Of a stretch of 64,000 nucleotides of DNA, positions 1-64,000 are shown in pieces. The DNA lies in assembly GCA_033220425.1 (NCBI GenBank), contig CM065652.1:4526001-4590000 (forward strand), read 5' to 3'. The position numbers were made by a program, and so were the translations under genes. Origin of the DNA: Lepraria neglecta. Taxonomy: Eukaryota; Ascomycota; Lecanoromycetes; Lecanorales; Stereocaulaceae. Numbering within the stretch: position 1 is the first letter of the stretch; each line of letters begins with the position of its first letter. Under the pieces are notes generated by a model, which did not search any database, had not been told where the DNA came from, and saw nothing but the letters and a program-made list of their open reading frames with translations.

Positions 1-711
1 ACTATATAGATTGGTTATATCTAATATACGAACTAGTAAGATAATATACTAAAGGAGAACTATCTAAAGGATATAGTTTCTAACGATAGATATATTATAT
101 TAAAGATTTATATAAGTAGTACCTAGCTTAAAAGCGAAAATATTAGTACTTCCTAGGGAACGGATAGATATAGATAAATAACTTACGAAGAGAATTAATC
201 TACGATCTAAATATAGAAGAATATTATATAATAGAATAGTATATATACTTCTATAAGAAATATTAAAAGTATATAAAATAGAAAGAACTTATAGAATTCC
301 TTCCCGTTTAGGGAAAAGAGTAATCCCTTATAGTAGGGGTAGCTATAAGGAGATTAATATATTAACCCCCAAATAATATTTGTGTTCCGCGCAGTATAAT
401 ATATATATTAAAATACTAGTAGTTATTAATAGATAGCGGACCGTTGTGATAATAGATTCTAGAGCTACTAGAAACGTTATTTTACAAGATTTAGTACGGA
501 TAATAGGAATACTAACTCGAAAGAAGTTATAGTAGTATAACCTTTAGATAGCTAATAGGTTAATACTATTAATAGAAAAGGTAGACGAAGAGATACTTTT
601 ATTACCTATTATAATTTAGTACTACTATAAGGAGATTACCTTTAATATCGTTAGGATAGCTACCTATTATATAATTTTAGAAATACCTTAGTTAAAGAAG
701 TATAACCTAAC

Positions 712-1681
712 AAGTGAGTGCCCGTAATCTTCACAGAAGATTACCGTAAAAACGGCTATATCTCGCTTATTTTATACTCGATTTCGAAGATTTAAGCGGA
801 ATTAGAAAGCCCTCTATTTATAGTATATTTTATATATATAAAGTTAAGCCCTAATCCTAATAGTGCAAAAGTTATTAAGGATTTAGTATATTAGTGCGTC
901 GGGGGCGGCTGCGGGGGTAGCCTCAGGGAAGTCCGCAGGCAAAAACATGTTTTTTGAGCTTTCCTTAGCCAAACCTTAGCCAAATTTCAAAATTCGAACG
1001 GCGTTAGAAAGCGCATGCTTGGTTCCAAAACTTATGAAATCATTTCGATATCATATAACGTATATAGCGCGGGGCATTGCTGCGAAGAAGTTGCAGTGCG
1101 CATTCAACTTTTGATGTTCCAGGGTCCGGGGGTGCCAAGCTCAGTGCTTAGCATCTGGCACCGCCAGAAAAACATGGCGAAAACGCTTCTTTCGCTCATA
1201 ACTTTTGCGCAAATGGACCGATTTTGAAAATTTCGACGGTGTTGGAAAGCGCATACTTGGTTCCAAAACTTATGAAATCATTTCGATATCATATGACGTA
1301 TATAGCGCGGGGAAGTACTGCAAAGAAGTTACGGTGCGTATTCAGCTCAATGCTTGGTATTTGCCACTGAGCTTCGCGGTACATGCAGAATATGGCGAAA
1401 ACGCTTCTTTTGCTCATAACTATTGCGTAAATGGACCGATTCTAAAAATTCTTGATGCGCAAGCAAGCTAATGATTGACTCCAAAACATATGAAATCATC
1501 TCGATATCATATGAGGTATGTGGCGCGGGGAAGTAGTGCGAAGAAGTTGCGATGCGAATTCAACTTTTGGTGGTTGAAGGCGCTAGCCGAGAGAGGGAAT
1601 GCAGAATATAGGGCCAATCTGATTGGCTACAAGTGCGGAATTGCTCCGAATTTCCTCATAATCTATTATTAGAAGAAAGAT
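712..1681. repeat. Unclassified ~970-bp repeat with three internal ~220-240-bp units, inserted in B1
   Basis: Interrupts B1: flanking sequence rejoins to match the uninterrupted copies at about 23,580 and 33,900. It opens with a short hairpin (TAATCTTC-ACA-GAAGATTA) at about 733-751. From about 990 it contains three diverged direct repeats starting near 990, 1230 and 1449, each with a GGTTCCAAAACTTATGAAAT-like core. It keeps many CpA/TpG dinucleotides, unlike its host, so it is younger or less mutated. Short frames in it read alike because the units repeat; no protein family is recognised. No clear target duplication and no terminal inverted repeats. Related copies lie at about 57,930-59,045. 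Confidence 0.7.
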
Positions 1682-4600
1682 AATCGATTAGATAAGAGGA
1701 GTACTCGAGATTAGAAGATTTAGCTATATTACTAAAATCGAACCTATATATCGATAGCGGATAATAGTAGATAAGAAGTTGAACCGAAGACCGATCGAGG
1801 TATATATTACCTTAGCTTCGTATAAGGATAATACTAAAAGGTAGTCTAACTCTATAGTTACTAGTAAAGGTTGGCGGGATAAAGAAGTAAGAGTTAAAGG
1901 AGGAATAGATATACCCTCCGTCCCTCGAGAATATAGTAAATAGATATATTTATTCGAGGAAGAGACGAATATAGAAGTATTACCTAGGTATTAGCTATAG
2001 GATTATAAGATTGAACTCGAATCTAGTAAATAGCCGATATTTAGATCTATTTACGTATTATTAGAGAAGGAACTTAAAGTACTTTGCGGGTATATTAATA
2101 AGAACCTTAAAAGGGGATTTATTTAGGAATCTAAATTACTAGTAGATTACCTAATCCTCTTTATACTAAAGAAGGACGGAAGCTTAAGACTATATATTAA
2201 CTATCGAAAGTTAAACGATATTACTATTAAAAATAGATATCTATTACTAAATATAGGAGAGCTATAGGATTAGCTCGATAAAGCAAAGATATTTACTAAA
2301 CTGGATCTTAGAGGTATATATAATCTAATTCGGATAAAAGAAGGCGAAGAATAGAAAACTACCTTCCGAATAAGATATAGCTACTATAAGTATCTAGTAA
2401 TATCGTTTAGACTTACTAACGCACTAGTAACCTACTAAGTATTTATTAATAACGTTATACGAGTATATTTAGATTAAATAGCGATAGCGTACCTCGATAA
2501 TATACTAATTTATTCTAAGAACAAGGAGGAATATATCGAGTATATATAGGATATCCTTAGATACCTATTGTAAGCGAAACTTCTCCTTAAACTAGAAAAG
2601 TATAAGTTTTATTAATTGTAACGGGGTCTAGGTATACGTGACTGATACAACTAATAAATTTGCTACTAGATAGACTAAATCCTGAGGAACCTAGGTGGGA
2701 GTCCTTAGAGACAATATATTTATCGAGGGAGATGGCACCCTCGCATCAAACCGATCCACTATACGACTTGCGCTATCGTATAGCCGGACTAGAGGGATAG
2801 TCTCCCGAATCTGGTCTAGTATCTCTATAATCGGCCTTTATAATTATCCTCCCTTTTCCAAGACGAGCTCCTATAAGGTAGTAAGCGTAGGAAGAAGAAT
2901 AATAGTAATCAGCTACCTCTACCGGAGCAGCTTTATAGTACGCCGGTACCCTATTATATAGATATTATACTAATACGCCAGTAATTATTAGACGACTACC
3001 GAGTAGACGAAATCCGACTTGAAGTCCGAGTCGATTAGTTGAATCGATATCTTTCGAACTTCAATCCTTCCGTCTTACACGATACCTTAGTCTTATTAAA
3101 ACTATAAAAATCTCCCTAGTAGGTAGGAAAATAGATAAAAGAGTACTATCGTTTGTAGTATCGCTACGGATATTAATACTTTCTTCTACCTTTACCCTTA
3201 TTTATAGACGTAGGTCTCTTTGGAACACGTCGTTATAGCCTCCTTCCGGCGGCTACTAATTCTGCTATAGACCTATTAGGGTATTCCTTATGAAACTTTC
3301 CTAATAGCTTCTATAGATAAGAGACCCCCTCGAAGGGTTCCTAAGTATCCTCTAAATTAGGATAACCTTCCTAATAGATTTAATAGTATAGACCTCCTAT
3401 CTTACTATCCTTACCGGGTTCGAAAATTATACTATCTATAACGCCAGCGATAATATAGTCCTATATATTACCCTCGTCAAATTCTATATCCTCTAGGCTT
3501 TAGCTTATCTCCCTCTACTTTAAAGAGTCCTTTTCTAGTAAGGATATATAGAATACATTATAAATTCGCCAGCCATCCGGTAGATTCAATTAGTACGACT
3601 ATAAGCCGATAATATATTTCTTAAACTCTAGCTTCCTATTTCGCTTTATCTTTATATACTTAGTATTTAACTAAACGCAGTCGCCGACTTTATAGTCTCG
3701 TAACTTCTAATATCTATTAGCGAACTCCGCTTATAATTGCTATACAGCCAAGATAGTATCCTTATATACGCCTATTAGTGTAAACAAGTATTTTGCGTTA
3801 TCAATCGCGGCGCGAGAACGAGATTTCGGATCGATTTCCTTGTCCTAAGATATCCTTAGACTATAGCTAAGGTTAGCCTCGAATAGCGATATACTAGTAG
3901 TAGAGTTCTTTATATTATTATAAGTAAACTCCGCTATAGGTAACTACTATACCTAGTCATCCTACTCCTAGTAGACGAATACTTATAAGTATTATTCTAT
4001 AGTGCTATTCTGTCGCTTAGTCTAGCTATTAGTCTAAGGGTGAAAAGCTGTCGAGAGGCGACGTCTTACCCCTAGGAAATACGTAAGGCTAGACTAGAAC
4101 TAAGAGGTGAATAGCGATCTACGGTCCGTTACTATAGAGTCCGGTAATCTATAATAGCGAACTAGATTCTTAATTAGTATCTAGGCGAACTGCTTAGCGT
4201 CGAGCGTCTTGTCTGCTACTATATAATATAATATCTTTATAAGATAGTCTACGATTATAAGGATCGAGTCGTATATATACCTATACTAATATTTTAATAG
4301 GGGTAGCCTAGTTATAAAGTCTAATAATATATCCTTCTATTTATAAGTAGGGACTAGTAAGGATATTAACTTGCTATACGATTTGTGCCTTAATAACTTA
4401 GTTATAGCGTATACAGAGTATATAGTAACGTATTCGCTTATATCCTTGGCAAGCTTCGGCTAGAAGTACTTATGTTAAATAAGTGCTTAAGTTTTCTTAG
4501 TACCGAAATAGTCTACTAGCGGACTATTATAATAGCGTTCTATAATAACGTCTCGTAATACCTTAGGAATATATATTTATCCCTTATAGTATAGTCTACC

Positions 4601-5489
4601 TCTAGCGAGACTATAGGGTTAGCTACTTAGGCCGCTTAGAGAGTTAATTATAGATTTCTTTAATTATTCTATAACGCTCCTCGTATAATCGTCCTCGAGA
4701 GTTAACTCTTTAAGTTAATTATTAAAAGACTAATCCTTAACGGAGTTACCCGTAGGGTCTTCGATTATAATAGTAGCTCGTATTTAGGCCTACTATCTAT
4801 ATATACCGGGTACCCCGTTAGTACCGATAACGAGTATCTAAAAGTAGCCTACTATAAAAGTAGACTACTCTATAGTATAGAACCCTTACAGGGTATACTT
4901 CAGCTTATTAAGTAGATAATAGTTCTCTTATTCGGTAATACTATTATCCTACTTATAGTCGGGGATCTAACTTAGTAGGTCCGCGGGATTATATTTCCCC
5001 TAACGATATTCGATGGTAAAGTTATAGCGACTTAGTTCTTGCGCCTAACGAATCTAGCGACTATTTAGTTATATAGTATTTATAAATCTCTTAAGATTAT
5101 AATAATCTATTAAGACCTGAGTCTTGTACCTACTACCCTTATAGTAGTAGCGCTAGTATTTGAATAACTTGACGATAGCTAATAGTTCTTTATTATATAT
5201 ATCGTACTAGGTCTCTACTAGAATTTATTTATATAAGTAGTATACTACTAGGTACTAAACTTCGCTATATAACTGACTCAGGATACTACTAATGGTATAG
5301 CCCGATATATTAGTCTCTACCTATACTAGTAGTTCTAGATTAAAGTACCTTAGTACCGGTACGGTAGTAAAAGCTATCTTTAAATCTTTAAAGGCCTTCT
5401 TTACCTTAGGTATAAGAATAAATAGACTTTTAGAGCTCTTTTCGTTTATCTTAGTACCTCTAGATATAGTAATTATATCCCTCTACACG

Positions 5490-5700
5490 TTAAAGACTAC
5501 TCGGGCGTATAAGTCTATATCTTTAGTAGCTACTCGGGCGTATAAGTCTATACCTTTGAAGACTACTCGAGCGTACAAGTCTATATCTAGGGTATCTTTA
5601 GATATAATATTTACATCCCTCTATACTATACCTCTAAATATAATATCTACACTTCTCTATATATTAGAGACTACTCGGGCGTACGAGTCTATATCTCTTT
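5490..5700 (-). repeat. Short tandem repeats inside fossil C (pol region)
   Basis: At least four imperfect copies of a unit containing actcgggcgtataagtctat (near 5496, 5530, 5565 and 5670), lying between the reverse transcriptase and RNase H regions. Probably a local expansion within this element copy. Confidence 0.5.
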
Positions 5701-7261
5701 TAGGTAGTAATATCTTTATGAACTCTACTAGAGGAGCTGTAATATAACTAAACCCCTTAATAAACCTGTAATAGAAATTCGCAAAGCCTATAAAGACCTA
5801 AATCTCTCGAATAGATTTCAGTTCTGGCCAGTTCTTAACTAACTAGATATAGTCTTCCTCTATACTCACCTCTATAGGGGCGATAATATAGCCTAGAAAG
5901 TATACCTTGTCTATACCGAAACGATACTTCTAAAGATTAATAAATAGACTATACTATCTCAATTTATCTAGAACCTACTTTATAGCCTTAATATACTTAG
6001 TACTAATATCTTATATATAAATAAGAATATTATCAAGGTAAACAATATAGAAGACATCTAGCTTTTCGGCTAATACTTGATTAATATACGCTTGGAATAT
6101 TATAGGGGCATTTATAAGCTCGAATAGTAAGACTTGGTACTCGAAGTAACTATAACGTATTCTAAACGCAGTCTTCTACTTATTACCCTTCTTGATACGA
6201 AGGCGGTAATACGCAGTAGTTAGATCTAATTAAGTATACCTCTTAGCTATAGCCAGGTAATTAATAGATTCTCCGACGAGGGGAAGAGGGTATCGATTCT
6301 TAATTATAATTATATTCAGTCTTTAATAGTCTATATAGAGGCGTAGACCTCTACCGGGCTTTCGTACGAAGAGGATTAGTAACCCCGCCGGCGATATAGA
6401 TGGCTGTATAAAGTCGTTAGTAAGGTTACTCTCAATATAGCCTTGTAAGGTCTCGAGCTCTACCTCGTTCAGGTTATAGATAGGACTATAGGGCGGCTAT
6501 CGCTCGTCTATAAGGTCGATAATATAATCTACAGGTCTATACTCTAGTAACCCTGTAGTACCACTGTCCGAAAAGATATCAGAGTATTTACTATACTCCG
6601 GCGGTATTTGTACTATCTTAGTAGCAGTACTACTTACCTAACTAATATATACGCGACGATTCCTATAGACCGGAGGATCGTTAGCGTTTACTACTTGACG
6701 TGTATATATAATAAAATAGTATGCTTCCTTGCCAATGGCAAGCTGAGCGAACTCCTTCGGATCTATAATATCTACTCGACAAGTAGTCGTAAGAGCTACT
6801 ACCGTAGTATAGATCCTCTATTAGAATAACTTCTTAACCTAATTAATATCTGGATTCGCTATAGTTAGCCATAGTATACTAAGAATTATTCGGGTATCGA
6901 TATCTATAGCGAGAAAGGTATCCTGAAAGTAGCGGACTTAGCCTTATTCGTCCTCTTGCTAGAATTCGATATAGTATATCCTATAGATCTTCACTGCCTC
7001 TCTATAGATTATACTTAGCCTAATATTAGTATTAAGTACTAGTAAGCCCATCTTCTGGGCGCTTATACGGTTAATAATATTTACTTTAGTACTACTATCT
7101 ACTAGTATACTAAAAGTCTTAGTCTTACCCTTTATATTCAGCACTAGGATATTACTAATAAAGATACTATCCATCTTTAACAGTTCCTTAATTCGCTAGG
7201 TTATAGCGTGAACCCTTACCGCCTATACCCTTGTATTAATAACAGGTTCTACCTTGGTAGC

Positions 7262-7396
7262 TAGCGGGGTATTCGATTCGACGTTCGACTCGGTATTCGA
7301 CTCGATATTCGACTCGATATTCGACTTAGTATTCGACTTAATATTCGACTCGATATTCGACTCGATATTCGACTCGATATTCGACTCGATATTCTA
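7262..7396 (-). repeat. 12-bp tandem repeat inside fossil C (gag-protease region)
   Basis: About ten copies of a 12-bp unit (atattcgactcg, with RIP-type variants). On the minus strand it would encode a repeating four-residue ESNI-like linker upstream of the retropepsin-like region. Length is likely variable between copies. Confidence 0.65.
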
Positions 7397-9305
7397 ACTC
7401 GGACTAGCGTTACCTAATAAGATATCTATTAGCTCGGATTTATCAACGAGGGGAGTCATTATAATTACTCCTCGTATAGGTATAGCGGTCGGAGCCATTA
7501 CTATACCTACTTGTTTTTTGCTATATCGAGTATTACTTAGGTATTATATAATATTTGTTCCTTTACTATACAATCGCGTGTCTTATATCTAGATAACCCG
7601 TATTTAAAGTACACCTAATCTTTCTATCGGCGGTCCCGGATATCTTTAGATAATTTGTCCTTCTATATAACAAAGGGATGCTTATTACCTAAGTCCTTCT
7701 TACTATTACGACTCTTCTTCTAATTATAATTAGCTATTTAGTCGGATTTATTATCCTTCTTCGAAACTTAGGTTTTTATAGACCCCTTAGGACGAGACTT
7801 ATCTCTCTATCTATCCTATATATATATTCTTACCGTTTTCTCGTATTAGTAAACCTAATATAATAGTTCGTATATAGTCTTTGGCCTAGAAATTAGCTTA
7901 TCTAGCTTTATCCTATACTCCTAAAGTAGTTATACTTAGAAGTAGTCGAAGAATTATTAATTAGTAAAAGATTATTCCCTATTAAGGGCCCTAAGGCGAA
8001 TATATAGCTTGTACGTGTAGTTATAATACTTATTAACCGAATTACCCTTTCGCTACCTTGCGTTTACCAGTTTCTAGCTACCTTCGGTATACGCCTCGTC
8101 TTTATCGCCCTTAAGGAACTCGTATAATAATATCTTAAAATATATCTATAAGTTAGCCCCTACCGGGAACTATAGTAACCAAGACTTCTAGTTAGTCTTA
8201 GCTCTATCCTCTAGGAAGCCTATAGTATAAGCGACTTTCTTCTTTATTTCCTCTATTTAATATACTTGGCCCGCTAGTATCTCGCCTTTAGGATCTTCTT
8301 GCTTAAAGCTTTTAGTATCGAACTAACGCTTATATTCGTATAGAAAGTTATCTAGTTCCTCCGGGGTATTATCCTTATATAGCTTTAGATCTTTTATCTT
8401 TAAGCTTAGGATCGATCTCTTTACCGTCCCTTACGTCTCGAAACTTAATAAAGCCTATTAATAGTATATCTAATAGGCCTGAAACGCCGTATACTCCTTA
8501 GTATTCACCTATATTATACTAGTACCGGCTTCTTCGCCCGCGTCGGCTCCTCTAAGCGTACTATCGCTAGAATCCAATCTAAGTTATTATCTTGCTCCCG
8601 CTAAGGAAGCTATTATAACTTATAGTTAACTATTCGATTTAATATTCGATTCGAATTTTAACTAACTAGCTCGACGCTAGCGTTAATCGGTAGGTAGGTA
8701 GTAGTAACGGTAGTTATAGCGTTGGTTGGTTATTAGACGGGTATACCCCCCTTACTATCGTGTCGATAATAGCGAGAGTTTCAGGATTTAGAAATATAAC
8801 GGGGTCTAGGTATACGTAACTGATATAACTAATGGATTTGCTACTAGATAGACTAAATCCTAAGGAACCTAGGTAGGAGTCCTTAGAGATAATATATTTA
8901 TCGAGGGAGATAGCACCCTCGTATCAAACCGATCTACTATACGACTTACGCTATCGTATAGCCGGACTAGAGGGATAGTCTCCCGAACCTGGTCTAGTAT
9001 CTCTATAATCGGCCCTTATATTAATAGTCGGTGGAATTTCTAGGATTTATAGTTAGTATAGAAGGTATTAGTATAAGCCTAGAGAAGATTAAAGCTATAG
9101 TAGAATAGCCTATACTATAAGACGTTAAAGTAGTATAAAGCTTCTTAGGATTCGCTAATTTTAATAGGAAATTTATTAAAGGCTACTCGAAGAAAGCGCT
9201 ACCTCTAATAGATATTACGAAGAAAGATATTAGATTTATATAGGGAAAAGACTAATAGAAATTATTCGATATACTAAAGAAAGTATATATAGACCTACTA
9301 GTACT

Positions 9306-12300
9306 TGTTACGATTAGGAAACATGATTAGGGATGCGCTCAAGGAGCGTAGCGCCCGTTATGGTTCGAGTCGACGAATTAGTATCCGACTCGGACAGACC
9401 CTAAAGGCTTGGCATATTAAGCGATGAGCGCAGTAGTCGCAATGAGCGTAGGTGCGATCAGTGCGATCAGTGCGATCAGGGATACTTGGCATGTTAAGCG
9501 ATGAGCGCAGTGGTCGCAATAAGCGCAGGTACGATTAGTACGACCAGTGCGATCAAGAATACTTGGCATGGATTTCGTATATCTATATATACGGAGTACT
9601 ACTTACTACTTGGAGTATCGTGCTTAACTTACTATTCAATTATTTACTATATACGATAGATCTCTTAGGCTAGGCACTAAATATATATTATCTAATTATA
9701 TACTAGACCCGCTTAGTATTACTTAAAGCCTACTTCACCCTCTTACTCTATTATACCTCTATCCCTATTAAGAATCAATCTATATATAATAGACTACCGC
9801 ACGTAACGTGGTTTATAATACTTTAAGTACCCTTAAGGATAAGTACTATACTAAGAGACCCTAGGGTACCTACTCTAAGCTCCTTAGGAGGAGGAAGCGG
9901 ATAGAGACGCCCTACTATTAATAAAGGACTTAGTAGGTATATTAAGATAGCCTAGCCCGACTTATACTATAGAGAGAGGGATAAGCTCGAGGGATAGCTA
10001 TCCTAGGTATTATTATATCTAAAGTTCTAAGGGGACCTTATACCTATATAGAGATATTCTACCTTTACTATTACTTACTTATATAGAAGAGCCTAAAAGT
10101 AGGTTGATCTGTTCCTAAAGAAGTATATAGAAGATAATAACGAGGATAGTAAGATTAAGTAGTAGATAGAAAGTATAGTAATATTTAGGCTTGAAATCTG
10201 CCGTATATTTAGACTATCTAATAAAGTTAATATAGTAATACGAACTATCTAGTACTTAACTTAGAAGAAGTCTATATCGGAGTATTCGACTTAGTTCTAG
10301 TAGTATATAGCAAAAACTAACTGGGACGATAACGTATTAATAACTATATATCGAAGAGGTCTAAAGGATAATATTAAGGACGAACTTATAAGGACGGGAA
10401 TTATTCTTAATACCCTCGATAAACTAATTAAAGAAGTAATTAAAATTAACGATAAGTTATTTAAAAGGACTATAGAAAAAAGGTATAATAGAGGAGTTAG
10501 CGGGATAGGACGCTCGAGCTTTTTTACTAAATCGAAGAGCTACTACCTAGGTTATAAAGAACGCGACCCTTATAGACTAGTGCTAATAGAACTAGATTTC
10601 ACGGAGAAGAAAGGTAAATAGGCCTTTAGAGGGCTAGCTAGGGGTAAGAAGCAGCAAGGGGGTAGGAAGAAAACACTTATATATTATAGCTATAGCAAAC
10701 CGGGCCACTTCGCTAGAGACTATAAGTCAAAAAATATAGTATATTAATAGTAGCTAAATATACTAGAAAAAGTACAGGACTAGGATAGTAATTCTAGTAG
10801 AATCTTACTAATATAGAACGAAGTCTATAGTTAGTAATAAGAAGAGGAATCTAACTTAGGAGATAAGGAGTTCTCCGACGATAGCTTTATAAATAAAGCT
10901 AATACTTAGATAGGGAAGCTATATATTAGAGATAGTAGTAACGCCTAGGGAAAGTAACCTAAGTAGGATTAGGATAAGGAAGAATTAGAATAGGAGATTA
11001 TAATTAAAAGAAAAGAACTACTAATAATACCCGAACCTATATCTACTATATCTAAGGAGAAGAGAGAATACTTAGAGGAAGAAAGACTAAAAGAATTCTA
11101 GAACGATTTTAGTATCTTAGACTTTAGGTATAACTACTATTACCCTAAATATAAGGAAGTCTACTAGAGATAGTATATAGAAAATAGTTGCGACTATTAT
11201 AGAATTAACTATAGAAAAGAACTGGGAGTTCTAATAAAATCATCCTATAGTAATTACTAGTACTATAAGTATAAGGACGATAGATACCCTTAGTACTTAG
11301 CAAGAAAGCGATAACTAAGCTACTTTCTACGCAAGAAAGATAAGGAAGAAGTATACTACCGAAACCAAATAAGACGTTAGAGTCTAGAAGCAAACCAGTA
11401 CCATCTATAATAGTAGTATATATATTTGCACGATAACTACAAGAAATATAAGTTCGAGAAGTAGCTTATAGGATTCCTCCCTATATAGGGAAAAGAGTAA
11501 TCCCTCGTAGCAGGGATAGCTATAAGGAGATTAATATATTAACCCCTAAATAATATCTATGTTCCGCGCAATATAATATATATATAAAGATACCGGTAAT
11601 TATTAACGGATAGCGGACCGTTACGATAATAGATTCTAGAGCTACTAGAAACTTTATCTCACGAGACTTAGTACGAATAACTAGAATACTAACTCGAAAG
11701 AAGTTATAGTAGTATAATCTTTAGATAGCTAACGAGTTAATACTATTAATAGGAAAGGTAGACGAAGAGATACTTTTATTACCTATTATAATTTAGTACT
11801 ACTATAAGGAGATTACCTTTAATATTATTAGGATAGCTACCTATTATATAATTTTAGAAATACCTTAGTTAAAGAAGTATAACCTAATAATCGATTAGGC
11901 TTAAGGAGTACTCAAGATAGATTAATCTAGAAATATTACTAGGATTATACCTACGTATTAGCAGCGTTTAATAGTAGATAAGAAGTCGAACCGAAGACTA
12001 GTCAAGGTATATATTACCTTAGCTTTATATAAGGACGGTACTAAAGGGTAGTCTAACTCTATAGTTACTAGTAAAGGTTAGCGGGATAATAAAGTAAGAG
12101 TTAAGAGAGGAACTAATATACTCTCTATCCCTCGGGAATATAGTAAGTAGGTATACTTATTCGAGGAAGAGACGAATATAGAAGTATTACCTAAGTATTA
12201 GCTATAGAATTATAAGATTAAATTTAAACCTAGTAAGTAACTAATATTTAGACCTATTTACGTATTATTAGAAAAGGAACTTAAAGTACTTCGCGGGTAT

Positions 12301-15300
12301 ATTAACAAGAACCTCAAAAAGGATTCATTCAAGAATCTAAATTACTAGTAGGTTACCTAATCCTCTTTATACTAAAGAAGGATAGAAGTTTATAACTATA
12401 CGTCGACTATTAAAAGTTAAACAATATTATAATTAAGAATAGATATCCTTTACCTAATATTAGCGAGCTATAGAATCGGCTTAGGAAAGCAAAGATATTT
12501 ACTAAACTAGATTTTAGAGGTATATATAATCTAATTTAGATAAAAGGAGGCGAAGAATAGAAAACTACCTTCTAAACAAGATATAGCTATTATAAGTATC
12601 TAGTAATACCGTTTAGACTTACTAACGTACTAGTAACCTACTAAGTACTTATTAATAATATTATACAAGTATACTTAGATTGAATAGTAATAATATACCT
12701 TAATAATATACTAATTTATTCTAAGAATAAGAAAGAATATATTACGTATATATAGGATATCCTTAGATATCTATTATAAGTAAAACTTCTTCTTAAACTA
12801 GAAAAGTACGAATTCTATAGGGAATTAGTAGAGTTTCTAGAATTTATAGTTAGTATAAAAGGTATTAGTATAAGCCCGGAGAAGATCAAGGCTATAGCTG
12901 AATAGTCTATACTATAGGACGTTAAAGTAGTATAAAGCTTCTTAGGATTTGCTAACTTTAATAGGAAGTTTATTAAGGGCTACTCTAAGAAAGTACTACT
13001 ACTAATAGATATTATAAAGAAAGATATCGGGTTTATATAGGGAAAAGACTAATAGAAATTATTTAATATATTAAAGAAAGTATATATAGATCTACTAGTA
13101 CTCTGTACCTTTTAAATAAACGAGCTAGCTTATATCGAAACGGATATATCGGATCTTATAATAGGAGTATACTTATACTAGATAAAAGACTAAAAATAGT
13201 ATCTAGTTACCTACTATTCAAGGAAGATATTAGTAGTAGAATAGAAGTATAATATACACGACAAGGAGTTACTTACTATAGTATATATACTTTAGAACTA
13301 GCGAGTATATATAGAAAGCTACTTAGACTTAACTATCTTTATAGACTATAAGAACCTTCTTAACTTTATAATAATAAAGGAGTTAAATAGATAATAGATC
13401 CGATAGTTAGAACTACTAGGTTAATATAAGTTTAAGATAACCTATACCCTAGGAAAGGATAATAGTTAAGTAGATACCCTTAGTAGATAATTAGACTATA
13501 TAGAAGAAAAGAATATTATAGAACGACTAATCCTAAAGAAAGAAGCCGATAGATTATTAGTACTATACTAGGTATTAGCTATAACCCTTTATATAATAGG
13601 ACCTAATATAACTAATAGGATCGTAAAGGCCTACGAAGATAATATATTCGTAATAATTCTAAGAAAGGATTAGCTAGATATAGTATTACTTAAATACCGG
13701 GAAAAGACTTATCTACCTAAGTAATATATAGAGGAAGTAGTTAGGGATTACTATAACGACCTATTATAAGGTTATCCGGGAGTCGCCAAAATAATAGAGC
13801 TCCTAGAAAGGAGATACGCGGCGCTAAAGCTTCGAGCGCGCGTTAAATAATATATTAAAGAATATATTTAATACTAGTAGAATAAGTCTATACGATATAC
13901 CAAATATAGATAAATATAATTTATACTAGTTCTAGAATTACTATAGGACGATATTATAATAGACTTTATAGTTAAGTTACTACTATCTAAGGATCTAGCT
14001 ACTTAGGATACCTTTAATTCAATTATAGTTATTATAGATAAACTAATAAAGTATACTATTATAGTACCTTTCAAGGAAACCTATAAAGTAGATTAGCTAG
14101 TATTTATATTATTAGACAGGCTAATAAGGGATTATAGTATACTAAAGTTAATTATATTAGATAGAGATAAGCTCTTTATATCTAATTACTAGAAGATACT
14201 TATCGGAGTAATTAGAACGAAACTAAAGATATCGATGGTATACTATCTATAGATAGATAGATAAATAGAACGTACAAATTAGATAATAGAAGTATACCTT
14301 AGGTACTATATTAACTAGAAATAGGATAACTAGATATTACTACTTCTAATAGTATAACTAGTATATAATAATAAGATATTAGATATAATAAAGCTAATAC
14401 TATTCTTTACTAATTATAGAAAGAATATAAATACTTTTCTATAATCTAGGGAGGGACCTAATATAGAAAAAGCCTTAGTAAAGGCGGATAAGCTAAAGAA
14501 TTTATATAAAGATATATAAAGATCTATTAAAAGCTTAAATTCTAAACTAAAGGAATAAATTAATAAGAAAAGAAAGAATATTCCTTAGCTAAAGAAGGGG
14601 GATAAAGTATACCTCCTAATAAAAAATATAAGAATAATAAGACTAAGTAAGAAACTAGATTATATTAAGGTTAGACTATTCTTAATTAAATAGGTAAAAG
14701 GACCTATTAATTATAAACTTAAGCTTCTACCTAATACTAAGGTATATCCGGTATTCTATATCTTACTCTTAGAGCTAGTAGACTCTAATCTACCCTTATA
14801 GGAAATATTTTATTATAATATTAAAGAAGAAACGGAGTTCGAGGTCGAGAGGATTCTAAATTAGGTTAATTAGAAGTATCTAGTTAAATAGAAAGGGTAT
14901 AATAATACCGAAAATACCTGGGAACCTCTTAGGAACCTCTAGAACTGCCAGGACCTTCTATAGAAGTTCCGGGAACGATCGGGAAGGAGGACCAATCGGT
15001 TCTGTCTAGGAAGCCAAACTGTTCGGACGAGACGTTGAACATCTAGTCGTTAGGGACGCTTGGAGCAGACCGCTAGTCTTCTTCTAACTCCCTAATATTC
15101 TATATCTTATAGTCTGCGATTTTCCGCTTCTCGTCTTTAGTATACTCGTACTGCGTTTAGAGATAGATAAGCTTGTTTTAGAGACGTATAGACTCCTCTA
15201 TCGAGTTTCGTATATATTCCTCTAACTCTTCGCGCGTAGTTTTTAACTATAACTACGCTTCCTTTCGTTCTATCTTGATACGATATATCTTAAGGGGTGA

Positions 15301-16055
15301 TACCACAAGGTCGTATTTCCTACTACTACCTATATAGTTAGAACACCTATCGGATCCTGTACCTATCAAGTACTATTTACCGCTGGCAATACATCGGGAA
15401 TATAGCCGTATCACGACTTCGGTTAGCTTACTAGCCAGTACCGTTCGGCGGATAGTCGGTTTATCTAAATACTTTATACGTCGGGGTAGTATAAAGGATA
15501 GATAGTTTCTCGGGACGAGAAATCTAGGAGGAGGAGCTAATATTACGATTAGGAAATATAATTAGGGATACGCTCAAGGAGCGTAGCGCCCGTTATGGTT
15601 CGAGTTAACGAATTAGTATCCGACTCGGACAGACCCTGAAGGCTTAGTATATTAAGCGATGAGCGTAGTAGTTATAATAAGCGTAGGTACGATTAGTGCG
15701 ATCAGTGCGATTAGAGATACTTAGTATATTAAGCGATAAGCGCAGTGGTCGTAATAAGCGCAGGTACGATCAGTGCGACCAGTGCGATCAAGAATACTTG
15801 GTATAGATTTCGTATATCTATATATACGGAGTACTACTTACCACTTGGAGTATCGTGCTTAACTTGCTATTCAATTATTTACTATATACGATAGATCTCT
15901 TAGGCTAGGCACTAAATATATATTATCTAATTATATACCAGACCCGCTTAGTATCACTTGAAGCCTACTTCACCCTCTTACTCTATTATACCTCTATCCC
16001 TATTAAGAATCAATCTATATATAACGGACCACCGCACGCAACGTGGTTCGTAATA
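9306..16055 (+). mobile_element. Complete but dead Ty3/gypsy chromovirus A1 (6.75 kb)
   Basis: LTRs at 9306-9820 and 15541-16055 (515 bp each) with a perfect 5-bp duplication GTACT at 9301-9305 and 16056-16060, inside B1. Parts in order: gag with a zinc-knuckle-like stretch near 10,680-10,730, retropepsin region about 11,610, reverse transcriptase about 12,230-12,830, RNase H about 13,100-13,500, integrase about 13,700-14,500, and a chromodomain near 14,840-14,940. The polypurine tract lies just before 15,541. Strong RIP-like depletion of CpA; broken many times. More degraded than A3. Confidence 0.87.
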
Positions 16056-18503
16056 GTACTCTATACCTTCTAGACTAATATACCGGCCTATATCAAAATA
16101 GATACCTCGGATTTTGTAATTAGAGTATATCTATATTAAATAAAAGACTAAAAGTAGTATCTAGTTACCTACTATTCAAGGAAGATATTAGTAGTAGAAT
16201 AGAACTATAATATATATAATATGGAACTACTTATCGTAGTTTATATATTATAGAACTAGCGAGTATATATAGAAAGCTACTCGGATCTAACTATCTTTAT
16301 AGATTATAAGAATCTTCTTAACTTTATAATAATAAAAGAGTTAAATAGAAGATAAGTTCGATAGTTAGAACTATTAGATTAATATAAATTTAAGATAATC
16401 TATACTCTAGAAAAGGATAATAGTCGAGTAGATACCCTTAGTAGACGATCGGACTATATAGAAGAAAAGAACGTTACGGAATAACTAATCCTAAAGAGAG
16501 AAGCGGACGGATTATTAGTACTATACTAGGTATTAGCTATAACCCTTCGTATAGTAGGATCTAATATAACTAATAAGATCGTAAAGGCCTATAATAATAA
16601 TATATTCGTAATAAGGCTGCGAAAGGATTAGTAGGATTTAGTATTACTTAAATACTAGGGTAAAATATATTTACCTAGTATATACGTTGAGGAAGTAATT
16701 AAAGATTACTATAACGACCCTTTATAAGGTTACCTAGGAGTATCTAAAACTATAGAACTTCTAGGACGAGGATACGTAGCGCCGAGGCTTCGAGCGCGTA
16801 TTAAATAATATATTAAAGAATATATCGAGTACTAGTAGAATAAGGCGGCACGATACGCCAAGTATAGATAAATATAATTTGCTTCTATACTAGAATTACT
16901 ATAGGATAATGTTATAATAGACTTCGTAGTTAAACTACTACCGTTAAAAGACCTAGCTATATAGAATACCTTCGACTTAATTATAGTTATTATAGATAAA
17001 CTAACGAAGTATATAATTATAATACTATTTAAAGAAATCTATAAAGCGGATTAGTTAGCCTTTATACTACTCGATAAGTTAATAAGAGATTATAGTATAC
17101 CTAAATCGATAATATCCGATAGAGATAAATTATTTACTTCTAACTATTAGAGAACGCTTATAGTAGTAATTAGAACTAAACTTCGGATATTAATAGTATA
17201 TTATCTATAAACTAATAGATAAATAGAATATATAAATTAGATAATAGAAGTATATTTAAGGTATTATATAAACTAAAAACAAGATAATTAGATTTTACTA
17301 CTTCTAATAGTATAACTAGTATATAATAATAAGAGGTTAGATACGATAGGACTAATACTATTCTTTACTAACTATAGGAAGAATATAAATATATTTCTAG
17401 ATCTAAGAAAAGGACCTAATATAGAAAAAGCCTTAGTTAAGATAGAGGAGCTAAAGGGTTTATATAAGGATATAAAAAATCTATTAAAAACTTTAATAGT
17501 AAGTTAAAGGAATAGGTTAATAAGAAATAAAAGAATATTCCTTAGCTAAAAGAGGGGGATAAAGTATATCTCCTAATAAAAAATATAAGAATAATAAGAC
17601 TAAATAAGAAACTAGATTATATTAAGGTTAGACTATTCCTAATTAAATAGGTAAAAGAATCTATTAGCTATAAACTCTAACTACTACCTAATACTAAGGT
17701 ATATCTAGTATTCTATATCTTACTCTTAGAAATAGCGGACTCTAATATACTACTATAAGAGATATTTTATTATAATATTAAAGAAGAGATAGAGTATAAG
17801 GTAGAGAGGATCCTAGATAGGAGGAATTAGTTCTATCTAGTTAAATAGAAAGGGTATAACGAGACGGAGAATATCTAGGAACCTCTTAGGAACCTCGCGG
17901 GGAACTATAGGAAATATCTATAAGAGTTCTATCGGAGACGAGAGAAGACTAGTTAAAGCTCTTAGGGACTTCTAGTCTGCTAGGGAAATCGAATTACTCG
18001 GATAAGATATTGAATATTAGATTGTCGGAAGACGTAGGAGCGATACGCTAGTCCTTCTCTAATTCCCTAATATTCTATACCTTATAATCAGCGAGCCTCT
18101 TCTTCTCGTCCTCTATATTCTCGTATTATATTTAAAGACGAAGCTATTTGTTTTAAAGACGTATAGACTCCTCTATCGAGTAGGTTAGTTCTTTACGCGT
18201 AGACTTTAGCTCTAGCTATACTTTCTTTCTATCTCTTTCGATGTAACGTATTTCAAGGGGTAATACTACAAGGTCGCACTTCCTACTACTACCGACGTAG
18301 TTAGAATACCGGTCGGAGTTAGCACCTATTAGACACTGCTTCCCGGTAGTAGTACATCGGGAATAGAGACGTATAATGACTTTAGAGAGTTTACTGGCTA
18401 GCTCCGTTCGGCGGACGGTTGGATTAGAAGATCGTTTAGTACGATAGGATAGTATAGAGGATGGATAGTTTCTCGGGACGAGAAATCTAGGAGAGGGAGC
18501 TAA

Positions 18504-18933
18504 TATTAAGACTAGAGACTATAACCAAGAGTACGCCCGTATGGCGTAGCGACTATCATGGTACGGGTCGGGCTAGCTATACTCGACTCGGATAAGCGAA
18601 CTTGGCATAATAAGCGATAAGCGCAATGAGCGCAATGAGCGCAATGTAATTAGTATAGTCGGCGCGATTATAAATACTTGGTAGGGATTTCCTATTGCTA
18701 TATATAGGAGTACTTACTTACTATTTAGAGCATCGTACTCAACTTCGTATCTTACCTTGTACTTGGTTATATACGATAGATCTCTTAGACTAGGCACTAA
18801 ATATATATTATCTAATTATATACCAGACTCGCTTAGTATTACTTGAAGCCTGCTTTACACTCTTGCTCTATCGTACCTCCATCCCTATTAAGAATCAATC
18901 TATATACGATACCGGAACGTATAGTTCGTAACA
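18504..18933 (+). repeat. 3' LTR of fossil B1 (family B LTR)
   Basis: A 430-bp LTR following a purine-rich tract (ggagagggagctaa), with LTR-like ends (TATTAAG... to ...TTCGTAACA, originally TG...CA). The first third (U3) is family specific and contains short GCGCAATGA repeats. The last ~270 bp closely match the R-U5 half of the family A and D LTRs elsewhere in the window. Sequence directly after it (18,934 on) is gag of another element, so this is an outer boundary of B1. Confidence 0.8.
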
Positions 18934-21010
18934 CGAAGAAGAAAACCTGAGTATTAGAGATAGTAGTAATACTTAAGAAGAATCTAAGTAGGATTAGAAA
19001 GAAGAAGGGATAGACCTAGAGTAGAAAGAAGCCTTTAGTACATTAGAAGCTAGATAGGAAGATATATAACTACTAAGGGAATTAATACCTAGATCTACTA
19101 TATCTAAGGAAGAAGGAAACTCTAAGGAACTACTAATTAAACCTGAACCTAGACTTATTATATCTAAGGGGAAAGGGAAGTAGGAAGTAAAAGAGTAAAG
19201 GCTAAAGGAGTTATAGACAGATATTAAAATTAAAAAGGACTACCGAAATAATATCTTTTACCTAGCTATTACGAACCACGTTGCGTGCGGTAGTCCGTTA
19301 TATATAGATTGATTCTTAATAGGGATAGAGGTGCAATAGAGCAAGAGGGTAAAGTAGGCTTCAAGTGATACTAAGCGAGTCTGGTATATAATTAGATAAT
19401 ATATATTCAGTACCTAGCCTAAGAGATCTATCGTATATAGTAAATAATTAAATAGCAAGTTAAGCACGATACTCCAAGTAGTAAGTAGTGCTCCGTATAT
19501 ATAGATATACGAAATCCATACCAAGTATTCCTGATCGCACTGGTCGCACTGATCGCACCGCGCTTATTACGACCACTACGCTTATCGCTTAATATATCAA
19601 GCCTTCTTAATCGCACTAATCGTACTAATCGCACCGCGCTTATTACGACTACTGCGCTTATCGCTTAATATGCCAAGCCTTTAGGGTCTGTCCGAGTCGG
19701 ATACTAATTTATTAACTCGAACCATAACGGGCGCTACGCTCCTTGAGCGTATCCCTGATTATATTTCCTAATCGTAATATTAGCTCCCTCTCCCAGATTT
19801 CTCGTCCTGAGAAACTATCTATCCTTTATACTACCCCGATATACTAAATATTCAGATAAACCGACCGTCCGCCGAACGGTATTAGCTAGTAAGCTAATCG
19901 AAGTCGTAATACGGCCGTATTCCCGATGTATTGCCAGCGGCAAGTAGTACTTGATAGGTATAGGTTCCGACAGGTATTCTAACTGTGTAGGCAGCGGTAG
20001 AAAATATAACCTTATAGTATCGCCCCTTAAGATATATTATATTAAGATAGAACGAAAGAAAGTATAGTTACAGTTGAAAACTACGCGCGAAGAGTTGGCT
20101 CGTAATACGGAAGAGTCTATACGTCTTTAGGCTATACTAATACGCCTTTAGACGTAGTATAAACAACTTGAAGATAAAAAGCGGAAGATTATAGACCGAG
20201 AGATATAGAATATTAAGGAGTTAGAAGAAGACTAGTAGTCTATCCTAAGCATTCCTGATAGCTAGATATTCAATATCTTATCCGAATAGTTTGGCTTCCT
20301 AGACGGAACCGATTGGTCCTCCTTCCCGATCGTTCCCGGAACTCCTATAGAAGGTCCTAGCAGTTCTAGAGGTTCCTAAGAGGTTCCCAGGTGTTTTCGG
20401 TATTATCGTACCCTTTCTATTTAACTAGATACTTCTAATTAACCTAATTTAGAATCCTCTTAACCTCGAACTCCGTTTCTTCTTTAATATTATAATAAAA
20501 TATTTCCTATAAAGGTATATTAGAGTCTACTAGCTCTAAGAGTAAGATATAGAATACCGGATATACCTTAGTATTAGATAGAAGCTCGAGTTTATAGTTA
20601 ATAGGTCCTTTTACCTATTTAATTATGAATAGTCTAACCTTAATATAATCTAGTTTCTTACTTAGTCTCGTTATTCTTATATTTTTTATTAGGAGGTATA
20701 CTTTATCCCCCTTCTTTAGCTAAGGAATATTCTTTCTTTTCTTATTAATTCGTTCCTTTAGTTTAGAATTTAAGCTTTTAATAGATCTTTATATATCTTT
20801 ATATAAATTCTTTAGCTTATCTACCTTTACTAAGGCTTTTTCTATATTAGGTCCCTCCCTAGGTTATAGAAAAGTATTTATATTCTTTCTATAATTAGTA
20901 AAGAATAGTATTAGCTTTATTATATCTAATATCTTATTATTATATACTAGTTATACTATTAGAAGTAGTAATACCTAGTTATCCTATTTCTGGTTGATAT
21001 AGTACCTAAG

Positions 21011-24000
21011 TGTTACGATCAGGAAACATGATCAGGGATGCGCTCATGGAGCGTAGCGCCCGTTATGGTTCGAGTCGACGAGTCGGTATCCGACTCGGAC
21101 AGACCCTGAAGGCTTGGCATGTTAAGCGATGAGCGCAGTGGTCGCAATGAGCGCAGATGCGATCAGTGCGATCAGTGCGATTAGGAAGGCTTGGCATGTT
21201 AAGCGATGAGCGTAGTGGTCGCAATGAGCGCAGATGCGATCAGTGCGATCAGTGCGATCAAGAATGCTTGGTATGGATTTCGTATGCCTATATATGCGGA
21301 GCACTACTTACTACTTGGAGTATCGTGCTCAACTTGCTATTCAATTGTCTACTATATGCGATAGATCTCTTAGGCTAGGCACTAAATATATATTACCTGA
21401 TTATATACCAGACCCGCTTAGCATCACTTGAAGCCTACTTTATACTCTTATTAGGTTATACCTCTATCCCTATTAAGAATCAATCTATAGAACTACCGCA
21501 CGCAACGTAGTTCGTAATACTTTGAGTACCCTTAAGGATAAGTACTATACTAAGAGACCCTAGGGTACCTACCCTAAGCTCCTTAGGAGGAGGAAGCGGA
21601 TAGAGACACCCTACTATTAACAAAGGACTTAGTAGGTATATCAAGATAGCCTAGCCCGACTTATACTATAGAGAGAGAGACAAGCTCGAGGGATGGCTAT
21701 CCTAGATATTATTGTATCTGAAGTTCTAAGGGGACCTTATACCTATATAACGATATCCTACCTTCGCTATTACTTACTTACGTAGGAGAGCCTAAAAATA
21801 GGTTGATCCGTTCCTAAAAAAGTATATAGAAGATAACGACAAGGACGGTAAGATTAAGTAGTAGATAGAAAGTATAGTAATATTTAGGCTTGAAATCCGC
21901 CGTATATTCGGACTATCTAATAAAGTTAATACAGCGATACGAACTATCTAGTACTTGACTTAGAAGAAGTCTGTATCGGAATATTCGTCTTAGTTCTAGT
22001 AGTATATAGCGAAGACTAACTAGGATAATAACGTATTAATAACTATATACCGAAGAGGTCTAAAGGATAACGTTAAGGACGAACTTATAAGGTTAGGGAT
22101 TATCCTTAATACCCTTAATAAACTAATCGAAGAAGTAATCGAAATTAATAATAAGTTATTCGAAAGGACTATAGGAAAAAGGTATAACGGAGGAGTTAGC
22201 GGGATAGGACGCTTAAGCTTTTTTGCTAAATCGAAGAGCTACCGCCTAGGTTATAAAGAACGCGACCCTTACGGACTAGTACTAATAGAACTAGATTTTA
22301 CGGAGAAGAAAGGTAAATAGGCCTTTAGAGGGCTAGCTAGGGGCAAGAAGTAGCAAGGGGGCAGAAAGAAAACACTTACGTGTTATAGCTATAGTAAACC
22401 GGGCCACTTCGCTAGAGACTACAAGTCGAAAAATATAGTATATCGATAGCAGCTGAATGTACTAGAAAAGGTACAGGACCAGAATAGTAATTCTAGTAGA
22501 ATCTTACTAATATAGAACGAAGTCGATAGCTAGTAACTAGAAGAAGAATCTAACTTAGGAGACGAGGAGTTCTCCGACGACAGCTTCACGAATAAAGCTA
22601 ATACTTAGATAGGGAAGCTATATATTAGAGATAGTAGTAACGCCTAGGGAAAGTAACCTGAGTAGGATTAGGACGAGGAAGAATCGGAATAGGAAGTTAT
22701 AATTAAAAGAAAAGGACTACCGATAATACCCGAACCTAGATCTACTATATCTAAGGAGAGAAGAGAATACTTAGAGGAAGAAAGACTAAGAGAATTCTAG
22801 AACGATTTTAGTATCTCAGACTTTAGGTATAACTACTATCACCCTAAATACAAGGAAGTCTACTAGAGATAGTATATAGAGAATAGTTACGACCATTATA
22901 GAATTAACCGTAGAAAGGAACTGGGAGTTCTAATAAAATCATCCTATAGTAATTACTAGTACTACAAGTATAAGGATGATAGATACCCTTAGTACTTAGT
23001 AAGAAAATGATAACTAAGCTACTTCCTACGTAAGAAAGATAAGGAAGAAGTATACTATAGAAACCAAATAAGACGCTGGAGTCTAGAAGCAAACTAGTAC
23101 CACCTATAATAGTAGTATATATATTTACACGACGACTACAAGAAACATAAGTTCGAGAAACAACTTGTAGGATTCCTCCCCGTACAGGGAAAAGAGTAAT
23201 CCCTCGTGGTAGGGGTAGCCATGAGGAGATCAATATATTAACCCCCAAATAATATCTGTATTCCGCGCAATATAATATATATATGAAAACACCGGTGATC
23301 GTTAATAGACAGCGGACCGTTGCGATAATAGATTCTAGAGCTACTAGAAATTTTATCTCACGAGATCTAGTATAGATAACTAGAATACTAACTCAGAAGA
23401 AGTTACACTAGTATAATCTTTAGATAGCCGATAGGTTAATACTATTAACAGGAAAGATAGACGAAGAGATACTTTCGTTACCTATTATAATTCAGCGCTA
23501 CTATAAGGAGATTACCTTTAATATTATTAGGATAGCTACCTATCACGTAATTTTAGGAATACCTTGGTTAAAGAAGTATAACCTAATAATCGATTAGGCT
23601 CGAGAAGTACTCAAGATAGATCAATCCGGCAATGTTACTAGGATTATACCTACGTATCAGCAGCGTTTAATAGTAGATAAGAAGTTGAACCGAAGACTAG
23701 TCGAGGTATATATTACCTTAGCTTCGTATAAGGACGGTACTAAAAGGTAGTCCGACTCTATAGTTACTAGTAAAGGTTAGCGGGATAACAAAGTAAGAGA
23801 TAAGGGAGGAACTAATATACCCTCTATCCCTTAGGAATATAGTAAGTAGGCGTACTTATTCGAGGAAGAGACGAATATAGAAGTATTACCTAAGTACTAG
23901 CTATAGGATTATAAGATCGAACTCGAACCTGGCAAGTAACTAATATTTGGACCTATTTACGCATTATCAGAAAAGGAACTTAAAGTACTTCGCGGGTATA

Positions 24001-27000
24001 TTAACAAGAACCTTAAAAAGGGATTTATTCAGGAATCCAAATTACTAGCAGGTTACCTAATCCTCTTTACACCGAAGAAGGATAGAAGCTTAAGACTATA
24101 CGTCGACTATCGAAAGTTGAACGATATTACTATCAAGAATAGATATCTATTACTAAATATAGGAGAGCTACAGGATCGGCTCGGAAAAGCAAAGATATTT
24201 ACTAAACTGGATCTTAGAGGCGTATATAATCTAATTCGGATAAAAGGAGGCGAAGAATAGAAGACTGCCTTCCGAACGAGATATAGCTACTATAAGTACC
24301 TAGTAATACCGTTTAGACTCACCAACGCACCAGCAACCTGCTAAGTACTTATTAATAATATCGTACGAGTATACTTAGATCGAATAGCGATAGCGTACCT
24401 CGATAATATACTAATTTATTCTAAGAATAAGAAAGAATATATAGAGTATATATAGGATATCCTCGGATACTTATTATAAGCGAAACTTCTTCTTAAACTA
24501 GAAAAGTGCGAATTCTACAGGGAATTAGTAGAGTTTCTAGGATTTATAGTTAGTATAAAAGGTATTAGTATAAGCCCGGAGAAGATCAAGGCTATAGCTG
24601 AATAGCCTATACTACAGGACGTCAAAGTAGTACAAAGCTTCTTAGGATTTGCTAACTTTAACAGGAAGTTCATCGAGGGCTACTCTAAGAAGGTACTACT
24701 ACTAATAGATATTATAAAGAAAGATATCGGGTTTATATAGGGAAAAGACTAATAGAAATCATTTAACACATTGAAGAAAGTATATATAGATCTACTAGTA
24801 CTCTGTACCTTTTAAATAAACGAGCTAGCTTATATCGAAACGGACGCATCGGATCTTGTAATAGGAGTATACTTATACTAGATGAAAGACTAAAAATAGT
24901 ATCTAGTTACCTACTATTCAAGGAAGATATTAGTAGTAGAATAGAACTATAATATATACGACAAGGAGTTACTTGCCGTAGTATATATACTTTAGAACTA
25001 GCGAGTATATATAGAAAGCTGCTCGGACTTAAATATCTTTACGGACTATAAGAACCTTCTTAACTTTATAATAATAAAGGAGTTAAATAGATAATAGGTC
25101 CGATAGTTAGAACTACTAGGTCAATATAAGTTCAAGATAACCTATACCCTAGGGAAGGATAATAGTCGAGTAGATGCCCTTAGTAGGCGATTAGACTATA
25201 TAGAAGAGAAGAATATTATAGAGCGACTAATCCTAAAGAAAGAAGCGGACGGCTTATTAGTACTATACTAGGTATTAGCTATAACCCTTTATATAACGGG
25301 ACCTAATACGACTAATAAGATCGTAAAGGCCTACAAAGACGATACATTCGCAATAACCCTAAGGAAGGATTAGCTAGATACTATATTACTTAAATACCAG
25401 GAGAGGACTTATCTACCTGAATAATATACCGAAGAAGTGATTAGGGATTACTATAACAACCCTTTACAAGGTTACCTAGGAGTATCTAAAATAGTAGAAC
25501 TTCTAGGACGAGGATACACGGCGCCGAAGCTTCGAGCGCGCGTTAAATAATATATCAAAGAATATATTAAGTACTAGTAGAATAAGGCTGCACGATACGC
25601 TAAGTATAGACAAATATAGTTTACTCCTATACTAGAGTTACTATAGGATGATATCATAATAGACTTCGTGGTTAAACTACTACCTTCGAAAGATCCAGCT
25701 ACGTAGGATACCTTCGACTCGATTATAGTTATTATAGATAAACTTATAAAATATATAATTATAATACCTTTCAAGGAGATATATAAGGTAGACTAGTTAG
25801 CCTTTATACTACTTAATAAGCTAATAAGGGATTATAGTATACCAAAGTCGATAATATCCGATAGAGATAAACTATTTACTTCTAACTACTAGAGAACGCT
25901 AATAGCAGTAATTAGAACTAAACTTCGGATATTAATAGTATATTACCTATAGACTAATAGATAGATAGAACGTGCAAATCAAATAATAGAAGTATACCTG
26001 AGATATTATATGAACCGGAAGTAGGATAACTAGGTTTTACTACTTCCGATAGTATAACTAGCGTATAACGACAAGCGGTTAGATATAACCGGACTAACCC
26101 TATTCTTTACTAACTATAGAAAGAATATAAATATATTTCTGTAACCAAGGGAGGGACCTAATATAGAAAGAGCCTTAGTTAAGGTAGAAGAGCTAAAGAA
26201 TTTATATAGGGATATATAAAGGTCTATTAAGAGCTCTAATAAGAAGTTAAAGGGATAGATTAATAAGAAAAGAAAGAATATTCCTTAGCTAAAAGAGGGG
26301 GATAAAGTATACCTCCTAATAAAAAATATAAGGACGACGAGACCAAGCAAGAAACTAGATTATATCAAGGTTAGACTATTCTTAATCAAACGGTTAAAAG
26401 GACTAGTTAACTATAAACTCTAATTACCACCTGACGCCAAAGTATATCCGGTATTCTATATCTTACTCTTGGAGCTAGCAGACTCTAATATACCTCTCTA
26501 AGAAACGTTTCACTATAATATTAAGGAAGAAACAGAGTTTGAGGTTAAGAGGATTCTAAATCAGGTCGATTAGAAATATCTAGTTAAATAGAAAGGGTAC
26601 GACGATACCGAAAACACCTGGGAACCCCTTAAGAACCTCCGGAACTGCCAGGACCTTCTATAGGAGTTCCGGGAACGATCGGGAAGGAGGACTAATCGGT
26701 TCCGGCTGGGAAGCCAAATTGTTCGGACGAGACGTTGAATATCTAATTATTAGGAATGCTTAGGATAGACCGCTAGTCTTCTTCTAACTCCTTAATATTC
26801 TATATCTCTCGGTCTATAATCTTCCGCTTTTTATTTTTAAGATGTTTATACTATATCTAAAGGCGCGTTAGCGTAGTCTAAAGATATATAGATTCCTCTA
26901 TTAATTTTCGTATATAATCCTCGAGCTCTTCGCGCGTGTTTTTTAACTATAACTACGCTTCCTTTCGTTCCGTCTTAATACGATATATTTCGAGGGGTAA

Positions 27001-27749
27001 TACTATAAGGTCGCATTTCCTACCGCTGCCCACATAGTTAGAATACCTGTCGGACCCTGTACCCATCAGGCACTATTTGCCGCTGGTAATATATCGGGAG
27101 TACAGCCGTATGATAACTTCGTTTAGCTTACTAGCCAACACCGTTCGGCGGACGGTCGGTTTATCTAAACGTTTAGTACGTCGGGGTGGTATAAAGGATA
27201 GATGGTTTCTCGGGACGAGAAATCTGGGAGAGGGAGCTAATATTACGATCAGGAAACATGATCAGGGATACGCTTATAGAGCGTAGCGCCCGTTATAGTT
27301 CGAGTCGACGAGTCGGTATCCAACTCAGATAGACCCTGAAGGCTTGGCATGTTAAGCGATGAGCGCAGTAGTCGTAATGAGCGCAGATGCAATCAGTACG
27401 ATCAGTGCGATCAGGAAGGCTTAGCATATTAAGCGATGAGCGCAGTGGTTGCAATGAGCGCAGATGCGATCAGTACGATCAGTGCGATCAAGAATGCTTG
27501 GCATGGATTTCGTATGCCTATATATGCGGAGCACTGCTCACCACTTGGAGCATCGTGCTCAACTTACTATTCAATTGTCTACTATATACGATAGATCTCT
27601 TAGGCTAGGCACTGAACATATATCACCTAATCATATACCAGACCCGCTTAGCATCACTTGAAGCCTGCTTTATACTCTTGTCAGGTTGTACCTCCATCCC
27701 TATTAAGAATCAATCCATAGAACCACCGCACGCAACGTGGTTCGTAATA
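21011..27749 (+). mobile_element. Youngest gypsy chromovirus A3, structurally complete, dead
   Basis: LTRs at 21,011-21,519 and 27,241-27,749 (509 bp each) with a perfect duplication CTAAG at 21,006-21,010 and 27,750-27,754; inserted in the integrase region of A2. Order: gag about 21,600-22,440 with a zinc-knuckle-like site near 22,380-22,425; retropepsin about 23,310; reverse transcriptase about 23,940-24,530 with a YLDD-like site near 24,393; RNase H about 24,800-25,200; integrase about 25,430-26,200; chromodomain about 26,540-26,640. It retains clearly more CpA/TpG than A1, A2 or the B elements, so it is the latest of the resolved gypsy insertions. Still broken in many places. Confidence 0.88.
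21111..21264 (+). repeat. Two 77-bp direct repeats in U3 of the A3 LTR
   Basis: Units begin at 21,111 and 21,188 (ggcttggcatgttaagcgat) and hold smaller GATCAGTGC and AGCGCAG repeats. The same block recurs in the 3' LTR (about 27,341-27,500) and, more mutated, in A1 and A2. Lying in U3, it is a plausible enhancer-like region of the element; that role is inference. Small open frames here are by-products of the repeats. Confidence 0.7.
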
Positions 27750-30741
27750 CTAAGGTACGCTTCTATTATCTAATTTATACGTTCTATTTATCTATCTATC
27801 TATAGATAGTATACTATCGATATCCTTAGTTTCGTTCTAATTACTCTAATAAGCGTCTTCTAGTAAATAGATATAAAGAGCTTATCTCTATCTAATATAA
27901 TTAACTTTAGTATACTATAATCCTTTATTAGCCTATCTAATAATATAAATACTAGCTAATCTACTTTATAGGTTTCCTTGAAAGGTACTATAATAGTATA
28001 CTTTATTAGTTTATCTATAATAACTATAATTGAATTAAAGGTATCCTAAATAGCTAGATCCTTAGATAGTAGTAACTTAACTATAAAGTCTATTATAATA
28101 TCGTCCTATAGTGATTCTAGAACTAGTATAAATTATATTTGTCTATATTTGGTATATTATATAGACTTATTCTGCTAGTATTAAATATATTCTTTAATAT
28201 ATTATTTAACGCGCGCTCGAAGCTTTAGCGCCGTATATCCCCTTTCTAGGAGCTCTATTATTTTAGCGACTCCCGGATAACCTTATAATAGGTCGTCGTA
28301 GTAATCCCTAACTACTTCCTCTATATATTACTCAGGTAGATAAGTCTTTTCCCGGTATTTAAGTAATACTATATCCGGCTAATCCTTTCTTAGGATTATT
28401 ACGAATATATTATCTTCGTAGGCCTTTACGATCCTATTAGTTATATTAGGTCCTATTATATAAAGGGTTATAGCTAATACCTAGTATAGTACTAATAATC
28501 TATCAGCTTCTTTCTTTAGGATTAGTTATTCTATAATATTCTTTTCTTCTATATAGTCTAATTATCTACTAAGGGTATCTACTCGACTATTATCCTTTCC
28601 TAGAGTATAGGTTATCTTGAACTTATATTAATCTAGTAGTTCTAACTATCGGACCTATTATCTATTTAACTCCTTTATTATTATAAAGTTAAGAAGGTTC
28701 TTATAGTCCGTAAAGATAGTTAAGTCTAAGTAGCTTTCTACGTATACTCGCTAGTTCTAAAGTATATATACTACGGCAAGTAACTCCTTATTATATATAT
28801 TATAGTTCTATTCTACTACTAATATCTTCCTTAAATAGTAGGTAACTAGATACTATTTTTAGTCTTTTATCTAGTATAAGTATACTCCTATTATAAGATC
28901 CGATATATCCGTTTCGATATAAGCTAGCTCGTTTATTTAAAAGGTACAGAGTACTAGTAGATCTATATATACTTTCTTTAATATATTAAATAATTTCTAT
29001 TAGTCTTTTCCCTATATAAACCTAATATCTTTCTTTATAATATCTATTAGTAGTAGTATTTTCTTAGAGTAGCCCTCGATAAACTTCCTATTAAAGTTAG
29101 TAAATCCTAAGAAGCTTTATACTACTTTGACGTCCTATAGTATAGGCTATTTAGCTATAGCCTTAATCTTCTCCGGGCTTATACTAATACCTTTTATACT
29201 AACTATAAATCCTAGAAACTCTACTAATTCCCTATAGAATTCGTACTTTTCTAGTTTAAGAAGGAGTTTCGCTTATAATAGATATCTAAGGATATCCTAT
29301 ATATACGTAATATATTCTTTCTTATTCTTAGAATAAATTAGTATATTATCAAGGTACGCTATTACTATTCAATCTAAATATACTTATATAATATTATTAA
29401 TAAGTACTTAGTAGGTTACTAGTACGTTGGTAAGTCTAAATAGTATTACTAGATACTTATAATAGCTATATCTTATTCGGAAGGCAGTTTTCTATTCTTT
29501 ACCTCCTTTTATCTAAATTAGGTTATATATACCTCTAAGATCTAGTTTAGTAAATATCTTTGCTTTTCCGAGCTAATCCTATAGCTCGCCGATATTAGGT
29601 AAAGGATATCTATTCTTAATTATAATATCGTTTAACTTTTAATAGTTAATATATAGTTATAAGCTTCCGTCCTTCTTTAGTATAAAGAGGATTAGGTAAC
29701 CTACTAGTAATTTAGATTCTTAAATAAATCCTTTTTTAAGGTTCTTATTAATATACCTATAAAGTACTTTAAGTTCCTTTTCTAATAATATATAAATAGG
29801 TCTAAATATTAGTTACTTACTAGGTTCGAGTTCGATCTTATAATCCTATAGCTAATACTTAGGTAATACTTCTATATTTGTCTCTTCCTCGAATAAGTAT
29901 ACCTACTTACTATATTCCCGAGGGATAGAGAGTATATTAGTTCCTCCCTTAACTCTTACTTTATTATCCCGCTAACCTTTACTAGTAACTATAGAGTTAG
30001 ACTACCCTTTAGTACCGTCTTTATATAAAGCTAAGGTAATATATACCTCGACCGGTCTTCGGTTTAACTTCTTATCTACTATTAAACGCTACTAATATAT
30101 AGGTATAATCCTGGTAATATTTCTAGATTAATCTATCTTGAGTACTCCTCGAGCCTAATCAATTATTAGGTTATACTTCTTTAACTAAGGTATTCCTAAA
30201 ATTATATAATAGGTAGCTATCCTAATAACGTTAAAGGTAATCTCCTTATAGTAGCGCTGAATTATAATAGGTAACGAAAGTATCTCTTCGTCTACCTTTC
30301 CTATTAATAGTATTAACCTATCGGCTATCTAAAGATTATACTACTACGACTTCTTTCGAGTTAGTATTCTAGTTATTTATACTAAGTCCTGCGAGATAAA
30401 GTTTCTAGTAGCTCTAGAATCTATTATTATAACGGTCCGCTATCCGTTAACGATTACCGGTATCTTTATATATATATTATATTGCGCGGAATATAGATAT
30501 TATTTAGGGGTTAATATATTAATCTCCTTATAGCTACCCCTGCTATAAGGGATTACTCTTTTCCCTATACGGGGAGGAATCCTATAAGCTACTTCTCGAA
30601 CTTATATTTCTTGTAGTTATTATACAAATATATATACTACTATTATAGGTGGTACTGGTTTACTTCTAGACTCTAACGTCTTATTTGGTTTCGGTAGTAT
30701 ACTTCTTCCTCGTCTTTCTTGCGTAGAAAGTAGCTTAGTTA

Positions 30742-31167
30742 TATTAGAACCGGATGGTCCTAATAGGACTATCGCGAAGAATATAGGACTTCGGATAGGA
30801 CAGGCAAGTTAAGCGATAATCGCAATGATCGCAGTGCGAGCAATACTATCAAGAATGATGATCGCAATAATCGTAGTGCGAGCAATACTATTAAAGGATG
30901 CTTAGCGGGATTTCCTATTACTATATATACGAGTACTTACTTACTACTTGGAGCATCGTGCTCAATCTCTTTATCTATTTACATCTAGTAACTACTATAT
31001 ACGATAGATCTCTTAGGCTAGGCACTGAATATATATATCATCCGATTATATACCAGACCCGCTTAGTATCACTTGAAGCCTGCTTTATACTCTTGTTGGC
31101 TATACCTCTATCCCCTATTGAGAATCAATCTATATACGACCGTTGATACGCAATACGGTTTGTAACA
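30742..31167 (+). repeat. Solo LTR of family D inside A2
   Basis: A 426-bp LTR (TATTAGAACC... to ...TTTGTAACA) flanked by AGTTA at 30,737-30,741 and 31,168-31,172, with A2 gag continuing on both sides and no internal region. This is the product expected from LTR-LTR recombination after insertion. U3 begins with a distinctive GGTCCTAATAGGACTATCGCG. A related LTR in the other orientation is at 59,219-59,636. Confidence 0.82.
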
Positions 31168-34100
31168 AGTTATCGCTTTCTTACTAAGTGCCAAGGGTAT
31201 CTATTATCCTTATACTTGTAGTACTAGTAATTACTATAGGATAATTTTGTTAGAACTCCCAGTTCTTTTCTATAGTTAATTCTATAATAGTCGCAACTAT
31301 TTTCTATATACTGTCTCTAGTAGACTTCCTTATATTCAGGGTAATAGTAGTTATACCTAAAGTCTAAGATACTAAAATCGTTCTAGAATTCTTTTAGTCT
31401 TTCTTCCTCTAAGTATTCTCTCTTCTCCTTAGATATAGTAGATCTAGGTTCGAGTATTATCGGTAGTCCTTTTCTTTTGATTATAACCTCCTATTCTAAT
31501 TCTTCCTTATCCTAATCCTACTCGGGTTACTTTCCCTAGGCGTTACTACTATCTCTAATATATAGCTTCTCTATCCGAGTATTAGCTTTATTCGTAAAGC
31601 TATTATTAGAGAACTCCTCGTCTCCTAAGTTAGATTCCTCTTCTTATTACTAACCGTAGACTTCGTTCTATATTAGTAAGATTCTACTAGAATTACTATC
31701 CTAGTCCTGTACTTTTTCTAGTACATTCAGCTACTATCGATATACTATATTTTTCGACTTATAGTCTCTAGCGAAGTAGTCCGGTTTACTATAGCTATAA
31801 TACGTGAGTATTTTCTTCCTACCCCCTTACTACTTCCTACCCCTAGCTAGCCCTCTAAAGGCCTATTTACCTTTCTTCTCCGTGAAATCTAGTTCTATTA
31901 GCGCTAGTCCGTAAGGGTCGCGTTCTTTATAATCTAGGCGGTAGCTCTTCGATTTAGTAAAAAAGCTCGAGCGTCCTATCCCGCCGACTCCTCTATTATA
32001 CCTTTTTTCTATAGTCCTTTTAAATAACTTATTATTAATTTTAATTACTTCTTTAATTAGTTTGTTAAGGGTATTAAGAATAATTCCTGTCCTTATAAGT
32101 TCGTCCTTAATATTATCCTTTAGACCTCTTCGGTATATAGTTATTAATACGTTATCGTCCTAGTTAGTTTTTACTATATACTACTAGAACTAAGTTAAAT
32201 ACTCCGATATAGACTTCTTCTAAGTTAAGTACTAGATAGTTTATATTACTATATTGACTTTATTAGATAGTCCGAATATACGGCAGATTTCAAGCCTAAA
32301 TATTACTATACTTTCTATCTACTACTTAATCTTACTATCCTCGTTGTTATCTTCTATATACTTCTTTAGAAATAGATTAACCTACTTTTAGGCTCTTCTA
32401 TATAAATAAGTAATAGCGAAGGTAGGATATCTCTATATAGATATAAGGTCCCCTTAGAACTTTAGATATAATAATACCTAGGATAGCTATCCCTCGAGCT
32501 TATCCCTCTCTCTATAGTATAAGTCGGGCTAGGCTATCTTGATATACCTACTAAGTCCTTTATTAATAGTAGGGCGTCTCTATCTACTTCCTCCTCCTAA
32601 GGAGCTTAGAGTAGATACCCTAGGGTCTCTTAGTATAGTACTTATCCTTAAGGGTACTTAAAGTATTATAAACTACGTTGCGTATAGTAGTCTATTATAT
32701 ATAGATTGATTCTTAATAGGGATAGAGGTATAATAGAGTAAGAGAGTGAAGTAGGCTTTAAGTAATACTAAGCGGGTCTAGTATATAATTAGATAATATG
32801 TATTTAGTGCCTAGCCTAAGAGATCTATCGTATATAGTAAATAATTGAATAGTAAATTAAGTATAATGCTCCAAGTAGTAAGTAGTACTCCGTATATATA
32901 GATATACGAAATCCATACCAAGCATTCCTGATCGCACTGGTCGTACTAATCGCACCGCGCTTATTGTAACCACTGCGCTTATCGCTTAACATGCCAAGCC
33001 TTCTTAATCGCACTAATCGCACTAATCGCACCGCGCTTATTGCGACTACTACGCTTATCGCTTAACATGCCAAGCCTTCAGGGTCTATCCGAGTCGGATA
33101 CCGATTCGTCGACTCGAACTATAACGGGCGCTACGCTCCTTGAGCGTATCCCTAATTATATTTCCTAATCGAAATACTAGCTTACTAGTAAATATATTAG
33201 AAATACTATATAGATTAGTTATATCCAATATACGAACTAGGAAGATAATATATATAAAGGGAGTTATTAAGAGGATACGGTTTCTAATAATAGATATACT
33301 ATATTAAGGACTTATACGAGTAGTATCTAGCTTAAAAGCGAAAATATTAGTACTTTCTAGGGAACGGATAAATATAGATAAATAATCTATAAAGGGAATT
33401 AATCTACGATATAAATATAGAAGAGTATTATATAATAGAATAGTATATATACCTCTATAAGAAATATTAAAAGTATATAAGATAGAAAGAACTTATAGAA
33501 TTCCTCCCTAAATAGAGAAAAGAGTAATCCTTTATAGTAGGGGTAGCTATAAAGAGATTAATATATTAACCCCTAAATAATATTTGTGTTCCGCGCAATA
33601 CGATATATATATAAAAATACCGGTAATTATTAATAGATAGTAGACCGTTGCGATAATAGATTCTAGAGCTACTAGGAACTTTATTTCGCGAGACTTAGTA
33701 TAAATAACTAGAATACTAACTCGAAGGAAGTTATAGTAGTACGACCTTTAGATAGCTAATAGGTTAATACTATTAATAGGAAAGATAGATAGAGAGATAC
33801 TTTCGTTACCTATTATAATTCAGCGCTACTATAAGGAGATTACCTTTAATATTATTAGAATAGCTACCTATTATATAATTTTAGGAATACCTTAGTTAAA
33901 GAAGTATAACCTAATAATCGATTAGGTAAGAGGAGTACTCGAGATTAGATAATTTAGCTATATTACTAAAATCGAACCTATATATCGATAGCGGATAATA
34001 GTAGATAAGAAGTTGAACCGAAGACCGATCGAGGTATATATTACCTTAGCTTCGTATAAGGATATTACTAAAAGGTAGTCTAACTCTATAGTTACTAGTA

Positions 34101-37100
34101 AAGGTTAGTAGGATAATAAAGTAAGAGTTAAGGGAGGAACTAATATACCCTCCGTCCTTTAGGAATATAGTAAATAGATATACTTATTCGAGGAAGAGAC
34201 GAATATAGAAGTATTATCTAGGTACTAGCTATAGGATTATAAGATTGAACTCGAACCTAGTAAATAGCTAATATTTAGACCTATTTATATATTATTAGAA
34301 AAGGAACTTAAGGTACTTTATAGATATATTAATAAAAACCTTAAGAAAGGATTTATTCGAGAATCTAAATTACTAGTAGATTATCTAATCCTCTTTATAC
34401 TAAAGAAGAATAGAAGCTTAAGACTATATATTAACTATAGAAAGTTAAACGATATTACTATTAAGAATAGATATCTATTACTAAATATAGAAGAGCTATA
34501 GGATCGGCTTAGTAAGGCAAAGATATTTACTAAACTAGATCTTAGGGGCGTATATAATCTAATTTAGATAAAAGAAGGCGAGGAATAGAAAACTACCTTC
34601 TAAGTAAGATATAGCTACTATAAATATCTAGTAATACCGTTTAGACTTACTAACGTACTAGTAACCTACTAAGTACTTATTAATAATATTATATAAATAT
34701 ACTTAGATTGAATAGCGATAGCGTACCTCGATAATATACTAATTTATTCTAAGAATAAAGAAGAATATATTAAGTATATATAGGATATCCTTAGATACCT
34801 ATTATAAGCGAAACTTCTCCTTAAACTAGAAAAGTATAAGTTTTATCAATAGTCGATAGAATTTCTAGGATTTATAGTTAGTATAGAAGGTATTAGTATA
34901 AGCCTAGAGAAGATTAAGGCTATAGCGGAATAGCCTATACTTTAGGACGTTAAAGTAGTATAAAGTTTCTTAGGATTCGCTAACTTTAATAGGAAGTTTA
35001 TCGAAGGCTACTTAAAGAAAGTACTACCTCTAATAGATATTATAAAAAAGGATATTAGATTTATATAGAGGAAAGACTAATAGAGATTATTCGAAATATT
35101 AAAGAAAGTATATATAGATCTACTAGTACTCTATATCTTTTAGGCTAATATATCGGCCTATATCGAAATAGATACCTCGGATCTTATAATTAGAGTATAT
35201 CTATATTAAATAAAAGACTAAAAGTAGTATCTAGTTACCTAATATTTAAGGAAGATATTAGTAGTAGAATAGAACTATAATATATATAATAAGGAACTAT
35301 TTACTATAGTATATATATTATAGAACTAGCGAGTATACGTAGAGAGCTACTTAGACCTAACTATCTTTATAGATTATAAGAATCTTCTTAACTTTATAAT
35401 AACTAAAGAGTTAAATAGAAGATAAATTCGATAGTTAGAACTATTAGATCAATATAAATTCAAGATAACCTATACCCTAGAAAAAGATAATAGTCGAGTA
35501 GATACCCTTAGTAGATAATCGGACTATATAGAAGAAAATAATATTATAGAACGACTAATTCTAAAGAGAGAAGCGGATAGATTATTAGTACTATACTAGG
35601 TATTAGCTATAACCCTTTATATATTAGGACCTAATATAACTAATAGAATTATAAAGGTCTATAATAATAATATATTTATAATAAACCTAAGAAAGGATTA
35701 GTAGGATTTAGTATTACTTAAATACTAGGATAAGACCTACTTATCTAATATATACGTTAAAGAAGTAATTAGAGATTACTACGATAACCCTTTATAAGGA
35801 TACCTAGGAGTATCTAAAACTATAGAACTTCTAGAACGAGGATACGCGGCGTCGAAGCTTCGGGTATATATTAAATAATATATTAAGGAATATATCGAGT
35901 ATTAGTAGAATAAAGCTATATAATATACTAAGTATAGATAAATATAATTTACTCCTATACTAGAATTACTATAGGATAATATTATAATAGACTTTATAGT
36001 TAAACTACTACCGTTAAAGAACCTAGCTATATATAATACCTTTAACTTAATTATAGTTATTATAGATAAACTAACGAAGTATACGATTATAATACTATTT
36101 AAAGAAACCTATAAAGTAGATTAACTAGCCTTTTTACTACTTAATAAATTAGTAAGAGATTATAGTATACTAAAGTCGATTATATCCGATAGAGATAAGT
36201 TATTTACTTCTAACTATTAGAGAACGCTTATAGTAGTAATTAGAACTAAACTTCGGATATTAATAATATACTATCTATAGACTAATAGATAGATAGAATA
36301 TATAAATTAAACGATAGAAGTATACTTAAGATATTATATAAACTAGAAATAAGATAACTAGGTTTTACTACTTCTAATAGTATAACTAGCGTATAATAAT
36401 AAGAAGTTAGATACTACGGAACTAATACTATTCTTTACTAACTATAGAAAGAATATAAATATATTTCTAGATCTAAGAAAGGGACCTAATATAGAAAAAG
36501 CCTTAGTTAAGGTAAAAGAGCTAAAGGATTTATATAAAGATATATAAAGGTCTATTAAAGGCTCGAATAGTAAGTTAAAGGAATAGGTTGATAAGAAAAG
36601 AAAGAATATTCCTTAGCTAAAAGAAGGGATAAAGTATATCTTCTAATAAAAAATATAAGAACGATAAGACTAAGTAAGAAACTAGATTATATTAAGGTCT
36701 AACTATTCTTAATTAAATAGGTAAAAGGATCTATTAACTATAAACTCTAACTACTACCTAACGCTAAGGTATATCCGGTATTCTATATTTTACTCTTAGA
36801 ACTAGCGGATCCTAATATACTACTATAAGAGATATTTTATTATAATATTAAAGAAGAAATAGAGTATAAGGTTAAGAGGATCCTAGATAGAAGGAATTAG
36901 TTCTATCTAGTTAAATAGAAAGGGTATAACGAAACGGAAAATACTTGGGAACCTCTTAGGAACCTTATAAGGAACTATAGGGAATATCTATAAGAGAACT
37001 ATTAGAGATAAGAGATAACTAGTTAAACCCTTTAGGAGCGTCTAAACTATTAGGTAGATTAAAACGCTCGGATAATATATTAAATATAAGCTTATTAGGT

Positions 37101-37560
37101 TTAAGCGATAGGGTAGCTTCGTCGTACTCTACCTCCTTAATATTCTATAGTTCGCGACGTACTAACGTATCTTCTTCCTCTTCGAGTTTTTCTACCTTAT
37201 AGTTTAGCCTTATAGTATATATAGTAAGCTTATTCTACTTATAAAGCACTTCGCGTAGTATAACTATCTTTTTATAATATTTCCTTTATATATAACGGAG
37301 TTTAGCCTTAGAGAAGGCAAGTTTATAAGATAGCCTAGATAATATATACTCTATATACGATTCCGACTCGGTCCTAATATAGTAATCCTTCTTACGGCGA
37401 ATATAGTACTTATACTTTCGTATAATAATAACCGCGGCGCTCGAACTGGCGAGGATACGCTGCCTTCTAATTACTAACTTAGATAGGTTATCTATTTTTG
37501 AGCGAGGTATAAAGGATAGTAGGTTATCCTCAGGACAAGGATTCTAGAGGAGGGAGCTAA

Positions 37561-38054
37561 TATTATAAGCCAAGAATATACTGGTAGGAACGCGCTAAGG
37601 GCGTATAGACTAGTATAGACTTGGCAGGGTCTAGTTTAGACGAATCGATATTTAATTTATTTAACTCGGATATAGTTTAGACGAATCGATATTTAACTTG
37701 TTTAACTCGGATATAGTTTAGACGAATCGATATTCGACTTATTTAACTTAGATATGGTTTAGACGGATCGATATTCGACTCGTTTAAATATAAATACTTA
37801 GTATAGATTTCCTATTACTATATATATAGAGTACTACTTACTACTTAAGATATTATACTTAACTTCGTATCTTATATTATACTTAATTATATATAATAGA
37901 TCTCTTAGGCTAGATACTAAATATATATTATCTAATTATATACTAGATCCGTTTAGTATTACTTGAAGCTTGCTTCACCTCTTACTCCGTTGTACCTCTA
38001 TCCCTATTAAGAATCAATCTATAAATATAATACCGGAACGTACGGTTTGTAACA
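37561..38054 (+). repeat. 3' LTR of fossil B2, with four 41-bp U3 repeats
   Basis: A 494-bp LTR after a purine tract, beginning TATTATAAGCC and ending TTTGTAACA. Positions 37,634-37,797 hold four direct copies of a 41-bp unit (gtttagacgaatcgatat core). The last ~250 bp match the shared R-U5 module of the other LTRs, while the U3 is distinct from families A, B1 and D. A reversed fragment with the same U3 start is at 39,888-39,995. Confidence 0.8.
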
Positions 38055-38112
38055 AGTTATTATAAGATTAAAAAGAATATAATCAAGATATAAAATATTA
38101 TCTTATCCGCTA

Positions 38113-39677
38113 TATCATGGACCATCTCTACTACCAAGCTATTTAGGGCTGAGGCTCGTATATAAGCAGATTCTGCAACTCCGTATAGAGGAGATTATTA
38201 TATTTTATATCCAACCTATCTATTAGATCTCATCGATGTATTCATTAGACGTCTATACTATAATAATATAGTAGCAACGGCTTAAGACCTCGTTATATAT
38301 CAGTTCTATATATTATAGTAGACCTTTATCGCCTTAATATCTATTCTCGTTATATATTCTACCCTAGTGTTTAGTAGTTATACTAAGCCCCTATATACCT
38401 TAATATTAGTCCTCGTTACATACCACTCAGTACTAATAGAGATACTATATATTCGTGGCTCCACCGACTCTTTAACTAGGTATATCGGCCGGTAGACGCA
38501 GCCAAAAGGATACTCGCTTTAATCCTTTCAACTCGAAGCTTGAATAGATACAATTTACATCTGACGCGCTGTTTTAGCAGATCCTTAACAGGCTTAATAA
38601 TAGAAGACAGAGCACTACTCCTATCCAATCGGTCGAATTCTTACTACCGCAGAGAACTCAGCGCCAGTAGTACCTTCCTCTAGCGCTATATACGTCAGCG
38701 CCCTATAAGCCAGTCCAGTAGCCTACTCAACAAGCTACTAAGCAACCGACTCCTCAAAGAGCTCCTCAGCAAGCCCCTCCGCAGCCTACTCAGGTACCTT
38801 AACAAGCTCCTCCGCCAGCGCTACCTGCGTCATTAGTAAAACAGAAAGAGTATAGAGATTCTACATCTGCCAGAGGCGAAGTAGCTAAGCGAGCCAATAG
38901 GCTACGAGCTAGTCAGGTACTACACCAGCAGAAGCATACGGCTATCAGCAAATCTGGCAAATGTGCCTACGCCCTAGGGCCCTGCACCACCAAGAAGCTC
39001 GATATTTGCGAGCTTATCCTACGCGACAGTGACCCGGAGAAGTGGTACACGACGTCGCTCATTCGGGGCCAGCAGCAGCGCCAGCAGCAGCAGCCAGCCT
39101 ACTAGGGGCACCTTATTTCATTCTTCCATTCTTTCAACTACGCCGAATCCGGTTAGCGTATTCAAACGGCCTACCGAATTTACTCAACCAAATTACGCTA
39201 AGCCCTTCGTATGCAGAATTTCATATTCTACTCAGCAGTAACCACTTATTCTTTTTACTTCTACCAACGCTGCCCTTGGCAAATAGACCTATCGGAACGT
39301 CCAGAGCATCTTTGGTCCGCAGCTTTCTATCTCGCTGTTGCTATCTCGCCGCCACCAAATTCCGTATACGCGAACCTCCGCAGGACCAGGTAGAGTCACT
39401 CAGCGGTAGCCCCGCTACCTTAAGAGCTTGGATACTACACTATGATTGGTCGGAAAGCTTATACAAGCTGGGAACGCTGTTGGGCAACGGGGACGTCGCT
39501 TTTTTGACTTTTTTGCGGGTATGTTGTTATGGACCATCTCTGCTGCCAAGCCATTTAGGGCTGAGGCCCGCATATAAGCAGATTCTGCACCTCCGTATAG
39601 AGGAGATCATCATATTTTATATCCAACCTACCTATCAGATCTCATCGATCCATTCATCAGACGTCCGTACCGTGACA
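38113..39677 (+). mobile_element. Short LTR element (1.57 kb, 153-bp LTRs), TRIM/LARD-like fossil
   Basis: Direct repeats at 38,113-38,265 and 39,525-39,677 (153 bp each) with ends TGTTATGG.../...CCGTGACA and a perfect 5-bp duplication CGCTA at 38,108-38,112 and 39,678-39,682. The 5' copy is much more RIP-mutated than the 3' copy. The 1,259-bp interior has no RT or integrase. It holds three spaced repeats (38,280-38,440) and a former coding stretch (about 38,550-39,110) rich in Gln, Pro and Ala that is broken in several places. Size and absence of pol suggest a non-autonomous LTR element; the interior protein is not recognised. Confidence 0.7.
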
Positions 39678-39682
39678 CGCTA

Positions 39683-39887
39683 CTAGGATATCCTATAAAT
39701 ATCCTATACTATAGATTAATCCTACTAATATTCTATACCGTGGGATATCCTACTCAAATCCCGATCCTATATCTTTAGAAAGATATGGGATAAGGGATCT
39801 TCTTATCTATACCATATCTTAATCCTATACCATCCCGAATAGGATATCCCGCGGGATATCCTATATCTTTCCGGGCCATACATTTGA
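39683..39887. repeat. GGATATCC-rich palindromic tract
   Basis: Several interleaved palindromes (aggatatcct, gggatatccc) over about 200 bp, ending in atcctatatctttccgggcc. The same end sequence, inverted, occurs at about 60,427-60,448 in the right-hand repeat block. Nature unknown: satellite-like debris or a transposon end. Confidence 0.5.
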
Positions 39888-39995
39888 ACTATATCCGAGT
39901 CGAACAATAATCCGTTTGAACTATATCCTTGCCAAGCCCATGAGAGTGTTTACCCTTCGGGCGCGTTCCTCCTAGCATGGCTTTAGCTCGTAACA
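39888..39995 (-). repeat. Truncated gypsy LTR fragment (U3 end, B2 type)
   Basis: Read on the minus strand it starts TGTTACGAGC and shares with the B2 LTR start the motifs taggaacgcgc and cttggca, plus a following region with two copies of a GATATAGTTCAAA unit. Only the first ~108 bp of the LTR are present; the rest is replaced by the GGATATCC tract. It marks the edge of the repeat block. Confidence 0.55.
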
Positions 39996-40667
39996 ATACG
40001 CCGGCGGAACCTCGATAGCCTCTAAAACGAGCCTTTCCGCCAAAGATAGGATAATATTAAATCCTACGGTATAAAAACCCTCTATATTATAAAAGTCCCT
40101 AAGGTTTTTAAGTCCCTACGATATAAACTCGAGATTCTAGGGCACTACCAACTACTATAGATGTTTCTCACCCCGGAGTAGATTCTTATATAAATAACGT
40201 ATGGTACAAGTGAAGACTTATATAAAGCTAGCGATATAAATATACTAGGGGACAGCGGCGTCTCTCGATATTGATTGAGCGCAGATCAAGAGCAGTGAAA
40301 CCTGCAACCCTCATAAGAGCGGAATTTAGGCCAGAACGGCTAGAGCGGCCAGATCCTGGGCAACGTGCTCTGAACTGCAAAGTGCTTGGGACATGCCACC
40401 ACCTAACTTCGATGGAGCCTTTGAACAATCCCAAAGCCGGAACCTGAGATGGTTGAACCGAAGCTTTTTAGTTGGTGATTACTGACGTCTGTTCTAGGAC
40501 CTTGTTCTATTTTTCAAGATCATCGCCTAAAAAGCACCCGATTTTGACCCAAGCCAAACAATTCGGACATGCCGGGCTAAGTTGCCTGTATTCACCTGAT
40601 CGACACTTGTTTAGAAGAAATCGAGGACAACATCTCAGAATCACCTGTTCTCAGATCTGATATCGGG
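39996..40667. other. Transition from repeat block to gene island
   Basis: Composition shifts from TpA-rich to balanced at about 40,230. An imperfect inverted repeat (ggcggaac...tttccgcc) is at about 40,012-40,043. Small open frames (for example 40,228-40,434) have no recognisable features. It contains the 3' flank of the next gene; no other function seen. Confidence 0.5.
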
Positions 40668-42385
40668 CTAGACCGTTTCTTTCAGCCTAGTGGCCAACAT
40701 CTGATCCAAAACTTTCAAAGCTTCTTTGGTGTCCTTGGTGGTAGGACCTTCGAGGACGGATTTTCCGGCCGTCATGGTTAATCTCTCTGGAGCTGGTTGT
40801 TCCAGGTATGGCATCACTCGAGCTTTGTGAGCTGCTCTGAACACCTGCGTTGTGTTAGGAGCTTTCTGGATATATGTAGAAAAAGAACCGTACCTTCAGG
40901 TGGTTCACAATCTTCCTGACCTCATCCTCGATCTTCATGTCGCTATGTTCCTTCAACTTGTTGCGGAAAGAGTGTTCCTTAAGCGCAATGCATAATTCTC
41001 TCTGGTTGATGGGAATATATCTAATCATATTCTCGTCGGTGAGGTAGCGGTCCATGCCCAAGAAAGCGTCTAGCGCTTGGAAGAATAAGACGTGATTGCC
41101 AGAAAGTCCATCATACTTGATGAACTCGCCATCAACCATTTTTCCAACGCCCCACCCTTGGAAGCCCTGGACGTAACTCAACCACACCGAGTGTGATATA
41201 CGAGACTCGGTGAGGTTTTCGTAAAAAACCCGGAGGAGATGACGAAGTCTAAAAGCGATATTCTCAAGGTGGTTCACGCACGATACCTTGTCGTTCTCCT
41301 CGAAGCAGATGACGGCACGAACCATCTCATAATAAATAGGAAAAGCCTTAAAAGTTTGTTAGAAGTAGGAAAACGATTTCAAAGGCGTCTATGCATACCA
41401 AGACTTCCAAATCATAGAACATGCGGAAGAAGACCTCCTCTGATGATCTGATCAAATCCGACATACCAACGTTGATCTTGTAAACTCTTTCACCTCTCTG
41501 GTTAAAGTTATGCAGGACGTTTGCTGTGTTGTTTCCGCTTTCAGCAGTCACGCCGAAGTTTCGCTGGAGGTAAGGCCAAGGCGCATCAAGCTCCTGTGGA
41601 AAGTCGATAACCTTCTCAAGTTGAGCGACCTTGACAACAGGAATTGTTGCCCATCTTAGACATTCTCAGCTTGGGTTCATTTTCCAGAAGCGTTATAAAC
41701 ATTACCTGTATGCGTGGCGACACACAGCAACGCAAGCATAAAATCCATTATAAGCGTCTCGAGGAAGGATATCCCAGTTTCCAGCTTCCACTGCAGCCAT
41801 GATTTCCTCGACATGGGCGATGTTGATTCGTTCGGTCAAGAGCTTTCGCATGAGCGAACGGTATTTGTTGCGTCGTTCATTGTTGACGTTGTCATCGAGC
41901 GAAGGCTCGGCGGTAGTCAAGAGTGGACTAAGCTCCAGGTAGATATCTTTATATGGGCGGAGAGCCATTGGCCATGAGTCGTGATTCGCTTTTGGTGGCC
42001 AAGCTCCCGCACCATCCTTATCGAACAACTCTAATAGGATTGACGCCGTTTCGTGCTGATCTTTGAGTGTCCTCAAGTCTTTTATCTTCGAGACGTTTCC
42101 CGTCTCGTCAACCTCAACCGGCCTAGGACGCCTTCTCAATAATAGACTTCCCAAAACAATGATGAGACCGCCCAAAAAGCAGAGAAAGAAAATCATCGTG
42201 TAAAAAGTGTCTCTTGGAGGCTCCTTCGTTGAATAGCGGAAAATCCTTCGTTGAATAGATAGAGTCAAGAAAATATCAATGCAGAATTGTAAAATTTTGG
42301 CGATGTAACTCCATAGCTTTGGGACTTGGAGAGCTTGGACACTTATATAGTCTACGGCCACGAAATTTGAACTTCTAAGAGACAT
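40668..42385 (-). CDS. PrnB/indoleamine 2,3-dioxygenase-like protein with N-terminal membrane anchor
   Basis: Four exons on the minus strand: 42,385-41,706, 41,654-41,399, 41,346-40,894 and 40,844-40,668, separated by GT...AG introns of 51, 52 and 49 bp. Total 1,566 nt, 521 codons plus TAG, frame unbroken. Residues about 61-83 form one strongly hydrophobic segment followed by RRRPRP, predicting a membrane anchor with the domain outside the bilayer. The C-terminal ~400 residues contain blocks I recognise from fungal proteins of the PrnB-like (DUF1864) group, which share the indoleamine 2,3-dioxygenase fold: LPRDAYNGFYACVAVCRHAY, SGNNTANVLHNF, INVGMSDLIRSSEE, WLSYVQGFQGWG and DGLSGNHVLFFQ. PrnB acts on a tryptophan derivative in pyrrolnitrin synthesis; whether this protein binds heme or uses an indole is unknown, and no proximal His was assigned. 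A weak TATA-like element lies about 45-55 bp upstream (42,430-42,440). Gene model confident; function moderate. Confidence 0.75.
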
Positions 42386-43611
42386 AGCCAGCGCTGCCGG
42401 GACGTTTTCTCAGCTGGATCATGTCGCCGTATAATATAAGCAGAGCTTTCTCATTACGAAGGGACCAATGCTTCGGGTTTGGTGGATATATCCACTTCCT
42501 TCGTTCGTTACTAATTATAAAGACTACACCGACAATTCCGTCAGCTCACGGTAGGATTCTCATGCCAGAAAGGTTATCCAATGTAGCAAGGGCATGTGTT
42601 GGTACGACGATTATAAGGTTAGTCGGCAGTCCAGATCAACATTTTTCACGTGGGTGGGGTTAACGCCATCTTCTCCTTCAAGGCAAACGAGGCGAACGCT
42701 TTGCCTAGCGGTTTCATTGTATATCCCACATCCTAATATAGTGTAAATCTCCGGGGTCAGCGCAATTTCTTACACTTAGTGTATCAGGACATGGTACTCC
42801 AGAAGCCTACAGAATCCTTCGGGCCAAGACCCAAAGCATGCAACCACAACATATCATGTTCCATGCGGTTCGAGAAACAGGCGGAAGAACACGACCCCTG
42901 GAACCCGTCTAGCCTTACGGTGCCAGGGGTAAAAAATGCGACTCTGACTAAAGCCTCGACTGGACTTCGACTGGTGGTATCGAAAAGATCACTTCCCTTC
43001 AGGCTTAGGCAGAGTGAGCCTTGAAATTTTACTAGAATACTCAACTCGCCAAATCGGCCGACCACAGAATGGGAGGCCGAGATTGAAAGCAACGCACGCT
43101 GCTGGCTGCCGCGTATGCATGATGCTCATCCGTGTACTCGTGTCAGCCTGAGACCTCAAACTCTACGCAGCTTCCGTCCCTGATTACTCCGAGTCACTGT
43201 CACATCGGCTGACCGTGGTAAGACTATCTCTCGAGCCAGTTGTAGACGTGCCAAGTGTGTTTTTATGCGTTGAAAATCCATCGCAATCTTAGCTTTGAGC
43301 TAAGCTTGGTTTGATCTCCACGGAGCTTGGTGTTCAATTATTAAGCAGCCTTCCACGTTTTGCATTTGGTGAGTATCACTGATGAGGCCGAGACTAGAAT
43401 GTTCAGTGCTGCAATCTTTGATCTATTTCTATCAGATTTGGAGAGACTGGGAAAGGACACATGCTCCTATGTCTTCGCAGAATTGTCATTGTAGCTGCTT
43501 CTAAATTCATTAAGGACAACCCAAAAAAAAACTCCAGATGCTACAGAAAGGACAATAACCTTTTCGATGATCCTGTCTAGCATTTCAAGGAAGCTCTTAA
43601 AAGTAATTCTT
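42386..43611. other. Intergenic region upstream of the PrnB-like gene
   Basis: About 1.2 kb between two minus-strand genes. Includes a TATA-like tataatataag at 42,430-42,440 and an A-run near 43,524. A 102-codon frame (43,092-42,784, minus) lacks domain, signal or hydrophobic features and is not called. No repeats seen. Confidence 0.5.
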
Positions 43612-44573
43612 CTATGGCTTCCTCGCAATTGTAACAGTATACTTTTGGTGTACACCCTCCTCAGAGGCGATATCACGGAGACTCTCCTTAGTCAATCTCG
43701 CCAACTCGCCGCCGGCGATGCCCTGGGCTCCCAACATCTTGCGGAGCAGCTCCGGGTAATGCGGTACCAGCTTAGCCTGCACATATCTTCCCATAGCCAG
43801 GCTGTTTGGCGTCTTGCTCGACGGCACAAATGAAAACTCAAACGTTCGAACGCTGATGATCTCCAACCCAGCATCTTTCATGATTGGTGCAGCATCAGAG
43901 CCAGCGTGTGTTGACAAACCAGATTGCTCGGCCCCTGAAACGACGGCTCGGTGCCACTCCCACTTATCACTAAGACATTCAGATGTCCCGACACGGTAAA
44001 ATTTCCAGTCCAAGTCCTGGTGCTCAATGATGCCACCAGACCTCAACGAGTGGTAGGCGGTGGAAAAATATCGCGACCAGTCATTGATTCCCAGGAAAAG
44101 CATACGACCGAAAATGTAACCAAGCCCACCAGGAGTGAAAATCTCACGATTCATAACATCATCACCTGGCTTGTTGTAGTCGACATCCAAGACGTTTCCT
44201 ACGGCCCAGGCAGCGTTCGCCGGAGCCATCTTCTGCACAGCTTCTGGAACGGGCGAAATGTCGAGTCCGTAGACCTTAGCAGATGGGAACATGCCAGCGA
44301 TCTGGATTGTTGCAACGCCAGTACCGCAGCCAATATCGACGGCCTTTGACACACTCGTCATGGACTGGACAGGCGCTAGGCAGGGGACACCACCAACCAT
44401 CTCGACGATGGCAGCGGCCTGGGCGTCAAGTCGGTTCTGTTCGATAGCACTGCAGCATTTCTGTAAGCTAGGGTGTCTTGGAACGAGACGACAGGTACTT
44501 GCTCATTTGGAAGCACGTAAGCAGAGGACGTGCTATGATACCGGCGCTCGCTGGTGTTGTCGACTGTTGCCAT
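43612..44573 (-). CDS. SAM-dependent methyltransferase (class I, fungal TAM/LaeA-like type)
   Basis: Two exons: 44,573-44,499 and 44,460-43,612, giving 307 residues. The 38-bp intron (donor GTACCT, acceptor CTTACAG) is very short but is the only join that keeps frame and gives the expected N-terminus (YHSTSSAYVLPNE, then a Gln/Arg-rich helix and VEMVGG). Class I SAM motif VDIGCGTG is at about residues 66-73, followed by an acidic strand end (VYGLDIS). A post-I segment (GNVLDVD) and a GGIIEHQDLDW strand match the Rossmann core of fungal metabolite methyltransferases. No signal peptide or membrane segment, so cytosolic. TATATAAG at 44,638-44,645, 65 bp upstream, supports the start. Faces away from the transporter across a 924-bp shared promoter region, suggesting co-regulation. 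Substrate cannot be inferred. Confidence 0.85.
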
Positions 44574-44637
44574 TTTCAGTCGTCCGGCACTCGATGAAGG
44601 AACTGGGTTGCGACGAAAGGAATACCGAAAAGCACGC

Positions 44638-44645
44638 CTTATATA
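44638..44645 (-). promoter_or_regulatory. TATA box of the methyltransferase gene
   Basis: Minus-strand TATATAAG 65 bp upstream of the start codon, a usual spacing for a fungal core promoter with a short 5' leader. Confidence 0.6.
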
Positions 44646-44653
44646 GTATCCCC

Positions 44654-44703
44654 TATCCTGCTAGCGTGTAAGCCAAGAGACGTACACGCACTGTAGCAGG
44701 ATA
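44654..44703. promoter_or_regulatory. Inverted repeat in the divergent promoter
   Basis: Arms TATCCTGCTA (44,654-44,663) and TAGCAGGATA (44,694-44,703) pair perfectly, extended by GCGTGT/ACACGC after a 4-base bulge. It lies directly upstream of the methyltransferase TATA box. It could be a dimeric regulator site or transposon footprint debris; the following ggatataggatatc resembles the GGATAT tracts at the island edges. Confidence 0.4.
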
Positions 44704-45497
44704 TAGGATATCAATCCACAATGGGAGACAGTACCCTGCAGCGATCTCTTACATACGTATGCTTATAAATCTCAGGTGCCTCATGCGTGCGCATCTCCAA
44801 GGACGTAAAAGCTGTAATGAAAAAGTCGGTGTGTAATATACCATGTTTGCACTGGTATTGTAACCGCCGCCTTGGACTGTGCACCAAAGGGGCAAGTTCG
44901 ACCGAGTCAGGTCCTTCGATTTTAGGATTTGAGCGGTCTGCGCTCTAACCCACTGTTAAATCGCCTAGCGCACGGATTTAGCATGATGCACTACTACCTT
45001 ACTCTTGAATACTACGCTGACCCGAGGGATGCTGATTTGAAATGCAAGAACAAGGTAGCCAGCCACCCGCCGCCATAAGAACCACTAAAATCCTTGGCGT
45101 GAGCGCTGAGATGTTAGTCTCACACGGGAGCTAGGTCGACACCGACGGGCTTGCCGATCAGAGACCTAAGGTAAGGTAAGTAAAGCGGCGATTTTCCCCG
45201 GGTGTTCCATTTGTGAGCCCCGAGAGCGAGCGTGACTTCCCCTTCTTTGGTGTTATCATTAAGCGGTATTATTGTTATTCCACGAAAGGCTTGTTTGAGA
45301 CAAGTCATGTCATTTCATTAGACAGCAAGTCTTAGCGGGGCTGTTCAAAACCACCTCACCCTATATCTAAGAATCAAGCGCCTTACACCCGCCTCTTCCT
45401 ACTACTTCAGCCAGCCCATCAATGCCCTGCACTAGGTCTTGTCTTCGTTAAACTCACAACAGAGATCTTGAACTTCAGCACCTGTCGGCTGCTCAAG

Positions 45498-47361
45498 ATG
45501 GCTCGCGGTTCCTCAGCGAGCGAACACGCTAACGACACTCCGTCTTCTTTTCTTCACCCCAACGACTTTCCAGCCAGCGAACATGGCAAGGAGACTCCAT
45601 CGATTTTGCCCATTGACATAGTGTTCCCCGAGGCAACACTACAGAGGAGTAACACTCCCCCGAGCGCGCTACGACAGAATCTCTTCATGATTTTCATCAC
45701 TTTGACCCAGTTGGCTCAAATGATTCCTTTGGGTGCCGGTATTAACTCTGGTCTTGCTATTGGAGAAGCGCTGGGTGCGACACACGTCGAGTCGGTTTGG
45801 ATCGTTGCGTCATACCCTCTGACCCAAGGCGCGTTTGTTCTCATCGGTAGGTGTTTGCCTCATCGATTTCCTTTTACAGCAAAGTGGAGTGGCATTAGAC
45901 TGACCATTTTGTCTTCTCATTAGGTGGCCGGCTGGGCGCCGTTTATGGTCACAAAACTGTATTCTCCGCCGGCTGTATGTGGTGGGTTTTCTGGGCTTTG
46001 TGCGGTGGATTCTCCAACAATTTGGTCTCCATGTGCATTATGAGAGGCCTTTGCGGTATAGGTGGCGGCCTGATGATTCCGAACATTGTGGCCTTGTTGG
46101 GCATCACCTTCCCGCCAGGAAGAAAGCGAAATCTTGGTCTGGCTCTCTTTGGAGCAATGGCACCTGTCGGTGCAGCTGGCGGTTCTCTTGTCTCCGCAGT
46201 CATCGTCCAATTGTCCGAGTGGAAATGGTTGTTCTTTATGCTGTGAGCATTGAATTCTCCTGAATGATAGGTTCCCTTGCTGATATCTTCTCTTCCAGAG
46301 GTCTGCTAGGTTTTGTGGTCTACGGTACCGCGATGGTCACAGTCCCAGGGGATGAACCCATTGATCCAAATGGTGAAGTTGACTGGGTCGGCGCTTACCT
46401 GGGAGTTGGTGCTCTCATCTTGTTCAATTTCGTCTGGAAGTAAATACTCTTGTGGACGTCACCATGCATTAGAGACTAACGCTTTCGCAGCCAAGCACCT
46501 CTCGCCGGGTGGGATAGCGCTTACGAGATCGCCCTTCTTATCCTGTCCGTCATCCACTTCACCGGCTTCGCATACTGGGAAGCGAAGGTTACCCAGGAGC
46601 CGATCCTACCTTTCATTATTTGGAAAGCACCTTCGTTCGGTATTCTTATGCTCGCCATTTTCTTCTCCTTTATAAGTTTAGGTATCTTCTTTTGGTATAT
46701 AAATATCTATATGCAAACCATTCGCGGAGACAGCCTTATCATGGTCGGTGTTCAATATTTACCGCTAACGGTCGTTGATTGTGCGAATGCCTTCTTCGCC
46801 GCCTGGCTCGTTCCCCGGGTACCAGCCCAAGTCATTATCGGTATGGGTTGCCTGGCGATGACCACCATCAACGTCGTGTTGGCCACCATTCCGGCAAAGT
46901 TAACTTACTGGGCGATGGCATTCCCAGCAATGTTTTTGTCTGCGTTCACGATCGATTTGATCACCACCAGCACCCAAATTATTACAAGCAATACTGTACC
47001 ACTGAAGCATCAAGGCGTTGCAGGATCTCTGGTTGGTGCGTTGCTCAGTTACGGCATGAGTACTGGTCTCGGCTTTGCTGGCACTGTTGAGGTTAACACC
47101 TTTGACAACGGGAACAATCTTCTCAAAGGTTATCATTCTGCCGCATATTTGGCGGTGGGCTTGGCCAGTGCCTCTCAATACTCAGTGTGGTCTTCATCCG
47201 CATACCCAAAGATACCCGAGAGGGCTGGGGTGAGGACGAAGCGGAAGAGGAGAGGAGACGAGCGTGAGACCTTTTTATCCATAAGCTTTATTATCAAAAT
47301 GAAGGCATTGCTGTTCGGTATATGGCGTATAGATACTTATAAACTACTTGGTTCCCTGTAG
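45498..47361 (+). CDS. MFS multidrug/metabolite transporter, DHA2-like (14-TM type), frame slip near the C-terminus
   Basis: Exons 45,498-45,846, 45,924-46,242, 46,299-46,439 and 46,491-47,361; introns 77, 56 and 51 bp. The ATG at 45,498 (CAAGATGG context) follows an upstream reading frame with no better start. As annotated, 559 residues: a ~60-residue polar N-terminus (with a repeated SEHxxxTPS motif), then hydrophobic segments through the C-terminus. Motif A (GGRLGAVYGHK) spans residues 117-127 across intron 1; a GAMAPVGAAGG motif C-like stretch follows. Plasma-membrane drug:H+ antiport is the family role; in this context export of a cluster product is likely. Oddity: after about 47,176 the annotated frame loses the usual tail, while the shifted frame gives VFIRIPKDTREGW and a Glu/Arg-rich end stopping at 47,265-47,267. 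One base appears lost between about 47,175 and 47,190, by mutation or sequencing error. Confidence 0.82.
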
Positions 47362-47565
47362 ACCATTAATGCGTTTCAATACAGGACTAGAACCATAGAC
47401 TTGCGGCGCTGGCAGTCATGGCGTGAGCCGAGCTGACCTCATAACAGCTATCAACTAGCATTGAACTTGCAAGAATCAGGTTTCTTTCCGAAACCTGCAA
47501 ATTTAAGCCCAGATTGACTACGGCTACCCTTCAGCCCATCAACGTAAAGTTTGCCTCTTCGCGGT

Positions 47566-47691
47566 GGGGCTGGGCTTTGCCGGCACCACCGAATCCTCCC
47601 TTAATAATCACAACCGTGACATCCCCGACAGCTACCGCAGTGCGTGGTAGTACGTGAGCGTTGAGCTCGCAGTTCTACGTTGATTTATCGC
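47566..47691 (+). pseudogene. Relic of a second MFS transporter (C-terminal fragment)
   Basis: A reading frame here gives GLGFAGTTESSLNN followed after a few residues by SYRSAW and YVSVELAVL, closely parallel to the neighbouring transporter (GLGFAGTVE..., GYHSAAYLAVGLA) near its last membrane segments. The frame is interrupted by a stop within the match and there is no upstream homologous sequence. It is therefore a truncated leftover of a duplicated or separate DHA2 gene, 205 bp after the intact copy's stop. Divergence at synonymous-looking positions argues against a very recent duplication. Confidence 0.6.
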
Positions 47692-48476
47692 GGAGGCTTT
47701 TGTACTAATAGGATTAAGGAGGAGGAGGGAGATCGGCGAGTTGATATGAAACTGTTGCAGATGCTGTAGTGAAGCATTTAATTTTCGCCCGTGGTGCTGC
47801 AATCGAGGGAGTGGAACAATTGAAAGCCGATTTCCAGGAGTGTTCAGAAGTTTGATAAAGGTTTAACTTTTAGAATTCACTTCCTATACCAGTTCACTCC
47901 AAACCTTCTTTCTCATTTTCACGAAAAGTAATCCACCTATATTCCCTCTTTTCGAACGGAAAACCCTCCTACAGCTATGGTAACAGCAATTCATTTGAAT
48001 TATGAGCGGTATCATACCTACGCTATTCCATGGGCTTGTCTCATCTTCATCTGAACATATACCCTATTCGCACCCAGCACATGTCAAACATGTTCGTATG
48101 CTCAATGAGACGACGTGTCTCTATCTTGTATATATAAGGAACCTGAGTTCTAGATTATCAAAGAATTAGCCGTGCGGTACTTCATCACTTTTGGCACGCC
48201 GGGAGAAGGGGACTAGGTGCATGTTCGCTAAAGGTGATATAAATGGATGCGGTTGGGGAGTGACTTGCTTATTAGCTCTGTGTGTATGTGATCCGGAGGC
48301 AAGTAGTATATCTGCTGTGTGGAATTCCTGCAATACCTCTAGCTACTCTGAATTTACCCGTGTTTTGCTTGAATCCTATCAGCACCCCAACCTGCAGATT
48401 TCATTTCCTCGTCACACATATCCCGACTGCACCAGCATCTCGGAAGAAACCACATCATTCAAACTTCTCTTTGCTC
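47692..48476. other. Intergenic, between MFS relic and secreted-protein gene
   Basis: No domain-bearing frame. A short acidic/basic coding-like tail follows the MFS relic (to about 47,770). A plus-strand open stretch from 48,191 overlaps the secreted-protein gene and is treated as its shadow. Confidence 0.45.
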
Positions 48477-48798
48477 TCAAAATGCCTGGATTGAGAACGG
48501 CTTCACGTTTGACCCCAGAACCTTTCCTTCCCTTTGCAAAACACTGGTTGCATTCGCTAGTGCCGACTCATGGAACGAGGCAAAATCTGCAGACACGCCT
48601 CAACATCAGCATTCCCACTATCGAGAGCCAACTTGCAATTTTCGAAAGCCGGGGATATGCACATACCTTGGGGATACCCTGTCGAGTAGGCGTATATGCT
48701 CCACACTATAGCCGTCTCATACTGGAAGATAGATTTACTCTCGAGCGTGACCCAGTAGCCAGGAGGGCAACGGTGGCGAAGGTTGCTGAGAGTTTCAT
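48477..48798 (-). pseudogene. Small secreted protein gene, probably broken once
   Basis: Minus strand. Exon 1 48,798-48,667 begins with a clear signal peptide (MKLSATFATVALLATG). The 80-bp intron 48,666-48,587 has a consensus donor GTATGT, a branch-like GCTGATG and acceptor CTGCAG. Exon 2 48,586-48,477 ends ...VKPFSIQAF then stop. The secretory frame and the frame entering exon 2 (QYETAIVW..., DFASFHES...) differ by one base, so about one break lies just after the signal peptide; exon lengths sum to 242 nt. Mature product would be about 60 residues, without cysteines. A TATA-like tatttaaaat lies 33-42 bp upstream. Family unknown; secreted small proteins near RIP-affected repeats are often studied as candidate effectors, but nothing here shows that role. 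Not known to belong to the metabolic genes around it. Confidence 0.55.
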
Positions 48799-49993
48799 TG
48801 CAATTGGGAGCAGGAGCGAAATGTGATGGGATTTTAAATAGAGTGGGTCTTGTATATCAAGGAGCTTGGAAGAGAAAGGAAGTTTAGTAGAGGGCATCTT
48901 TCACATTTTAGCGATATTCGATATGACTAAAATGGATTGCAAAACAGGCGTGATTCGTAAGCCTCCCTTAATGTCAGTAAGGCTGGAGGTCTGAGTAAAA
49001 CATAGGTCGCTAAACCGGCCTCCCTCGCTCCTGCATCCGTCCTACAGGTCTAGTAAGCTCACTGTCAGCCTCTCATTTTCAGCACCGTATGAGCACGGCC
49101 GAAGATGACACGAGATTCCGGAAGACGTGGGATTCAGCCATGTCCGTGATCCTTCCTGACTGCCATTGTTTTGTTCGAAAGCGTGCTCCAATATTAATAC
49201 GGAGGATCCGAATGCTGATCTTGATATTCTCAGATATTGTATGGGTTATTAGCGTCCTTTGATTTAGCGAGGATTCGAGCCCAAAGAGGCTAGGACTAGG
49301 GTTATTTTCAACCCTTCAAATAACACACCACCAGACGAAAATCAACGACCGCTTCATGCTAACGTACAAAAGCTAGACGACTTTGGTCATTGTAAGGAGC
49401 TTTGTTGAGGCCTGATGCCAGCTGACAAAATTGATCACCGAAGATGTGAATACGGTAAACCATCCGGCCGCACATTGGCAACGCTCCCGTTGCCATCACT
49501 CAGCTGTGGCTATACGCCGCATTGTGACATCTGCATAATCCGCCAGGATCCTAAAATACTACATTGGAGATACCGATGTTGCGAGCCGAAGGCCAATGAA
49601 GCTAACGGGTGTTCGTTGGGTTCTATTTCACCGCGCTCGACGCTGAGGAGCTGTATAGTCACCCTACCGTCAAGCTGCCATCCCGACTTCAAGGTTCCGA
49701 AAGGCAAGGCAACAAGGGGCTCGTGTCATACTAGTACCACCGGCTCCGCGAAGTAGAGTAGCAACATGGAACGGCATGTGGCATTCCTTGGCCTCGTGCC
49801 TAGATAGCTTTCCTTTTGTTTCGTGGACGGTGGGTCAAGCTGACTATCAAGGATGTAGACTATCATGTGAAACTTACAGAGATAGCCTTATCCGAGCATA
49901 TAAAGCCCCCCATACTACCTACTCCTCTACTTCTCCAAAAAATATCCCTCTCTTCAAAGGCGATCTCTGTGGCTCGCTCTTTTCTATATCGAG
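48799..49993. other. Intergenic region upstream of the tyrosinase gene
   Basis: About 1.2 kb of normal-composition DNA. The only notable element is the TATAAAG at 49,899-49,905. Open frames near 49,415-49,756 show no recognisable features and lie on opposite strands over one another. Confidence 0.5.
49899..49905 (+). promoter_or_regulatory. TATA box of the tyrosinase gene
   Basis: TATAAAG 89 bp upstream of the ATG, followed by a C/T-rich leader (cctactcctctacttctcc) typical of fungal transcription start regions. Confidence 0.6.
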
Positions 49994-51321
49994 ATGGAGC
50001 TCATCACTCTCTTTATGTGCCTACTGTATACAGTGGGAAACATTGTCGAGGCTATTCCTACTAAGAACAACACCCAGGTGGCCGCATCGCGTCAGATCAC
50101 CAAATGGCAGAAGCAGTACAACCAGTACATTGAAGCAACAATCAAGACTCGCAATTCAGGATGTACTTCCGATAATATAGTCTATCGTCAAGAATGGTAA
50201 ATATCGCTGCATGACTGAACGATACGAATGGCTACGTACTGACGTGCCGACCAGGGGATCCCTCTCCCAGCAATCCCGCATTGAATATACCAATGCTGTC
50301 CAATGCCTACAGCAGAAGCCTGCCATCAGCTCACTGTCCGATATTCCTGGCGCGCAAAGCCTCTTCGATGATTTTTCTGGTACCCACATCATACAGGCTC
50401 CTCATGTTCACTTCAGCGTACGTATCTTTTGCCTCCTCTGTCTGGGGCCAATCGCTAGGAAAGACCGACTGAATGCTGAAAAGGGTATATTTTTCCACTT
50501 CCATCGCTACTTTATCTGGCTCTACGAGAAAGCCCTTCAAGAAGAATGCGACTATAAAGGTACGCAACCGTACTGGGACTGGACCCTATCATGGCAAGAT
50601 CCACGAAAGTCACCCGTCTTCGATGGTTCTCCAACCTCCCTAGGCAGCAACGGCAAACCCACTCCCCACGGCCCCACCAATCTCACAGCCTTCGGCATCG
50701 ATCTCGAAATCGCCCCAGCCACCGGCGGCGGCTGTGTCTACTCGGGCCCTTTCAAGAATTATACCGTGAATCTAGGCCCGGTCGCCTTCGCGCCCATCGA
50801 CGGCGACAACGGCCTCGACTACAACCCACGCTGCCTATCGCGGGACATCTCCCTTGTCTGGAGCAACAAAACCAAACCTACAGATGTCACGAGCCTCATC
50901 TCTAGCTGTGCTGACCTCGGCTGCTTCGATACTGTTCTCGAGGCAATCGATGGGGTTCATGCCGGCGGGCACTTTACTATTGGCGGCGTAGATATAGACG
51001 CCTACGCCAGCGCCGGCGATCCGGCATTCTATTTGCACCATACACAGGTTGATCGCGTGTGGACAATATGGCAGAATTTGAATTCACGGAATCGGACGAG
51101 GCAGGTATATGGGACAAGTACAGCGTTCAATGGTGAGTTCCATTTCCATTTGTTCCATCTTCAAAGGATCATATATGTTAATGGGTCGGATGCTCCTAGT
51201 CCCACCAAGTCCGAACGTGACATTGGACACCAACATTGATTTCGGCATCCTTGCACCTCAGCAGCCAGTGAGCAATCTGATATCATCTATTGATGGACCC
51301 TTCTGCTACATGTACATTTAG
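49994..51321 (+). CDS. Secreted tyrosinase-like type 3 copper oxidase
   Basis: Exons 49,994-50,196, 50,255-50,417, 50,484-51,132 and 51,200-51,321; introns 58, 66 and 67 bp, total 1,137 nt and 378 residues, frame intact. Residues 1-20 (MELITLFMCLLYTVGNIVEA) are a signal peptide, so the enzyme enters the secretory pathway. CuA candidates: His118/120 (APHVHFSG) and His127/129 (HFHRYF), followed by YWDWT. CuB: His281 and His285 (VHAGGHFTIGG) and His307/308 (DPAFYLHHTQVDR). Several N-glycosylation sequons (NYT, NKT, NRT) fit secretion. The C-terminus PFCYMYI matches the short, tail-less fungal tyrosinase form, which lacks the long inhibitory C-terminal domain. Family reaction: o-hydroxylation of monophenols and/or oxidation of o-diphenols to quinones. 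In cluster context it may oxidise an aromatic intermediate; that is inference. Confidence 0.88.
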
Positions 51322-52232
51322 TGTGGGTGGGGGCATTACGATCCTCGCCAGCGTAGTCTTGAGATCGTGATCTCGAAAGGCGTTGAAAGATGGTTGAGAA
51401 GTCTTCAAACCCGTACGGATTGGCGTTATGCGGTTTGGCAAATTTCTACTCCAACCCTTATCTTTTCTGTTCCAAGTTCCTCCACAATTTTTCCGCAGAT
51501 TAACAAACAAACGCGTTCCCTCATCAAGTACGGGGCGCCTTTATCACGCCATAAGAAAACAGTGACCGAGACAGTCATCCTTGCCTTGTCCCTGCCCCCA
51601 ACCTCCAGTTTCCCCTTGACCCTTACGCTCACTCGCCCAGTCAACTCAACCTAGACACTGAAAATCCACCCTACGACTTTAAAAAATCCCCAAGCATGTT
51701 TATTTCCCCTTATTTGGCCTTCTATCAGGCCGCTATTCAGAGCGTGATAATAGTTATCGGAGGTATAAAATAGCCTCAGACTTTATGAATCTGAAGCGAA
51801 AGAAAACCGTGGGAGATGTGAATGGCAAGCAACGCAGTAATGACGTGATGGAACCCTTGCCAGCAATGCCATTTCAGCACCTAAAAGCATAAATGTGAGC
51901 GTGCTCGTCTCGATGGATTTGGAATTGCTTCTGTGGAGATCCATTCCGCAAGTTCGCATGGAGGATGCAAAGGAGATTCGGGGATAGAAGAATAAGGGGT
52001 GAATACCATGGGAAAGGGTGATTGAGAGGCTTAAGGATGTGTCTTCAGTAGGCGAAATAATAATTGGAGATTGGTATACAGTAGATCCCTTAAGAGTGAT
52101 TGATTGAGGCTAGGGTGTTTCTAGAAGATGGAAAGTCTTGTCTGTGTACAACATGCCAAGGCAAGCCAGGCCTCCCCCTCCCCCCAAGGCATAGTGGTCT
52201 TTCTGGACCAAGCGTGCACCCGCATCAGACAC
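51322..52232. other. Convergent 3' intergenic region
   Basis: Between the ends of the tyrosinase and NmrA-like genes, so mostly terminators and spacer. Contains a C/T-rich stretch (about 51,590-51,630) and a C-run near 52,168. No gene seen. Confidence 0.5.
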
Positions 52233-53223
52233 CTACTTTGCTAGGCTATTCACCAAACTCTGGACTTCAGCATCGCTCATCTCCTTGATGCCTAACAACT
52301 CATTGTCCGGCTTTTCAAAATGGGATCCATACCCCTCACCCCAAATCGACGCATTGATGAAGTTGATGACGAAATTATCTGGATTTGGCTTATCCTTCTT
52401 CAGCTCTGCCCAGGCTTGCTCGAGCACCTCGTCAATAGGTACAACACTCTTCTTCCATCCCTCTGCCCCAGTGGCCTTCTCGCCCATAGCCGCCAGCTTC
52501 TTTAACGTCGTTGTAGTATCTTGTACGTACACGGCACGATCCTTGGTTTGCTCGGGGTGCGTAAGGACGCCGATGACGGCCCTACCGATAGTTGGGAGGG
52601 ACGTGGCGCTAAAGACGCGATCGCCGCCGTCGAATAGGCTGATACTCTTTCCTTTGAGATTCATAATGAAGCCGACCATCATACCCCAGTCGAAGAAAGG
52701 CCCCGAGCATATGAGGGTGTAGGTCATGCCGCCGGAGGCTGCCTCTTTCTTGAGGGCGTCCTGGACTACGACTTTGTCCTTGAAGACAGGGAGAGTACGG
52801 GTCTTCTCATTAAGGGTGTTAGAACCAAACTCGGAGGGAATGAAGCGCTTGACATGGGCTTTGGCCGCGGCCTCGACCAGGAGAAGTTGTGTGGCGATAG
52901 CGGTGGAGGCAAGGGTGGAGACGAGGGCTTCTTGGCCTTTGAGGGCGTTGGTGAGGGAGTCGAGGGAGTCGTAGTCGACTGAGATGGCGGTGACGGAGGA
53001 GGGAAAGCTATGAGTGCTGCTCTTACGAGTAAGAACTGTGACTTTGAAGCCAGCGTTGAGGAGTTGGTTGAGGATGGCTGGGCCGAGGTTGCCAGTGGCC
53101 TGCGCGAGAATTTGGTGTCAGTTATTTGGAAGGGCGTAGCAGAGGGAATTGAGACGGTGAGCTGGGCGGAATTATTGAAAGTTGTCTTACCCCAGCCAAA
53201 GCGACTTTGGTGATGCTGCTCAT
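52233..53223 (-). CDS. NmrA-like / isoflavone-reductase-like NAD(P)-binding protein
   Basis: Two exons: 53,223-53,191 and 53,099-52,233, with a 91-bp intron (GTAAGA...CGCGCAG) cutting exactly inside the dinucleotide-binding motif. The join yields MSSITKVALAGATGNLGPAI with the GxxGxxG fingerprint at residues 11-17; total 299 residues, frame intact, usual length for the family. Further hallmarks: VTVLTRKSS after beta-2 (Arg suggests NADP(H) preference), a DYDSLDSLTNAL segment, VKRFIPSEFG, and TYTLICSGPFFDWG. No signal or membrane segment. Family members are either reductases of aromatic substrates or redox sensors such as NmrA; here, next to methyltransferase and tyrosinase genes, a tailoring reductase is the likelier role. 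TATAAA-like tttata (53,481-53,486, minus) is far upstream, so the 5' leader may be long. Confidence 0.86.
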
Positions 53224-54125
53224 ATCGTTGGAAGGTTTCGTACTTGTTTTGGTGGAAGGTGAATAGGTGAGATACTGACGAGCCTAATCGAACTATTTTG
53301 GGAGAGTCCGTGTGATGGGTTGATAGTGGTTTGCTTGATGAATGAAGTCGAGGGTATTTGGAAGCCGAATAAGAGATGTCGGTAAAGTACGGTGAGCCGG
53401 ACTGTAGCATGGGGTGCAGCTTCTATTGCTGACGAAAACGGAACAAAATGGAAGTTCCCTCACCGAACTCCGAACGCCAATTTATAAGTCCGTCTCGCTT
53501 TCTCTTGATTTCAAATTGACTACTCTAAGTAAGGTAACAATGTGCTGCCTTACCCCACTGATCCCTAAGGCTCTCTCCACCGAGGCCAGCCCTCAAGGGT
53601 GAAGAGCCTGATCACTTTCAGGGTCTTAAGGTCTTTTGCTCTGCAGATGGGCGCACGTATCATATATCCCACATCCCACGTTACATTCCCCTCCCACATC
53701 CCACATCTGATGACATCTGACTACTCCACATGACCACATCTCACCTCGAGCTGCGATGCATTGGATCATCGGTGCTAGCATATGGTGCCCGCTATCAGCC
53801 CGGAGCTAGGGTGATCCTAATTATTAGTGCGACGGCCGAAGCCGCTGTCTTGGCAAAGTCTCGCCCAATAGGTACCTTATTCTAGCTCCATGCGCTTTTA
53901 AACGGCGAAAGCTGAAGCGGGCCGCTAAAACGTCGTCTTGTTGATCGCGGAGAACGGTAATTAATGATTACGCTAGATATCCACACGATGTATTGTAATA
54001 CTGTAAGTGGTGTCTTACAGATCTACTTTTCCTGTTTACCTAAGTCCTTATCATCCCTAACTGATGACTTTTCTACTTCACGACATTCACGGCTAACCCA
54101 CCGGCAGTGATTTGGCCGGAGGACA
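53224..54125. other. Divergent promoter region, NmrA-like gene/transcription factor
   Basis: About 900 bp between outward-facing genes. Holds a low-complexity stretch of CCCACATC-type repeats (about 53,685-53,750) that could be regulatory or a simple repeat. No gene seen. Confidence 0.5.
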
Positions 54126-56788
54126 ATGAACCAGTCCGCTCCTTCCTCATACTTCCCCCCGCAAAGCCACCCGATACCGCAGACACCGATCTTGTAGCCG
54201 ACGATCAGGCGCGTTAAATGCACTCTTCCTAGTTGCGGCAAGCTATTCCATCGAAAAGAGCACCTGACTCGACATCTCAAATCACATGATCCACAGCGCC
54301 AGCATGAATGTCCCATTTGTGGGCGACGATATGCACGAAGGTAAGCTCACCCTCCCACGCTGACCTTGATTTGAACCCAACCACCAGCTTTCAAGCTAAG
54401 CCTAGTCCCTGGTCTGATTTAGTGATGTGTTGAAGCGTCATGTCGAGCATCATTCCCAGGACTCCAACTCCAGCCGCACACTGGTCGCGTGCGCTTCGTG
54501 TCACGAACGAAAACTTAAATGCGACGACAGTACACCTTGCCGATCATGCACTCGCAACTCGACTGAGTGCAGCCGGGTCAGTCTAGGTCGGGAAAGCCGG
54601 ATGAGTATGAGACTAGGGATGTGCAATGGGAATGAGAATGAAATGATGAATGGGAATGAGAATGAAATGATGAATGGAAATGACCAAATGTTGACAAACA
54701 AGATCAGTGACATTAACGAGATGAGTACTGTGTTGCCGAGTAATGACCGTCAACAGTCGTGGTTCCAACTTGTTCAGGACACTTGGCCTCTATCATTCCC
54801 TCCCACTTGGCTCAATGCATCGTTCCCGAGCGACATGAATGCTGGCAACCTTGTACAGGGAGCCGTGGATCCTGCTGAACAAGGACGTGTTGAAGGCGCA
54901 TTTTCTGCCTCTGCAGCTGAAGGTTCTTCTTTCCTTTTGCCAGGAACCAATGATCCTCAAGTCGAGCGCTTGTCCAGCGCATCTCCGCATGATGTGGATC
55001 AGGGTGACAGAACCGCGTCATCACTTGCGTCCCAGTCGCCTGCATCTTCAAGATCATCTCAAGAAGATCATGTAACAGACCTGCATAGCTGCCTCAACGA
55101 AGAGTCACTGGCCACCAAGAGGCTTATTCAAGTGTACTTTGCAGAGACCCACCCATACTGGCCAATCTTGCATGCCCCTACATTCGATATAGCAAACGCT
55201 TCACATGTCTTGTTAGGGTCTATGATTGTGCTTGCCAGCTGGCTGGAGGGCGAGCCAGACCACATGAAGCTTGCTCCACTTGTCTTTGATGCGGTAACCG
55301 CAACCCTGCTGGTATGAAATTGCTTCCCTTGTGTCCTTATAGGAAATGATTAATCACAGGCATGTAGGAACCTACCCCCTCGTTTAGCAGGGACATTCAG
55401 CCAACGTTTTTGCACACTTTACAAGCTCTTTTACTATGTGTTGTGTACACTACTTGTTGTCTCGTAAGTATAGAATGTGGCGGGAAAGGCAGCGGGTGTG
55501 CACGTGGTTCATGACTAACATCGTAACAGACTACAGGGGGAATGTTGGCAAGAGCAGTCTATTTCAATGGCATCCTCATCTCAAATTGTCGCCATCTAGG
55601 CGTCTTCAATGGTCAGTACGCGTATCATGACCTTGGCGATAGCCCATTCGCCTTTTGGCTGGCTCAAGAACAATTGCATAGGTACTCTACACTGGTTTTC
55701 AAGACCTCAGCTCATGAGTAGTCGCTTGACCTAATGCATGCTTGCTCATCCAGGCTCGCTTTCTCTGTCCTCCGCGTAGACGCCTATCTCAGCGTTCTTG
55801 TGGACCATCCACCTTCCGTCCGCTATCAAGAAATCTGCATCCCTCTTCCTAAGTCTCCTCGCCTCTGGACTGCTGCCAGCGAGGATGAACGACGCAGCCT
55901 TCAATGGAACGAGCCTTCAGGACGCGAAAAGGCCCTCCTCTGCTTCCTCGTGCGCGACGCTCTTGATTTCAACCGCCGGCGCCACCTCCCCTACCACCTC
56001 ACCGAGGCAGACTACCATCTTAGTCTCTGCTCCCTCCAGGTCGGAACATGGGAAGCAGCACGCGAAGCTCACAGCTGCGAATCGGACGAGCTCGTCACAA
56101 AATCAACGCCTAGAGATCCCGTCCAGCTCTGGCGCACTCATCTCGATCTTTGGCGGGTCAGCACGGAGAATGACTGCCTACTCCGCCAAAACTACTTCTC
56201 CGCCTCCACATCCAGTGCTGACCACATCTTTTCCCCTCTCAGCCTCATCCTCTGGCACATTTCAGCCCTCACACTCCATGCGCCCCTCAAACTTCTCCAA
56301 GGCCAAGGCTGCTGCTTCAAATGCCGCTCTGCCGCTATGACCACGCAAAAAACAAGAGCACGTCTCCGCGCCTGGACTGCGTCCCCCAACGCCCGTACCG
56401 CTGTGTGGAACGCCGCCCAGATCTCCCGCGTCGTCGCACATGAATCTACCAGCCCTACACCCACTACCCGCCTCTTACTCAACCCACTCGCTATCCCCGG
56501 CGTCCTTAAGAGCGCTATCATCACTTGCTCGTACGCTTTCAATACTCGTGCTTGTCCTGTATGTACTGGCGGCCCACCGATCGATCTGGTCGATTTGTTC
56601 GGTGCAAAGGACGAGGATGTGAAGTTGGTAAAGTGGAAAGAGCAGGGGCAACTTGGGCTCCCGGTGGAATTCCGATCTGCGAGTGTAAGGTTAAGGCATT
56701 GGCGACGTGGTTTCGCAGGGCGCTCGCCATCGACAAAGGCGCGGAGATGGAACTACTGTCATTTCTCAGAAGGCTAGGCAAGGAATAA
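54126..56788 (+). CDS. Dual zinc-finger transcription factor (two C2H2 fingers plus Zn2Cys6), frame slip near the end
   Basis: Proposed exons 54,126-54,133, 54,209-54,340, 54,423-55,311, 55,368-55,463, 55,530-55,681 and 55,754-56,788. Finger 1 C7-x4-C12-x12-H25-x3-H29 and finger 2 C37-x2-C40-x12-H53-x3-H57; the second is assembled only by removing the 82-bp intron, good evidence for the join. The Zn2Cys6 cluster CASCHERKLKC...CRSC...C spans residues 70-96. An N/E/M-rich repeat (NGNENEMM, two copies) follows, then a fungal-specific regulatory region (ETHPYWPILHAPTF; LARAVYFNGILISNCRHLGVF; HRLAFSVLRVDAYLSVL). About 770 residues; nuclear. Two oddities. The first intron has a weak donor (GTCCGC); read unspliced, the frame meets a TAG at codon 24 (TTG-TAG). 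Near 56,650-56,660 the frame slips: the expected tail (GGIPICEC...MELLSFLRRL) is in the next frame and stops at 56,788, otherwise translation ends at 56,777. Likely the cluster's regulator. Confidence 0.75.
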
Positions 56789-57637
56789 TTGATTTGCGAG
56801 AGTGGGCCAAGGCGGGAAGTTTAGTCGGCCAGCAAAAGAAGAAGTGTGTCATGGAAATGTAGAATTCTTCAAAAGTTACAACCTGCTGATATAAGGGGGC
56901 ACATGAGTGCCACTCAAGAGATTATTCTGTTCCTCTTTTGTAGCAATAGGCAGTAGTATTGGTGTTCGTGGCATTTCAGCCAATAAACTAACTTTCAATC
57001 AGAGGTCAAAATTGCTCCGTTCGTGGACAGATGAATTCGCTCAACATTTCCAGTCAGGGGACGCCAAAAGTGCTTCGCCGAGTCATAGATAGATGCTCAC
57101 TTCATCCTAGTTGATTTGGCTATACACAAATCTAGTCGACTACCCTATAATCATTCATCTGCCTACGCTAAGATCCCCTCTCTTACTAAATGTAGCCAGT
57201 TTACTATCAACCGTCTCCATCAGCGACCGAAAGAACTAATATCCCGCCGCACCCGCAAACCCTTCTCGTCGTTGACCTCAGCGTCATCATCATTTCCCTC
57301 CTAGTTCATCATCTTCCCTCTTTTCAGCCTTGGTATCCAGCTCCTTCAATAGATATTTTATCCCTATGTATATATCCCGCCACCATTGTACCGGAGTCTG
57401 CAGTTGGGACATCTTAGGTGTCTTGGGATAGTGTGAAATGGCTTCTGCTGCTTGTAGGTATAGTGTTCACGGGTTTTTCTTCTTTTTTCTTTTTTCCTCA
57501 GATAGATCTAAAGAGCTAGCTGAACGTTGCGAAGCTTGTCGCGCTTTCCCAAAAGATTATACTATTAGCGTTACAGCTAGTTCGGCGCTATTAGTAGACC
57601 CTATATGTGAGTATATAGCGCGCTATCGGTACGTCGT
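56789..57637. other. Right edge of the gene island
   Basis: About 850 bp of normal-composition DNA with a T/C-run at about 57,470-57,498. Small frames (57,116-57,304; 57,438-57,671) show no domain and the latter runs into a dispersed repeat. No gene called. Confidence 0.5.
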
Positions 57638-57639
57638 CA

Positions 57640-57885
57640 CATACAAAGGTATATTCAAAGACATGAAGTAGTTATATTACTGGCATAGTATAGATGGTTC
57701 TATATTAGAACTAATTACTAAGGATCCTCAGGAAAGAAGTAGATAGACCGCTCCTTAAGCTTCTTTCTACGGGTAATATATATCTACTATTAGATAGCTA
57801 GTACTCTACTAAGAGCCTAGCTCCTAATAGCTACTAAGTCGATTGAATATTATCCCGGTCTACGCTAGCGCTCCGCGGGCTAGGA
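57640..57885. repeat. Dispersed ~245-bp repeat, copy 1
   Basis: Matches 63,773-64,000 in the same orientation (shared landmarks attactaaggatc, gaccgctccttaagcttctt, gagcctagctcctaatagct). Divergence is mostly C/T and G/A transitions. The pair frames the right-hand repeat block; they could be dispersed copies or the ends of one larger insertion. No protein or LTR-type ends recognised. Confidence 0.6.
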
Positions 57886-57929
57886 GATATTAGAATAGCT
57901 TTACTAATAAGATAGACCCTTCTAATATA

Positions 57930-59045
57930 ATAGTTAGTATTATATAAACTTATACTAGCTATAAAAATATAGCGAAAATACTTCTTTTAGTTATAACTTT
58001 TGTATAAATAGACTAACTTAAAATCTTTTGACGATATTAGAAAGTATATATTTAGTTCTAAAACTTATGAAATTATCTCGATATTATATAATATATATAG
58101 TAAAGGGTAATACTACGAAGAAGTTACGGTATATATTTAACTTTTAATATTCTAGGGTCCGGGGGACGCCAAGCTTCATGCTTAGCATTTGCTACTAAGC
58201 TCGCGCTACCCGTAAAACATGGCGAAAACGCTTCTTTTACTTATAACTATTGCGTAAATAGACCGATTTTGAAAATTTTGACGGCGTTAGAAAGCGTATA
58301 CTTAGTTGCAAAACTTATGAAATCATCTCGATACTATATAACCTATATGGCGCGAGGTAGTACTACGAAGAAGTTGCGATATATATTCAACTATATTTTG
58401 ATAGTTGATACTAAGTATTCTATAACTACTCGATTTGGTATTAGTTATCGGAATAGATATTAAAACCTATTCTATTATTAGAAGAAGATAAGTAAATATC
58501 TCTAATCTTCACAGAAGATTATCGTAAAAACTACTATATCTCGCTTATTTTATACTCGATTTAGAAAAGTTAAGCGGTATTAGAAACTCCTCTATATATA
58601 GTATATTATATATATATAAAGCTAAGCTCTAATTCTAATAGAGCAAAAGTTATTAAGGTTTTAGTATATTAGTACTTCGGAAACGGCTATAGAGTAGCTA
58701 TAGAGGTAGCTTTAGGGAACTCCGTAGATATAAATATAATTTTTAAAGCTTTTTTTAGCTAAATGTTAACTAAATTTTAAAATTCGGATAGTATTAGAAA
58801 GCGCATATCTAGTTCCAAAACTTATGAAATTATCTCGATATTATATAATATATATAGCGTAGAGTATTACTACGAAGAAGTTACGATATATATTCAACTT
58901 TTAATATTCTAGAGTCCGAGGGCGCTAAGCTTAATACTTAGTATTTACTTACGCTACTCGTAAAATATAGCGAAAACGCTTCTTTTAGTTATAACTTTTG
59001 TATAAGTAGACTAATTTTGAAATTTTTGACGGTATTAGAAAGTAT
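57930..59045. repeat. Head-to-tail copies of the 712-1681 repeat
   Basis: Two partial copies in tandem. The first (about 57,930-58,490) ends with the same ttattagaagaaga tail as 712-1681. The second (about 58,492-59,045) begins with the same AAGT...TAATCTTCACAGAAGATTA start and runs through the first ~530 bp of the element. Both are more RIP-mutated than the copy at 712. The junction defines the element's ends precisely (AAGT...GAT). Confidence 0.6.
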
Positions 59046-59047
59046 AA

Positions 59048-59218
59048 TAAGATCCACCCGGGACGTACCCTATAAAGGCCCTGATAAGGGCCGTACGGGT
59101 AGCGGGCCAAGTATTCTTGACTTTTGGCCCCCGTAGCTTAGAGGTAGCTCTAGCTCGGAGTATAACCTTTATAATTATACTTGGCCCTAAAACTCCGATC
59201 CGAGAATATCGACAAAGG
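59048..59218. other. Small GC-rich pocket with nested hairpin
   Basis: About 170 bp that escaped AT enrichment. Contains GGCCCT-GATA-AGGGCC (perfect stem) nested in a CGTACCC/GGGTA outer stem. A later patch (tagcttagaggtag) recalls an RNA polymerase III A box, but no matching B box or cloverleaf was found. Confidence 0.4.
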
Positions 59219-60423
59219 TATTACGAATCGTACGTACTAGTATTATATTTATAGATTAATTCTTAATAGGGATAGAGGTACTATCGGATAAGAGTACAAA
59301 GTAGACTTTAAGTAATACTAAGCGGGTCTAGTATATAATTAGATAATATATATTTAGTACTAGTCTAAAAGATCTATTATATACAGTAAATAAATAAATA
59401 GAAAGTTAAGTACAATACTCTAAATAGTAAATAGTACTCTATATATATAGCAATAGAAAATCTATACTAAGTATTCTAGATTATAGTAATCAAAGTAATC
59501 CGCTATACGATTAATACGATCTAATATTAGATTAAAATAATTGTAATCCTTAGCGCTACGATTATTATAATTAAAATATCCTATCTAAAGTTCCTTGTCC
59601 TTCGCGATAGTCCTATTAGAACTACTAGTTCTAATACTAGGCCTCTCCTCTAGATTTCTCGTCCTAAGAAACTAACTATCCTTTATACTACTCTATTATA
59701 CTAAACAATTATCTAACCTAATTATCTATCGAACGGAGCTGGCTAGTAAGTTATCCGAAGTAGTAATATATCTATACTCTCGATATACTACTACTAGAAA
59801 GTAGTATCTAATAGGTACTAATTCAGATCGATATTCAAGCTATATTACTAGGGGTAGGAAATACGATCTTATAGTATTACCCTTTAAGATATATTATATT
59901 AAAATAGATAGAAAGAAAGTATAGTCTAAGTTAAAATCTATATATAAAGAGTTGACTCGTTTAATAGAAGAGTCTATATATCTTTAAAATAAACTACTAT
60001 ATCTCTAGATATAATATAAATATATAGAGGAAGAGAAGAAGAAGCTCGCGAATTAAGAGTTATAGAATATTTAGAAGTTAGAGAAGGATTAAACGTCTAT
60101 TCCTAATACTCCTAATAATTTAATATTTAACGTCTTATCTAAGTAATTCGACTTCTCTAATAGTTTTAATTAGTCTTCCTACTAGAGTATTTCTAGAACT
60201 TTTATAGAAGATCTTAGTAGTTTATAAGGTTCTTGAGAGGTTCCTAGGTATTTTCGGTATTATTATACTCTTTCTATTTAATTAAATAATTCTAATCTAT
60301 CTAATATAGAATCCTTTTAACTTCGAACTTTATCTCTTCTTTAATATTATAATAAAATATTTACTATAGAGATATACTAGATTCTACTAGCTCTAGGAGT
60401 AAGATATAGAATATCTAATATAT
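59219..60423 (-). mobile_element. Ty3/gypsy fossil fragment, family D (3' LTR plus adjoining internal part)
   Basis: Minus strand: 3' LTR at 59,219-59,636 (418 bp, same U3 start GGACTATCGCG as the solo LTR at 30,742), then internal sequence up to a chromodomain-like segment (about 60,220-60,310). It stops at about 60,423 where GGATAT-type sequence begins. The remainder of the element is not in the window. Heavily RIP-mutated, broken many times. Confidence 0.7.
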
Positions 60424-60505
60424 CTATAGCCCGGAAAGATATAGGATAGTATAGGATATTGGCTCTCTTACCCATCCCGAAGTATAGTATAGTATCAAGA
60501 TCTAA
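60424..60505. repeat. GGATAT-type debris shared with the left island edge
   Basis: Contains cccggaaagatataggat, the inverse of the end of the tract at 39,683-39,887, plus acccatcccga also shared with it. Sits between two truncated gypsy pieces. Confidence 0.5.
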
Positions 60506-63500
60506 TATTACGAACCTAATCCGTGCGTACCGGTAGATTCTCTAATTGATTCTTAATAGAGATAGAGGTATAACTATATAAGAGGTAAAGTAGGCTTCAA
60601 GTAATACTAAGCAGATCTAATATATAATTAGATAATATATATTTAGTATCTAGCCTAAGAGATCTATTATATATAGTAAATAATTAAATAGTAAGTTAAG
60701 CACCATACTCTAAATAGTAAGTAAATACTCTATATATATAGATATACGAAAGTTCGCTAAGCACTTTATAATCGCTTTAGTTATACTACGTTTATTATAT
60801 TTATCTTCTATAATCGCTTTGATTATACTATACTCGTTACGCTTATCGCTTAGTATACTAAGCGCTTAGGGCCTTATCCGAGTCGGGTATTATCTAGTCT
60901 AACTTATACTATAATAAACGCTATATCTATAGACGTATCTCTAGTTATAGCTTCTAGTCTTAATATTAGCTCCCTCTCCTAGATTTCTCGTCCTAAGAAA
61001 CTATCTATTCTTTATACTACTCTATTATACTAAATATTCAAGTTAACTATCCGTCCGCCGAATAGAGCTAGCTAGTAAGCTATCCAAAGTTATAATAAGG
61101 CTATATTCCCGATATATTACTAGCGGTAAATAATATCTAGTAGGCGATAACTCTAATAGATATTCTAACTACTTTACTAGTAGTAGGAAATATAACCTTA
61201 TAGTAGTACCCCTTAAAATATATTATATTAAAAAATAGCGTAATAAAATATAGTAGAAGTTATCCGATACTCTAGTAAAAGTAAGCTATCTATAGAAATA
61301 ATTCGAAGCGATAGAAAATAAAAAGAAGCTAATTATTAAATATAAGCTATAGAATATTAAGGAGTTAGAGAAGGACTAGTATATTATTCCTACTCTCTCT
61401 AGTAGTCTAATATTTAATATCTTATCCAAGTAATTCGATTTCCCCGGCGGGCTAGAAATCTCTAAGAGCTTTAACTAGTCTTCTTTTATCTCTAATAGAA
61501 CTCTTATAGATATTCTTTATAGTTCCCTATAAGGTTCCTATATCTGCGAATTATATTTCTGCCTCGGGGGTGCCTTAGTAGCCCCCGAGGCTATGAGCGG
61601 GGTGTGCTAGAAAGCTAGCTCAGGAGCGCCTCTGGGGGCCACTGAGGCCCCCCGAGGCAGTCACGAGGCACCAAGAGGCAGCCCCAAATCGATTCCGATT
61701 GGCCCCAAATTTCAAGGCCAGCTGCGTAAGGGTTATGCGATAAACTACCCTGAATCAGGACCCCGTAGGTATCATATTGCGCGAGGTATTCAAGTGCGCA
61801 GCGTTGAAATGTTGACGTTCTGGGTGCGGGCGCTAGGAACGCGCCTAGGAACGCGCCCAAATATCAACAAAGCTAAGGCCTTAGCAGCGCCCTAATCAGC
61901 GCCACTAACGTAATACGCAAAGCCGCAAAGTCGCAAGTCTACCGAATGCGCATATGTTAACATCGAATATCAACGGTACGGGGCCTCTATGGGCAAACAC
62001 CCCCGCGAGAACTTTGGCTGAATCGCTCGAATCCGGGTAGATGTTGGGGCTGCGACCTGGCGCCGTTGGGGGGTGAGGTTCCCGAGCGCTGCCGTCGATC
62101 ATGGAACATCACGGCTTTCGGGGTTAAGCTTCTAGGCGCTTGGCGCCGAAGCTTGGCTACTCAGGCTGCCTTAGAGCTGCCTCTACTGCCTTAGAGTATT
62201 GCGCGTTGCGCTGAGGCAGCGGGGGCACCCCTAGGAGCTCCGGGCGCTATCCGCGGAAGCTAATATTTGCCGAGGCAGAAATAATTTGCAGATGTAAAAG
62301 CTTCCTAGATATTCTCCGTTTTATTATACCCTTTCTATTTAACTAGATAGAACTAATTTCTTCTATCTAGAATCCTCTTAACTTTATACTCTATTTCCTC
62401 TTTAATATTATAATAGAATATCTCTTATAGTAGTATATTTAGGTCCGCTAGCTCTAAGAGTAAGATATAGAATACTAGATATACTTTAGTATTAGATAGT
62501 AGTTAGTATTTATAGTTAATAGGTCCTTCTACCCGTCTAATTAAGAATAGTCTAACCTTAATATAATCTAGTTTCTTACTTAGTCTTATTATTCTTATAT
62601 TCTTTATTAGGAGGTATACTTTATCTCCCTCTTTAAGCTAAGGAATATTCTTTCTTTTTCTATTAATTTATTCCTTTAACCTCCTATTTAAGTTTTTAAT
62701 AGTCCTTTATATATCTTTATATAAATTCTTAAGCTCCTCTATCTTAACTAAGGCCTTTTCTATATTAGGTCCTTCTCTAGAATATAGAAAAGTATTTATA
62801 TCCTTTCTATAGTTAGTAAAGAATAGTATTAGTCTCGTCGTATCTAACCTTTTATTATTATATACTAGTTATACTATTAGAAGTAGTAAAATCTAGTTAT
62901 TTTACTTCTAGTTTATATAATACCTTAAATATACTTCTATTATCTAATTCCTATATTCTATTTATCTATCTATAGATAATATACTATTAATATCTAAAGT
63001 TTGGTTCTAATTACTACTATAAGTATTTTCTAGTAGTTAGAAGTAAATAATTTATCTCTATTAGATATTATTAACTTAGGTATACTATAGTCCTTTATTA
63101 GTCTATTAAGTAGTATAAAGGCTAATTAATCTACTTTATAGATTTCTTTAAATAGTACTATAATTATATACTTTATTAATTTATCTATAATAACTATAAT
63201 TAAGTTAAAAGTATCTTATATAGCTAGGTCCTATAATAGTAGTAGTTTAATTATAAAGTCTATAGTAATATCGTTCAATAGTAATTCTAGTACCGGAGTA
63301 AACTATATTTATCTATACTTAGCGTATCGTACGGCCTTATTTTACTAGTACTAGATATATTCTTTAATATATTATTCAACGCGCGCTCGAAGCCTTAGCG
63401 CCGCGTATCCTTATTCTAGAAGTTCTACTATTTTAGATACTCCTAGGTAACTTTATAAAGGATTATTGTAGTAATCTCTAATTACTTCTTTAATATATAG

Positions 63501-63636
63501 ATTAGATAAGTAGGTCTTATCCTATTATTTAAGTAATACCGAATTCTATTAATCCTTTTGTAGATTTATTATAAATATATCGTTACTATAGACCTTTATA
63601 ATTCTATTAGTTATATTAGATCCTAATTATAAGGTA
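60506..63636 (-). mobile_element. Ty3/gypsy fossil fragment B3, family B, truncated
   Basis: Minus strand: 3' LTR 60,506-60,965 (460 bp; U3 start matches the B1 LTR), then internal sequence: 3' untranslated region, chromodomain-like end (about 62,310-62,420), integrase (about 62,700-63,500), stopping before RNase H at about 63,636. Interrupted by the element at 61,541-62,294. RIP-degraded; broken many times. Confidence 0.75.
61541..62294. mobile_element. GC-rich 754-bp TIR element with TA duplication (non-autonomous, Tc1/mariner-like)
   Basis: Terminal inverted repeats 61,541-61,567 (TATCTGCG...CTGCCTCGG) and 62,270-62,294 (CCGAGGCAG...GCAGATG) match almost base for base. TA is present at 61,539-61,540 and 62,295-62,296, and the flanking gypsy sequence rejoins (ggttccTA...). 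Subterminal DNA is packed with GCCTCGG/GAGGCA/TGCCTTAG motifs on both sides, typical of transposase-binding arrays. A hairpin GCCTCGGGGG...CCCCCGAGGC occupies the 5' end. Interior frames (61,860-61,615 and 62,102-61,905, minus) show no DDE transposase motif, so it must move in trans. Its GC content is far above the surrounding RIP-mutated DNA. The TA duplication suggests Tc1/mariner but without a transposase the superfamily is tentative. Confidence 0.72.
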
Positions 63637-63772
63637 TACTCTCCGTTAGCGGGCCGTTATCCTTCTATACGATAGGCTCCTCGCTAGTAGACCGTTGCTG
63701 CGCTCTAGGAGCTACGTCTCGCTAGCGCTACGATATTGGACTACGGCTTAGCTTCCCGCTATTCCTACGCTA
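63637..63772. other. GC-balanced spacer between B3 and the terminal repeat
   Basis: Begins abruptly where gypsy homology ends (ggtatactctccgttagcggg). About 135 bp with many CG dinucleotides and short inverted motifs (ctaggagctacg; ctagcgctacg). Probably part of the repeat that continues to the window's end. Confidence 0.35.
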
Positions 63773-64000
63773 CTATATATAAAGGTATTCAAAGACGTAA
63801 AGTAGTTATATTACTAGTATAGTATAGATGATTCTATATTAGAACTAATTACTAAGGATCTTTAGAAAAGAAGTAGATAGACCGCTCCTTAAGCTTCTTC
63901 CTGCGGGTAATATATAGCCGCTATTAGGTAGCTAGCGTACTACTAAGAGCCTAGCTCCTAATAGCTACTAAGTCGATCGAATATTATCCCGACCTACGCT
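63773..64000. repeat. Dispersed ~245-bp repeat, copy 2 (cut by window end)
   Basis: Same orientation and order as 57,640-57,885. The match is still running at base 64,000 (tattatcccgacctacgct), so the copy continues beyond the window. Confidence 0.6.

What the first reader, a model, noticed from the sequence alone, without database searches (positions are those of the whole stretch)
40668..56788. A metabolite-type gene cluster with no backbone synthase: PrnB/IDO-like, methyltransferase, MFS, tyrosinase, NmrA-like reductase, dual-finger regulator
Six genes typical of secondary metabolism lie within 16 kb, isolated between RIP-silenced repeats, with outward-facing pairs sharing promoters. No PKS, NRPS, terpene synthase, DMATS or P450 is visible. 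A PrnB-like protein (IDO fold, tryptophan-related in the bacterial prototype) beside a secreted tyrosinase suggests a pathway starting from an aromatic amino acid or indole, with the PrnB-like protein as candidate entry enzyme. Cluster membership and chemistry are inference.
Basis: partly seen in the sequence, partly recalled or inferred. Interest (0 to 1): 0.82.

Follow-up and report, generated by a model that had tools for sequence, protein, structure and literature searches.

The report
Decaying twin of a fungal cluster
The six genes are really there, but four of them are a decaying second copy of a small gene cluster found with open reading frames elsewhere in the same fungus, and the other two are not part of that copied block, so this is probably not one intact six-gene chemical pathway.

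Summary
All six genes exist, and no backbone synthase or P450 domain turned up in the ORFs scanned. The grouping needs revising. Window ~44.8-57.35 kb (MFS, tyrosinase, NmrA-like, dual-finger regulator) has a paralogue on contig C4 (4712599-4725337): same gene order and relative orientation, 72-80% DNA identity in six matches. The IDO-like and methyltransferase genes have no counterpart there. The C4 frames are open. The window copy is decaying: the regulator has a stop before its DNA-binding domains and a 3' frame change, MFS has a 3' frameshift, and a fifth gene (small secreted protein, modelled in full on C4) has lost its middle. Flanks show strong RIP; neither block copy does. 'PrnB-like' is not supported; the protein is a very divergent IDO relative keeping the aligned haem histidine but not two motifs of canonical IDOs. 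The tyrosinase is a short polyphenol oxidase; NmrA is isoflavone-reductase-like. No UstYa match lies within 200 kb of either copy. Best reading: relic of a small phenol-oxidation cluster beside two genes that joined by chance or later.

The parts
40668..42385 (-). IDO-like gene, 4 exons (42385-41706, 41654-41399, 41346-40894, 40844-40668), 521 aa, one hydrophobic segment about residues 59-85
   Evidence: splice model; PF01231 E 6.3e-7, residues 220-492; protein search of own genome at E<=1 finds only itself; best PDB hit E 1.6; His469 aligned with IDO histidine; hydropathy
43612..44573 (-). SAM methyltransferase, 2 exons, 307 aa
   Evidence: PF13489 E 9e-8; best other place in the genome is 29% identical
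44826..57349 (.). Paralogous block: colinear with C4:4712599-4725337 (inverted); one weak 39-bp match (E 0.02) would carry it to 44717
   Evidence: blastn; tblastn
45498..47361 (+). MFS transporter, 4 exons, frameshifted over about its last 30 codons relative to the C4 copy
48480..48798 (-). Remnant of a small secreted-protein gene: first codons and 3' half remain; 551 alignment columns present on C4 are missing
49994..51321 (+). Short-type tyrosinase/polyphenol oxidase, 4 exons, 389 aa, signal-like N-terminus, His motifs present
   Evidence: PF00264 E 1.8e-52; A. oryzae catechol oxidase 4j3p E 1.9e-78
52233..53223 (-). NmrA-like/isoflavone-reductase-type reductase, 2 exons, 299 aa
   Evidence: PF05368 E 9.2e-25; phenylcoumaran benzylic ether reductase 1qyc E 1.1e-14
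54126..56790 (+). Dual-finger (2 C2H2 + Zn2Cys6) regulator, pseudogene: TAG at 54195, frame change near 56647
   Evidence: open frame on C4
1..38000 (.). AT-rich DNA with RIP signature, left flank
57500..64000 (.). AT-rich repeats with RIP signature, right flank

Best explanation
Shown: the window holds a decaying second copy of a small cluster (MFS transporter, small secreted protein, short polyphenol oxidase, isoflavone-reductase-type NmrA protein, dual-finger regulator) whose sister copy with open frames lies on contig C4, about 2 kb from a DAHP synthase gene. In the window copy the tyrosinase and reductase frames are open, the regulator and the secreted-protein gene are broken and the transporter has lost its normal C-terminus. 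The IDO-like and methyltransferase genes abut the block but are not in the C4 copy. Inferred: the C4 cluster makes or processes a phenolic compound: the secreted copper oxidase converts a phenol or catechol to a quinone, the reductase reduces an aromatic intermediate with NAD(P)H, the transporter moves the phenol, and the regulator switches the genes on; the DAHP synthase may feed the shikimate pathway. The window copy would at most add oxidase and reductase dosage, silent or driven in trans by the C4 regulator.
For: Colinear block, same order and relative orientation; six blastn matches of 72-80% identity, though 400-column stretches fall to 59% between genes. Exons map onto each other in all four genes. 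Similar divergence in all four: NG86 dS 0.43-0.53, dN/dS 0.19-0.25; YN00 dS 0.30-0.48, dN/dS 0.22-0.36. Lesions found only in the window copy and of different kinds (a stop codon, 1-nt, 10-nt and about 550-nt deletions), so hardly one assembly artefact. No IDO-like or methyltransferase homologue in 60 kb of C4 (relaxed search, best E 0.25 and 1.9). C4 sits in 46-58% GC DNA; large ORFs in that 60 kb include DEAD helicase, YEATS and inositol-pentakisphosphate kinase genes, whereas the window copy lies between RIPed flanks. Enzyme types. DAHP synthase. A secreted short polyphenol oxidase prefers lignin-type methoxylated phenols: PMC5424327 (passages).
Against: No outgroup genome was available, so which copy is ancestral is not shown; C4 could have lost the IDO-like and methyltransferase genes. 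Pairwise dN/dS averages over both branches and does not show that the window tyrosinase is still under selection. Function is by homology only. DAHP synthase membership rests on adjacency; it lies outside the homologous block. The secreted-protein gene on C4 is a splice model made by eye with one GC donor. An unannotated 5' exon could bypass the stop at 54195.
Confidence: 0.72

Rival explanations
1. One genuine six-gene pathway that starts from an aromatic amino acid or indole with the IDO-like protein as entry enzyme; the C4 copy has lost two genes.
For: Adjacency, divergent methyltransferase/MFS starts, both genes open and outside RIPed DNA (indices 0.77 and 1.19 in 40500-45400). IDOs serve fungal clusters: terreazepine TzpB supplies kynurenine, and 118 of about 38,000 BGCs held an IDO (PMC7448278, passages).
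Against: Absent from the paralogous block and its 60 kb. The characterised case has an NRPS, none seen here. The protein lacks the FYxRIRPF and GTGGT motifs of both canonical IDOs of this genome.
Confidence: 0.15
2. Dikaritin-like ribosomal peptide cluster: tyrosinase, isoflavone reductase, transporter and methyltransferase are typical tailoring genes of ustiloxin, phomopsin and asperipin clusters.
For: The enzyme types match: UstQ/PhomQ tyrosinases, AprR isoflavone reductase, AprT transporter, PhomM methyltransferase (PMC6514808, passages).
Against: Of 42 UstYa matches in the genome none lies within 200 kb of either copy. No ORF of 60 aa or more in window 38-58 kb or C4 4.700-4.735 Mb has a 5-residue word three times; the one long tandem repeat found (C4:4732842-4733034) lies in an ORF without regularly spaced dibasic sites. 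The tyrosinase scores 267 bits against the A. oryzae enzyme (phmmer) and 80 bits, 27% identity, against the genome's tyrosinase beside a UstYa pair (tblastn; different measures, exon by exon).
Confidence: 0.08
3. Catabolic or detoxification cluster for plant or lignin phenols rather than biosynthesis.
For: A short polyphenol oxidase acts on methoxylated lignin monophenols (PMC5424327, passages); best solved relatives of the reductase act on plant phenylpropanoids; transporter present; no backbone enzyme among the C4 ORFs scanned (26 of 81 of 130 aa or more).
Against: No ring-cleaving dioxygenase among those ORFs; the adjacent DAHP synthase on C4 points to synthesis of aromatics.
Confidence: 0.3
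4. Chance neighbours in a transposon-rich region, no functional cluster at all.
For: Fits the IDO-like and methyltransferase genes.
Against: Two colinear copies of the other four genes with matched divergence and constraint.
Confidence: 0.1

Closest known systems
Sister block on C4 of the same genome (4712599-4725337)
   Same: Order, relative orientation and exon structure of four genes; 78-83% protein identity over the parts compared
   Different: C4 frames are open and it keeps the secreted-protein gene; no IDO-like or methyltransferase gene; DAHP synthase about 2 kb away
Asperipin-2a and ustiloxin/phomopsin (dikaritin) clusters
   Same: Isoflavone reductase, transporter, tyrosinase, methyltransferase types (PMC6514808, passages)
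   Different: No UstYa-type oxidase and no repeated precursor found at either locus
Terreazepine cluster (TzpA/TzpB) of Aspergillus terreus
   Same: An IDO-family gene near secondary-metabolism-type genes
   Different: TzpB is 41% and 45% identical to A. fumigatus IdoA and IdoB and works with an NRPS (PMC7448278, passages); here a barely recognisable IDO relative and no NRPS seen
Fungal short polyphenol oxidases AoCO4 (4j3p) and TtPPO (6z1s)
   Same: Tyrosinase family, extracellular type, no C-terminal domain, His motifs
   Different: Substrate unknown here
Dual-specificity regulators Cmr1/Pig1
   Same: C2H2 fingers plus Zn2Cys6 cluster in one protein (PMC5415576, passages)
   Different: Orthology not tested; window copy is a pseudogene

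Membership tests
PrnB family (PF08933) | Matches the PrnB profile | tested here: not met
   No hit at E<=1; no hit in the genome at E<=10, though the control genomes were also empty
Indoleamine 2,3-dioxygenase (PF01231) | Profile match over the curated threshold | tested here: met
   28.9 bits against 26 for the spliced model, residues 220-492. Against: single exons do not match, the exon-by-exon genome search misses the locus, and hhalign to the two canonical IDOs gives probability 7.8%
Indoleamine 2,3-dioxygenase (PF01231) | Proximal haem histidine (role recalled) | tested here: met
   His469 aligns with the shared His of both canonical IDOs in MAFFT and in hhalign
Indoleamine 2,3-dioxygenase (PF01231) | Substrate-binding Phe/Arg motif and GTGGT loop (roles recalled) | tested here: not met
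   FYxRIRPF and GTGGT present in both canonical IDOs, absent in the window protein
Dikaritin RiPP cluster | UstYa (DUF3328) gene in the cluster | tested here: not met
   42 matches, nearest about 210 kb from the C4 block, over 1 Mb from the window block
Dikaritin RiPP cluster | Secreted precursor with KEX2-flanked repeats | tested here: not met
   imperfect or intron-split repeats could escape these tests
Fungal short polyphenol oxidase | Tyrosinase domain, copper His motifs, secretion signal, no C-terminal domain | tested here: met
   secretion judged from the N-terminus by eye
Fungal short polyphenol oxidase | Catechol or phenol oxidation activity | not testable with these tools
   Needs purified enzyme
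Backbone-type secondary-metabolite cluster | PKS, NRPS, terpene synthase or DMATS gene | tested here: not met
   Window. C4: 26 of 81 ORFs of 130 aa or more
Conserved six-gene cluster | Recurs as a unit in the own genome | tested here: not met
   4 of 6 recur together, 2 of 6 do not
Conserved six-gene cluster | Recurs as a unit in other fungi | not testable with these tools
   No other fungal genomes held

The most novel reading that the evidence does not exclude
A 12.5 kb block persists without RIP marks in a genome whose repeats are heavily RIPed because it arrived from another lineage rather than by duplication; it then joined a membrane-anchored IDO-fold protein that has lost the tryptophan site, a new haem-enzyme type that diverts the oxidised phenol to a new product under control of the distant C4 regulator.
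Probability: 0.07. Interest if true: 0.75.

Novelty: new member of a known kind. Interest (0 to 1): 0.4.

Why it matters
It replaces an attractive six-gene pathway by a testable history: a paired cluster with one copy of open frames and one decaying copy in the same fungus, which makes the C4 copy the place to look for chemistry, and shows how adjacency next to repeats can look like a cluster. It also leaves a puzzle: a long duplicate without RIP marks in a RIP-scarred genome.

Tried and rejected
PrnB label: not supported. Dikaritin RiPP: considered seriously after PMC6514808, not supported at either locus. RIP as the cause of the window lesions: not supported, transitions are nearly balanced (C4-to-window C>T plus G>A 764, T>C plus A>G 713), which does not exclude a single RIP hit. 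DAHP synthase remnant near the window: none in the window or the next 20 kb to the right (best E 1.9). PDB relatives of the IDO-like protein: best hit E 1.6 to a membrane subunit, taken as chance. NCBIfam gave nothing for it. The secreted protein on C4 has no Pfam match at E<=1. Literature: nine searches ran. Searches (15 of 15 papers listed; 1 of 1; 12 of 315) asked for this gene set and the listings show no paper on it; some asked around IDO-like genes and phenol clusters, with capped listings (for example 20 of 1,185); two were for the regulator and oxidase families. So 'not in print' is not claimed. Which copy is ancestral, and selection on each copy, could not be tested without an outgroup.
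Full report
What was checked. The window is bases 4526001-4590000 of contig C7 (4.73 Mb) of a 42.0 Mb, 11-contig fungal genome. I built splice models for the six genes and searched them as proteins. All six are present at the stated place. Pfam: IDO PF01231 at 28.9 bits (threshold 26) for the first gene; methyltransferase, MFS, tyrosinase, NmrA-like and C2H2/Zn2Cys6/Fungal_trans matches for the others (the C2H2 match, 22.8 bits, is under its 25.2-bit threshold). Scanning 20 further ORFs of the window found only a weak reverse-transcriptase match, so 'no backbone synthase' holds for what was scanned.

Surroundings. GC falls from 0.45-0.54 in the island to 0.25-0.42 in the flanks. RIP indices are 1.5-1.6 and 0.20-0.37 in 1-38000 and 57500-64000, but 0.72 and 1.29 in the block; 38000-40500 is intermediate (1.22, 0.90) (the usual thresholds, about 0.89 and 1.03, are recalled). 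Window 39000-40500 and 58000-60000 are multi-copy (61 and 120 matches with the query itself, lower bounds); copy number of 1-38000 was not tested.

The main result. A DNA search with the start of the MFS gene found a second place on C4, and the best other tyrosinase match lay about 4.5 kb from it. Searching about 60 kb of C4 (4694000-4754000) with the six proteins found MFS, tyrosinase, NmrA-like and regulator genes in the same order and relative orientation, and no IDO-like or methyltransferase gene. DNA alignment gives six matches of 72-80% identity between 45439 and 56836, some intergenic; a finer comparison adds short colinear matches out to 44826 (E 2e-8; a weaker one to 44717, E 0.02) on the left and 57349 on the right. 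The methyltransferase starts at 44573, so detectable homology ends 144-253 bp upstream of it. The IDO-like protein finds only itself in the genome at E<=1, the methyltransferase at best a 29% relative.

Decay of the window copy. On C4 the four genes read through from start to stop (one base of the MFS gene was not fetched and stands as N). In the window the regulator has a TAG at 54195 after 23 codons, before both zinc-finger types; the next in-frame methionine is at position 132 of that frame, beyond the Zn2Cys6 cluster at 95. It also has a 10-nt gap relative to C4 near 56647, and MFS a 1-nt gap near its end. A small secreted-protein gene modelled by eye on C4 (207 aa, 4 exons, one GC donor) lies between MFS and tyrosinase; in the window its first codons and 3' half remain and 551 C4 columns are missing. 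Tyrosinase and reductase frames are open in both. Divergence is similar across the four genes (NG86 dS 0.43-0.53, dN/dS 0.19-0.25 over 492, 389, 299 and 596 codons; YN00 dS 0.30-0.48, dN/dS 0.22-0.36).

No RIP in either copy. C>T plus G>A and the reverse changes number 764 and 713. In a genome whose repeats are RIPed, a 12.5 kb duplicate without RIP marks suggests transfer from a diverged lineage, or a duplication that escaped RIP. This is inference; no relative was available to test it.

What the proteins are. MFS and the methyltransferase are generic. The IDO-like protein aligns so that its His469 meets the shared histidine of the two canonical IDOs of this genome, but it lacks their FYxRIRPF and GTGGT motifs (hhalign probability only 7.8%, so the assignment rests mainly on the Pfam match of the spliced model; exon-wise searches missed it). 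It has one strongly hydrophobic segment at about 59-85. PrnB is not supported. The tyrosinase is a short polyphenol oxidase (A. oryzae 4j3p, E 1.9e-78; 6z1s, TtPPO, E 1.8e-75); such enzymes are generally extracellular and lack the C-terminal domain (PMC11608171, passages). The NmrA-like protein is nearest to phenylcoumaran benzylic ether reductase and eugenol synthases, so it is probably an aromatic reductase, not the nitrogen regulator. Regulators with C2H2 plus Zn2Cys6 domains are a known class first described as melanin regulators Cmr1 and Pig1 (PMC5415576, passages).

Mechanism. The most likely use of the C4 cluster is oxidation of a phenol by the secreted oxidase, reduction of an aromatic intermediate, and transport, under its own regulator. 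A DAHP synthase gene, one of four loci in the genome (three match as single stretches at 274-291 bits, this one in three pieces of 112, 92 and 44 bits), sits about 2 kb beyond the regulator, outside the homologous block. Catabolism or detoxification of phenols is the main rival. A ribosomal-peptide cluster was tested because tyrosinase, isoflavone reductase, transporter and methyltransferase occur in ustiloxin, phomopsin and asperipin clusters (PMC6514808, passages): none of 42 UstYa matches lies within 200 kb of either block, and no repeated precursor was found.

Verdict. Four of six genes are a clustered unit, seen twice; two are neighbours without support; the window unit is decaying. Interest is moderate.

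Noticed in passing
G000 C1:6124834-6129131: Two UstYa matches lie about 2.2 kb from a tyrosinase match: a better candidate for a dikaritin-type ribosomal peptide cluster in this genome.
   Followed up: no
G000 C4:4710089-4711083: A DAHP synthase gene beside the C4 block, one of four loci in the genome.
   Followed up: partly
G000 C4:4721336-4722196: Small secreted protein of 207 aa (model by eye) without any Pfam match; weak relatives at C7:317735-318172 and C4:843648-843824.
   Followed up: partly
window 39678-39881: A 200-base element with about 30 scored copies genome-wide, many with an inverted partial copy about 200 bases away, as in a small inverted-repeat transposon.
   Followed up: no
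window 54625-54683: A 24-base tandem repeat inside the regulator, not reported in the C4 copy.
   Followed up: no
G000 C1:5660937-5661401 (L034): A third, more divergent IDO-family match (53.5 bits) besides the two canonical IDO genes.
   Followed up: partly
window 23940-24257: Weak reverse-transcriptase match under Pfam's threshold, probably a relic of a RIPed retroelement.
   Followed up: no
G000 C4:4732842-4733034: A 90-base imperfect tandem repeat in a 546-aa ORF, about 7.5 kb outside the C4 block.
   Followed up: partly
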